Made by a program: the position numbers and the translations under genes. Shown here piece by piece: positions 1 to 64,000 of a stretch of 64,000 bases of DNA. The notes under the pieces are model-generated. The model did not search any database and was not told the origin of the DNA. It saw nothing but the letters and a program-made list of their open reading frames with translations. The first letter of the stretch is position 1; every line of letters begins with the position of its first letter. Origin of the DNA: Xylogone sp. PMI_703 (lineage: Eukaryota > Ascomycota > Leotiomycetes); contig JAJTUQ010000001.1 in NCBI GenBank assembly GCA_021399445.1, forward strand, positions 3,410,001-3,474,000. Direction: 5' to 3'.

Positions 1-3000
1 ATGTCCTACGACTATCCCTTGATAATGGAATGCCAGCTTGGCTCAGGGCAAGTTAAGTTCAGACTGCAGTATGATGGAGAGATTCTCTCAAGCGGTTTTG
101 TTGACGGAATCCTCCACCATATGGCTCATGTTACAAAACAACTAGTCTTGCACCAATCGCGTCTGATTCGGGATATTGAAATTTTCTCGTCTTACGACGA
201 ATCCCGCATCTCTGGGTGGATGCAACTTGAATCTGTTCCTCAACAGCTTAACGAATGTGTTCATGCTATAGTGACGAAACGCCAGAACGAGCTTCCCCAG
301 TCCCCGGCCGTTTGTGCCTGGGATGGGACCTTCACCTATCACGAGCTAGAAACATGGTCCAACATCTTTGCACAGCATCTATTGGCCCTCGGGCTAATTC
401 CTGGGATATATGTGCCCATATGTTTTGAGAAATCAAAATGGGCGGTTGTTGTTATGCTAGCTCTTATAAAATGTGGCACCGCCTACGTTGCCCTGGACCC
501 TAACCATCCTACCCAGCGACTCCAGAGTATCGTTCAGAGCGCTGGTTCACGGATAATCATTGCGAGCCAGCAGAACGTAGATAAGGTGCGAGGCCTTGCA
601 CCCAATGTCATCGGCTTCGACGCAGATCGGTTGCTTCAACTGCAGCTGACTGATGCGCCATCCCTTCCCCAGGTCTTGCCATCGGATCCGATTGTTATTC
701 AATTCACCTCAGGCTCTACTGGTCAGCCTAAAGGCATTGTTATTCAACATTCTGCGCTTTGTTCTAGCTCCAGGGCCCACGCTTCATTCTATGGTATTGG
801 CAGAGAAACTCGCATGTTTAATTTTGCAGCCTTTGTTTTTGATGTCAGCGTCGCCGATATATGGACAACGTTGATGCATGGAGGCTGTGCCTGTATCCCC
901 AAAGACGAGGACAGGTACAGTGACGTGAGCAAAGCCATGAGGGAATTAGGCGCCAACATGAGTTTCTTAACTCCAAGCGTTGCCACACTTTTGGATCCTC
1001 GAGATACTCCTTTGAAAAAGCTCATTCTCGGTGGCGAGAGAGTCACTTATGAGTTGGTTGACAATTGGTCAGATAGCCTCAGTCTTGTTGCCTGTTATGG
1101 CCCGGCTGAGACTTGCATCTACTCCAGCGCCACACCAGCCCTAACAAAGTCAAGTAACCCCTCAAGCATCGGCAAGCCCTTTGGCTGCCGATACTGGGTT
1201 GTCGACACATCTAATCACGACCGACTGGCACCCGTTGGGTGTGTAGGGGAACTCTGGATTGAAGGTCCCATCCTCGCAAGAGAGTATTTGAATGATCCTA
1301 CCAAGACAGCAGCTTCGTTTATTCAAAATCCGGCATGGGCAAAGTTAGAGGGGCTGTTAAATAACCGTCGCTTTTATCGTACGGGGGATCTAGTTCGATA
1401 TGACACTGATGGATCGGTCATGTTCGTGGCAAGAAAGGATACTCAAGTTAAAATAAGCGGCCAGCGCGTTGAGTTGGCTGAGGTTGAGCACAGCTTTTCT
1501 ATGCTAAAGGAGGTCAAGAGTGCTGCTGTCGTCCTCCCAGAGTCAGGATTGTGCAAATCCAAGCTTGCGGCAGTGCTCGTGTTGAAGGGGAATAGCTCCA
1601 ATGATGGCTTGCGAGTATTCAAACTTGCGTCCGTTTCTGGTGACAATGAGCTGCCTAATATCATCTCCCGCATCCGCAAACACCTTTCCCTAACATTAGC
1701 GCCATACATGGTGCCATCATTTCTTATAGTTGTCGAGGCTCTGCCACATAACTTGTCGGGTAAAATCGACAAGGGAAAGGTCAGAGCCTGGATGGAAGAT
1801 CTGGACAACGAGACACGCCAAAGGATAATGTCGCAGTCTACCACCAAACATAATCCCAGCCTCTCCTTATCCACCACAGAGGAAACAATGCAGAGTTTGT
1901 GTGCCAACGTGATGCGGATGCAAACGAAAGAAGTGCTTATGGACCAAGACTTTATCAGCATGGGTGGAGATTCCATCTCAGCAATTCGACTAGTGATCCT
2001 CGCTCGAAATGCTGGACTAGGTGTTAAGGTTAAAGACATCCTCACCAGCGCAAGTCTATTTGAGCTTTGCAGTCGAGTAATTGTTGTTGACTCAGTGCAT
2101 AAGGATAACACAAAACAAGACAGTGACTCTCCCGCTAGCAATGTATTCGGCGCGAGCATGAGTCAGGAGCTATACTACCAAGCTCTCCAAAGCTGCCATT
2201 GCGATAATGGCTCTGTTCAATCGCTACTTTTACATTTATCCCCCTCGGAAGCTACTGTAGATCTCCAGGGAGATATAGACGAACTGGTCAAGAGGCATGA
2301 TATGCTTCGTGTTCGATTCCGAGTGGGAAATGACAACCAGTTACTGCAAGTAATCGACCCAGACTACAAAGCTTCTTACCACTTTGCCCAGAACCATCTA
2401 CGGGATAGTTCACTGAAAGATTGGCTTCAACAGCACCCGGCCCAGCTGAACATTACGACTGGTCCAGTTTTCGGCGTAAACGTTCTCATCGCAGAGTCAG
2501 GAGATACTCATCTTCTTATTTCTGGTCACACTTTGATAATGGACCGCACGTCCTGGAGTATTATCGCTGATGAACTGAAACGTTGCGTCAACCGGCAAGT
2601 GGCAGCAGAGTCAACCCCAAGCTATAGAGAATGGTGTGAATATACATCCAGAACACGGTCAAGGATTCCGCAAGCAGAGGGACAATCTCAGACTCAACCC
2701 CCAGCATATTCTGACCCTTGGCCCCTGAAGTTATACTCTCCACAATCTAAATGGTTAATGCAGTCCGTGACTTTGGATCCCAGCGTGTCTGCTTCCCTTA
2801 CAGGTGACTGCAATAGAGTCTTCAGAACAACACCTGACGACGTTTTGATTGCGGCCTTGATGCATAGTTTCGCTAATTCATTCACCGAAGACGTTCCCAT
2901 ATCGTTAGTAGCCGGATTCGACGGGCGAAGCATACACGGACGCCAGCTTGACATGTCCAGAACAATAGGGCTGTTTAGCATTCCAGTCATATTCAATCTC

Positions 3001-5154
3001 TCCGGATGGACTGGTGCGCGATATCTAGATACAGTGAGGAGGGTCAAAGATACGCGGTACCAAACGCTCGAAGGGAACGGTGAACGAACACCAATATTAC
3101 CCAAATCACCCCATGTTCATGACCTTAGTTTCCATTTTATGGATACCACTTCCGACCTTACCAGCGAACTGTTTCCTCATGTCAAACCATGGCAGAGCTA
3201 TTATACTCCTATAAATGTTACTGTCGTGCGGAAGGGCCAGGATTTGGCGGTTCACTTCCAGATTGACTCTGGACACGATAACTTCAAACATTTCAAACAG
3301 TGGCTTGCCAAATGCGAAGATCTGTTGCAAACTATGTCATTTGAAATGCCGCATATGCCTTCGAGACCGACGCTAGTTAATTATCCTCAGTTACACGCGA
3401 CATACGAAGAACTTGATGGTATTTACAGTCAAGTTCTCCCTCGTTTTGGTATCAAGAATGCAGACATGATAGAGGATATCTACCCCTGCTCATCTGTTCA
3501 AGAGGGGATGCTGATAGCTCGGGACGCATCTTCAAAAACGTTCTATGAAGCAGTATCAATTTTCGAAGTCAAGGATGCATCTGGAAACGACCCAGTTGAT
3601 GCTGATCGCCTTCATAGAGCATGGCGTCGCGTTGTAGAACGTCATCCACTTCTGAGGACCGTTTTCTTTGAAAGTCTGTCGAAGACGCGCCTGTTTGACC
3701 AGGCTGTCCTTAAAAATGTCAAGGATAATACTCTCAGAATTACTTGTGATGATAATGAAGCGATGACGACTTTGCAGATGGCCATGCCATCTACTGAAGA
3801 CCACATATCGTCCACTCACAAAGCAACCATCTGTCAAACACAGAATGGGCGAACCTTCTTCAAGCTTGAGCTTCTACATACCTGCTATGATGGACAGTCT
3901 ACGCAAAATATACTGAGAGATCTCAGCGCAGCATATGGGGATGATTTCGCAAACACGAGCGGATTCCCTTATTCTAGATATGTGTCTCATTTACAAACCA
4001 CATCTATCAGTGAGAATCTCGAGTTTTGGACCAAATATGTCAAAGATGTACGGCCAACCCATCTAAATTTCCAATTAGGTGATCGTGGAGCAAATGCATC
4101 ACTCAGCACTATGCCGGTTGTTATTCCTGACACGAAAGACTTACTTGATTGGTCCCGAAAGCATGGGTTAACTATTGCAAACGTGATCAAGACAGCATGG
4201 GGTATTGTACTCCGCCAGTACACTCAATCCGATGATATATGCTTTGGCTTCGTGGCCTCTGGGCGGGATACACCGATAGATGGCATTGTTGATGGTGTTG
4301 GACCTTACATCAAACAGCTTGTCTGTCGGGCCAAACTTGAAGGGCCTACTGAATTAGGTCAGGCCATGCACTCAATCCAATCGGAATGCTTTGATTGCCT
4401 TGCTCATCAAAACATTCCCCTGATAGAAATACAGCACCTTTTGAGGTTAGGCGGTGCACAGCTTTTCAATACGAACATGTCCCTCGTTCATATCCCTCGC
4501 GGAGCTTTTGAGTTCTCGAATTTGGTCTACGATTATGTTATGCTCGCAGACCCTGCTGAGGTGTGTATTTGTTGACGAAATTCAATGTGGCTTATCGCTA
4601 ACTTTACATAGTACGACATCACGGTGCGAATTGAGGTGTATGAAGAGAGTTTTGACATCTTGCTGAGTTACTGGAGCCACTCGATGACGAATCAAATAGC
4701 TGCAGAGGTATCCGGCATGTTTGCAGAAGCTCTCAGCTACCTGACCAGCTATGATGAGAAAACGGTGCAAGACGTCTCCGATTGTCTTCTCCAAAAGGCC
4801 TGCCAGCGAACAAGTCTACCAAGTACAAATGTTATGGAGATGAACGCACCTCGAGAATCAAAGTCCTCTCCACTGAGACACAATGAAACTGCATCAACAT
4901 CGCAGTTACGGTCCCTTTTTGCCGATGTCTTGCAGCTGGAGCCAAATAACATTGACGATAATGCGGATTTTTTCCAATGCGGTGGCGACTCTTTAGCTGC
5001 TGTGCAGCTGATCCTGAAAGCACGAGCTCAAGGCATACACATCACAATGGGAGACATTTTTCAGTCAAAAAATCTACAAGACCTATTCATCTGTACAAAT
5101 CAAAACTCAAAGAACATACGCCTGAATCCATGGTGGCTCGAAAGTGTTGCATAA
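1..5154 (+). CDS. Nonribosomal peptide synthetase, C-terminal part (5' end outside window)
   Basis: Exons <1-4560 and 4612-5154 (51-bp intron, branch-like GCTAAC). The 1700 residues seen begin inside the end of a condensation domain, so the ATG at base 1 is probably internal. Order: C end (about 1-70); adenylation domain (about 85-600; FTSGSTGQPKG, YRTGDL and the LSGKID Lys region visible); T domain (GGDS, Ser658); an epimerization/condensation-like domain in which the catalytic HHxxxD reads HTLIMD (843-848) and the E-type EGHGRE region is not preserved, so it is probably inactive; a C domain with intact HTCYDG (1293-1298); and a final T domain (GGDS, Ser1647). No TE or R domain follows. By hand alignment the A-domain pocket reads roughly D-V-A-F-I-G-C-I-Y; I do not assign a substrate. 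It may belong to the adjacent PKS cluster, but the sequence does not prove it. Confidence 0.93.
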
Positions 5155-5467
5155 AGACATGACGCTTAATGTTCATACGGGCTGGAAAAGTCTATCGTAG
5201 CATTTAATTGAAATGCGGATTATTTGAAGATCCTTTGTTAAATATTTATTGTAGAGAATACTTTTAGTGATTAATAAATTGGATTTATCTAATTTTGTTT
5301 ATTAATAAAGCTTTGTTGATGATATCAAGATTTGACAAACTTAAACAAAGTCTTAGTCAAGGCAGCGGATTTTATAGCATCACTGATCGTGCAAGTCTAC
5401 GTGGATTTACATGAAAGGAAAATCCTCTATGCTTGAGACATGGACGCTTCTGCCTCAATATCGAATG
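5155..5467. other. Intergenic, convergent 3' ends
   Basis: AT-rich spacer between the NRPS stop and the stop of the minus-strand methyltransferase. Short AATAAA-like runs (for example near 5270 and 5305) could serve as polyadenylation signals. I see no gene in it. Confidence 0.5.
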
Positions 5468-6325
5468 TCATGCTGGTTTGCGTCCAAGCACAATTCCAGC
5501 ATTCGCTCCTACAGTAAGAGGATCGCCGTATTGTTCCTTCAAAATCTCCTCCATGACAGGACGCACCTCAGCGGGATCACCCTTCCAGCCTGCCATGATG
5601 CGCCCAAATGAAGGGTGCTTTCCGCTAAACCAAAATTGCATGAACTGATCGGCGCTATCCCATCTATTCTGCATTGACACCTCAAAGGTGTGCACATCGA
5701 CGAAACCCGCCTTCTTCATGCCCTGCTCCAGCTCCTCCAAAGTCATCCATGCGCCTGGCTCGTGGGTCTTGGCCTGGCGGCTTGGGTAGGTCGGATCCAG
5801 ACTTGCGCAGGCTTTATGCCAGGGTTCCACAATTGTGATGTCCTTGCTGATGGATGCACCTGCTACACCACCCGGGATCAGGGCGCGGTGCATCTCGGTG
5901 AGCACATTGATCTGACGCTCGCCGCAGAACTGGATGACGAGTGCAGCGATGATGTGGGTGAAGCTCGCGTCCGGCACAAGTCTTCGATCCAGATCCGTAG
6001 CGTCGGCTACTCCCGTCGTGACGCCAGGGATCCCTTGGGCCTCCACTGCTGCAACCATGGCGGGGGCAAAGTCAACCGCCACGATAGGGACGTGAGGATA
6101 ACGTTGGCGTACTATGCCCGTCACTGTGCCCGGCCCCGTGCCAATATCGAGGATACGTGATTCAGGGCCGATGCTAGGTCCGAGTGCGAAGACAGCATCA
6201 ATCATTTTATCTGCTCCATCTGCTGCTCCCGCTTTGAAACGTTGCTCGAGGAAATCTGGCATTCCCGACCAGTTGGCACCATTCTGGGCCGCCGTTTTAG
6301 GTTTTGCATCCTCCACCAAAGCCAT
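5468..6325 (-). CDS. Class I SAM-dependent methyltransferase
   Basis: Single exon, 285 residues. The start is the ATG at 6325; the frame stays open a little further upstream but has no other ATG there. A Rossmann-type SAM fold is shown by motif I (ILDIGTGPGTVT) followed by the acidic end of beta-2 (VAVDFAPAMV). A later helix region ends in HRALIPGGV, typical of small-molecule methyltransferases. The length fits the UbiE/COQ5-like O/C-methyltransferases common in fungal metabolite clusters. The substrate is not readable; an O-methylation of the polyketide is likely. It is divergent from the P450 across a 583-bp shared promoter, which suggests co-regulation. Confidence 0.88.
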   Translation of the reverse strand: MALVEDAKPKTAAQNGANWSGMPDFLEQRFKAGAADGADKMIDAVFALGPSIGPESRILDIGTGPGTVTGIVRQRYPHVPIVAVDFAPAMVAAVEAQGIPGVTTGVADATDLDRRLVPDASFTHIIAALVIQFCGERQINVLTEMHRALIPGGVAGASISKDITIVEPWHKACASLDPTYPSRQAKTHEPGAWMTLEELEQGMKKAGFVDVHTFEVSMQNRWDSADQFMQFWFSGKHPSFGRIMAGWKGDPAEVRPVMEEILKEQYGDPLTVGANAGIVLGRKPA

Positions 6326-6908
6326 ATTGTCTGATCGTGTCAGACAGATCAACGATAATGATGCTTTTATTTAGTACTTGTGACGACGAGTTAAATTATG
6401 ACTAATAGGTTTACAAAGCCTTAGTTGATAGTCTCTGGCCTACATACACAAACAGCATATTCTGTCACACAAAACTAATTATCAGCTACCGTCCAGTACT
6501 GTTATCGTGGCCTCCAGCCGGTGAAATGGAACTTGTAAAATGTGAGCTGTCGCGCACGCGGTCGGGAGGGCCCCACGAATCGGACGCAAAGCCGATTCGG
6601 AGCCAGAAAGACCAAATCGGATACTGATGCACCACACACTCATATCTCAGACTCGCATCTTCATGGATATCCAGCGGCCAGCGCCCTATCGATAACTAGA
6701 CTAAATGATAAGTTCGCTGAGATTTGTAATTAACCAGTACGCTACTAGTTCTTCATAGCTGTCGTACAATAATAGAGGGGGAGAGACAAGAAGGCAAGCT
6801 GGTTATTTTTCTCCTTCCACAAGAATCCGTCTGAATAAAGCGGAACCTTCGATATTTGCATATCCAGCCAAGGAACTTCTTGGAATAGATTTGAACGTTT
6901 AGCCTGTT
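6326..6908. promoter_or_regulatory. Divergent promoter of methyltransferase and P450
   Basis: This spacer separates two divergent cluster genes. It contains an inverted repeat CGAATCGG (6576-6583) and CCGATTCG (6592-6599) with an 8-nt spacer. CGG half-sites in this arrangement are the usual kind of target for Zn2Cys6 regulators, such as the one encoded at 16861. Binding itself is inference. Confidence 0.4.
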
Positions 6909-8840
6909 ATGGAGATCCCCACCGGACAGCTAGTGGGGCTACTCACCGAGCATTACGCTATAGGCCTAACTGCCATCATCACCATATCCTTGATAGTTTT
7001 TGTAACACTCTCCTGGCGTAGTGGTGAACCTCAGAATCTCATAGACCCTATCCCATATGTGTACAACACTATTCAGTTTTTAACAAATAATGAGAGATTC
7101 ATGGATCGAGTTAGGTAAGCCCCTCTGAAGGCCCAGCAGTGATTTCTATGGTTGCATTTGTTCCACTCTCAGCTTGGGATGTTCCCTAGAATCTCACAAT
7201 CTTGATAGAAAGGTATTGAAGGATAGTAATCTTGCCAAATTTTATCTTGGCACAACTCCCGTCTATTTGGTCTCCGGCCCGCGGAACATACAGACAATCT
7301 TTGCACGGGGACATAGAATCGTTAACGAGGATGTTATGTTGTATAACGTCTTCCCAGCATTGTACCGCATGCCCAGAAAAGATCTCAAGCGTTTTGCCGA
7401 CGACAAATCTGGAAGAGGTAAGATTCCGGCACCTGGTACAGAAAATACACCACATGATCAGCGGTATTGGTCCGCCTACGAGCACGTCCACAGTGAGTAC
7501 TTGGCAAGGACCCAGCACCTGGAGCCCATGATCAAGCATTACTACGACCAGTTCTCCGGGATTCTAGATCAGATTCCCATCTCAGACTCCTGGGCAACTC
7601 TCGGTGTGACAGCTCTGTGTCGACACGAAATAGCCGATTGCACCATCAGCACCCTCTTGGGTCCCAAGGTTTTTGCACTGAACCCTGGCTTCCGCGATGC
7701 TTTCTGGGACTTCGATAATAATGTCTTCACAATAACGCTCGGATTCCCCAGGTGGCTGGACCCGCGCCCGTACTATGTCCAGGATCGGTTCCTTGCCATG
7801 ATGGACAAGTATTTGGACGCAGCATGGGCCAACTTTGACTGGAATGGTCCCGATGCTGAGGCAGCCTGGGAGCCACACTTTGGTGCGAGAGTCAGTCGTG
7901 AGATTGTGAAGTGGCTCAGAGAGAGTGGGTTCCATGAGCGAACTGGTGCCGGAGCTTTGGCGGCCCTGCTTTTTGCGTAAGCTAAGTCTAATCGCTACTT
8001 TGTCTATAAGCTAGCTGAGAAAATATGTGACAGACAAAATTCTAATTCAATCCCTACTACCATATGGATGATTATTGAGGTCGTCAAAGATCCATCCCTT
8101 TTTCAAGCTATCCGTGAAGAGGTTTCCACAGCTTACACTACCGATGCCTCGACTAATGTACGCACTCTAGACTTCCAGAAGCTTACTACGTTGCCTCTAT
8201 TGCAATCTGTATATACCGAGGTCCTGCGCTTGCACGTAAGCTTCAACATCATGCGCAACACTAAAGAGCTCGTCACCATGGATGGGTTCACATTCAAGAC
8301 TGGCTCCACACTGCAGGCACCGATGGCGATTGCTCACTACGACGAGACAGTCTGGGGTGTTGCAGGATATCCTGCCTCGGTATTTTGGGCCGAACGTCAT
8401 ATTAAGTACACTGAAGAGAAGGATGATAATGGAGGGGTCCACCGGAAGCGTGTGTTTGCTATGGCTGGACGGCCAAGTTCCTTCTTTCCATTCGGTACGT
8501 TGCCCGTTCTGGTTGTCTTTCTTTGTCGCCTTTTGACTACCTAATGATTATCGGATGATGTGTCACTCTCTTTTTTCAAATATAAAAACCGGCTTTGACT
8601 AACTCGCACGTAATAAAAGGTGGCGGGGCACCAATCTGCCCAGGCCGTCATTTCGCCAAAGCTGAGATCCTGATGACAATTGGCCTTCTTGTCTCCAAAT
8701 TCGACATTGAATTTGTCGAGTGGACGAAGCTAGACGGATCACCGTCTGATCGTCCAGCGCGCAATGACGAGCGTTATAGCGGAGCCGGAGCCATGCCTCC
8801 GGATCGCGATATGAAGATTCGGTGGAAGCGTATCCAGTGA
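6909..8840 (+). CDS. Cytochrome P450 monooxygenase (CYP7/8-like I-helix)
   Basis: Exons 6909-7114, 7173-7976, 8034-8494 and 8620-8840; introns of 58, 57 and 125 bp; all joins keep frame and give 563 residues. An N-terminal membrane anchor lies at about residues 15-35. The ExxR motif reads EVLR, and the heme loop FGGGAPICPG, with ligand Cys497, is formed only after removing the last intron. The I-helix reads AQNSNSIP rather than (A/G)GxD/ET: the acid-Thr pair is replaced, as in the CYP7/CYP8 class and related fungal P450s. That class includes isomerases as well as hydroxylases. It is probably an ER-membrane tailoring enzyme of the polyketide. Confidence 0.93.
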
Positions 8841-9546
8841 AATCTCTGTTTATTTACAAAACGAAAATATCTGTGATTGGCTCATGACTTCTGTAGAGTA
8901 CGGCTATTCGAGAAACAATGCACATATCGGACCAGATATTTACTGCAGGTAGACCCTCAATATGCAGTAGCAAAACGTTATTAGTGGAATTCACCCACCT
9001 AAAACTCGTTGTTACTGTTGGGATCCAGTCACGTGTACTTAGCACTAGTCCCAATCGGGAAGGGGGAGTATACTACTCCTCCACCCGCACCCACTCAATA
9101 TATTCACCATGCAACTACCAAACCACCGATTCACCCGTACGTATACGTTACGTACTGTGAGTAGGTGGGAGAGTAGTAAACCCACAGTTACTGCTAAATC
9201 CACTCATCACCAACCGTCGTCCAATCTGAGTCTAGAGGGTTGAGGTTATTTGCTCAGGCGTTAGTTGAGATAATCCACTCTCTCATCTGTAATCACTAGC
9301 TAGACCCGTAGTACTGGATCACTTTTGGCACTTCAGAGTAGTTTTGGAGTAGTAAATTTCAAAACAAGTTTATTTCATTTTATACCATGTTCCATCTGCT
9401 TATTCTCTACCCTGATTGTGATGGTGGAAATTATTTCGGAGAGTACGTGTGTACAAAAGTTGTCTCCTATACTACCATAGAAGGAACTTTGGTTGAATAG
9501 CACTGTCTGATGACTAGCCTCTTCCTTATCTAGGTATATTTCTGCT
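8841..9546. other. Intergenic between P450 and flavoprotein, with imperfect inverted repeat
   Basis: No gene was recognised. At 9071-9085 (TACTACTCCTCCACC) and 9164-9178 (GGTGGGAGAGTAGTA) there is an imperfect 15-bp inverted repeat (13 of 15 pairing) around a 78-bp centre rich in CACCC and small palindromes. It could be a relic of a small foldback or MITE element, or just a regulatory region. Confidence 0.4.
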
Positions 9547-11453
9547 CTATGGTTTGCAAAGCCTTCCACTTTGATCAATAAAAAGCTCATCGCTGCCGAC
9601 TGTGAAATGCCCATAAATGATATGCTTTGGGTCGTATCTATGTTTAACCTTTAATAGGCCTGGATAGTTTTCTCCATACATAGTATACTTCCAATCTCCC
9701 TTATATAGAGGATCCATCTCATTCAGATAGACGCCTGATCCTGGTGTGGCAGCTTCGATAAGTGGAACAAATTCATCGACCAACTGATTCTTGACGGCCA
9801 GGTTTTGTTGGAGGGGTGCCGTCCAGTTCCAGTACGAGTTAACATTGCAGATAGCAATGGTATCACGCCAGGCAGGCAGAACAGAGTTGTTTTGATGCAC
9901 CGTATTTGTGACATTCATAGCAGAGCAACCGACGAGGAACTGGCCACTTCTAACAGTGGCATGCAAGGAAGAAACGAATTTAGAGTTTGCAGAAGCGTCT
10001 TTTAAAACCGAAACAGGGACAAGACGGCTGTTGAGGATTGTTGTAGGCGGTTCAGGGCCATACGGTAGAGGACCATAGAATGCGCTGAAGTGCTGCTCGT
10101 AAGTGTTTGAGACTACTGCGGTGAGGGAATACCTGATACCGAGACGATCTAAGTCTGCAAGGAATGGAGCCACCAGGTCCTGTGCTGCAGAGCCGTTGGT
10201 CTGGCCGACCAAGTTCATCGGCGAAGTAGTAAAGAAGTTATTCTCCACTACAAATTGTATAGTGTTGTTGGTTCCCTCGATAAAAAACGGCAGATATTGG
10301 TACCAAAGTGTTATTGCCTCCCAAAAGATCTCGTTTCCAACGTTAGTGTCTGTAAAATTCAGAATTCCACCAACGATCGGTCCGTCCTTGTAAAGCCGGG
10401 CCGTCATGCTTAGAACGACCGCATATGTACCGCCACCTCCACCGCTGAGGGCCCAGTACAGGTCCGAGTGCTGGTTTGGAGTAGCGATGAGGTATTCCCC
10501 TTTGGCAGTGACAACTTCCCACTCAAGTACGTTGTCGGCTGCCATCCCATACTCACTATTAAGAATTGAGTGGCCGCCTCCTTGGGTGTACCCACCAGCA
10601 ATCCCAACGCTCCCACATTCACCGCCAACAAGCCGGTATCCACTTGCCGCTGCTGCCTCAATAGCTTCTCCTCCAACCACGCCGGACCCAAGCTTGATGG
10701 CAGGCCCGGAATATGATGCGCTAGTATATTCAGGTATGATATCTCTGGTCTTAAGGTTGAACACCCACAAGGAGAGAGCACCGGGTCCGGTTGATTTCCC
10801 AAGGTAGCTATATAAAGTATAAGTAGCTGTCTCTCAAAAGCAAGCCTTCCTTGAAAGCAATTGTGGAGTAGGGATATGGGACTATATAGTTCGCTTACTC
10901 ATGGCCAGTATTCTTGATAACCAACCGAACGTTATTATCTTGAGCAAACTTGAGACCGGCAATGATATCAAGCGGTCCGGTGACATTAATGGAGTACGAT
11001 GCATATTGACCAAGCCGGCAGGGCCGTAGGGTTGGTGTAAAAGGGTCGCACGATTGATTCTGAAAATAAGGGTTCATAATCTCTGCTGGTTTAAGCTCAC
11101 TACAACAGTTGTCAGTATGCAATGTACATCAGCCAAGCCATGGGGATACAATAGCCCATTCGATGGACCAACACATACAAAGTCTGAGCCATGTCCCACC
11201 CGTTCCTTAGGACTTCGCATTCGGCTGCGTCGTAGTCGCTGTAAGGTTGGAGATGGCAGACACTGGCTTGCGGGATTGTTGCAATTAGCCGGCCCCCGAC
11301 AGTTCTATTCAATTGGGCCCAGACATGTGGATTTGGCCAACCAACATCAGTTGGTATATACCGACACGATGGAGCATGGTGATCGGCGCCAACAAGCGAT
11401 GATGATAGGATAATGGCCCCGCTCAGGAGGCACCATGATGGGAAGTAAACCAT
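9547..11453 (-). CDS. Secreted FAD-linked oxidoreductase, BBE-type
   Basis: Exons (minus) 11453-11179, 11099-10899 and 10807-9547; introns of 79 and 91 bp; 578 residues. The N-terminus has a hydrophobic signal peptide (LLSGAIILSSSLVG). The second intron splits the FAD site: joining gives NTGHDYLGKSTG, whose His is the residue that carries 8-alpha-linked FAD in this family. GGYTQGGGHS follows, without the second Cys linkage. A typical BBE domain ends the protein (YLNEMDPLYKGDW; YDPKHIIYG). Family members oxidise alcohols, amines or phenols. The solanapyrone enzyme Sol5, an oxidase and Diels-Alderase, belongs here, so a cyclising role is possible but only inferred. Several N-glycosylation sequons (NRT, NTT, NWT) fit secretion. 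Confidence 0.92.
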
Positions 11454-12323
11454 GTATCTTTGCTGTATAAGTGTAAGTTGCTATACAGAAGCCGAGTAAA
11501 GATGCTTCAAGTTTATGATCGTAATAATTTTTTACAGCAAGCACAATCTGATCTCAGAGGCACTGTAGCTATTTAAGCTCCAAGCCAGATCATATATTTC
11601 GATCCTTCTCTAACTTTGCTAATATTATACGCCGTTAAGATGCCTCACAATGAGGGCCTCAAGAAGCCTCTCAGCTGACGATCCTACCATATATTTTTTC
11701 CTAGCCTATCAAAGTTCTCTTGACGGGGGAGTAACTTTCCCGATGGTGGACGACGACGAACTCGAATTCGTCACTATAGCAGCCAGTTAAAATTACCTTG
11801 AACTGTATTCCCACGCCAAGCTGCCACCGAGCTGAGTGCTGTCCTTGTGAACATTAGAATTGCGGTGCTGCGTTTGCGGCGAATATCACTACTGTGTCAA
11901 CCCGAGCAGCGTTCTTTGTCCTATCCGCGCCGCCAACCTGCGCCCCCGAGCTTTACAATATTGGTCTAGACGCCCCATCGTCGATCCCGTGGGTCAGCCA
12001 AGAATACATGGCCCTTGCATTAGGGCTACACAAGACAAAGGTTGAAGCAGAGTGGACGGATTTAGTCGTATCTCCATGAGACCTGCAGCTCCCCCCTATT
12101 GAGTATTCGCAGCGACTTACGTCTTGAGGCATTGACAATGCTTGGGGCTATCCTTCTCATGACTTGTTACTACTACATCATATCTTCTGACCTTGCCGTT
12201 TATCAGTAATTGGAACCACCCTATTCCTTCATCGCGTTCCTTTACATTTGCATCTAGGCAATTCCTGTTGTATGACCAAAAAACCATTCTATTCTTCAGT
12301 ATTTTCGCTCTTTTACTTCCACC
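11454..12323. promoter_or_regulatory. Divergent intergenic region, flavoprotein/SDR
   Basis: An 870-bp region between the start codons of two divergent genes. It contains a small palindrome, GACGAACTCGAATTCGTC, near 11751-11768. Short open frames near 11860-12138 are weak and look like chance. Confidence 0.35.
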
Positions 12324-13423
12324 ATGGCTCCTGGGCCTTCGCTCTCAAGTTCTTTAACGCAGTTTTTCCCCCCAAAGCCGAAATTTACTGAGCAGAATCT
12401 GCCGAATTTACAAGGCAAGGTCTACATCGTTACAGGTTCAAACACCGGTGTTGGCAAAGAGGTTGCGCGAATGCTATACGACAAGAACGCCAAAGTTTAC
12501 ATCGCGGCTCGCTCACAAGACAAAGCTGAAAAAGCAATAGAGGATATCAAAAAGACGGCGAAATCTTCTAAAGGATCACTTTTCTTCCTCCCTCTGGATC
12601 TCAGCGACCTGTCCAAGGTTAAGAGTGCAGCCCAGAGCTTTCTCTCCAGGGAGCAGAAGCTGCACGTCTTATTCAATAATGCTGGTGTCATGGTCTCAAC
12701 CTCTGAACCACCGGCGAAAACTGCCCAGGGCTACGAACTGGGCCTGGGGGTGAACTGCATTGGTACATTCTTCTTCACTAAACTTCTGACGCCTACACTC
12801 ATTGCGACTGCGAAGTCTGAGCCCCCCAATACTGTCCGCGTAGTCTGGCTGTCGTCGTTTGGCCTCGAGTTATTTGCACATAAGAACGTAGGCATAGCAC
12901 TAGACAATCTGGATTACCATATTCCAGTACCAGCCACTGAGCGCTATGGTATCAGCAAGGTTGGCGCTTGGGCGCTGGGGGTCGAGATGGCGCGGCGATA
13001 CAAAGATGACGGCATTATCAGCGTGGCTATTAACCCCGGGAACCTTACATCAGAACTGGCAAGGGACCAATCAACCACACTCAAGGCTGTAACCAAGATT
13101 GTTGGATATCCACCGATTCGCGGAGCTTATACCGAACTTTTTGCTGCATTCTCACCGCAGGTCACTGTAGAGTCCACTCAAGCTAAGGCTGGGACATGGA
13201 GTAAGTGCCTTTTCATCCTACATCAACTTGTTCATCTTATTTTTATTCCATTTCATAAACATATAAACTAACTGTAATTTCCCATTTAGTCATTCCTTTT
13301 GGAAGATTTCACGCACTTCGACCCGACCTGCTTAATGCAACCCGGTTGGAGTCCGAGGGCGGTACAGGAGGTACATACAAGTTCTGGGAGTGGAATGAGG
13401 AGCAAGTAAAGGCGTACCTCTAA
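12324..13423 (+). CDS. Short-chain dehydrogenase/reductase
   Basis: Exons 12324-13200 and 13290-13423 (89-bp intron), 336 residues. The start ATG sits in a good CACC context. The Rossmann motif TGSNTGVG, the NNAG motif and catalytic YGISK are all present, so it should be active with NAD(P)H. The second exon supplies the C-terminus that begins IIPFGRFH. It resembles the retinol dehydrogenase / WW-oxidoreductase-like SDRs of fungi. As a cluster member it may reduce or oxidise the aldehyde/alcohol released by the PKS R domain or a later ketone; which one cannot be told. Confidence 0.9.
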
Positions 13424-15376
13424 TCTGTAAAGATGTTCTGTAATCCTAATAGCATCATATATCTGATGTTAATATGAACAGTAGTCGTGCGCAGTGGCCA
13501 CTTATACTTCCAACTGACATCAGCCTTTACTCCCTCAATACCTTAACTTATTCCATAGTCTGTTAATACTGCTGCTAACTAAGATAATCTAACTTAAAAT
13601 AAGCAACGCCGTTGCTTATTAAAGTGTTTATAGCTTTAGGAGTTGATTTTCGTGATGAGACATACATATCCCCTTATAGTCCTGAAAGCTGATTATCATA
13701 GTAAAAATTCAGTTAGCTTTCCGATATGCATTGAAAAGAGTCTCCTATCAATCCGCAATACCATTTTCTAAGCATACCTACCTACCTATCAGAGCAATAT
13801 GGAGTGGCGATAGGTGCTACACCTTAATTAGGTATAGTATACGAGGTATGGAAAACTGTATAACATCTCTATAAAACCCCTTGATGCCAAGGTATTCTCT
13901 TCGTATTCCACTAGACCACTAGCCACTATAAATTGTATGGTAATTGCATAGTAGGATAATCAATTTGGTCAATTCTTTGCTTCAAGCCACGATCGCAGCA
14001 TACATGTTCCGACATCACCTTAGCGCTGAATTAACGTTAGATGTGGTGTGGTCAATTTCCCTTGCTCGACGTTAGCTCTTCTTGGTTTCTATGATTCTTT
14101 CCTAGTACCTCTCAGTGCCTAGCAGCAATATGATCCCAGTATAAAAAGCAGATATACTATAGAAATGAATACTTTGCGTCGGGGTGCATTGACTGTTGAT
14201 CTGTACCCAGTTCGATACATGAAGTTTATAAAAGACCGACATTCAGCAGATGTAACATAACTGAATGCATGTCGATTTGATTTTGACTCCGCTCACAATA
14301 TCATTTAATGATATCTATGTAAGATCATAGGATTGCGTGTCGTTGAGTGGCTTGGCGAAACAGGAAGGTCCAATTTGGAAAACCGAAATATGCGAGTCTT
14401 TGCAATATTAGCCCTACGGCAGGAATTCATAGCGAGACTTTAGTCAAGAAATCTGTAGCCTTGGCCCGATAGAGTGCATAGCAGATCGTCATGCATGAAC
14501 ATCACAGACTCGCAGTCAAATGATATCAAAATATTTGCGCACATGAATACAATATAAATGAGGGCGCGGCTGAAGTGTGGTGACACTTCGCGGGTAATTA
14601 CAGTGTGCGGGCTAGAAGAAGTGCAAAAGCGGGCCAGTTGATATTTCACGTAAAGCAAGAAGCTCCCTGGAAACTGCCTTCTGAATGTGGTATTCTTGGT
14701 TCGTTTGTAGATTATTCAATGTTATAGACATCTTGGCAAGTTCAAGTCTCAACAACCCACTCACAATATTTGTAGCTGACTGCAGTGATTAGTGGTCTGG
14801 GATTTATTTCAACCATAGGACGGTTTTAGGCTCATGTTAGTAGTGTGAGCTTAACGTTAAGCTAGCAATGACTCTCTCAGTCCGTACTGGCAGGTATTAT
14901 TATGCGTTATCAAACCCTTGGTCCGGATCCGAGGCATGCATGCCCCCCACTTTTTCAATAAACTTCTGGGTTGGACACTGCATGTCAGATTACTTTGTCG
15001 CTCCCACAGTACCACGGTATTAAGATAAGCTGATGGCCCAGACTGCGCCGGCTGTGAACCGGCGAATCGGAGTAGGTGGTATGGACTCGTAATCCCTCTT
15101 CTGATTATGCACATCATCTCCCGTCGCCTGGTTCGGCCCAGGTCTGTCTACTCGAAAGATGCAAGGTGCAAAGTGTCACCGGAGTGGTGAAGTGGAAAGT
15201 CGGCATTCGGACCGGATTTCTATGGTCGGGCCCTAACCTCGCGTCTCTGAATATTGTGCATCACCGATTGTCTCTCAGGCTATCTCAGAAGAGATAAATG
15301 GATCCTGGGATATCTCCCCACCTCGCTCTACAGTATAGCAGTGCGAATATTCGGATTTAATATCTTCATTACAAAC
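13424..15376. other. Long intergenic region, no gene recognised
   Basis: About 1.95 kb of AT-rich DNA. Short frames at 14440-14658 (-), 14857-15117 (-) and 15076-15297 (+) show no recognisable motif. Near the enoyl reductase there are two related CGG motifs: TCCGGATCCGA (from 14922) and TCGGACCGGA (15207-15216). The second lies 160 bp before the start codon. Confidence 0.4.
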
Positions 15377-16627
15377 ATGGTAGTACGACCATCACCAAAC
15401 ACGCAGACAGCGATTGTGCAATCTGGCCGAGCCGGATCACCTTCCGCCCTTCCCTTGGCCATCTCCCACTCCGTGCCGCTGCCCCTGGCCACGCTCCCTT
15501 CTGTTCACCATGTGCTCGTGCGCGTCCTGGCAGTGGCTCTGAATCCGACGGATCATAAGATGGTAACGCACTTCCCCATTCCGGGCAACGTGGTGGGCTG
15601 TGATTTCTGCGGAGTGGTTGAGAAGAGCCATGGGGAGAGTGCACGGCCACTGCTCCCGGGAACTAGGGTATGCGGTGGGGTCTTCCCTTATTTCCCGCCC
15701 GCTGCTAGCGGGGCTGGTGGGTCTCGCCTGAATATCAACGGCGCCTTCGCCCAATGGGTAGTTGCCGATGCGCGTCTTCTACTGCGGGTTCCCGACCAAT
15801 GGGACGACCTGCAGGGGGCTGCCCTGGGAGGTGTGGGCTGGGGCACCGCAGGCATGGCCTTCTATGACCCAGATGCGCTCAACCTCAAGGGAGTGCCCTC
15901 CAAGCCTGTGGAGGGCAAAAAGGAGCCTGTTCTAGTGTATGGCGCAGCAACCGCTTCAGGTACCATGGCCTGTCAATTGCTGAGACTATCAGGCTATATT
16001 CCTATTGCCGTCACATCCCACCTCCCAGCATCAAGCTCGCTGGCCATGAAATACGGCGCTGTGGACACGGCTGCTTACACCTCTCCAACATGTAACCAGA
16101 CGATACGGACCCTCGCAGCAGGGGCTCCTATCCGGTATGCGTTGGACTGCATCACTAGCGCTGAGTCCGTCAGTATTTGTTTTGCTTCGATTGCCCGAAC
16201 CGGCGGCCGTTATGCCTGTCTCGAGAATCTCAACGACGCTTGGCGGACGCGGAGTCGGCAAATCGTGAATACTAAAGAAGTCATGGGCTACGAAGGTCTG
16301 GGGATTCGGGTCGATCTTGATCACTATGGCATGGAAAATGAACAAGGGACAAGCCGTGGAGATACAGGAAGCAATGGTAATAATGGTAGTACAAGTACGT
16401 ACTCGCGGGAAGCCAACCACGCCCTCTTCACGATGGTGGCGAACTGGGCCGCCGAGATGCAGTCAGCTTTAGATAGAGGGCTGATAAGGGCTCACCCAGT
16501 CCGCGAAGTGCCGGGAGGTTGGGAAGGCATCATCACAGGCCTGAATGAGTTACGTAGAGGTGAGGTGAGAGGGCAAAAGCTAGTTGTCAGGATCAGCGAT
16601 GAGGAAAGAGATTCAATAAGTAGTTAG
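15377..16627 (+). CDS. Trans-acting enoyl reductase (zinc-type MDR fold)
   Basis: Single exon, 416 residues. The frame is open upstream to 15254, but the only ATG that fits the family is 15377 (MVVRPSPNTQTAIVQSG). It has the GroES-like N-terminal half (ALNPTDHKMVTHFPIPG, VVGCDFCGVVEK) and a nucleotide-binding half (VLVYGAATASGTMACQLL). No catalytic zinc ligand set is seen, as in LovC/ApdC-type enoyl reductases. These proteins act in trans on PKSs whose own ER is dead, which is exactly the state of the PKS at 19683. A low-complexity GSNGNNGSTST insert lies at about residues 330-345. It should reduce selected enoyl intermediates during chain extension. Confidence 0.92.
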   Translation: MVVRPSPNTQTAIVQSGRAGSPSALPLAISHSVPLPLATLPSVHHVLVRVLAVALNPTDHKMVTHFPIPGNVVGCDFCGVVEKSHGESARPLLPGTRVCGGVFPYFPPAASGAGGSRLNINGAFAQWVVADARLLLRVPDQWDDLQGAALGGVGWGTAGMAFYDPDALNLKGVPSKPVEGKKEPVLVYGAATASGTMACQLLRLSGYIPIAVTSHLPASSSLAMKYGAVDTAAYTSPTCNQTIRTLAAGAPIRYALDCITSAESVSICFASIARTGGRYACLENLNDAWRTRSRQIVNTKEVMGYEGLGIRVDLDHYGMENEQGTSRGDTGSNGNNGSTSTYSREANHALFTMVANWAAEMQSALDRGLIRAHPVREVPGGWEGIITGLNELRRGEVRGQKLVVRISDEERDSISS

Positions 16628-16860
16628 GCAGATCTGAATCCATGTTGTAAAGTCCCATATGCACCTCTGAAATTTATGGCTTACACTTGGTGCACCCGAT
16701 TAATGGCATTTGTATTGTAAGGTGCCAACGATACACCATTATAAGCCTATAAAATTAGGCCCGGGTCCCATCGACTCTTCTGAGACAAGCGCTGATTTCT
16801 ACGCCACTGACATTTAGTCTCGAAAAGAAAAAACAAATGCAATAAAGGCCTGCGGTCTCC

Positions 16861-18534
16861 ATGCAAACAATCCGGGCAAAACATTCTTCAATGACAAGTA
16901 CACATTTAGCTGTACCTGTTCCATCGACATCGACATCAACATCACTATTCCCTCCATCTTCTAAGCGATCAGCATGTGATCGGTGTCGAAGCCAGAAACT
17001 ACGCTGCTCTCCTAGGGGGCCCGGCAAGGATTCCTGCTCTAGATGTGCTAGAGTCGGTGCCCGCTGCCACACGAGCTACTATCCGGCTAGCACAACGGCA
17101 CAATTGACCTCTCCTGTAACAACATATCGCTCTGCTGCTTTACCTACACCTATTCTACCTAAGAAACCTAAGTCTGGTGCCCAGGCACGACCTACACCTA
17201 TAAATATTCTGGAAGAAGACACAACAACGTCCAACGATACCTGTGATCCCTCTTCACTCATCTTTGTTCCTGAGCATGAAAACCACTCTTTTAATGACAT
17301 CTTCGATTACCAAACGGTAGAGTCGATATTCAACTACGACGATTCTTTGAATCTACTGGAAAGTGCTAGTTCGGAAGAGTCCCACAATGCACCGCAGTTG
17401 TATCACGACTTTCCTGAGTTCTTGGGTCCCGCCCAGTCCAGCTCTCAATCTCAATTTCCTGCCGTTATTATAGATAATGATGTTAGCATGGATTACACTG
17501 AAGATCCTACGATTCCTAATACCAATCACAAGGCCACGCCTCAACCTCAGAGTGACAACAGGTCTTTCACAAGGCAGATAAATCAGGGCAGGCAGCAGAG
17601 GCAACCACTATCTATAAATGATAAATCTCATGATCTATCTAGTCTGAGCCTAGTGCTGACAAAGCGCCTTCAGCAGTGTATGGCCATATCGGACACTATA
17701 TTATCTCCTTCGAGACCTTCTGAAACAAAAGCAGCACCATTGATCTCAGCAGACGGAGACACCCACATGAGACGCTCACAAGAGGGTATAGAATTACAAA
17801 TGAGTGCTAACATGTTTGGGGATGCACTCAATGACACTTCAGAATTTCTTATTATCCTCCAATCTTACGCTAGTTCCGGACCTGGTACTCCCCAGCGAAT
17901 CAGCATCATTGTCATTCTCAACCTGCTATCCGCATATTTGCAAATAGTAGCCATATTCGAAAGGCTATTCTGGTGTCTCTGCAAACAGCTATTCGACAAC
18001 AATGCGGCCTCTCCGGCTTCTTTCCTCCCTTTCTCAGATATTAAGACTGATGAGACTCGCCGTGGTTCAGAGTCTATCAGTGACAATTATTGTATTCATA
18101 TTACTCCGAACAATAACGATAATAATAGTGCCGGAATCCAGGATGGAGATGGAGTACAAACTCTTCCAGGATTACGAATCGCTGGATTCTCTGTCTCGCA
18201 AGGCAATCTCCAAACCAAGATTCTGGTTCACGCCATCCTCCACCAATTCGAGATGATAGAGCGGGTCTTGGGTCTAACAGATGAACTCCGAGTAACGGAT
18301 AAACGTGGTGAAGAAGATCGTAGCCCTTCAGGGATGTCCAATTCGGGCTTATTTGATCAGCACAAAAGCGCCAGAGCATTGTTAGAGGCCGTCAGCACTG
18401 GCAATCAATGGGGTTGCCACAACCAGCAGCAGGTAACAGCAACCATAGAAGATGATAAGGATAATTTTGGATTAAAGGCTCTCTCATCACTGCGAGAAAT
18501 GATTAATAGAGTACGGGTGTTTTTAAATATGTGA
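16861..18534 (+). CDS. AflR-type Zn2Cys6 transcription factor
   Basis: One open frame of 557 residues. The zinc cluster begins at about residue 38: ACDRCRSQKLRC, then two CxxC/C sets (CSRCARVGARC), the form typical of AflR-like regulators. Just before it is a Ser/Thr-rich stretch (VPSTSTSTS). The middle is acidic and Asn/Gln-rich. The C-terminal part (for example ILVHAILHQFEMIERVLGL) fits the AflR activation-domain family. A second in-frame ATG (16891) is a possible start. Its place between the enoyl reductase and the PKS makes it the likely pathway-specific activator of the left cluster. Confidence 0.9.
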   Translation: MQTIRAKHSSMTSTHLAVPVPSTSTSTSLFPPSSKRSACDRCRSQKLRCSPRGPGKDSCSRCARVGARCHTSYYPASTTAQLTSPVTTYRSAALPTPILPKKPKSGAQARPTPINILEEDTTTSNDTCDPSSLIFVPEHENHSFNDIFDYQTVESIFNYDDSLNLLESASSEESHNAPQLYHDFPEFLGPAQSSSQSQFPAVIIDNDVSMDYTEDPTIPNTNHKATPQPQSDNRSFTRQINQGRQQRQPLSINDKSHDLSSLSLVLTKRLQQCMAISDTILSPSRPSETKAAPLISADGDTHMRRSQEGIELQMSANMFGDALNDTSEFLIILQSYASSGPGTPQRISIIVILNLLSAYLQIVAIFERLFWCLCKQLFDNNAASPASFLPFSDIKTDETRRGSESISDNYCIHITPNNNDNNSAGIQDGDGVQTLPGLRIAGFSVSQGNLQTKILVHAILHQFEMIERVLGLTDELRVTDKRGEEDRSPSGMSNSGLFDQHKSARALLEAVSTGNQWGCHNQQQVTATIEDDKDNFGLKALSSLREMINRVRVFLNM

Positions 18535-19682
18535 AGGTTTGAATTACTCATATATGTGTGTATATACTTGTATTCACTACTATTATCTCCTCTGAAATTT
18601 CGCCAGTATATATAAGAGCACTAACTAATTGGCCATTGCTTTTAACTTCTTTCCTTTTGTAATTGACAAAATATATACATAATTTATATATAGCCTATGA
18701 CTTAATCTACCACCAACCACTTCTCTGCGATATTTATACTACCTGGTAAAATGCATTAAGATGTGATATCCATATTTACCATAATGAAAAGTATCAATAC
18801 CCTGATCGAATTATCTAGACGAGTCGTAGGAGCACGCCAATAGCTTCCCTAGCTCTTTCTTGTCGCCAAGTCCTCCGAGTAAACTGTACCACCTATGATA
18901 GATACTTCTCCGATTCGATAGCATAAATGTGTAATGCACTAGTTCGGGTTAAGAAGCAGCTTAGATTAGGCTAAGTCATTGATGTCGTGATGAGCTCAAC
19001 CATAGTAAAGTGTATGTCCGTATTGGAACCTCTTCCATCTTCCCATCGGGGGGGGGACGAATGAGATACGTGTATGACTGACGGCTAGATCTCCGATGCC
19101 AAATGCAATTATTCGGACCCGGAGGTAGGATATGGAGACAATGCATAGGAGATTTTCTGATTGGATCTATGCCCGAATACTGCTCGGATCAGCTAGGAGA
19201 GCAGCTGTAGTATCACATGCAAAAGGATTGGAGGCAATGATTGATGTTGTTATGCGCATTATCTATATGCAAGTAACAATAACAAGAAGAGGGTGGTTTG
19301 CTTAATAACCATCTTTACCAGTCCATTGCAAAAGCAATATGAATACTGAGAAAGGAGTAGATTTTTGTAGCATAGTTTGGTCTTCTAATTGTAATTAGGC
19401 AAAAAGAGCAATTTCAACAATTCCTGGCTTCTCCTGTTAGTATTATTCTATATTGGGAGACTTATATGACATTTCGTTTGCTTTCAACAGTGACGCTTGG
19501 AGCTTGGAGTATATGCTCCATCAATTACTCAAACGAACAAGTTGAAGCATTGCCAGCAAGGAGGCCTCGAGGTGTTGAAAGCTATTCTACTTCACCTTCT
19601 TTTGAGTTCTCTTTAGCTTCACGAAACTAAACAAGAGAAGTTACTTGAGTTATAATTGGAAGCCCTCATCAACATCATCAAC
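18535..19682. promoter_or_regulatory. Intergenic region upstream of the PKS
   Basis: No gene was seen in this 1.15-kb stretch. It holds TCGGACCCGGA at 19113-19123, close to the TCGGACCGGA before the enoyl reductase, and a run of G at about 19048-19056. The last 60 bases before the PKS start include an ATCATCAAC direct repeat. It probably contains the PKS promoter. Confidence 0.4.
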
Positions 19683-22600
19683 ATGACCGTTGAAGGCACA
19701 CCCAACGAGCCCATTGCAATTGTAGGTAGCGCCTGCCGCTTTGCTGGAGATGCGAGCTCTCCTTCTAAACTGTGGGATATCCTTCGGGACCCTACTGCGC
19801 TCGCCCAAGAGATAGCCGACTCTCGTTTCAGCTCAAAGGGTTTCTACCACCCTGACAGCTCCTATCACGGCCATAGCAACGTGACGCGCGCATATCTCAT
19901 TAATGAAGACCTGGGCAACTTTGATGCAGAGTTCTTTGGTATTAAATCTGTTGAAGCGAAGGCCATGGACCCGCAGCAGCGATTCCTGATGGAAGTTGTG
20001 TATGAAGGGCTCGAGTGTATGTCCACGGTTCTCTTTGATTCATACCACCAAAAATTTGAGTTTTTCATTTTGCAGCGGGAGTTTTGTTTCGTTGTTCGTT
20101 TGTATCTTGGCAATCGAAATTCTAATTATCAACCCCTGCAGCCGCTGGTATGCCCATTGCCCATCTTAGGGGTAGTGACGCTGCAGTATACGTTGGTGTC
20201 ATGTTTAATGACTATGGCACTATGCTTCTTCGTGATTACCAAGATGTACCAACATATTATGCAACTGGTACGGGACAGAGCATCCTGTCCAACCGGATTT
20301 CGTACTTCTTCGACTGGCATGGAGCATCGATCACAGTCGATACAGCCTGCTCTTCTAGTCTTGTTGCATTACACATGGCCATCCAAGCTCTTCGAGCCGG
20401 AGATTCGAGAATGGCGTTGGCATGTGGCTCAAACCTCATTATTGGACCGGAGAACTTCATCATTGAGAGTAAACTCAAAATGTTATCTCCTGATGGCCTG
20501 AGCCGCATGTGGGATCAGGACGCCAACGGCTACGCACGTGGAGACGGTGTTGCGGCTATTGTACTCAAGACGCTGAGTGCCGCGATCGAGGATGGAGACC
20601 ATATTGAGTGCATCATTAGAGAGACAGGCCTGAATCAGGACGGTGCTTCGGCAGGTATTACCATGCCAAGCGCATCTGCCCAAGAAGCCCTCATCCGAAG
20701 CACTTACGCAAAGGCTGGTCTCGATCTTGATGCAAAGAGTGATCGACCACAGTACTTTGAGGCACATGGTACAGGCACACCTGCTGGAGACCCTACTGAA
20801 GCCGAAGCCATATATAACGCGTTCAACGCGAATTCTGCTCATGATCCACTATACGTGGGATCTATCAAGACGGTTTTGGGCCATACAGAAGGTACTGCCG
20901 GCGTTGCTGCAATTCTCAAAGCGTCGCTTGCCCTGCAGAACGGGTATATCCCTCCAAACCTCCTATTCAACGTCCTTAGCAATAGTGTTGCACCGTTCTA
21001 CAAGAATGTGGAAATTCTAAGGAAAGTTAAGCAGTGGCCCAGCACGGAAGATGGGATTAGAAGAGCAAGTGTGAACAGCTTTGGATTTGGTGGAGCCAAT
21101 GCGCATGCCATTCTCGAAACATATCAAACAGATAATACACTGACAAGACATTCTGAGCTTTTGTCCACTGCCCTTTTCACACCGTTTGTCTTTTCTGCAC
21201 CCTCAGAGCGCTCATTACGTGCCAATCTTTCAGCGTACGCAGATGTATTGGGAACTAATCTCAGTACAGATCAAAAAATTAACCTTCAAGATCTTGCATG
21301 GACACTGCGGGAGCGCCGATCTGTCTTTCCATACAGAGTCACCTTTACGGCTTCCTCTACAAAAGACCTGCAAACGAAAATTATAGCTAAGCTTCAAGAG
21401 GAGAATGCCAGTATTGGCGTGAAGGCACTGCCACTCTCTAAGAGAACATCCAATATCCTAGGTATTTTTACTGGACAAGGAGCACAATATGCACGCATGG
21501 GAGCAGAGCTCATCGAGAAGTCCGAGACGGGTCGAAGGATTGTCCAACAGCTAGAGACCGATCTTGCTCAACTGGAGCCTCGCCCCACTTGGTCTCTGCA
21601 AGCTGAGATCCTCGCTAGCAATTCATCCTCACGGCTCTCCGAGGCCGCCATCTCCCAGCCACTCTGCACCGCAGTACAAATCATTCTAGTTGACCTCCTT
21701 AAACTGGCAGGGGTGCACTTCGCCGCCGTTGTTGGACACTCATCTGGTGAGATCGCGGCGGCTTACGCAGGCGGCTATATTACGGCTAGGGATGCTATGT
21801 GTATTGCGTATTATCGTGGTCTACATCTGGCCTCTGCATCAAGCCCTAACGGCAGCCATATCAAAGGTGCTATGCTGGCTGTTGGGAGTTCAGTAGAGGA
21901 GGTAAAGGAGCTGTGCGAAGATGATAGCTTTCTCGGCCGTGTTACTATTGCAGCAGCAAACTCGGACTCAAGTGTGACAATTTCTGGAGATGAAGACGCC
22001 ATCGAGCAGCTACAAGTAATTTTGGATGACGAGAAAAAATTCAACCGTAGGCTCAGAGTTGACCAGGCGTATCACTCGAACCACATGCTTCCCTGCTTTG
22101 ATATATATGTAGAGTCACTACATAAGTGTGGCATCAAGCCGCTACAAAAGGAGGGCTGCACCTGGTATTCCAGTGTGTACAACAGGGCTATTGTGGAAAA
22201 AGACATGGACATACTAGGAGGGAAATACTGGGCCGAGAACATGACGAAGACAGTCTTGTTCTCTCAGACACTTGAAAGTGCGCTCAGCACAGAACCTGCC
22301 GGATACGACATAGTGCTTGAAGTAGGGCCACATCCAGCCCTCAAGGGGCCCACTACTCAGACAATTCAACGTGTCTTGGAAAGAGAGATCCCATACCACG
22401 GGCTTCTAGCACGAGGAACCGACGCTGTTGAAGCCACCTCTACAGCTCTAGGATTTCTATGGTCCTACTTAGACAACAAGTCTGGGGTTGATCTAGACGC
22501 CTATCAGACAGCCATGATGAGCACAATAGCTGGAAAAGAGCGGCACAAGTTTAGCGTTGTTAAAGGCTTACCTACATACCAATGGAATCATGAAAGCAAG

Positions 22601-25600
22601 TACTGGCATGAATCTAGAAGCTCTCGCAAGTTGCGGTTAAGACGTGAGCCAGTTCACTCACTGCTCGGAGATATAACTCCTGACAGTGCACCGCACCATA
22701 TGAGCTGGAAGAACTTGCTGCGTGTGAGAGAAATGGAGTGGCTTACAGGCCATCAGGTCCAAGGTCAGGTCGTATTTCCAGCGGCTGGCTACATTACAAC
22801 GGCACTGGAGGCATCGCGGTTTCTGGCTGCTGCTTCTGCTGGAGGCATTGCAGGAGGAATTCACTTAATTGAACTGCAAAATTTTGTCATACATCAGGCC
22901 ATTGTTCTGGATCAGAGCCCAGATACGGGTATTGAGGTCTTTATTCAAATGTCAGAGATTACGAAAGATCAGAATCACATCCGGGCGAGGTATACGTACT
23001 CAGCAGCTCTGGACGCCCAGTCTAATGACCTAACTTTAGCCGCCAGTGGGGATTTGGAGATAATTTTAGGGGAGTCTTCCCCATACTTACTCCCAATCCG
23101 TAAACCAGATTTACCACACATGATTGATGTTGAGCCGGAGCGCTTCTATAGCGCCCTTGCAGATCTGGGCTACAACTTTAGTGGTCGATTTCGTTCTTTG
23201 TCTGCGCTCAGGAGAAGGTACAACAAGTCCACTTGTCAAGTCATGATGCAGCCGCAGGAGCTGGAAGAGGCAGGAGGAGGCCAGCCTCTACTAATCCATC
23301 CCGCGGAATTGGATGCCGTTTTGCAGTCAATCATCCTTGCATATAGTTATCCATATGATGAGCAGCTTCGGACTATGCATCTACCTACCTCCATTCGGCG
23401 CATCAGGGTCAATCCGGCAGCTCTAGGCCGACCAGATGAAACCTATTTCCTCCCAGTTGATGCCTCTATTTCTCCAAAACACGCCGGTGAGAGGGGCATT
23501 TCTGGACATGTTGATCTCTACTCTAACCAAAACGGCGATGATGGCCGGGGACATACGGCGATCCAGATCCAAGGAGCAACCTTCATGCCTCTTGGTGGAT
23601 CTGCAGCAGAGCAGGATAGACGGGTCTTCTCCAGAGTGCACTGGATTGAAAGCCGTCCTGATGGCATCCTTGCAGCGCGCGACATTGAACTGTCAACGCG
23701 CCATATCGACACAGTACGACTCCTAGAGCGTGTCGCAACTTTCTATCTACGTAAGTTCAACCGCGAAGTTGCTGCAGACCATCCTATGAGATCCAAGTTC
23801 ACAACGAAATGGTATCTCAACTATGCCCGCCACATATCCGAAATGGTAGAGGATGGCAGGCATAAGTGGTCACAGAAGGAATGGCTTAATGACACTCTCG
23901 ATGATGTGTTGAAGGCGTCCAGCGATGAGAGATTTGCCGGTATTCCTGATCTCGAGATCATGCACCTCGTCGGTAAGCACATGCCACGAGTGTTTAAAGG
24001 AGAGACAACCATGCTAGAAGAGTTTCGTGCAAATGATATCCTTGACCGTTATTACGCCAATGGATTTGGACTGAAGGAGTCAGCGCAGTGGCTCAGTAGG
24101 ACAGCAAAGCAGATTGTTGACCGCTATCCCCATATGAACATTCTAGAGATAGGTAAGCGAATATCTTTCTCGTATGCCCTTGGTATCTTCAATTGTGCAT
24201 AAGCTCTTTGATAGCTAACGCTTGCTTACTTCAAAACAAACAGGTGCGGGGACAGGTGGTGCTACAAAGGCCATCTTCCGTGAAATTGGACAGTCATTTC
24301 TTTCCTACACCTATACGGATATCTCAGCCGCTTTCTTTGAGAATGCCTCAAATGTCTTTGCGCAACAGAGAGACCGCATGATATTCAAGACGTTCAATGC
24401 TGAAAATAGTCCTATCGAGCAAGGATTTAAGGAGGGCGCTTACGACTTGGTTGTTTGCTTTTTCGTGATCCATGCAACCAGCAACCTTGATACCGCTCTT
24501 CGTAACATCCGCAAACTACTCAAACCAGGCGGATATTTAGTCGTAGGCGAAGGCCAGGAAGGAGAGAACGATATCGCTAGCAGCGGGTTTATCTTTGGCA
24601 CACTGCCAGGCTGGTGGCTGGGAACTGGCACAGGAAGAACTCTATCGCCACATGTATCTCCGAAGAAGTGGGACGATCTGCTAAGGGCTACTGGCTTCTC
24701 AGGAGTCGATGCACATCCTCCACATGCTTTTGAGGACATTTTAAACGTCTTCCATTTTGTGTCACAGGCTGTTGATGACCAGGTTAACTTTTTCCGAGAC
24801 CCCCTTTCATTGTTGTCATCCAACACTACCTCTACCAATCTCCCTACTACTTTATGGCGTGGTATTCCTCCGATTAAACAGTTAGTCATCGTAGGCGGCA
24901 ATACCATTCGAAGCTCACACTTTGTTCATGGAATCCAGTCAATTTTCCATCGCAACTTTCCCGCCACAGAAATCCATTCCTTTAAGACTCTCACTGATGT
25001 GGACTACGACATTGTTGGTGATCAAGACAACAACGAGTCCCCTCTTGTCATCAGCTTTGTAGAGCTCGATAATCCATTATTCAAAGATATCACACCTTCA
25101 ACATTCGAGTCCCTCAAGAAAATGTTCGGATCCGGTAAGACACTGCTCTGGGTAAGCAGTGGCCGGCGGGATGACGAGCCAATTTCAAATATGATTGTCG
25201 GATTTGGCCGGACAGCAACAAATGAGATTCCTGAGCTCCGGTTGCAGCATCTCGATATTGCAGATTTGCAGGGCACGAGTCCTCAGACTGTAGCTGAAGT
25301 ACTCCTACGCTTCCACGTACGCCCTACGAACATAGATAATGATATCGTCTGGACAGTTGAGCCTGAGATCGTCATTGATAATGAGAAACGCCAGTTGCTG
25401 TCACGACTTCGACCCATTCCGGAACTTAACGACCGGTATAACTCATCGCGTCGAGTAATTGTGCGGGAGAAGGTATTATTCGAATCCAAGGACCTAGCAC
25501 CCCTACCAATCAGTGTCCAGCTTAGTCCAAACGATTGCATCATCAGAGAGCTGTCAAGATATAGTGATATTACCTCAACAGACTCAAAACAGGCAGAAGA

Positions 25601-28600
25601 GTTGATCGAATTAAACATTATGCACACAGTCAGCTCGGCAGTTAAGTCCCCTCTTGGCCACAAATTTCTTGTTCTGGGAGTACAATCAGGTACTAAGGTG
25701 CCTTTTCTGGCTCTTACTTCCTCGCTGTCATCAATTGTTAAAGTGCCAGTCCGGTCTGCAGTCTGTTATCAAGCCGGCACTCAGGGATTCTCGTACCAAG
25801 ATTTGTTAGCGACAGCTGCATCTCATCTTGTTGCTATGGCAGTTCTCGATCCACTACACAGCGGTGAAACATTGCTTGCCCATAATCCAACACAAACGCT
25901 CGCCCGAGCTCTTGCCATACAGGGAGCCGCCAAGGGTGTACATATTGTTTGTGCAACAGATTCAAGCTCAGATGGCGGTAACAAGGAATTTACCGACTCG
26001 TCATCGTGGATCAAGCTTCCTGGTTATCTAAATCCGGCCGAACTACACGAGATCCTCCTTAGTGGTCAAGTTAAGCCTTCCTCTTTTGTGGGATTCTCAG
26101 ATAACGAGTCACAAAGGTCCGAAAATGAAGCGACTATGATATCACTACTTGCATCCCAAAATGCTTGTCATATCGAGACTGCCAAGACAGTTTACTCCTA
26201 TGTTGGATCGGGAGACAAAGCGGACCCAGATGCCCAATTAGGGGAGAGACTACGTAGCGTGTTAAATTTTATACAGCAGCAAGAACCAACTCAACAATCT
26301 TTGATCTCTAGAGCCGTGCATCTGGATAGCCTTGTTCGTGGAGAAGTGCGGCCTAGTAATATAGACCCGCTGTCTATCATTGACTGGGTCACACCATCGC
26401 AAGATACAGTTTCTACTTCCACTCTGCCTACGCTACCTGTCCATATTACAAGACTTGATGGAAGCGGACCTGTTTTCAAAGGCAACGCAACGTACTGGAT
26501 CGTCGGAATGTCTGGTGCTTTAGGCATTTCTCTAGCTGACTGGATGATCAGCAATGGTGCCAGGTATATAGCTGTAACTACAAGAAATCCCAGGATTGCA
26601 CCCGAGTGGATTGCATCTCATAAGCGCAGAGGTGCTACCGTTGTGGTTCTCCCATGGTAAGATCCCAGACAAAGAATGGGGAATATAGATACTAATCAGC
26701 CTATGTCAAATAGTGATGTGACGAACGAGACTGGTCTCAGAGCAGTACATCAAAAGATTTGCTCTACCTTCCCACCAATCGCCGGGGCCATGAATGGAGC
26801 CATGGTTCTACGCGATGTTTCAATCCGCAACATGAGCTTTTCTCAGCTCACAGATGTGATCAGCCCCAAAGTCTATGGGAGCATCCACCTAGATCAGATT
26901 TTCAGAAATGTCGACCTTGACTTCTTCGTCCTCATTTCATCCATCAACTGCGTTATTGGAAACTGGGGGCAGGCCAACTACGCTGCTGCGAATACCTTCA
27001 TGAGTAGCTTGGCTGCACAACGGCGAAAGCGTGGGCTTCGGGCAGCCGTTGTCAACGCTGGTGCTATAATTGGCGCCGGATACATGGAGCGCGAGAGTCG
27101 GCGAGCGCTCGACTTAATCGTACAGAGACTGTATATGATGCGCCTGTCCGAGGAAGACTGGAACCAGGCCATCTGTGAGGCCATCGACGCAAGCAGGCTC
27201 GACTCTCCTCATGGACCCGAGCTCACAACGGGGCTGTCAGACGTTCCATTCAACACACCCAACGCCCCTGAGTGGTTCCTGAATCCCAAATTCTCCTCGT
27301 TTGTTGTCCACCAGAAGGGAAGTAAGGCAGAAGAAGATAAAGATGAAGCTGCAGGAGCGTCCCTTCAGGAGCTTCTACAGCATTGTCGATCGCAACAAGA
27401 CTTATACAAAATCATCACGCGTAAGTCCAATACTCACATATTTGCACATATTTTAACAGACCAACTAATTGGGCAAAATAGATGCCTTCGCCTCCCAGCT
27501 GCGGAATGTCCTTCAAATGACAATGTCTGATGAAGACCTCATGGCTGCGCGCAGCAACGAGATCGGCCTCGATTCCCTTGTCTCGGTCGACATCCGGACC
27601 TGGTTCCACACGAACCTACAGGTCAGCGTACCGGTTCTCAAAATCATCAGCAACGAACCCATAGCATATCTTGTTCAACATGCCGTCGAGACTATACCAC
27701 CCGAGCTCGTGCCTGAGATGAGCGGCTCTTCCTCCGATAGACAAGAACCAACAAGCAGCGGCAACACCAGCTCTCCCACCAACGGCACGGAATCAGACCC
27801 TTCAGCAGCGGACATGACATCCCCGGCGTCCACACCTTCACCAGCTCCCTACATTGACTGGGAGGCGGAGTCACGCCCCGCAGCCGAAATCGCCTCCTTC
27901 ATCCCACGTAATCCATCCTCTCCAGTTCCCGTTTCTCCTCCCAAAGTCGTAGTGTTGACGGGGGTGAGCGGTCTCTTTGGTCACCACCTTCTTGACTACC
28001 TCCTCACCCACACCGCGGCCCAAGAAATCCACTGCCTTGCCATCCGGCGTCTCGCCTCACGTCTTGCATCCCACGAGCTCCGGGAGGATCCACGCGTAGT
28101 CTACCATGAAGGTGACCTTTCCGACCCATTGCTTGGCCTTTCCTCTTCCCAGGCTGCGGCAGCCCTCTTCGCCAAGGTCGATCTCGTCATTCACAACGGT
28201 GCAGACACCTCGCACATGAAATACTATCCCCAGCTACGCGCCTCCAATGTCGATTCAACAGTGACTCTTACGCGCTGGTGCCTCCCACGCCGGATACCCT
28301 TCCACTACGTCTCATCTGCAGGCGTCGCGACGTTGTACAACAAGCATGCGGAGACAGGTGGCTTCCCAGAAATATCGATCACGGGACCGGAATCCTCGCC
28401 GCCCGCAGCAGATGGCTCGTTTGGATACATGTCGTCCAAGGTGACCAATGAGCGATTCTTGGAACGCGTATGTGCGTGGTATTCGGACTGGCGAGTATGC
28501 ATCCATCGTCCATCAACAATCATCCGCGAGGGCGCCGACGCGGCGACGAGCAAGGCTCAACTCGACTGGGTGAACGCGCTGATCACATACTCGCGACAGA

Positions 28601-28932
28601 TTCAGGCGGTGCCGCGAGTGCAGCATAACCGCGGGGCGCTAGATCTGGTGAAGGTGCAGAGTGCGTGTGAAGATGTGCTGAAACACATCTCGTTGGATGA
28701 CAAGGTGAAAGGGGTGACTTATGTGCACAATGTCGGCGACGTAGTCATTCCGATGGATCAGTTGCAGGATATAGGAACAGAAGAGGGCGCGAACGATACA
28801 CTTGCGGTGATTCCGATGAGTGAGTGGACAGAGAAAGCCGTTGAGGCTGGCTTGCATCCGGTTGTTGCAAATTTGATCGAGATGATGGATGTCGCTAATG
28901 ACTACCCAAAACTTTTGAAGTCAAGATCCTAA
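19683..28932 (+). CDS. Highly reducing PKS with terminal reductase domain (KS-AT-DH-CMeT-psiER-KR-ACP-R)
   Basis: Exons 19683-20016, 20142-24152, 24244-26656, 26714-27420 and 27482-28932; introns of 125, 91, 57 and 61 bp; 2971 residues. KS active site DTACSSS (Cys181) with EAHGTGT and GHTEGT; AT GHSSGE (Ser645); DH GHxxxGxxxxP (His982) and ELDAVLQ (Asp1169); C-methyltransferase motif EIGAGTGG (about 1446-1453), readable only after splicing; a degenerate ER remnant; KR WIVGMSGALG (2200-2209) and Tyr2342; ACP GLDSL (Ser2520); R domain TGVSGLFG (from 2648) with YMSSK (Tyr2804, Lys2808). The layout is that of PKS-NRPS hybrids with the C-A-T module absent and the reductase joined straight to the ACP, as in betaenone-type PKSs. 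It should give a methylated, partly reduced chain released as aldehyde or alcohol, with enoyl reduction supplied by the protein at 15377. Confidence 0.96.
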
Positions 28933-29098
28933 TTGTGAATTTGTGGCGTTATGGAACTATTAGGTGGTTTTGCAATTCTGTTTCTCATGAGGGATCATCC
29001 CTCACAACTGCTCATCGCTACCACTGGAATTTAATAACAATTAGTACTACTTTAGCTAGTTTATGCAATGTTTTAATATCACTGTGGGATCGTAGACT

Positions 29099-29835
29099 TT
29101 AGGGCTCCTAACAAGGCAGATCGAATCGGATTTTAGTAAATCTGAATCCGGACCATTTCCACGGATTTGATTGGCTGAAAATTTGATCGGATTTAGTCAG
29201 TAAATTCGAATCCGGTTCGGCACGTGACCAAAGCTAACCCTTTTAGGAAAGCGGTATAGTCTACTCATACTAAAATACATAATCAGATATTTAAAAGTTG
29301 AATTTATATACGTTTTTATAATTCAGCTATATACTTAGCACAGATATAAATATAATATTTGAATTGTATATGAAATTTTCTATCGAATGATATAATTTTT
29401 ATTATGGTTAGAGCAAAATTTATGAAAATGGTCAATATAACTAGACTGTTTAATAAACTCCTTTGAAATATAATATATTTTGACTCGAACAATTTAACTA
29501 TAACTAAAACAATCACCTTACAATCAACTGAATTAAAATACAGTTTTGTAGTGATTAACTATGGCCTCAATAACATATTTCGTCAATATTAATTAATCAA
29601 ATTGAGTATTTATAGTATATACATAAGGAGAAAACAAAGTTGATAAAAGGTACTTCTTTTCGCACGTAATTTTGGTGTGAAAATAAGTAGATTCGACCAA
29701 TCGATCTGAAATCGCGGATCGAACCGGATTATTATGTAAGTGAATCGAACAAAAAAAACGCAGCTTCGAAACCGGTTCGCAGTCATAGATAATCCGCGGT
29801 TTCGAACAAATCCGGAAATCTGTTAGGAGTCCTAA
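29099..29835. mobile_element. Non-autonomous DNA transposon (MITE-like), copy 1
   Basis: The ends are a 15-bp terminal inverted repeat with one mismatch: TTAGGGCTCCTAACA at 29099 and TGTTAGGAGTCCTAA ending at 29835. The ends also carry GAATCGGAT/GAATCCGG-type subterminal repeats, while the core is very AT-rich and has no transposase. Flanking ATCGTAG and ATCGCAG could be a decayed target duplication, but the fit is imperfect. A related copy lies at 40726. It sits between the PKS stop and the broken Fic gene, near the right border of the first cluster. Confidence 0.6.
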
Positions 29836-29860
29836 TCGCAGTGAATTTTAAAAAAGCGAT

Positions 29861-31015
29861 TTACTGTATATGGCTTTCCTGAACGAGCTTCCTCCCCTCA
29901 AATAGATTATCCCGCAAACTAATCTGCCACATCATCTCAAATTGTGTCATAGTGACTGCAGCGCAAAGCTCGTCCGGCTTTCCATCCTGTGCGTCCGAAA
30001 TCATCTGAAGATAATCCTCACGGGCTAGGTCTACAAACACCACTGGGAGGTATCCCTGTCGTATCAAGTAGTCGGCCATCAATGTTCGGCCAATTCTGCC
30101 GTTTCCATACGGAAAAGGATGGATATGTAAAAAGTAGGTAGACAAGTGTGTTGCCAGGATGACCGGATGAAGAATCTTCTCTGTGTGCTGACGGTCGCGC
30201 CACTCGATATACCGATCCATACAGGAGGAAATCTCGTCGTGATATGGGAAAATGCGCATCGGGTTGGATCTAACACCAATAGGAGTTGCGCGGTATTCCC
30301 CAATATGTGTGCGCTTGCCTCAGTTGAGAAGATGCGAGTTCTCCGCATCAGTTCCTCGAAGCATCGCCACTGAAAGTTGTTTTATGTCGGCAACAGAGAG
30401 ACCAGATGTGCCAGGATTGTTGAGGGCGGATTCAGTAATGTAGCGGCTAACAAAAACGTGATTCCGCAGCTCAGCGACTTGGTTTGCGTCCTTGTGTGGT
30501 AGAAGCTCCTCTGGGGCAGGCAGGGCAAGTGTCGAGACATCAGAAACAGACATGGTACCTAGGGATTCGATGTGACGGAAAAGTTTCCTCTCGAGTTCGT
30601 CAAAGATGACTACTGCATCGCCCAAATGTAGAGGATTCTGCTCGAGAGACGTGCTTTGATGAGCATATTCAGGGACTAGGGCTCGAAGAAGAGCTATCTT
30701 GCTCTTCTCATTCTTTTGATATAATAGTTTCAGCTCATCGATCGAAGAGAGGGTCTGCTTGAGGTCTGATTGAGCCTGCAAGTAAGGTTCGATATTTTCA
30801 GGCTTGAAAAAGTTTTCCCAGACCTTACCAGATCTTGCTAAAGCCAGGTATTCTGGTGAGTCTTTCTTGAGACTTGCAAATGCCGGATGATAGACGGATT
30901 TGAGTAAATCGAGACGTGTCTGAGTGGCGTGACGTCGCACGGATTGTAAATTGATGTGAGAATTCAATTTTCCTATGGTCCCCGTCGGTTTACGAGGGAG
31001 CCGTGACCCAAACAT
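29861..31015 (-). pseudogene. Fic-domain protein, interrupted by one in-frame TGA
   Basis: One reading frame of 384 residues is cut by a single TGA at 30320-30322; both halves are in the same frame. The N-terminal 231 residues are helical and of no clear family. The second half holds the Fic motif HPFPYGNGRIGR, which transfers AMP or another nucleotide part to target hydroxyls, preceded by PIGVRSNPMRIFPY. No intron with acceptable signals removes the stop in frame. Either it is a fresh pseudogene or the stop is read through. It ends only 25 bp from transposon copy 1. Confidence 0.75.
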
Positions 31016-31804
31016 GGTAGGGATAGTTGCTAGAGATTGTGATGAAGCAAAGATGCAGAGAGGTCTTGATTTGTGGACAAGCTATCTAATTTAGCGTGGC
31101 CGTTACCGTGATGAGTCAATTACAACATAATTAGCAAAGGGTTGTTGATTCTATTTTAATTCCAACAATGCGCATTATTCTAGCCCATACGCAAATATTG
31201 GCGCATGGGCTAGAACATATAGAATATAGAAACGGCAAGAAAGCTCTAGGCTTCGTTCGATAAGGATTAGATGGGCTTACTTCTTTTGTTTGTTGCATAT
31301 AACTAGAAAGTCTCGAGAACAGTGCGAGGCTCGGTGGGACGGATGGGCGAACGAAACGGTGCGTTCAAAGTACACCCAATTTCAGATTCTAAGAAAAATT
31401 CTCACGAATTATCCTGAGTTAGCGAAAGCTGAGCTTTGTTGTCGTTGAAGAGCATGTTGACATAGCATACAATTATCATCGGGTCCCATTACTTATCTAG
31501 AAGCTTGAGTAAAACAGATATGTATGGATACTAAATGATATACTGGAACGTATAAATCGTCTATTTTTAAAATGAAACTGCAGTAACCAGTGGAGATTGA
31601 ATTACTGCGTCAGAAAAGAATACTCCACTCAACAGGAAGTCTAACCTATGCTAGATACATATTACAAAGTCATAGCCATATCGGCCAATGGCCACTTAGA
31701 TGTTGTAGGAAATTAGGCCCGCATGCACCTACGGATGTGGCTTTTACTACGAGTAATCTAGCACACTTCCTCACCACACCTGAATTCTCTTCTCCGAATA
31801 ATCA
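31016..31804. other. Intergenic, no gene recognised
   Basis: The stretch upstream of the Fic frame and downstream of the HD-domain gene. It contains a CGCAAATATTGGCGCATGGG-like dyad near 31190-31210 and a weak 72-codon frame at 31590-31808 that shows no motif. Confidence 0.35.
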
Positions 31805-32664
31805 CTAAGGAAGAGCGTTCAATACTTGATCAATACCTAGATGTCCTGCAGCATTTTGAGAATAATTTGCCACGTAGCGAATACCAAATTGCATCATAAA
31901 GTTATCTAATATATTATCAGCCCGGAGTCTAATATAAATTATCCATAAGCACAATGTGACATACCATATGTAGTTGCAGGCTTATTCGTTGCAAATCCAC
32001 AAAGGATTTTTGTAACCCCCCCCGCAAGGTCAAGTCGGGGAAATGCCGCCGTGATCTGTTTGTAATCATTCCAAGTTATTAAGCCCGAGGCGTCGCTTTC
32101 AGGGCCGTGAAAATCAGCATTTATGCCAGCTCCTGTCAAGAATACAAGAGGCTGCTTATACGGGAAAATCGAAGCGTCCGTGTGCAATGCAATTGCATCC
32201 CAAACAAGCCATTTCCGGTTGTCGTCCCAGTCGTGACTATGAATGGTACCATTGTGGATGGCGGATTCAATGAAGTTCCAAGCGGCAATGGCGCCATCAA
32301 CTTCGAAACGCTTATCGGTCGAGATTAGTTCGCCTGTGTTATCCCAGCCTAAATCGTGGAGAAGAGCAGCGACGGCGTGGACTTCTGGGTCTATCGTTGA
32401 GCGGTCTTTTGATCTGCTAATGCTTATTGCACCAAAGAGCCAAGAGCGCATGACATGGTTGTAGGTCATATCGTCGGAGTGAGCGCGCATATAGGCTTGT
32501 GCCGCCCGTACAATAGGGGTGTCTGGAAGCGTTACACCTGCAATAACCTGAGTTCGGTGACTATCTAGTCCTCGATTAGGTCTAATAAGGCTGCTAGCGT
32601 TCGAATATGAAGTCCCCAAAAGAACAAAGAGCGTTCCCGCCCACAGCTGTTTAACAAAATGCAT
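31805..32664 (-). CDS. Secreted HD-domain protein (putative phosphohydrolase/hydratase-like)
   Basis: Exons (minus) 32664-31965 and 31905-31805 (59-bp intron), 266 residues. A signal peptide is likely (QLWAGTLFVLLGTSYSNAS). The HD metal-binding motif appears in ALLHDLGWD, with an upstream His in YNHVMRSWLF. Splicing replaces a spurious end with TTYDNFMMQFG and a closing amphipathic tail, which fits fungal HD proteins related to cyanamide hydratase. Substrate unknown. It lies outside both obvious clusters. Confidence 0.82.
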
Positions 32665-33212
32665 TATGGTAAGACGACGGATGATAGATGCGATACAGGA
32701 TGAGTTTCAGACAAGCCAAACATTGCTATATATATGAGGGAGATGATCTTGACATATTTGGCTTGTAACGGAAATCTAGACGTTGGAATCTAGTTGCGGA
32801 TAAAAAAGTTCATCCGTCTATATCCGGGGTATGGAACGGTGCAATCAGAGCCTCTGTTCGGAAATGCGGATGTCACGAACGTAGTATTTAGTAACCCACT
32901 TTACGTTTCAGACACAGGAAATATGAATACTATTGCTTATAAACCTTTCTGCTTTGTAAGTTACGTTATAAATCCTAAACAAAGGGATTTGGATTTCGAA
33001 TCCCGATATAGCGTGACGTCAAGTAAAATAAAAATATCTAAGTTCAACCCCTCAGAAGTCTTCATTTGCTACCTCGACCTTTGAAAGTTTATTATCTTCA
33101 TCTACTCTATAACCTACTGATCTAAACGGTGTATTCAGGTGTGTGGACTTTTGATGTACGAGATTCAGTGACTGAGTTATAACACAGAGATCTCCTACAA
33201 TCTAACATCACT
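32665..33212. other. Divergent intergenic region HD protein / RidA
   Basis: Lies between the start codons of two divergent genes and probably holds both promoters. A TATATATA box lies near 32730. The 96-codon frame at 32794-33084 has no recognisable motif. Confidence 0.35.
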
Positions 33213-33623
33213 ATGGCTCCAAATGTCACATTCACCAATTACTCCGGCACTGGTCAGCGCAATAGTGACCTCTATCACTATTCTCAAGCCGTACGCATTG
33301 GTCAAGTCATTAAGGTTTCCGGTCAAGGTGGATGGAATGAGTGTGGCGAGCTTACAAAAGGAGATACCAAGACACAAGTGCAGTATGCATTCGACAATCT
33401 TGATAAGGCAATCAAAGAAGCTGGGGGCAAGGGCTTGACCGACGTATACTCCGTTAGGAGCTGGCATGTCAACATGGAAGAGAGTTTCCCCTTCGTTGTA
33501 GAACAGCTTAAGAAAACCATGCCTGATCATCGACCACTATTCACGTGCGTGGGAGTTACAACGCTAGCTCTTCCTGAGATGGAAATTGAGATCGATGTGG
33601 AGGCATATGTGGAAAGCAAGTAG
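33213..33623 (+). CDS. RidA/YjgF/UK114 family protein
   Basis: Single exon, 136 residues, the usual size for RidA, with full-length similarity in pattern: SQAVRIGQVIKVSGQGG near the N-terminus, QVQYAFDNLDKAIKEAGG in the middle and the signature RPLFTCVGVTTLALPEMEIE near the end. Family members hydrolyse reactive imine/enamine intermediates. Some fungal cluster members have specialised roles. Position between two gene groups gives no clear pathway. Confidence 0.9.
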   Translation: MAPNVTFTNYSGTGQRNSDLYHYSQAVRIGQVIKVSGQGGWNECGELTKGDTKTQVQYAFDNLDKAIKEAGGKGLTDVYSVRSWHVNMEESFPFVVEQLKKTMPDHRPLFTCVGVTTLALPEMEIEIDVEAYVESK

Positions 33624-34416
33624 ATCAAGTCTAAGCTAGAGGAAATATGGTATGGGGAATTGGGCTATACCAGAGAATACTAGTGTGAGAGCATTCTTGA
33701 AGTTGTAAAAGATACGCATAGAAGTGCAGCACCATAAAATGAGATGAAGAAAAGGAACATATCCATTTAATAATCTGATTGAATTTCTACTATATACAAA
33801 GTAGCTAATGGTGCAAGAAGTACTAGGAAGGAATGGTAATATCAAGATAGTATTTAGCTTGTTAATGGTCGAATGTACAATTACTTCAATCAATTCTATT
33901 CAAGAGTTTACTGGTTCCAAGGCCTAAGAGGAGAAAGCGTGCAAGGGGAGATGCTGTATGCAATATAATTAAACTTGGATAATGATGCAATTGTAACTTT
34001 CGTACTATTGGAGTAATTGGGGTAAGTGGTGTGTGAGATGACCTATTGACCAATAGTATGATTTGTGTCTGGTACGGGATTACAGAAAAGATTCTCAGCA
34101 TGGAGAGGCCCAAAATGGCAATTGGTACCTAATTCTAGTTGTGGTGCTTGTAGCTAAGGTGCTGGGGCATGTTATTCACGCTGGAATCATGATTATGCCG
34201 ATCTGGTCGACTACTGTTTCAATGGTAAGATGTGAAAGCGCCTCGATCGTTGCTCATGGACTTATGTTAGGTTAGGTTTTCTATCCAGCTCAAGCCTCTC
34301 TTTATTATGAAATAATATACAAGTAACGGTTACATACCACCGGGTATTGTATGTCCTTTATTGGTATGTATGTAGTATGCAAACGTCGGAGCAGAATTGC
34401 TATTATATGTTTCTCC
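33624..34416. other. Intergenic, no gene recognised
   Basis: Convergent 3' flanks of the RidA gene and the 2EXR gene. Frames on both strands are short and featureless. Confidence 0.35.
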
Positions 34417-35274
34417 TTACCACGTTGCCTTTACAAACTTAACTGTTGGTATTGTCCAGTCTCTGGAACAAGAAAATCCGTTAATACGATCTCCTGTGCC
34501 AAGGTCAGAGCCTGACAGTATACTATCTAGTTTATGTTAGCTTTCTACGTGAAAAGTCTCAACGGGATTTTATGATCACTTACCTTGGATATCTAGCAGC
34601 TGCCTATTCTCATAGTTTTGTTCATCTTCGAGGCTTTTCATCACCTCTTTCTCCATAGTTCTCCAACTGTCGAAGTGCCTATTCTTGGTAATACCACTCT
34701 CAAAGGGGCTCACTTCTGGCGTGACAAATATGACGTTATTCTTTTCAATACCGTCCTCATTATTGATTACGACGGCGATTTCTCGAATATTCATATGATA
34801 TGCCCTCTGCATATGCAGCATTAGTGTGTGAGGTCGGCTCCGATTTATCGATATCTTGTCGACATCATCATTAGAACGGAGACCATCATAAAGGATTGTC
34901 CACATCGAGTAAGAAATTGCAATGTATGAGACATTTACTGCGAGCCCCTGATTCAAAAGATAAAAGAATCCGCCATAAACGCCCTCTCCGGAAAGCCATA
35001 TCGTATCAAGCTTAGGACTAGCGTATATGTTCCGCTCTCGTTGTACTCCACAATCCCGTCTCAGCGGCAGAATAACTTTCTTTGCTTCGGTTCGAGCTTC
35101 TCTATTGACTTGAAATAAAACAGGGGAGGCAGCGGTAGGAGCAGGTAACGGAATAGAAATCTGTCCTGTGCCGGTTTCTTTTATCTTGACACCAACTACT
35201 CGTGGAACCGCAAGAGCTTTCTGCCATACTGAGAGCCGCAGCTCTGTAGGTAACTCAGGGAAGTAAATAAACAT
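34417..35274 (-). CDS. 2EXR-domain protein of unknown function
   Basis: Exons (minus) 35274-34584 and 34526-34417 (57-bp intron), 266 residues. It begins with FPELPTELRLSVWQKAL, the hallmark of the fungal 2EXR domain, followed by LFQVNREARTEA. The function of the family is unknown; it is expanded in Pezizomycotina and resembles F-box-like N-termini. The C-terminal exon is read from splice signals and frame only. No link to either cluster is visible. Confidence 0.78.
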
Positions 35275-35334
35275 TGCCTCTCACAGCAACTTTCCACCCG
35301 TAGCCTATAAACTAGCTTTGCTTTACCCCACCGC

Positions 35335-36037
35335 TTACCAAGCCAGTCGAAGATATCGTAGAACTAGCTCGTCCAAAATTGGATGGGCGAAAGGATGCGT
35401 AGGTAGCGATTGAGATTCTGAGCAACGATGCTTATAATTGGGTGAATGAATCACTACTTCAGTATAATACTCTTCCCTTAGATAGATCAAATAGACAAGA
35501 TAAACCACAAGGTAACCCACCTTGTATTCTGGCCGAGTAGATTCGCATAGAGCGTCCTTGTCGTGCCGAATGTCATAAGTGTTATTATCCCGAGCGGAGA
35601 GTCGGCTGAGCGCATAATCTGAAAAACCAGGATCAAATGTACAAGGAAGCTCCTTGGTTGTATGGTTTTGCGGAGAAAGTGCTCTCCAGTGAGACTAATC
35701 TTACTCTAGCTCCGTTGACCAGATGCCCCGCATAGGTCGAGGGACGGCCTTTCGTCGCGAAGTCCGCAGGCGACTTCGTCTCGAATTGCTTTTTCTTCCA
35801 AGTAAGCCAACTCTTGGGGACACCGATCCCACGGGGCACGATTAAATGATAGCATTCTTTGTAATGATTATAACCATTATGGATATTTGGGAATAAATGG
35901 AAACGGCAGTCATGGTAACAAAAGCTTCCGTCTTGAGCAAGTACTAGACGACCGCGTATGCCCTTCCCTTGGAAGATCCCTATTCGTTGACTCAAAATGT
36001 TGACTGTTAGCTCGTAATTAATGACCTCTTCTTCCAT
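35335..36037 (-). pseudogene. Frameshifted gene of unknown function
   Basis: A frame starting at 36037 (134 codons; CYHDCRFHLFPNIHNG, SWLTWKKKQFE, GRPSTYAGHLV) ends at 35633. An overlapping +1 frame then continues with ELPCTFDPGFSDYALSRLSA and an acidic/charged stretch, down to a stop at 35335. The second frame reads like the natural continuation, so one base seems to have been gained or lost between about 35665 and 35710. Only a 10-bp GT-AG pair (GTAAGATTAG) would join the frames, too short for splicing. I do not recognise the family. Confidence 0.45.
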
Positions 36038-36166
36038 TGAAAATACATACTATATTACTCTAATGTACATCTTACTTGAAATCTTCCTGTGATGCATTAG
36101 ATTATGAGGATGATTGGATGCTTAGACTATATGGTTCAATGTACATCGAGATTTTCGTCAACAACT

Positions 36167-37225
36167 CTAACCCAGTTTTCTCTCTTGATAATATTTTCCA
36201 CCGGGTTGGCGTTCATCAACCCATTTTCGCAGCACTCGAATGTCTCGGCAAGCGTGAATTTGCTCAGAGTCGATGTAAAGATGGCCAAGACTGTCGACAA
36301 ATTTTGTGGGAACTAGATTTGTACTGCCATAACATTGGATCGACTGTCGAATAGTATCAAGGCAGTGTTCTCAAATTCACAAATTAGCAACTAATTTAGT
36401 ATCATGGCATGAACAGCTATATACCTAAATGTATCTCACCATGTACTGGTGTAAATGGATAGCGTTCCTGGTAGAAAGCTTTCCGGACAAAATCCTGTAG
36501 CGGCATCAACATTAGATTTCGAGTACTTGTAGAACGTAAATCAAACACTTACGAGACAGTGTAATGTATGGAATACATCTAGCCTAATGAAATTCATGTT
36601 AGCATCAATTAAATCCTTTCTGGGAAATTTTTAAAAGACCCACACAGCAGTAAACCCCGGAGGGTCTTCGTTCCAGTACTCCATGTAGCTGTCCCCCCAC
36701 ATAGATTTTGCTTCGTCTTCCGATATAGACATTCCGGAAGGCATTAAGAGTCTCTTCCAGTTGGCATCAATTTCGTCGCTCGGCGGGCCAAAATACGTTT
36801 CGTTATCAGGCCATGGAGTATTAGGGTCTACCTTAGGTCTCCAACTTGTTCCATTGTCAAAAAATCGTGGGGAGCCAGTGAACCGAACTTCGCGCAAAGG
36901 AACATGAATTGGTAAAGCTAATGATGGAAGTGTAAGAGATCATAATGATTTATACGTGTGTAACGGGGTTCTTACGAATCTCGGATCTGAATCCGTCTTC
37001 ATAAGACCCAAGAGGATCCTGGATATGCCTAGCCAAGCACACAATGTAGCCTGCTGTAAATGACAACAGAATCGCTACACTAGGAATCAGGATATGAGCT
37101 ACTAACTTCACCCTCGAGCGATGTAACTGCCTTGCGGTATCTCTATTTTCTAGAAAAGGCTTTTCCTCTGCAGGGCAAGATCCGAATTCAGAATTCTCTT
37201 GGTCTGACTCCGATGATATTTTCAT
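36167..37225 (-). CDS. UstYa-type (DUF3328) oxidative cyclisation protein
   Basis: Five exons (minus): 37225-36976, 36917-36644, 36583-36553, 36494-36425 and 36369-36167; 275 residues. A single membrane span lies at about residues 43-65 (LVAHILIPSVAILLSFTAGY), after a charged N-terminus. The two defining HxxHC motifs appear only after splicing: HTLHC at 180-184 (on a 31-bp exon) and HLEHC at 207-211, followed by DTIRQSIQCYG and HACRDIRVLR. UstYa-family proteins carry out oxidation and ether/C-C cyclisation on dikaritin core peptides, and related steps in cyclochlorotine-type pathways. The junction between exons 2 and 3 (GTGGGT donor) is the least certain. This supports a peptide cluster to the right. 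Confidence 0.88.
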
Positions 37226-37918
37226 CGTCTTAAAATAAGTAGTAAAGCGATAAAACCCAGTGCATGAAATTCAATAAAGGGGCAAATATGAAGAATGGGC
37301 AATTCCATAGAAGAGACACTCACAACTTCTAGTAGGTTCGGGATTCCTTCTCATATCGGTTATTCTTTGCCATGTGTATCAGGCCACTCGTGTCGAGTTC
37401 CCTGACGTACGCATATCTCAGCCTCCACAACAATCACCATTATTGGCCGTATCAATTAACTTGAATGAACATAAAGCTGATTTGGGCTTTTCTGTGAATT
37501 TATATTCGCGCTGAAGCTAGTCAAAGATGCTGTCCATAAAAGGCAAACTTAATTACGTGAACTCAGCTTATTCTCGTGAAATAGTATGTATTCTGGCCAG
37601 TTCAACAGTTTACCATGTTATTCAGCTTTAAGCCTCAATTTGTTAATCTTCTCTATATTACAATACCGGTGGATTTAGAGAGCTCCAAGCCTTATAGGGT
37701 TATGGGTCTTTGTTATAATTCTAACCATAACGAAGGAATGATCAGTTTTACATACTTGAGCGCGTATAATTGCTTTACAAATGTACATTATTTACGTACT
37801 CCTTATAACACTATAATAGTTGTGGATAGAGTATTTGGTAAGATGATATTGCCGTCTAATCAATAGTCTTGCGCCAACCGTGCGGAACCAATGACCCTTC
37901 CACAAGAACCACAAGGCA
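37226..37918. other. Intergenic, no gene recognised
   Basis: Upstream of the UstYa-type gene and downstream of the Zn2Cys6 gene. It is AT-rich, and its plus-strand frame 37615-37866 has no motif. Confidence 0.35.
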
Positions 37919-39888
37919 TTAGACGATTAAGATATTTGACGAGATATATTTCCGAGCCTCAGTAAAGTCGAAACTATCATGTGCCGTTCTTACATCTTGG
38001 CTAATCTCCCAACACCTCTCAAGTAGCTTGGTCACCTCACGAAAGGCGCTAACTCGCACAACCTTTGGGGACGACAACAAACACCTAAAGATACCATGCT
38101 GGTCAGGCTCAGCCACACTACCTGCAACGCACAGAGGCCAACGCAGGGAATGCAACAACTCTGGATCGCTAATATAAGCGTATGATTCAAGCGCACGGTC
38201 GACTTCCTTTTTCATTTCTGGCAGTTGTGGGAAAGGTCCGGACATAATCATTTCTAGGAGTATGGCAACAGAGCACGCAAATATGTGTGTTATCACAGAT
38301 ATTTCAAACTCCAAGTTTTGAAATTCAGTGCTTTCGCCATCATGACTCTCCAATCCTTCTTTTCTGAACTTGTTCATTTCTTCTAGATTAAGTGAGATCT
38401 GTTTCTCAAGTCTCTCCTTAGTTACGTGAACCTTTAAGGCCAGTTCCCTTGTACTCAATAACCCTGTAGCTTTAGCAGTCTTCTTCCAGTGGCGCAGGGA
38501 ATAAATGTCTAAAAGAATGTCGAAGAGCCAAACACGACAGCTCAAAGCACTCTCTAAGACACTCTTGTAGCACTTCATTCTGAGTATACGTTGGTAATTA
38601 CCACTCAACGCTAGCTCAGAATTCCTCGTTAAGCTTGATAGTATGTCAAATTTCATGATAGATCCGATCAAAAAAATCTTTGTCGACTCCTTAGAGCAAA
38701 TATTGTCTGGGTGTGTCTTATCTACCTGGTTTATGGGACAGGGTTCGAAGATTTGATCGATCCAGACGGCAACAATGGATGTACCCGCCTGAAGATGCAC
38801 AAGCCAGTCGATCTCATTGGAGTTTTGTAGAAGCTATTGAATTTATTATAAGCGTGGGTGATAAGTAGAAGACTGGTTCCACATACTGTTGAATACATAA
38901 ACATAATTATACAAGCAACAATACACCCGTTGTCATATGATTTAGAATCTTGCAGCTCACGCTGGAGCTCTTTGATCGTTAACCCGTATTGATGTGTATA
39001 CTCGCCGCCATTCAGTCCGAATGATGGCTCTTTCAAACCTTTCTCGAGACTTCTGTGAGTACGACTTAAGGTAAGAATTGCATTATATAGCGACTGCGAA
39101 TTAGACACCAGCCATAAAATATGGCCCTGATTGAAATCTGGTGAGTGAAAGGAGCAAAATCGGAATTGCCAGCTAAATACTTCGTTCATGTAGTAGGCTA
39201 GAAGCATTGCATCTTCAATACTGTCGATTTCCAACGAGCATCTCCTAGCAGGAAGCTTAGTTTCCGTGGAGATATCCATATCCGAAGAGTTTAGAGGTAC
39301 GGATAACTCAATATCAGTTAAGAGTAAATGCGTACCATCGAGAGGCACTGAATCATCTTCTAGCATATGGCTGTATGGGAAAAGAGACCCTATGTCGTCC
39401 ACTAGAAATGGTTGAAATTCAGTGAGAGCCACACCGGGACCGAAGAGGTCAGAGACCGTAGAATAGTTTTGAGAAGTTATGTTAAATTGATTATTACCAG
39501 CCGGGGGGCTGCTAGTTGATGGAGAGGAAATAGAACCATTTTGACCAACGATGGGCTGGTTTGATGCCACTGGAGAAGTCATTGGGATTGAGGGTGGCCG
39601 GGTGCCAGGTTCGGTGTTTCTTCGTGCACTGTTCATTGTTGAATCTCGTTGGCTATTAATCTGATTCACGTGTTTCTGTCTCTTTAACTCTCGAATTCTT
39701 TGCTTGATCTTTTCTGCCTGAGCCTTTTGCTTGGCTCCTCTGTCCATCCACTCAGGCCTCTCGCCTTGTCCATGACACTCAATGGCTAGATTGGAACACT
39801 CAGAGCAAATTGGTCTCCGCTCGTCGCATTTTCTCTTTCTTACACGGCATGTCCAGCAGCCTTTTTGACTTCGAGCATCAGTTGCCAT
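37919..39888 (-). CDS. Zn2Cys6 transcription factor
   Basis: Exons (minus) 39888-38887 and 38833-37919 (53-bp intron), 638 residues. The zinc cluster starts at about residue 11: CWTCRVRKRKCDERRPIC, then CSECSNLAIEC, with CX2CX6C-type spacing. It is followed by a basic, coiled-coil-like stretch (KQRIRELKRQKH) for dimerisation, a Ser/Pro/Asn-rich linker and a helical fungal-specific regulatory domain to the end. The splice restores MFMYSTLLQNSNEIDWLVHLQAG. It lies next to the UstYa-type gene and is the most likely local regulator of the right-hand cluster; that role is inferred from position. Confidence 0.9.
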
Positions 39889-40725
39889 TGTGGTATAAGA
39901 GGTTAAATTTCGATGTGAGCAAAGAGCAACCGTATAGGTATATGGTGTGTTTATTTAACAATTAGACAATAGAGCATAGTAAACTTTGTAATAGTAAACA
40001 GTAGCCAGTTTACTTCAGTACGCATTTATTATCGACATAAAGAGGTACCGGTGAAATATTCGTACAAGACTACCAGTGGAGCGCCCCTCACACGAGATAA
40101 TTGTCCATATCTAATTATTAGCAGATGAAATACAATCAAGTAAACCCGAGGATCGTCTTGATTACGTGTGTATTGCCGTAAGTGGTAACGTAGAGCTTAC
40201 TTATCGCCGCCTCGCTCCACTGCACCACAGAGGTAAGCTTTTGACCGGAAAATGGTTAAAAAGTGGACCATGGAGGCCTGAGATTAAGACAAGGGGTAAA
40301 CCAGTAAAGACTCATTTTTAATGACTGGTAGATACAATGCTGAAACGTCAGATTTTAGTTTAACGATTGAACCCTAAAACTGCCCTGTAGAGTAAGGCGC
40401 TGTATATTTGGTGAGATTTAGGTATTGAACCCACTAGAATGATTAAGATACCAGCAATGCCAGCCCCTCTTTGCGCGAGCCACCGGCTGTCCCACTTTTA
40501 CATTTCTCTGGGTCAGACTTGAAAATAGTGCAATATAGGGATACTGGAATAGGTATAGTTGTAATCTTATGTTAAAATGCCAGAAAATAGGAGAAAAGCA
40601 CAAACCCCGCTCTCGTAACTGTATGTAAGATTTGACAAGGGCCGCGAGAAACATATAACCTCAGTTAGGAAAGTTTACTTCCCCGTCCCCTGCTAGGGCT
40701 GGGGCAAACGACAGCGTAGTATCTC
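39889..40725. other. Intergenic, no gene recognised
   Basis: The promoter side of the Zn2Cys6 gene, running up to transposon copy 2. No coding frame with a recognisable motif. Confidence 0.35.
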
Positions 40726-41193
40726 GGGCTCCTAGCAGATTGGATGGATTCAATGCTGCCCGATTCGAATCGGAATCGAACTCTTTATTTTTGAGTTCGA
40801 TCCGCTTGCATGAATGAATCCGATTCGAATCCGCGTATTCGAAGCAGTGAGTAGAGATTTAATCATTATACTCAATCGATCGGTTTACACGTATTTGCTT
40901 AATGGGGATTAGTAATTATTCAATTTAGTTTGATTGAGGTAAATGGAATAATAAAGACGTATAAATGTGAACCCAGAATATCTAATTATATGATTTACTA
41001 TGTTCGTATAGATACGATTATGCCGTACCGCCTTCCTAAAAAAGAATAGCTCTAATGGCGTGACGCAAATCAGCGAATCTTAGGAATCACATGCACAATA
41101 ATCGCTAACTACATCTAGACCAATCAAGCCCGAAGAAACGAATCGGATTCAACTTCACCCGAAAATCCGATTCGATCCGATTCGTTAGAAGCC
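40726..41193. mobile_element. Non-autonomous DNA transposon (MITE-like), copy 2
   Basis: The left end GGGCTCCTAGCAGATT matches the right end of copy 1 read backwards (GGACTCCTAACAGATT). The right end reads GGCTTCTAACG on the reverse strand. Both flanks carry repeated CCGATTCGAATC-type words. It is shorter and more decayed than copy 1, and most differences at the ends are C/T or G/A transitions. No transposase and no clear target duplication. Confidence 0.5.
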
Positions 41194-41224
41194 ATGGTCG
41201 TGGCAGGGTTCTGGGGATGAGTGA

Positions 41225-41308
41225 TAATAGTTGGCTCGCTCGGTTGCTTGGATATCGCTCGCCAACCCCTGCGAGCGATATCCAAGCAACCGAGCGAGCC
41301 AACTATTA
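41225..41308. repeat. Perfect 38-bp inverted repeat with 8-nt loop
   Basis: The arms are 41225-41262 and 41271-41308, pairing without a single mismatch around CAACCCCT. The arm starts TAATAGTTGGCTCGCTCGG and is GC-rich compared with its surroundings. It lies 31 bp past transposon copy 2. It could be a foldback element, a hairpin RNA source or a structural site. Confidence 0.9.
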
Positions 41309-42565
41309 CGGTAAACGGTTATGATATTCCGTGTAAATCAATATCAATACCTACGGAGGTATATCACTACCACAATGCTTGCATATGTAGCTGGATTCAA
41401 CATGAATACCAGTCTGTCCAGGCAGTTTGTCGCACCGGCCATTGAAACTAGGGTAACATTGAACGAAATCATTGATCAAACATCTCTGCTTATGGCGTCA
41501 ACTTTCAAGTTGGTGCCCTATAAAATTGGTTACAAACTTGGTAGTGATTTCCGAGTTGTCCACTTGACGTTCATTTTTCAATGTCCCGCAAAAACGGGTG
41601 TCTGGATGGACCGTCGCTGAAAGCTATTAGACAAGATGAGAAAAAGATCAGAAAATCCTGAAGTCTGCTTTCAAATTGCCTTGTAACGCTATTCCGACGA
41701 TTTTTGCTCATGAGCCAACCATATGTTCTTTGAAACCCTATACTGTGCTTATCTAGATCTACATTTTCCTCGTATCATCTTTCTACTAGCAGTAAATAAC
41801 GTATATTCCGGTCTCATCAAACATAGCCGGTATCGAGGTGTTCTCGTAGTCTTGTGTAACTAGTCACGCACAGCATTATCACAGCTGCAGCGACTGCTCT
41901 TCCATTCACGTTTTAATTCGTGCTGCTAATAAGGGTACCGCAGAGGTTTTGTTCAGAGGTAACCAGATTATTAACCTGAATACGGTATCATCAGTTAGCA
42001 TCTGCTCTGCTAAAATGAAAGGGCCCAACAGTGTGATTTGTATTTAAGTCTCCATATGTCTACGATCAACGGCGGATGCATTTGCGGTGATACCTTCCTC
42101 TTCCGTTTATATAATGAACATGCAGCAACCTGTAATCACCGGTGCCGGCGATAAGGCAAGGTACAGTACTGTACACCTCAGTGTACCGAGATAAGGAAAT
42201 ATCGCTAAGTTTAAATTAAGAGGTCTTCTACGACGTCAGAACTAGCACTGATTAGGAGATAATTGTTTTACCCCTCTACCAGCCGGAACTGGTGAGCTGC
42301 TAAGCTTACAGGCTACGATGGTAGTAGACTGTACTGAACCGATATGGGAAATGGCAACTCGTCGCGTACATAGAAAGTTGACACGGGTACCCGTCTCAAT
42401 AATAGCAGGGAAATTCAATATCAACACGGTGGGACTATTCTTCTCTCACCTGTACCTTTCAACGTCAATTAAGAACTTCTTATTAATGTATGAAGAGCCT
42501 ATAGCCATACAATAACTTCATATTGATTCAAATTGTCTTATTTTACTGTATCTCGGTTGAAAGTG
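41309..42565. other. Intergenic, no gene recognised
   Basis: The plus-strand frames 41321-41620 and 42318-42515 have no recognisable motif or codon pattern. The last few hundred bases probably form the promoter of the HxxHC gene at 42566. Confidence 0.35.
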
Positions 42566-43255
42566 ATGTATTCAGATTCAGAACATACTCACATTCATGG
42601 AAGAGAATCCAGCGAATCTTTACTCCACGATGAACATGGCGAGCCCAAAGTCGAAAGAAAAACACAGCATAGGTTTGCTGCCTCGAGAGCAAAGTCTCTA
42701 ATCGGCCTCGGATTAGGAGTAATTCTACTACTCTCACTCACTACCATCTGGATGTCACAGCCAACTTGCAAAGCTGAAACTCGACCAGATCCCCCGGATC
42801 GTCATTACTGTGGGAAGACATCTGAAGAGGCAGTCCAGAGGGGTTGCCGTTATGAGCCCATGTACAGCTCATGGATCCCAGATATCTGCTACACCACCGA
42901 GCCCGCACCCGAATACGATCCCTATTCTGATCTGGACTGGTACTCCGATGTTGACTTGAAATACCCTCTTACAGAGCGCGAAATGGCAGGGCTTAGGCAG
43001 GGAAATTTCACTCGTGTGTATACTACATGGCGGTATCACGATCAACATTGTCTATATGCATGGAGGAAGCTCGCAATAGCTGTTGAAAAACGCTTGCCGT
43101 TCATTGATACTAAGAGCGTCGAGATAGAGCATTCAGAGCATTGCGCAAAGAATTTGACAAATTATGTTCGTCATGAGAAGGATTATGTGGCGGAGATGAA
43201 CATTGGATCATTCATGATACCAATGATGATGCAAGGGTGCGTTGCATTGTTCTGA
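42566..43255 (+). CDS. Divergent UstYa-like HxxHC membrane protein, paralog A
   Basis: Single exon, 229 residues. The start is the ATG at 42566; the 11 codons before it contain no ATG. A membrane span lies at about residues 43-62 (SLIGLGLGVILLLSLTTIW). A conserved block follows: YCGKTSEEAVQRGCRYEPM, then WIPDIC. The two HxxHC motifs are HDQHC (158-162) and HSEHC (189-193), 26 residues apart, close to the spacing in the canonical UstYa-type protein at 36167. The protein ends QGCVALF. It shares this whole layout with the genes at 46616 and 59542. It may be a copper-type oxidase/cyclase of the RiPP pathway; that function is inferred. Confidence 0.78.
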   Translation: MYSDSEHTHIHGRESSESLLHDEHGEPKVERKTQHRFAASRAKSLIGLGLGVILLLSLTTIWMSQPTCKAETRPDPPDRHYCGKTSEEAVQRGCRYEPMYSSWIPDICYTTEPAPEYDPYSDLDWYSDVDLKYPLTEREMAGLRQGNFTRVYTTWRYHDQHCLYAWRKLAIAVEKRLPFIDTKSVEIEHSEHCAKNLTNYVRHEKDYVAEMNIGSFMIPMMMQGCVALF

Positions 43256-44325
43256 AGAGTGCGATTTTCGCAGGATAGAACCTGTAAATTTCACATCAAA
43301 TATCGAATCCTGTCCGAGAGGTAGATGATTGGGGAGCTAAATTTCGATATTTATTGCAAGATAATGTAACCAATCCAGATGTAACGAAGACTTTGCTATA
43401 ATGCTGTAATAAACTAAAATGAGAATACGTATTTACTGTTCATATACTGAACGACAATGTAGGATAAACATAGACATATGTTCTCCTATAGGGCCTTTAT
43501 AATGATTGAAGGTTTTGTGTGCGGATGCAAATTGGTATTTAATTGATTCCCATAGCGTAAAAATTCTCAATTATGGCTCACCAATCATGTGTCACAGTAA
43601 AACAAAGCCACTACGAAAACTTATAGAGTGAGAAACCTAGTCGAAACTTAATAAGTTAAGCACATTGTCATAGCTCATAAATCGTCAAAATTTTACTTAC
43701 TTTTCAGTTAATCTCAAAATACTTTAGGCCCAATATAGTTCATCTAATTTCTGTGTGATATGGAAGTGCCAGCCGTCCACAAGTAAGCGTGGACTGCTGG
43801 GATTTGATTGAGCGAGTTCTTAAGAGCGCAATTCTCCTGGAGAGTCTGAGCTCACCGATAACGTAATTCCCAGTCCACTGATCATAAATCTTGCGATCAG
43901 CTAAAATCTATGAATTACATAAACCCTTCGCAAACTCAGTAACCAATACAGCTGCGTAAAATGAGATTTAAGAACGTTAATGACATCTAAGTATGGCTCC
44001 AATTATCAAGGCTTTCAGTTTCTGATAGGGCAGACCGTCAACTACGATTAAGTACAAACTACGACTCTTCTATTAAAGAGCATGTATGATACATGCCAAT
44101 TAGTCTCTAATATTTATTTGATAGTAAAGTCTATATTAGATACTACACATCTGGTTGATACAAACATGGAAATAGCGCATAATGAAGGGATCATGTATTC
44201 GTAAGTGACTACGGTTGTGATTGGACAATACGTCTGATAGGATAAGAACTATTCATAAAGAGAGCCGTGCCTTTCTCTATAACACCTGCAGATTTCGTCA
44301 TCCTACAAGCCATCGGAAAAGGCAC
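43256..44325. other. Intergenic, no gene recognised
   Basis: Convergent 3' flanks of paralog A and the repeat precursor gene. AT-rich, with no frame of interest. Confidence 0.35.
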
Positions 44326-44974
44326 TCATTCCTGAATATTCTCAACTGCATCTCCTCGCATACGGAGGATCTGTATCATAGGAATTTTGTTAAATGATGC
44401 TTGTCAACCTATCAAGAAGATGATCACTTACTACTTCCTCCTTGGCGGAGTAGGCATCTCCACGCTTCTCAATTTCTTTGATTTCTTTAACTTTGTCTCC
44501 TCTCATACGGAGAATCTGTATTATAAGATTTATTAAAAATTTTATTAGAGTAGAACATTGACAATACTCACTACTTCCTCTTTAGCAGAATGCGCATCGT
44601 TACGCTTCTCTAATTCTTTAATATCTCTAACTTTGTCTCCTCTCATACGAAGAATCTGCACCATAAGTCTGTTAATAGCTTTGATTTAGTAAAAGAAGCT
44701 GTTAATGCTCACAACTTCTTCCTTAGCAGAATGAGTATCGCCACGCTTCTCAATTTCTTTGATATCTGGAACTTTGTCTCCTCTCATGCGGAGAATCTAT
44801 ATCATAAGGTCTGTTAACAACTCTAATGCAGTGAAGGAAATTATCAATACTCACTACTTCTTCCTTCGCAGAATAAGCCTCACCGCGCCCCTCCAAAGCC
44901 TTGGAGTTTCCAAAAATGGGGGATGCAATAGAAAAGCCCAAGAAAGCAGAAACGAGGAGAATGGAGAACTTCAT
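44326..44974 (-). CDS. Secreted repeat precursor peptide with kexin sites (dikaritin-like RiPP/KEP precursor)
   Basis: Five exons (minus): 44974-44855, 44796-44713, 44655-44572, 44515-44432 and 44370-44326; introns of 58, 57, 56 and 61 bp, all phase 0; 138 residues. A signal peptide (MKFSILLVSAFLGFSIAS) is followed by a short leader. Exons 2, 3 and 4 are each exactly 84 bp and encode a 28-residue repeat: ILRMRGDKV, a variable segment, IKE(I/L)EKR, then (G/N)Dx(Y/H)SAKEEV. Exon 1 ends with the second half repeat (GEAYSAKEEV after EGR) and exon 5 has the first half (ILRMRGDAV). Lys-Arg sites in the middle of each full repeat are kexin cleavage sites, so four related peptides would be released in the Golgi. 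This is the architecture of fungal KEX2-processed repeat proteins and dikaritin precursors. The nearby HxxHC proteins support a RiPP role. The product is unknown. Confidence 0.87.
44432..44854 (-). repeat. Three tandem exon-plus-intron units of about 141 bp
   Basis: The unit, intron plus 84-bp exon, repeats three times, with exon ends spaced 142, 141 and 140 bp apart. The exons are closely similar; the introns resemble each other at the donor (GTGAGTATT / GTGAGCATT) and before the acceptor but differ inside. The array thus grew by duplication of a whole exon-intron unit. Confidence 0.88.
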
Positions 44975-45747
44975 TTTGGTTGTTGAAGTAGGTGTTTGAA
45001 AAAGGAAGTTCTTGTAGAAGTATTTAATAGACTAAATGTAAAAGCGGAAGAGATTGTTAGCTTGATGGCTACTAAGGGCACAAAGTTGCCTGCTTTTATG
45101 TTAATATTGGTGGTATACTACTCTACACCCTTGAAGCGCATCATATTGTCGTTTAGGTGGATCTATCTCGTGACAAGCTGCGTTATCTCAGATATCTTAA
45201 TCATATTGCCGTGTCGACTTGCTCTATAGAGCACTTGTACTTGCTCACTAGCTGTTATGATTGCGGACTATTAGTGATAGTAAGCGGCCAACGTGCACCG
45301 GTTGAAATGTGATCCGTATTCATTCTTCTTCTTCACCTTCCTTAATGAGGCCTTGGTTTGGCTTCCATTGTTCATATCTTAGACTACAATATTTGCTATC
45401 TTCAAATAAGCTACCCATATTACCCTATCATCATGTCTTATACTGCTACGAAGATACGTGCAGCTGTCTTAATCCGAGCTTTGTACATGCACATCTTCGA
45501 GTGTATAAACATCATTACAAAGAATAGGAGCCCGCTGGTATTCGGGATTGCGGGTTGTTGATGCGAAGGATATAGCCGTAAAAAAAGATTAAATACTGAT
45601 GTCGCATTATTCAGAGTGCCAGGCTTTATTCTATATATATATATATCAAATCAGACTCTGACAATTTGCGTAGGATACTGCCATTAATGTTGGAAGCGAG
45701 CAATGCCGCATATCTGTTGCTTTAATCTAAGTTAAAATACAGTAAAA
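44975..45747. other. Intergenic, upstream of precursor gene
   Basis: The promoter side of the precursor gene and the 3' side of the thioredoxin gene. It contains a short (TA)n run near 45633-45648. No further gene recognised. Confidence 0.35.
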
Positions 45748-46145
45748 TTACATATTCTGCTTGATAGTCTCCTCAATGGCGTTAGGGTTAGCGCCAATAA
45801 CTTGACCAATTTTCTCCCCCTCTTTGAAGAAAGTAAAGGTTGGCACCGCGCGAATTCCTAGCTCTTGAGCTACTTCCGGCATCTCGTCAATGTCGAACTT
45901 GAGGAACTTTGCATGGGGATATGTATTGCTTAGTGATTCCACCTTGGGGAATATGGCTTTACAAACACCGCACCAAGTAGCATCGGCGTCCAGGATAATG
46001 AGTTGTGACGGGCTATTGATAGCAGCCTTGAAGTCGGCGTTGCTGGAAAGAATCAACATTTAACATATATCATCGGAATTCAGTGGCGATGCAGAAAATA
46101 GATCCGTCAATCAATGTCTTACCTTTTGAGGTGGTTGACGACCAT
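45748..46145 (-). CDS. Thioredoxin with variant WCGVC active site
   Basis: Exons (minus) 46145-46123 (only seven codons plus two bases, MVVNHLK) and 46042-45748 (80-bp intron), 105 residues, the classical thioredoxin size. The active site is WCGVC (31-35), with Val where most thioredoxins have Pro. The fold signature is otherwise complete, including FDIDEMPEVAQELGIRAVPTF with the cis-Pro. No signal peptide, so it is probably cytosolic. It lies between the precursor gene and HxxHC paralog B and is divergent from the latter. A cluster role is possible, but housekeeping function cannot be excluded. Confidence 0.92.
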
Positions 46146-46615
46146 AATGAATCAGTTACTTTTAAGATAGATTGAGCCGAAGTTGGATGATTTAGCCTGC
46201 TTGAGTAGTGAGAAGTACAATGTATGAGCAATCACGAGCGTATATCAAGTTTAAAAGAATTTAAGCAAATACAGTACTATTTTAAGTAGAGTCAGAGTTG
46301 GAAAAACCACTTTCGTAATAATGGTGCTTGAATTCATACAGTCAATTCTTCAGTTGCCGGTACGACTACGGGTAAGTAATCAGCATACGGTGTGATAGAG
46401 TATGGTTTCTCGTGTCGAGTTTCCACTTCGTGACGACCGTCTAACCAACCAGGGCAGATTCACGACTGCTATGTTTGCAATATTCTGGGCTACCGCAGTC
46501 TTTTCTAATAGACCAACATCTCCAAGTCATATTGCCAACTATTTTGGTGATTTCCGTACTTTCGACTGAACTTACCTGGCTATCTGTTATCATTTCCTCA
46601 GTTGCCTGAGCAAAT
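46146..46615. promoter_or_regulatory. Divergent promoter, thioredoxin / HxxHC paralog B
   Basis: A 470-bp spacer between two divergent start codons. No distinct operator was recognised. Confidence 0.35.
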
Positions 46616-47293
46616 ATGAGTAGCAAGTTTTACAAAGATTTTGACTCTCAGAGCGACGTTGATATGGTGGATACCCGCCCCATTGTGCGTCGTTCATCTG
46701 CTCTACGCTCCATCCTGCTTGGATGCATCGGCAGCTTAACATTGGCAGCTTTCTTGATCACAGTGGTACGATATCCATGGTCTACGGGCGATTCTGGCTA
46801 TTACACGTTTACAGACTGTGGGAGAACGGCAGACCAAGCCAGAGAAAGGGGGTGTCATTATGAGCCAATGGGTCGTTATTGGGTTCCTCCTGAATGCTAT
46901 TTCCCGGAGTCATCTGAGCAATATCATCCATTCCGGGACCGAGAGTGGTTCGTCGATACAAACCTGACAATTCCAGCGAATAAAACTCGTCTCGAATCAG
47001 GGGATGCTATTCGTGCTTTTACACGATACTGGCATGACGAGCATTGCACATTTGTTTTGCGCAAATTGGTTTTGGCAGTCGCTCTCAAGAAGGAAATGGT
47101 CAATACGCTGCTTGGACAGATGGACCATGTCAACCACTGCGCAACATCTATCGGGAAAACTATCAAGAATGCATATAATGAATCATTTCTGCAATATGAC
47201 CAGTCAATAACTGAAAGCCTGCTGGGCTTTCAAGGCTGTGTACCGCTCAGGTTTGTGTTGGCTTATATCGGAAGAATATTTTATATGAACTAA
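46616..47293 (+). CDS. Divergent UstYa-like HxxHC membrane protein, paralog B
   Basis: Single exon, 225 residues. Membrane span at about 32-52 (SILLGCIGSLTLAAFLITVV). The block FTDCGRTADQARERGCHYEPM then YWVPPEC matches paralog A, and the HxxHC motifs are HDEHC (140-144) and HVNHC (171-175), again 26 residues apart. Sequons NLT and NKT fit a lumenal domain. The tail after QGCVPL may be an unspliced intron: a GTTTGT donor at about 47251 with a branch-like AACTAAT and an ACATAG acceptor would give a short SSLTI ending, closer to the paralogs. Proposed role as for paralog A. Confidence 0.8.
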   Translation: MSSKFYKDFDSQSDVDMVDTRPIVRRSSALRSILLGCIGSLTLAAFLITVVRYPWSTGDSGYYTFTDCGRTADQARERGCHYEPMGRYWVPPECYFPESSEQYHPFRDREWFVDTNLTIPANKTRLESGDAIRAFTRYWHDEHCTFVLRKLVLAVALKKEMVNTLLGQMDHVNHCATSIGKTIKNAYNESFLQYDQSITESLLGFQGCVPLRFVLAYIGRIFYMN

Positions 47294-48324
47294 TATTTAT
47301 GTACATAGTTCGCTCACCATCTGAATTTTCCATATTACAAAGCGGGTAAACTACGCTACCATAGAGTATTGCTAAATCTTCGAGGAAGTGACTATTGAAT
47401 AGGCGATGATTCTATCTCAGAAGTTAGGACTGAGAACGTCAACTCGGTTCTTGTATTAACAGGAGACGTCTTAAATTTAAGACAATAAGCGTGCTTCTAA
47501 CGTTCATGAATTCTGCAATTTGTATAAGAGAGTATTATATAGGCCGATGGGGCGAGTACTTCTTCCCCTCATTCAAAATATTCACTATTTACGTCTCACA
47601 AACAATTACGCTTTTATATGTAGTAATTTCATAAATCATATATGTGAAACTCTAGAATAAAAACAGACCTTGTGGTTGATATGTTTAAATACATAATGTT
47701 TAAAGTGATGGGGAGCAACATTTATACAAGTTACGGACGAGCTAGTGGTGATTTAGTCAACCGTACTAGTGTAATATATCGAATGTATTAGAGAGGTTAA
47801 CGTACACTAATTAAATATAGAATTTTGTATAAAATTTTCAGATTTAGGAATTTTATGAAGCACTTTGGGCCTTTCGGGAGGCGTGCGAGAGAGCACAAAC
47901 TTTGTGGTTTATCCTTGGGTGGGGTTCCAGGTCTTTAAAGAGAGTCCTTGAAGTGCCTGACCATCTTTGAACGCTGGACAATATGTTTAGGATTTTCAGT
48001 AGTTTTCAAGTACCCGAAAGAGTAAGTAAATTTTCCATCCATGTGCTTGAATTTCTTGTGGTACTAAGAGAAGCCGCCATAAGGTGAGCAGCCCTAGACA
48101 CTCGCTACGGCTTGCTGGTTTTTACATCCTCTTTCCTCACGTGGGAAGTCGTCTCGGTGGTGTGTTTCTACTCTGTTCGGCAAGACTAGGAAATACGTTG
48201 CTCTTTCATATTGTGGCGACACAAGTTACAACCTCCAAGCAGAGATTATGGAGTCATTAAATTTGAGACTGCTCTCTTTCAAGTGAGAATTAACTCCCCA
48301 ATCAATTGATAAATTGTGATAACA
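47294..48324. other. Intergenic, no gene recognised
   Basis: About 1 kb of AT-rich DNA. No frame with a motif. The end is probably the promoter of the oxidase gene at 48325. Confidence 0.35.
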
Positions 48325-49317
48325 ATGGCAACAGAAATTCTACCTCCAGCAAAGGGATTATTCTACTACGCTGAGCCAGATATTGACAAGTACAATCCCG
48401 AGAGTTGTGGCTACTTTGCTTCACCGCGTTTTAAAAAGATATGCACGGTAGAGGCAGCCCTCCATGATCTCCGCCCAACAATCTTTTCTGAATCATCTCC
48501 ATACACACTTGAGAAGTATGGATTTATGGGCATCAAACATAAGTCTGCCTATTTGGAGGTTCCCAAAGCAACAAATATCCTGAAGGAAGATTCGCAGGGT
48601 ATAAACTCGGTATATGTGCCTGAAGTGCGAGAGCTTATCCGCAAATCTACAGGCTGCAAGGAAGTCTTTATATTAAATGTTGCAGTTCGAGATAACAGTG
48701 CAAAACCACCGACGGTTATCGACAAGCCCTTGGTTGACTGCGGTACACAACTAGATCCAGCGAAAACCAACCTTAACAAGGCTGTGTTGCCAGCAGATAT
48801 GAACGGCGCCAAACTTGGTCCAGTGCGCAGTGTCCACATTGACTTTTCTCCTCAAGGTGTTCAACAAATGATTCGGCATGCGAGGGATGATGTGGTAGCA
48901 CATTCTCAGGACATAATTGCCGCTGAAGAAGCCGGCCAACCGGCTCGTAGATACGCAATGTATAGCCTCTGGCGTCCACTCAGAAAAATAACTCGGGATC
49001 CTATTGCTCTCATTGACCCTGATTCATTCGTATTTGATAAGGAACTCATAGAATTCGTAAACAGGCAGCCTGGAATCAGTGGCGACTTCTGGACTGGAGT
49101 TCACCTAGTTAGTCCAGATGCTGCAAACCAACACAAATGGTATTACATTCGTGAACAGGATCAAGACGAGGCGCTTCTTATTCAATTGTACGATAGCTAT
49201 GCAAGGCAGGAGGGTAGGCCTATTGGAACACCGCACGCAAGTCCAGATATGACATCGGGCATTCCGGAGGGAGGATGGAGGGAAAGTATTGAGACTCGGG
49301 TTATGGCATTTTGGTGA
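48325..49317 (+). CDS. AsaB/CmcJ-like oxidase (putative Fe(II)/2OG-type hydroxylase/desaturase)
   Basis: Single exon, 330 residues. The start is the ATG at 48325. It has the N-terminal pattern of this fungal family (GLFYYAEPDIDKYNPES), a likely HxD metal pair in SVHIDFSPQG (His171, Asp173), the signature YAMYSLWRPLRKITRDPIAL, the block HLVSPDAANQHKWYYIREQD and a late His in GTPHASPDM (His304). Relatives are annotated as GA4 desaturase-like, AsaB or CmcJ-like proteins and are frequent in fungal metabolite clusters. Here it could hydroxylate or desaturate the modified peptide. Catalytic residues are assigned by eye. Confidence 0.85.
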   Translation: MATEILPPAKGLFYYAEPDIDKYNPESCGYFASPRFKKICTVEAALHDLRPTIFSESSPYTLEKYGFMGIKHKSAYLEVPKATNILKEDSQGINSVYVPEVRELIRKSTGCKEVFILNVAVRDNSAKPPTVIDKPLVDCGTQLDPAKTNLNKAVLPADMNGAKLGPVRSVHIDFSPQGVQQMIRHARDDVVAHSQDIIAAEEAGQPARRYAMYSLWRPLRKITRDPIALIDPDSFVFDKELIEFVNRQPGISGDFWTGVHLVSPDAANQHKWYYIREQDQDEALLIQLYDSYARQEGRPIGTPHASPDMTSGIPEGGWRESIETRVMAFW

Positions 49318-50075
49318 TACTGATGGAAGAATACCTTTGAGCTTTACAGTTTGAAATTGGAACTAGAAAATAAAATCAGATAATCATGTCAACTTCTCAT
49401 ACTCTTCTACAGACCAAATACTAGATCGGTCGTAGCAAGGAATGTTTATCAGTTCAAAGATGAATATTCAAGCTTAGAAGTGGCATAACTACCACATATG
49501 CTAGACCTGTGAATCAATAAGGCCAATAAAGGGCAAGCCGACGCCGTGTTCAGTCGGTCAGCCTGATCTGAGTAATCGGATCCATCACGCTTAGGCAGTC
49601 AAGCCCAACAGCAAACCGCGTTAAGATGGGTATTCGTCAGCAGCTAGAAAAATCCATCTAGGATATAAAAGAAGTGGTTCTACTGCCTTAGAAGGTGTGG
49701 TAGTATCATGCGATCGCGACGAGCTGCCTTGGTTGCTTCACGAAGCAGTCTGAGCATGCTCGGCACCCTTGACCGGACTTCTTCCCCCTAGCTCCTGTGT
49801 TGCTTACATCATGCGCAGAATCAAAGTCCAAATTATTACTCCCTTGTCACAAATACGGGTATCATAGTTTAATTTTTTATAGGCTTTCTACGTCAAAGAC
49901 TGTATGTTCACTTAACACCCCAACCCGAGCCGTATGCCACTTTTCCTGAAGTAGCATCGAAATGACAACTGTGAGAAGCTAAGAAAGTTATCAAAGGATC
50001 GGAATCAAGAGACGTGGCCTTGGAAGCAACACATGCAAACGTTCTTAATATTGCTTTATAGAGAATCCAGATGAA
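49318..50075. other. Intergenic, no gene recognised
   Basis: Between the oxidase stop and the ABC transporter start, both on plus. No motif-bearing frame. Confidence 0.35.
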
Positions 50076-53000
50076 ATGTCAGCTTCATCTTCAGCATCCG
50101 CTTCTGAGTCATCTGAAAAGCAAATAAGAGATGGACGGCTCGTAAGAGAGCCGTTCGTAACAACCAAAGATGAACAGATAATCTTGAGTAACCAACTTCA
50201 TACGGCAGGAGCTAAAGTTAGTTATCTAAGCCTTTATCGATATGCGGATGGTTGGGACTGTCTTGTCATTTTCATCAGTGCCATTTGTGCAGTGGCAGGA
50301 GGAGCAGCAATGCCATTGTTTACGGTAAACCAGAGTAGATGCTTATACAACAGACTTTGTTGTTGCTAATATGTTGTATAGATTCTACTTGGCCAGTTGA
50401 CATCGTCGGCTCAGGGGTTTTTTAATGACTCTACGTCTCACCATGACTTTACTTCACAGCTCGTGAAGAACACCCTGTATTTCATATATATCGGAATTGT
50501 TCAATTCACTTCTATTTTTATTTCGATCCTGGGTTTTATATATACAGGAGATCGTATAGTACAGAGGCTTCGGGTAGAATACCTAAGGGCAATACTCAGA
50601 CAGAATATTGGTTATTTCGATATCTTAGGAGCTGGAGAGGTTACGACTCGTATTACTGCTGATACGAACCTTGTGCAGGAAGGTATTTCTGAAAAGGTCG
50701 CGCTTACATTGACCGCACTAGGAAGCTTTTTTACTGCGTTTATTATTGCTTATATCAAATACTGGAAACTCGCCCTTATTTGCAGTTCAACTTTTGTGTT
50801 CTTAGTTATTCTCATGGTTGCAGCATCCATTTCCACGGTCAAATTCAGCAGACGATCTCTCCAGAGCTACACTATCGGTAGCAGTTTGGCTGAACAGATA
50901 ATCAGTTCTATTAGAACTGTCACTGCATTCGGTTCTCAGGAAAAGCTTGCAATGCAATATGAGATTCATATAAAGGCTGCTTCGATTCATGGACTAAGGC
51001 TACAGGTTTTCATGGCAATATTGGTCGCTGCACATTTTAGTCTCATATTTCTCAATTATGCTTTAGGATTTTGGACTGGTTCACATTTTCTCGTCAAAGG
51101 CGAAGTCGAAGCAGGCCAGGTTGTGACAATATTGACCGCAGTACTTCTCGGCTCATTCAGCATAGTAAATGTTGCTCCTCACGGTGAGGCTTTTGCAAAC
51201 GCGGTAGCAGCAATGGGTAAAATATATGGCACAATTGATCGAATATCTCCTTTGGATCCAACTACGGGAGAGGGAAACACCCTGAGTCATGTTGAAGGAA
51301 CCGTGGAACTACAAAATGTGAAGCACATCTATCCCTCCCGCCCGGACATAACGGTTATGAGTAATGTGAGCTTGCTAATCCCGGCTGGAAAGACGACAGC
51401 TCTTGTGGGGGCCTCAGGATCAGGAAAGAGCACTATCATCAGCTTAATAGAGCGGTTTTATCAACCTGTTCAGGGAAGTATTCTACTAGATAGATACGAT
51501 ATTCAAACTTTAAATCTCCGATGGCTGCGCCAACAAGTCTCCCTGGTCAGTCAAGAACCTCGTCTCTTCGCAACCTCCATTTTTGAAAATATCAAATTTG
51601 GGCTTGTCAACTCAGTGTTTGAAAATGAATCCGAACATCAGCTGCGAGAAAGAGTTAAGAGGGCAGCTCGAACAGCTAACGCACACGATTTTATCATGGA
51701 ATTGCCTGAAGGATACGAGACACAAGTCGGGGAACGCGGAAACCTGTTGTCAGGAGGGCAAAGACAGCGGATTTGTATTGCTCGTGCTATCATCAAAAAC
51801 CCTAAAATACTTCTCTTAGACGAGGCTACGTCGGCGTTAGACACTAAATCTGAGGGTATTGTCCAAGCTGCTCTGGACAAGGCAGCTGAAGGCCGCACTA
51901 CAGTTGTCATAGCCCATCGATTGTCAACTATCAAGACTGCTCACAAGATCGTTGTCTTTGATAATGGCCACATAGCAGAGGAAGGAAGTCACGAAAATCT
52001 TCTCAACAGGAATGGTATCTACTCAAAGCTTGTTGCAGCACAGCGCATGAAGGAACTGAGCGTTGACCATAGAATTGAGGCACAAGGCTTGAACGGAGGA
52101 CCACCACAAAAGGAAACCATAGGAGATGGTACTACTAGAGATTTGACAGAACAGATACCAAGCGAAATTGCAAAGTTCGACAGAATTTTAGAAAAGACAA
52201 CAAAAGTCCAAATACCCGAAGATAATGAATCCAATATCGGTGCTTTTAAGATGAGCGATGAGACCAGCCCGAAGTACTCACTTTGGACGTTGACCAAATT
52301 TACCGCCTCATTCAATCACCGCGAAGTTGGACTAATGCTGATAGGCCTTTGCTTTGCGGTGCTTGCGGGCGGAGGCCGGCCGTCCCAAGCGATACTTTAT
52401 TCTAAAGCAGCTGAGACGTTAATATACCCTCCTAGCTTGTACAAAAAACTGAGACACGATGCGAATCTCTGGTCCCTTTTGCTTCTCACTATGGGGATTC
52501 TTCTGTTTACATTCTATCTCATTCATGGTGTCCTGTTTGCATTCTGTTCCGAGAAGCTAGGTTATCGTGCAAGAAGCCAAGGATTCCGAGCAATACTGCG
52601 TCAAGATGTCGCCTTTTTTGATAGACCAGAGAATAACACAGGTGCTCTAACGTTGTTTCTATCATTGGAGACAAAAAGATTATCCGGTATCAGTGGTGGT
52701 AACCTTGGGACTCTTCTAAATATATCAACAACCTTCGTCGCTTCTTTAATAATAGCCCTCGCTGTTGGATGGAAGATGGCTTTGGTTTGTATCTCATTCG
52801 TCCCTATACTTTTAGGCTGTGGGTATTATCGGTTTTGGATGTTAGCAGAATTTGAGGCAAAAGCGAAAAGGGCTTATTACGCCTCAGGAGGATACGCATG
52901 CGAAGCTATTTTAAGCATCCGGACCATTGCATCTCTCAATCTGGAACATCATACTTTATCAACTTATTCTCATCAACTTGAACAGCAAGCGAGGGAAAAT

Positions 53001-54135
53001 CTTATTTCAGCTTTCAAGTCATCTTTGCTATATGCAGCTTCTCAAGGCCTCGGTTACTTGTGCATGGCTCTTGGATTCTGGTACGGAGGAACTCTTCTCG
53101 GAAAACGTCAATACTCTATCTTTCAGTTCTTTCTCTGCTTTAGAGGGGTTATATTCGGAACGCAATCCGCAGCCACAATGTTCTCATTTGCCCCTGATAT
53201 GGGCAAAGCCAAGGCTGCTGCTGCTGAGCTGAAAAGACTCTTTGACCGCAAGCCCCTGATCGATGTCTGCTCTGAAGTCGGGGAACACATTGATGGCATG
53301 GAAGGTGCAATCGAATTTCGTAACGTCCATTTCAGATATGATACTCGCCCAGATCAACAAGTGCTCCAAGGGCTGAGCTTAACCATCAAGCCTGGACAGT
53401 ACGTGGCTTTTGTCGGTCCAAGCGGCTGTGGGAAAAGCACTGCAATCGCCCTTCTAGAGCGCTTTTATGATGTTTCATTAGGAGCCATCTATGTGGATGG
53501 AAGGGACATTTCGAACCTCAACGTCAACCAATTTCGCAGCTTCCTTTCACTTGTGAGCCAGGATTTAACACTTTATCACGGCACAATTCAAGAAAACATT
53601 CTATTGGGCAGCAATAGCCCTGATGTCCCCCATGAGAATATAGTCACAGCCTGCAAGAGCGCTAACATCTATGATTTCATCTTATCATTGCCGTAAGCAT
53701 TCTAATATGGTTAAACAAAAGCGATTGTTTCTCACTTACGATTCTAGTGACGGCTTTGACACCCTAGTAGGTAACGGCGGTATTATGCTTTCTGGTGGAC
53801 AAAAACAACGCATTACTCTAGCTCGCGCGTTACTCCGTGATCCCAAAATTCTCCTTCTAGATGAAGCAACGTCTGCTCTGGATTCTGAATCAGAAAAGGT
53901 AGTCCAAGCAGCGCTCAATACCGTGGCCCAGGACCGTAGCCGGACGATCATCGCAGTTGCTCATCGTTTGAGTACGATACAAGATGCAGACATCATCTAT
54001 GTTTTTGATCATGGCCGTATTGTGGAAAGTGGGACTCACCAAAGTCTCATACTCAACAAGGGTCAATATTACGAACTAGTCAATTTGCAAACTCTTGAGG
54101 AAGTTCCGGCAGATAGTACTACTCTGAACGCCTAA
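50076..54135 (+). CDS. Full-length ABCB (MDR-type) ABC transporter
   Basis: Exons 50076-50324, 50382-53692 and 53748-54135; introns of 57 and 55 bp; 1315 residues. The order is TMD1-NBD1-TMD2-NBD2. The first Walker A is GASGSGKST (about 426-434), with signature LSGGQRQR and Walker [13 protein letters not shown]. The second Walker A is GPSGCGKST (about 1095), with LSGGQKQR and [12 protein letters not shown] formed across the last exon. Both ATP sites look intact. It is probably a plasma-membrane or vesicle exporter of the cluster product, giving self-protection. The family includes drug and a-factor peptide pumps, so a peptide substrate is reasonable. Confidence 0.95.
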
Positions 54136-55059
54136 TCTCTGGTGATGACAGCGACCATTCCACTCTTTATGTACTGTACATTCCGGACCATACCCAATCT
54201 AGGCCTACGCTAATTTCAACACAATTCAAGTACAACTCAGTTGGTCATATTTATACGGCGTTAGCACATGCTCGCTTCCGTCTAAGTGACTCAATTAAAG
54301 CCTTCCGGCACGAATAAGAAAGACTAAGACATAAAAAAGCTGATACTTTCTGTTATTATATAAATTTTACTAACAAGGAATCCAAAACTCCTGATCTGTG
54401 AATACTACTTCTAGCTGTTGAAGCTTGTTTAGATTCTGTGATAAATTCTGTTGGGATAGGTCATGGCTTTATGTAGTAATTTGTAAATATATGGATTTCA
54501 TTTGATTAATTAATTACTCTTTGAAGACCCAGTTCGGTCCGGGAAATCTGAATCGAGAAGTATGCTAGCAAAGGTGGCTGAACTTCTATACAGCTAGCTG
54601 ATGGTGTTTTACAGCTATGAGACACTTCGAAACGCCAAGTAGAGCGGTATATGGTGTCATAGTTACCTGCATTCGGGGATTCGAATATAGCTCATAGGCC
54701 GTCAGACTACACTTTGTATGTAACTGAGAGTCAACATGTCCGAAACGGTAGTATCTGGTTATGTTATATCGACTTTTAGCATTGTGATTTGGAATATCCA
54801 TGTCAACTCAAAAGCTTACGATAAAGTGATGGCTTGGAAGTAGTTATAATGCCACTTTGAATGGTAATTGCAGAGCTATATTTAGTAAAGAAGCTTTGGT
54901 AGTAGATAGAGCTGTGTACTGTACGATGCAATATGAGCTCAGCATTCTCGAAGGCTAGATTAGTTGTAACCTCAACATGATAACCTTCGTTATTCACTAG
55001 TCCGATGACTTCCAGTTTACAATGGTACAATAAAATGATTACATTTGATTATTAAATAT
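54136..55059. other. Intergenic, convergent 3' ends
   Basis: Between the ABC transporter stop and the stop of the minus-strand MFS gene. Small minus-strand frames (54586-54801, 54803-55030) have no motif. Confidence 0.35.
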
Positions 55060-56527
55060 TTAGACAACATATTTACAATCTATTTGATCTTCAGGTTCAT
55101 TTTCTAGTGAAGTGATTGACCCTACAGGTAGATATGAGTGTCTCTCCGCTTGGCGGTTCCTTGTAGCCAAGTAAGCTCGTAAAACCAGTGCCAAAAATCC
55201 TCCAAATGCCATTATCGCAGCGCACAGTCCAAGGCCTCTGGGATGGTTTGGTTCGTCAATGGCTCGCCAGTATGGTTTTATTCCAGCTGGAGAGAAGATA
55301 GTCGCAAGTTGTCCAGCAACTAGAAGCTCTGTCAAGAGTAATGCGCGCTCATATTCCGAGTCCACATTGCCTAAAGCCCAGGAAATAATGACCGTTATAG
55401 CACAGTAACATCCTATACACGTGAGGAATATTGCAAAATAAAACCATAATTCGCTCCAGCCGAAACTTGCAGCAATTGACATCAGAGCAAATCCTAAGCA
55501 GGACAGAAACATATAAAAGCTGGCATAGTAGCCGCGCACTTTCGTCTTTGCTGATGCCTTCACCGTGATGAAAATCGAGAACAAAGCAATAAGGTACGGA
55601 GCCATCATTAATATATGGAAACCTATGTGAGATGAACTGAGGTCTGCAAATACTGTGAAGAAGTAGTACGGCACATAAGCAAACGATGTGTGCGATTGCA
55701 ACCCCAAGTAAGAAGGCGCCGAAGCAGCAGCCAAATTAGGACAAACGTAGATGGCAACACACAGAAGATTTTTCATGTTGAAGATCCTCACAATCCCGCG
55801 TTTCCAGGTTCTCTCATCATTTGGTTCTCTGAACCTTGAATGAAGGAGAATGCTATCAGGAACATTAGGCAGTCGTAACCACAGTGCGAGGCCAATGAGG
55901 ATACCAAGTATTCCGTCAATAGCGAAGATGCCACGCCAGTTGAGACCCAAGGTGTCTTTGAGGAAATTAACCACTACGGCCATAAGTGGTCCAATAACCG
56001 AAATCTGAAAGGGGGTGATAGCCACGAAAACCGCAACAGCCAATGTCAAGTCACTAGGTGAAATTCTACAAAGCAACAACAATGCTCCCGGAAAGACCGC
56101 ACCACCGATTCCCAGCAAAGATCTCACAAGGAGTAGAAACCAAGCGGACGGTGAAAAGATTTGCGCAAGTACGAGCGTGGACTGTATGGAGATTGTGATT
56201 AAGATGAGTTTTCGGACATTGGCTGTATGCCATATTGATAGTAGCCACGCGAATGCAAGAAGGACGAACTTGGTGTCCGTGTATGTCTCTTCAGACTCGC
56301 CTTGGCTCAGCTCGAGGTGCGATGCTAGCCCTGCGGTTCTTGCATAGCCAAAGACTGTTATATAATGAGTACTGGTTCCTTTAATTAAATTTCCACAGCA
56401 AGAGTTGAGTTTAAGGCTTACAAATATCATCTAATTGCCACCACGCATATGGAAGTAAAATATAAAGATAAAATGATAATTTGGGCCTGTATTTAATTCC
56501 GTTTCCAAACTCTCTTGGGTGATCCAT
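55060..56527 (-). CDS. MFS transporter, anion:cation symporter-like
   Basis: Exons (minus) 56527-56422 and 56354-55060 (67-bp intron), 466 residues. The start is the best in-frame ATG (CCATGGATC context). About 10-11 membrane spans follow. FGYARTAGL near the N-terminus matches the (N)IGNARVAGL segment of Dal5/allantoate-permease-like carriers, and RSLLGIGGAVFPG and NWRGIFAIDGILG also fit. The N-terminus is shorter than usual and lacks the DRR...P lead, so an extra 5' exon or a truncation is possible. Could move a small acid or peptide. Confidence 0.8.
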
Positions 56528-57005
56528 GGCAGTCTAGGATTTTCTCGATAAAGTCCAGTTATTCGCAAGAGTAGTAACCAAATCAATGAAAGTAATGAAA
56601 AAGAGACTATCCAGCGCTCTGAAATCAAGATATTCGTTTCCACTATTCAGGCTCGCCTACAACCATAGATGATCGTATAGGGAAAAGCGATCCGAGGAAC
56701 TCAGAGAACGACAAGTTGTCACGACGTTCCACCCAATCACGTAGCACTGTGGAAAGTGGCTCCCCTCCAAAGAAATAGTCATGATGGTAAAAAGAAAGGA
56801 AGTCTAAAAGTTCCAATCCAACACTCTCTGAGAATCGCACTTACAAAATAATTGATACTCTACCAGTGCTGGTTGACCTAATTATGCGTTGTTCCTTTCA
56901 TCATCTAGGCGTTTAACTCTATAACCTCACTGACACTGTTATATCTTGCGACTTATTTATTTTGGAGTCAGCCTCTTTGATAAAACCTAAGTCGAAAGGC
57001 GAAAC
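56528..57005. other. Intergenic with possible gene remnant
   Basis: Two minus-strand frames lie here: 56643-56840 (GGEPLSTVLRDWVERRDN) and 56431-56643, the latter overlapping the first MFS exon in another frame. They look protein-like but carry no family I recognise. They may be a decayed gene or a missed 5' exon of the MFS gene. Confidence 0.3.
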
Positions 57006-58702
57006 ATGTCTTCACAAGCAGAGCCGGAAGGCGGGCATTATCTCACATACCGCGAAAGTACGCCTTTGCTCAGCGAGCCAGGTGATTCTACCGGCCTACA
57101 TGATCCTACTTTCGAAAAGTCGGTATCCCATCGCAATAGGCTGAGGCTTCGCCTAATAGTTACCCTTTTTTCCATCATTCTTCTTGTTGAAACCGGTGAT
57201 ATGATGACCCGAGGTCCTATGACTCGAATCTATGAGGCCGTAGCATGCCAAAAGTATTACAAAGTCTTAGACCAGTCAAAAATAGGTCCCGACGGACAGG
57301 TTGCGGAGGAGTTGTGCAAAATACCGCCAATACAATCAGAGGTGGCAGTTGTCAAGGGATATGGAGAACTCTTTGACGGCGTTGCAAGTACGATGTTGAT
57401 GAAGGGTGGTTGGCAATGCTTCATGATTCTAACAATGTACAGGTATCTTATTTGCGATCCCCTATGGAGTTATGTCTGATCGTATCGGGCGCAGACTTAC
57501 TCTCTTGATGTCTTTCCCTGGTCTACTTCTCAATGTTGTAAGCAGTGGAGGACTCCTTTGGTTTTCTAATATATTTCCACTTCGGGCTGTATGGTTATCA
57601 TCCCTAGCTCTTATGTTTGGCAGTGGATTGGTGGCGTCTTCTATGGTCTGGACCATGATTGCAGACGTTACCACAGATACACAAAGGTAAACCCAATCCT
57701 CTAAATTAATGGAGAGCTGCTGCTTTGAAAACTAAGTCTGATTATAGGTCAGCTATATTTTTCCAGTTTGGAGTTGTTATGATGGTGGCAGACTTTCTAT
57801 CGAACTCAACAGCCTCTTTACTGATGGTTTACAACCCGTGGTACGCGATAGTGTCGGGATGGGCAATCATATCCATCGGCCTTTCCCTTGCTATATCCCT
57901 TCCAGAAACAAAACATATAGCTTTATCAACACTTGAATCTGAATCTTGGCCTACACCCCATCCGTCCGATTCGAGAGCTGTCTACGAAGACCAAGGTTTC
58001 ACAAAGCCTGTTGAAAACTCTTCTTCAAGGCGCCTCATAAATCGTATTTCAGATATAATTAAGCCATATTCCTTCATTATTGAACAGAAGCAGGTCATGC
58101 TATTACTATGGGCTTTCGTGGTCTACAGATTAAGTCGAGGCACTGCGTGGTTTCTCATTCAATATGTCTCAACAAGATATGGATGGCGTATGGCTGCTGC
58201 AAACATGCTAATATCACTCAAGGCCATGTTAATGGTATTCTTGTTCATTGTTATTCTCCCATCCGCTTCCTGGTATTTGACCAAGCGATACAACATGAGC
58301 AGTGGGCAGAAGGATCTCCTACTTACAAAAGCTAGTATAACTAGTCTTTTGATCGGCACACTAGGAATGGGGCTTTCTCCAAACATTGCAGTTATGATAC
58401 TCTCGTTAACTGTTCAGACTCTTGGGGCAGGATTTACATATACGACCCGATCGCTTATCACAGTTATGGTTCAACAAGATCAGACTGCCCGCCTATACAC
58501 TATGATTGAGATCATCCAAGCAATAGGAATGGTAGTTGCAAGCCCAGTGATGACTACATCTTTCAGATGGGGTTTAGAACTTGGTGGTGCTTGGCAAGGT
58601 CTGGCATGGATGATCGCTGCTGGCCTTTTTGGATTGGCAGCAGGGCTTATATGGTCTGTTAAGTTGCCAGCTAGCATTCTTGCCCAGCAAAATGCTCTGT
58701 GA
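57006..58702 (+). CDS. MFS transporter
   Basis: Exons 57006-57387, 57443-57686 and 57748-58702; introns of 55 and 61 bp; 526 residues. It has a hydrophilic N-terminus, then a first span (LRLIVTLFSIILLVETGD). The MFS loop motif GVMSDRIGRR directly follows the first intron, and about 10-12 spans are seen in total, with a central acidic loop and Ser-rich stretch. It resembles the fungal MFS group with a long first lumenal loop (EAVACQKYYKVLDQ, with Cys) seen in many metabolite clusters. It lies between two other cluster-type genes and is on the same strand as HxxHC paralog C. Confidence 0.9.
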
Positions 58703-59541
58703 ATCCATTTATATTTTTGTATTAGAACGATTCTACATTTCATGTCGCGCAATCTTGGTATACTTAGGGGGTAAATTCAGCCTCAGCGAGCCATACAGCG
58801 CATTATAGTGACCGTGAACTTGTACCTCTCTACCAATAGTGAAAACGATGCCAGGAACCAATTTGCGATAGGGTGTCAGGGTTAGCGGCCATACTATTTA
58901 CCGACCTATCTCCTTAATCACCAAGAATAATAGGAATGGCAACATAAAATTATGTATTTAATGCAAACAATATATTGCGGAAGAACTATTCGTGAGCAAG
59001 TGGTCTATAATGGGTCTACTATGTAAGTGAGAGCCCACTTCTTCAAACCTCGAAAATAAAATTCTAGTATGTTCAAACTTGAGAGTTTTTTCGTAGCAGT
59101 AGAAACTGAATTTGTTGTTGTCCACAGGAGTCATCCTCCCTTTCGGTTGATTATCGGCAGGCACCAATTTATTTGACCATTTATATTCGTCCTTTTTCGT
59201 GGACATCCAATAAGCAGACGCCAAAATATAAGGCAACTAAACTCGGGACGAGCTGCCACACCTGGGTCGACTTGCCACAAACAGAATTCTCACCACCCTG
59301 TTCCCGGACATCCTTACAGTGTTCGGGACGACCTACCACAGCTAGGGACTGCTTGCCGTGAATAGAACCCACGGCTTGGCTACACAACTTTAGTCTTGCC
59401 GACAAACATTTACCCCCAGAGGGAAGGCTGGCTATTGGCTTTCCGCTCCCCATCTTAAAATCACATTTTAAGAGGTGAATCTAAGAGTTTGAGTCCAACG
59501 ATGCTCCAGCTAACTTTTCCTACCCCGTTGCCTCACTCATT
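58703..59541. other. Intergenic, no gene recognised
   Basis: Between the MFS gene and HxxHC paralog C. A more GC-rich patch at about 59230-59450 has open frames on both strands but no motif. Confidence 0.35.
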
Positions 59542-60258
59542 ATGGACAAGTTTCTGAGGAGAGCAAAGTCAATTGCGATCCCAAATATTTTAAGACACGA
59601 TGAACAGAAGTCCGTTGACGGCGAGCCACTGCTTTTCAGCGTAGGGTCTCCCCCCGCTAGAACAACTTTCCAGCTCTCCACAATAACTATAAAGAACTCT
59701 TTTCGATACCTCATCGTATGTCTCGTCACATCTCTAGTATGGTGGGCGGTTTTGAGACTCTCTCCTACTCAATACATGCCGAAATCGACGACAACTATGT
59801 ACCTTCACTGTGGAGAAACAGCTTCTGAAGCACGAGAACTCGGTTGCCAATTTGATCCTTTGGCGGTCATGTGGGTTCCTGGGCCCTGCTTTGACAATGA
59901 AACTCTACAAGAATATTATGATTATCAAGAAGAAATGGCATGGCTTGGTTACGATGATATGGACTACGAGCAGCGAATAGACTTTCAAACAATGTCAGAA
60001 CGAGTGGCTGGATCGGATCTTCCCCCATATTACACGACACGACGAGAACACACCATTCATTGTGGCTTCATGTTGCAAAGACTGCATAAAGGATATTTAA
60101 CTGATCCAAACACATTAGATGAGGAGTTACTGAGTTTTCATCACACTCGACATTGTGTGAAATTTTTGCTTGATTCTATGAGTAAACCCAAATGGGAACT
60201 TGACAGTCTCACAACCAAGAATAAGCCAGGGTTTTCAAGCTGTGTCATTGAGGTATAA
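59542..60258 (+). CDS. Divergent UstYa-like HxxHC membrane protein, paralog C
   Basis: Single exon, 238 residues. Membrane span at about 54-73 (FRYLIVCLVTSLVWWAVL). The lumenal block LHCGETASEARELGCQFDP and MWVPGPC matches paralogs A and B. The HxxHC pair is HTIHC (170-174) and HTRHC (201-205), with the same 26-residue gap. The end FSSCVIEV resembles QGCVALF of paralog A. It lies 12-17 kb from the other two copies, beyond the transporters, and sets a likely right limit for the RiPP cluster. Confidence 0.78.
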   Translation: MDKFLRRAKSIAIPNILRHDEQKSVDGEPLLFSVGSPPARTTFQLSTITIKNSFRYLIVCLVTSLVWWAVLRLSPTQYMPKSTTTMYLHCGETASEARELGCQFDPLAVMWVPGPCFDNETLQEYYDYQEEMAWLGYDDMDYEQRIDFQTMSERVAGSDLPPYYTTRREHTIHCGFMLQRLHKGYLTDPNTLDEELLSFHHTRHCVKFLLDSMSKPKWELDSLTTKNKPGFSSCVIEV

Positions 60259-61465
60259 AAGACCAGATAAAAAATGATAAAATAATAAAATCGGTATTAT
60301 CATGTTAGCATATTATGACTGTTAAGAGTATGGCCTCGATTTCGTATACTTCTTCTATCAACTAGGAGTCTCACTAACTCTGGGAAGAGAGTACTACTAT
60401 ACTTTCCCAGTTTTTTTATATCATAAACCGCTTCTTAGAGCTGAGTTGGCGGGTATATCTTATATAGACTATCTACTTGGAGTGGTTCGAACCAGAATGA
60501 TTTTATAAGGTGAGAAATGAAGTAGTCTATGCAAACGTTAAAATTGCTCTACTATGCCAAATCGCGTGTCTCTAGTGGTGGAAAAGGACGCTCCAGGCAT
60601 AACTTCTATAACCAAATACCAAAGCCCTACATGACAACGTCACCGAAATGTTTTCCTACTTGATACAATCTTCTGCCAGAACTTCTTAACGACAATAAAG
60701 AGATAATTTCGTATCTATTATCGACTGCAACAGACTTAGAAAAGTTGAAAATTAATGATAATCCAGCCACCGCTCGCTCAGCCCTGTGCTTTGTCACTGC
60801 ATCACTTGAGTATGGTTCCTCCGATCGGTACATATATTGCAATAGTCAGCGGTGCTTACACAGTAATTACGGGTTTCGATAAAAGAATGAGCATCACTAA
60901 CTTGACTTCGAGAAAATTCATCGAATGATTCCTCGCGAACGAACTCGAACCGACAATTACATCACAACATTTTAGTGCCGTAGCAACACCCGTGCGTTTC
61001 TTAAGTATTAGCTTTCTGACCAATAAGTCATAATTACGAAAACCTTATGACAGCCTTCCCTATTCTTTAATAGCTTTCTATTGGATTCATCCAATAAAAC
61101 TTACTATTTGAACCCAGTAGCTAGTGAAGTTGGAATCAACCAAAATTAAGTAACAGAGAGTGTGGCACTCATATTTAAAGTTCCTGGTATCAAAGGCTTA
61201 ACGAGAGCAGGAGTTTTGAAAAAGAGACGTATTTGAAACTATTGAATTCGAAATTTATAATACAAAAGCGGTAGTGACTTCCAAACGCAACATAGATCTC
61301 CGACAAAAGAGCCCGGATACAAAGGCCTAAAGCTTTTGAATCAATGGTAATACTTAGTTACCCATTCACTCACACTTTTATTTGTCACTAATCATATGCT
61401 AGTCGGGGTGTAGTTTCGATATACTTGTCAATAATGAGAATTTCAACCAACGTAGTGCAGAGCGC
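60259..61465. other. Intergenic, no gene recognised
   Basis: About 1.2 kb of AT-rich DNA between paralog C and the HNH-type gene. The only longer frame (60627-60842, minus) has no motif. Confidence 0.35.
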
Positions 61466-62444
61466 ATGGGAGCTTTGCAGCGCCTACAAAGGGCTTTAGG
61501 GCATAAAGTTGGACCGCATTTCTGGGCTGCCTGTCATACTTGTGATGTCAATGTATTAAAAGGTCTAGCTGACATTGCATCAAGCGATGGGCACGCTTCT
61601 ATCGCAATCTCCGCTACAAGTTCAACATCATATGTTCTAGTCAAAGGATGTAAGTTCAGCTGGTTAACTGACGGCCAGTTATCTGATTTTCCTACAGGGA
61701 CTCCACCTACCCCCTCGACAGCAACAGTTTCTCCACTTAACGGAGATGATATATCTCTTCCAAAACGTCTTACACATAAAGAAAGAGTAAATTAATGGTG
61801 ACTCTTGTATCTGAATTGGAAATAACTCTTATTAGGCTATCTATCGAGACAACGGCCGCTGTATTCTTACAGGTGCGCGTGTGTTCGATGTGGCTCATAT
61901 TTATCCATCTGCCCTTCTTGCTACACATGAGTGGAAGAGGCACTTCCTAATGCTGAAAGTATTTTGGCCTCCGGAGAAAATTGCCGCTTGGACAGCGGTG
62001 GTCGAGATGAATAAAAGCGATGTATACGGAGAAAGACCATTCAATATGTTTTGTCTCAATCCACTTGCGCACGCATTGTGGGGCGTAGGTGCATTTGCGC
62101 TCAAACCCATTTCAATCTCTGAAGACAAGAAAACCCTGACCATGCAATTCTTTTAGCAAGTGGAGCATAGACGAGATACAGATGATATCGACCTTCTCAC
62201 TGTGCCACCATCGACCCGAGACTTGGATAGTGCATATGGTTGCTGGCTAACTCACAAAGATGAACGTATGAAGTCGGGCCACATAGTGATTATGGCAACA
62301 AATGACCCGGAAGCATTTCCTTTAACGAGCTTTGAGCTTGAAATTCAATGGTTTTGCCGCAGAATCTTAGGCATGTGTGGCCCAGCTCGAGAAATGGAAT
62401 GGCCAAGTGAGACTGAAGATGATGAAGAGGATGAAGAGGACTAG
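61466..62444 (+). pseudogene. HNH-endonuclease-type protein with premature stop
   Basis: Exons 61466-61786 and 61836-62444 (49-bp intron). The splice creates YRDNGRCILTGARVFDVAHIYP, the core of a fungal HNH-nuclease domain (CxxT...AHI). The frame is then cut by TAG at 62154-62156, after LTMQFF. It continues in frame for 96 codons (QVEHRRDTDDIDLLTVP, then an acidic EDDEEDEED tail). The stop stands where a Trp would suit the sequence. An optional 72-bp GT-AG intron (62085-62156) would also remove it in frame, at the cost of 24 residues, so the gene may not be dead. No link to the RiPP cluster is known. Confidence 0.65.
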
Positions 62445-62893
62445 GAGGATGAGAGGGCTAGAAGAATGAATAATGCTATAAAGGTCTCTGAATTAAATAG
62501 TCTGGCGCTTGTAAGTTGAACTAAGTATGAGTGTTGGCAAAAAGTATATTTGAATGGTGAGACCCAGTGTGGCATATTAATAAGGCGATATCAGTTTACG
62601 TGAAGTGAACGCCGTGGTTGTACGTAGTTCCCTAGCTTAGCATGTCCAAATACCTCCAGGGAGGTCCCACGAGGTGGGTTTCACCTGCCCCTGCCGGACG
62701 CGAGTAGATGTCGTTATCATCACTAGTAGGTAGGCTGTTGATATCAGTGTCTGTTCGTACCTCTGATTAGTGAAGCAGAAACAGCAAATTTCAGCTATAA
62801 AGTACATACATGACGGAAATATTCTCTTCATTGTATATAGTTTTATATACTTCAATTCTCCTTGGCAGATTTTAATTTCAATGTAAAATGGTT
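62445..62893. other. Intergenic, convergent 3' ends
   Basis: Between the HNH-type gene and the stop of the minus-strand transcription factor. No gene seen. Confidence 0.35.
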
Positions 62894-64000
62894 CTACTGG
62901 TCGAGTCCACCGGATAGAAAAGCGGGATCAAACATCATATCCAGTCCTGAAACCATGTCGATGGCTGATATTGAATCTTCGACGCTTTCCAGGGAAGCAA
63001 AGAAACTTAAATCTGGAATCGGTACGTTGCTCACAGGCTCCTGGCTGCCTATTACGTCAATATGATTCAGGATAGAGCCATTGCTACCCCCCTCCATCAT
63101 ATAGGCGGAGTGTCCAGAGTTGAGGTTAGTGGAGGGTACCAAAAGATTAAGATGAGAGGCTAGGCCGCGAACCCGCTCCCACATGCACCGAGACAGACGG
63201 CACGACTTTGCCCGATTATATAGTATATTCAAACATAATATAGCACTCTGCTGAGCCTTCAGGTATGTCTCATGAGCCATGGATATTTCTCTCCCCATGT
63301 AGGAAGGCGACACTGGGACCGACGTATCCTGACATATAGCTAGGAGTAAAATGCCGAGGGCTGCGACGAGGAAGTAGTTCGATTGGGATTTTTGAAAGCG
63401 ACAAGTAGATGGTAAGCTATCTAAACTGGCCAGGATATGGCAAGTGTCTGTAGCCACATCTATGGAGGAAGCCCAGGGATCTAATGGCACGCTTCCTTGT
63501 CCGCCGCTCTCAAGAATAAGAAAGCGTAAGATAACGATACGGAGATTATTAGCTCGTAAATATAAAATTGTGCGCAGCTGTTCATTCCATTTATTTATTC
63601 TTTCATCGCCCGATTTAAATTGAAACTCAGACCCAATAGCTTTTTGCCATTCATCCAGGCGGTATTGGAAATAGGAGAATATTTCCTGGATATTATCTGG
63701 GGAGGTCTTCTCGCCCAGGAGAGTATCGCAAGCATACGCGCCGATTCGAGAGTACTGTATCATTGCCTCGAGGTACGGTGCATCAATCTATAATATAATT
63801 ACGTTAATGATACATCCCCCTATTAGAGAAGACTTCAAGCAGACTTACTGGTTTTGGAAAGTCTTGATCGAGACGAAGGTCGTGCGTGACCATCGACAGC
63901 CCCAGGGAATATCTGAGTTGTTTTTCCAGTATAACAACAGTCCATATAGTGTTTACAGCCTGAGCACGCTTCTCTCGATCAGTGAATGATCGATTTAGGA
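62894..64000 (-). CDS. Fungal-specific transcription factor, C-terminal part (5' end outside window)
   Basis: Exons (minus) >64000-63849 and 63787-62894 (61-bp intron, phase 0). The visible 348 residues show the middle homology region of Zn2Cys6 regulators: DREKRAQAVNTIWTVVILEKQ, SLGLSMVTHDLRLDQDFPKP, then IDAPYLEAMIQYSRIGAYAC and LRANNLRIVILRFL. The DNA-binding domain would lie beyond the window edge. It may regulate genes further right rather than those seen here. Confidence 0.85.

Follow-up and report, generated by a model that had tools for sequence, protein, structure and literature searches.

The locus described here raises the question of whether a small gene in which each full peptide repeat occupies an exon of its own encodes the precursor of a fungal RiPP, and whether such a layout is peculiar to this one gene. 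Positions given without a contig are those of the window, the whole 64-kb stretch of DNA analyzed. The gene spans positions 44974-44326 on the minus strand. It is a spliceable five-exon gene with a signal-like start, four peptide units, a KR pair after three of them, selection on its amino acids, and UstYa neighbors. It likely encodes the precursor of an ustiloxin-type (Kex2-processed repeat) RiPP pathway, and the precursor class assigned to it in an earlier, sequence-only reading of this DNA is probably correct.

As read from the sequence, the precursor gene is composed of exons of 120, 84, 84, 84, and 45 bp. Exon 1 (44855-44974; 40 aa) codes for a signal-peptide-like start and for GEAYSAKEEV, the opening half of peptide unit 1, exons 2 (44713-44796), 3 (44572-44655), and 4 (44432-44515) each code for one full 28-residue repeat with a KR inside, and exon 5 (44326-44370) codes for the final half repeat of 14 aa followed by the stop codon TGA. 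The four introns (44797-44854, 44656-44712, 44516-44571, and 44371-44431; all minus strand, like the exons) fall in the range of 56-61 nt, being 58, 57, 56, and 61 nt long in order, and all are GT-AG introns in phase 0; the donors are GTGAGT, GTGAGC, GTGAGT, and GTAAGT, the acceptors all AG, and the identical residue pair, V|I, is interrupted four times. Spliced, the gene gives a protein of 138 aa that runs from a hydrophobic start through ten repeat residues and the three full repeats to the final half repeat, with KR at residues 57, 85, and 113. The sequence-only reading had proposed just such a 138-residue precursor, with one 84-bp exon per full repeat, a KR inside every repeat, and half repeats at both ends, and this layout is borne out. 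Residues 4-17 are hydrophobic (mean Kyte-Doolittle 2.21) and are followed by SIASPIFG; judged by inspection, this start resembles the N-terminal ER signal peptide expected of KEPs (PMC7329392). With its four units set apart by Kex2 sites, the precursor appears by inspection to have both sequence features that define KEPs in the available text of that survey (PMC7329392), and we do not claim its membership among the dikaritins as proven. In genomic DNA the starts of the ILRMRGD motif are spaced 141, 140, and 145 nt apart, so the unspliced repeats do not share one common frame, and such a layout may easily be overlooked by gene finders.

Genes of the UstYa type lie on both sides of the precursor. 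A canonical UstYa gene (PF11807/DUF3328), with introns and the motifs HTLHC and HEHC, is found 7.1 kb away at 36167-37225 on the minus strand, its outer limits and splice sites placed by eye. It has two PF11807 matches above the cut-off (1.6e-8 and 2.1e-8); one of its exons, scored alone, reaches 24.6 bits vs a cut-off of 25. Three UstYa-like genes are on the plus strand. Gene A (42566-43255; HDQHC and HSEHC) is one open frame with a single hydrophobic N-terminal stretch and, like gene B (46616-47293; HDEHC and HVNHC), is under every Pfam cut-off, PF11807 not being matched by either, while gene C (59542-60258; HTIHC and HTRHC) touches PF11807 with an E of 0.082 and 13.2 bits vs a cut-off of 25. 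In all three the starts of the two HxxHC motifs are 31 residues apart, and an N-terminal hydrophobic stretch is seen by eye. All four UstYa or UstYa-like genes are within 15.3 kb of the precursor, the two nearest at 1.1 and 1.6 kb. The double-HxxHC genes that the sequence-only reading had placed at the locus are thus confirmed as flanking the precursor on both sides, and the canonical UstYa gene nearby is an addition to them.

The locus also encodes a Zn2Cys6/Fungal_trans_2 transcription factor, found by domain search in two open frames (37919-39954, minus strand), an ABC transporter in two open frames (50382-54135, plus strand; PF00664 and PF00005 in the first frame, the second by eye), and an MFS transporter (55060-56430, minus strand; PF07690 7.5e-14). 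The cluster membership of two further genes is uncertain: a thioredoxin gene between the precursor and gene B (45748-46059, minus strand; PF00085 7.8e-25) and a gene for a PF27522 protein (48325-49317, plus strand), which has that family as a precomputed label and no match in an older copy of Pfam. The PF27522 protein presumably resembles small fungal oxygenase families. Tyrosinases (UstQ type) and S41 peptidases are frequent, though not universal, in dikaritin clusters; none of the 13 tyrosinase matches and none of the 5 S41 matches in the genome falls in the window. Tyrosinase matches are found in or adjoining other UstYa or UstYa-like clusters, at 8.0965-8.103 Mb of contig C1, 6.467 Mb of C19, and 0.32 Mb of C5.

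Genes A, B, and C belong to a larger divergent family with two HxxHC motifs. A search of the organism's own genome (50.1 Mb) returned 42 matches for gene A and 41 for gene C, some of them fragments of single genes, and the family loci yielded 33 different open frames that each carry two HxxHC motifs. In the 29 of these that were aligned (one frame at a locus edge and three short ones were excluded), both HxxHC motifs are invariant along with three Cys, one Ala, and one Trp ahead of them, and two Gly are nearly so. The resulting pattern ahead of the motifs is C(G)...A...(G)C...W...C, in which the unbracketed letters are invariant in 29/29. With an E of up to 1, 12 of the 29 members touch PF11807 (best 1.1e-5), and any other Pfam family is touched by at most one member. 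Among ten members scored singly against PF11807, L032 passes (25.8 vs 25 bits), one reaches 21 bits, and eight have nothing at an E of 0.01; that the family wholly escapes PF11807 is ruled out by L032. A profile of the 33 frames aligns at both motifs with three canonical proteins (E 2.6e-4 for a single comparison, probability 42%, from a thin three-sequence alignment). We interpret the family as a remote offshoot of the UstYa/DUF3328 superfamily.

In the genome, the family clusters with UstYa. None of the 42 family places overlaps a PF11807 match among the 51 of 108 such matches, those nearby, that were compared. The 42 matches form 24 clusters, and a PF11807 match is found no more than 15 kb from 18 of them; when clusters were placed at random on six large contigs, 2000 draws averaged 0.9 such clusters and never exceeded 5. 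A tree was built from the 29 frames with 190 or more residues, of which 13 come from clusters that bear a repeat array. Every member of the eight-gene group that contains genes A and B (support 0.788, or 0.883 for seven of the eight) is from such a cluster, and gene C is paired with a member of another array-bearing cluster (0.872). The tree does not include the sequences at C21:3531k that are closely related to gene A (51% and 40% identity). A fold model of gene A based on three sequences places the HxxHC motifs on two helices, at a mean pLDDT of 46.6 that is too low to count. The 29-member profile had no match at E <= 1 among PDB sequences, the 29 members gave one stray match only in NCBIfam, and gene A found itself alone in a large protein collection that is apparently thin in fungi.

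Like the copper enzymes of the DUF3328/UstYa type (CctR, AprY, UstYa/UstYb), the products of genes A-C carry two HxxHC motifs after an N-terminal hydrophobic stretch, as these enzymes are described in the available part of PMC12435403; unlike them, they fall under the PF11807 cut-off and have the extra Cys/Ala/Trp pattern ahead of the motifs. According to the same source, CctR is a binuclear copper enzyme, and metal binding by its HxxHC motifs has been shown or modelled (PMC12435403). The dikaritin class is defined, as cited in PMC12048977, by an enzyme of the DUF3328 (UstYa) type that carries two HxxHC motifs. The locus has one canonical gene and three divergent ones of this description, which may act on the precursor.

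The unit in which kexin would read the precursor differs from the exon. It gives four peptide units of 24-26 residues, each straddling an intron, with termini GEAYS...EIE, GDTHS...ELE, NDAHS...EIE, and GDAYS...IQE from unit 1 to unit 4; unit 1 is preceded by GR rather than KR, and unit 4 ends at the stop codon. The predicted trimmed peptides, with their computed unmodified monoisotopic masses, are GEAYSAKEEVILRMRGDKVPDIKEIE (2974.54 Da), GDTHSAKEEVILRMRGDKVRDIKELE (3023.58 Da), NDAHSAKEEVILRMRGDKVKEIKEIE (3036.60 Da), and GDAYSAKEEVILRMRGDAVENIQE (2692.31 Da). The block SAKEEVILRMRGD is invariant across all four, and the sole aromatic position reads Y, H, H, and Y in order, so Tyr is found in units 1 and 4 only. 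The tripeptide RGD, within RMRGD, is likewise in all four peptides, probably by chance. The genome has one match to the kexin P-domain. In the proposed pathway, the pre-mRNA would be spliced at the four introns and the protein would enter the secretory pathway, where cleavage by kexin behind each KR and trimming of the basic residues would leave four peptides. The membrane-bound copper HxxHC enzymes of the neighboring genes would then oxidize or cross-link the peptides, and the transporters of the locus may export them.

A RiPP product is favored because repeat-peptide arrays adjoin 9 of the 24 clusters of the divergent family in the DNA examined, the window included, and because most of these clusters (18/24) lie near UstYa. 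Counting against it are the GR before unit 1, the lack of a tyrosinase or S41 peptidase in the window, the 15 of 24 clusters in which no array was seen, and the two of four peptides that have His for Tyr and no aromatic residue. Dikaritins are described, in the literature available in part, with a cross-link through an aromatic side chain, and the missing Tyr weakens the standard tyrosine-based dikaritin reading. The identification of a repeat-type RiPP precursor made from the letters alone is partly supported, namely for the exon-per-repeat layout, the KR-separated repeats, the signal-like start, and the HxxHC genes on both sides. The cores of dikaritins and epichloecyclins are short. As units of 24-26 residues exceed them, either further trimming has to be assumed or the product is different in kind. 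Together, the missing aromatics and the peptide length suggest a chemistry other than the tyrosine cross-linking seen in ustiloxin, asperipin, and epichloecyclin as one possibility, and modification of just some of the units, or of none, as another.

If none are modified, the gene could encode a kexin-processed precursor of linear secreted peptides (signal, pheromone-like, or effector-like), with the HxxHC genes serving another product. The length, polarity, and charge of the units and the His for Tyr in two of them fit that alternative, as does the finding that KEPs without DUF3328 neighbors are the majority (6120/7878) in the available text of the survey (PMC7329392); against it stand the canonical UstYa and three UstYa-like genes so close to the precursor, and several of the closest paralogs of the neighboring HxxHC genes accompany other arrays. 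Pheromone precursors, three exceptions aside, almost all lack DUF3328 neighbors according to the part of PMC7329392 available, and the window precursor has no likeness to MF_alpha, the Pfam family of the fungal alpha-pheromone precursor, at an E of up to 0.1. Linear unmodified peptides are in our view an unlikely product.

Much less probable still is that the repeat protein is secreted and functions without being cut, in the wall for instance. The KR pairs would then be incidental, yet KR stands at a constant place in 3/3 full repeats while its flanks vary, and the context of the locus is that of RiPP precursors. The charge of the repeats could suit such a protein, and there is a precedent in the Epichloe repeat protein SspN, which has a predicted kexin site and for which the available text reports the uncut size only under the conditions tested (PMC6374014). 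Least probable is a decaying or silent repeat locus, to which the greater divergence of intron 4 might point; the reading frames, the splice sites, and the bulk of the amino acids were kept despite a synonymous dS of about 0.72.

The array stands out from the rest of the window. Its Tandem Repeats Finder score is 504, the other two rows for the window scoring 51 and 56. All 15 of the 5-residue words that occur three times within 700 bp in the 64-kb window come from the array; of ten Markov-1 simulations of the window, nine yielded no such word under the same scan and the tenth yielded one. No second, weaker precursor was found between 35 and 62 kb of the window with 4-residue words present four times, and protein and DNA searches for paralogs of the precursor in its own genome returned this locus only.

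The repeats also bear the marks of selection on the spliced peptide. Counted by codon position (1/2/3), the three pairs of full exons differ at 4/2/8, 3/1/9, and 3/2/10 sites; dN is 0.08-0.12 and dS 0.72-0.73, estimated from only 28 codons, giving a dN/dS of about 0.13, 0.11, and 0.16 across the three pairs. Since the exons differ mainly at third positions, with a dN/dS of about 0.11-0.16, the spliced peptide appears to be under selection. Some of the introns are clearly related as well. In shuffling tests, 0 of 500 shuffles attained the observed score for intron pairs 1-2 and 1-3, 5 of 500 for each of 1-4 and 2-3, 21 of 500 for 2-4, and 49 of 500 for 3-4; introns 2 and 3 are kin of intron 1 (z 6.6 and 5.8), and intron 4 has at most weak kinship to the others (z 2.6, 1.9, and 1.4). 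The mutual relationship of these introns suggests that exon and intron were duplicated as one unit, and the peptide sequence has stayed conserved since that duplication. Under this scenario, the layout arose by tandem duplication of one symmetric exon with its intron, a unit that would preserve the reading frame at any copy number.

Splitting of the repeats by introns is not confined to the window. Besides the arrays in the nine clusters, L002 has one next to a canonical UstYa gene, for ten arrays in total, and three of the ten (the window, L004, and L075) are intron-split, in phases 0, 2, and 1, respectively. The L004/L076 precursor (C22, about 3.721 Mb, minus strand) has 79 residues, with repeats ending in EKRQTYVA, 54-bp exons, and phase-2 introns, and adjoins two UstYa genes. 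The L075 array (C19, 1.4962-1.4972 Mb) encodes 194 residues with eleven copies of NQENRKLA and has seven phase-1 introns, five of which lie between repeats, the other repeats being fused without an intron. No KR pair is present in the L075 array, so it would be a repeat precursor but an atypical kexin substrate. The splice sites of L004 and L075 were chosen by hand from the sequence. The introns of L004 are interrelated (0, 2, and 1 of 500 shuffles attain the score), and those of L075 are mostly unrelated; among its 21 pairs, 3-4 stands out (1/500), followed by 1-5 (11/500). As the internal exons are symmetric in all three models, the frame would stay intact if repeats were gained by duplication, lost, or even left out during splicing.

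The other seven arrays (L030, L016/L077, L022, L023/L079, L043/L078, L058/L081, and L002) are contiguous, have differing cores, and lie beside UstYa or UstYa-like genes; that of L030 consists of eleven copies of DFAEPLLGE, without tyrosine. For the 15 clusters without an array, mostly about 1.5 kb either side of the gene was examined. No array was seen in six further flanks of 2.5-3.5 kb (L082-L087), in the 5.7-kb far-side flank of one array-bearing cluster (L073), or in the DNA examined at C21:3521-3537k, the site of the close gene A relatives, including 7.4 kb at C21:3522-3529k (L074). We considered whether introns slow the homogenization of repeats and dropped the idea, as intron-split arrays (0.28-0.54) and contiguous ones (0.32-0.62) show no difference in the number of synonymous differences per identical residue.

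The window protein is unlike the L004 and L075 precursors (best E 0.59). Between L004 and L075 there is a weak likeness (best E 4e-5 for these repetitive sequences, uncorrected for composition), and the full independence of the three intron-split precursors was dropped on that account. At least two origins rather than three are therefore claimed, and three are possible. We put forward tentatively, as somewhat less likely than not, that RiPP precursors here arrived more than once at a recurrent design that gives each repeat its own exon, in phases 0, 1, and 2, with partner enzymes that include the HxxHC branch that mostly escapes the profile.

Like the ustiloxin-type KEPs UstA, PhomA, and AprA, the window precursor has a signal-peptide-like start, KR-separated repeats, and UstYa-family genes nearby. 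Unlike them, its repeats are split by introns, its units have 24-26 residues, and the window has no tyrosinase or S41 peptidase. The precursor had no match over the cut-off in Pfam, a best E of only 0.24 among PDB sequences, and none at E <= 1 among 3947 candidates from the large protein collection. As that collection has some fungi (Rasamsonia, Thermoascus, Xylariaceae) and seems thin in them, the absence is weak evidence. The claim of a novel repeat, made from the sequence at first reading, agrees with these database searches and extends no further than they do.

Like GigA of Epichloe, the window precursor has four repeats with a KR site, a likeness drawn by description from the available text of PMC6514808. 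Among known precursors GigA seems the nearest in layout to that of the window. In the original gigA study the repeat is reportedly 27 residues long, against 28 in the window. Epichloecyclins are reported, in the portions of the literature available, with a tyrosine cross-link, unlike what would be expected of window units 2 and 3, which lack Tyr. The nine dikaritin clusters of Venturia inaequalis, including that of Cin3, were identified by matching repeat-bearing secreted proteins to DUF3328 genes (PMC9632046). The comparison is by description only, and intron-split repeats go unmentioned in the text examined of that source (PMC9632046). No kexin-processed or RiPP precursor that gives every repeat its own exon is described in the literature searched, as far as its available texts go and with the original gigA and victorin papers outside its scope; the words "intron" and "exon" are absent from the main texts of PMC7329392, PMC12048977, and PMC6339444.

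As one more KEP the peptide, although new, would be unremarkable; the novelty would lie in the recurrent intron-split design and the little-recognized enzyme branch. In the fungal repeat-precursor survey, 14,491,621 annotated proteins were filtered for signal peptides and tandem repeats, and DUF3328 neighbors were looked for, according to its available text (PMC7329392). A precursor in short exons can escape the first, annotation-based step, and enzymes below the PF11807 cut-off can escape the neighbor step. With 3/10 arrays intron-split, fungal RiPP loci may outnumber reports. If the recurrent design is true, an entire class of loci would go unseen in surveys of fungal RiPPs that start from annotation, precursor and enzyme alike, and the design would provide a natural case for the joint multiplication of introns and coding repeats.

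Two other regions of the window drew our attention. Large open frames at 19656-28932, which we take to carry motifs like those of an iterative polyketide synthase, probably belong to a separate gene cluster, and minus-strand frames at 29861-31081 contain HPFPYGNGR, presumably the Fic protein motif.
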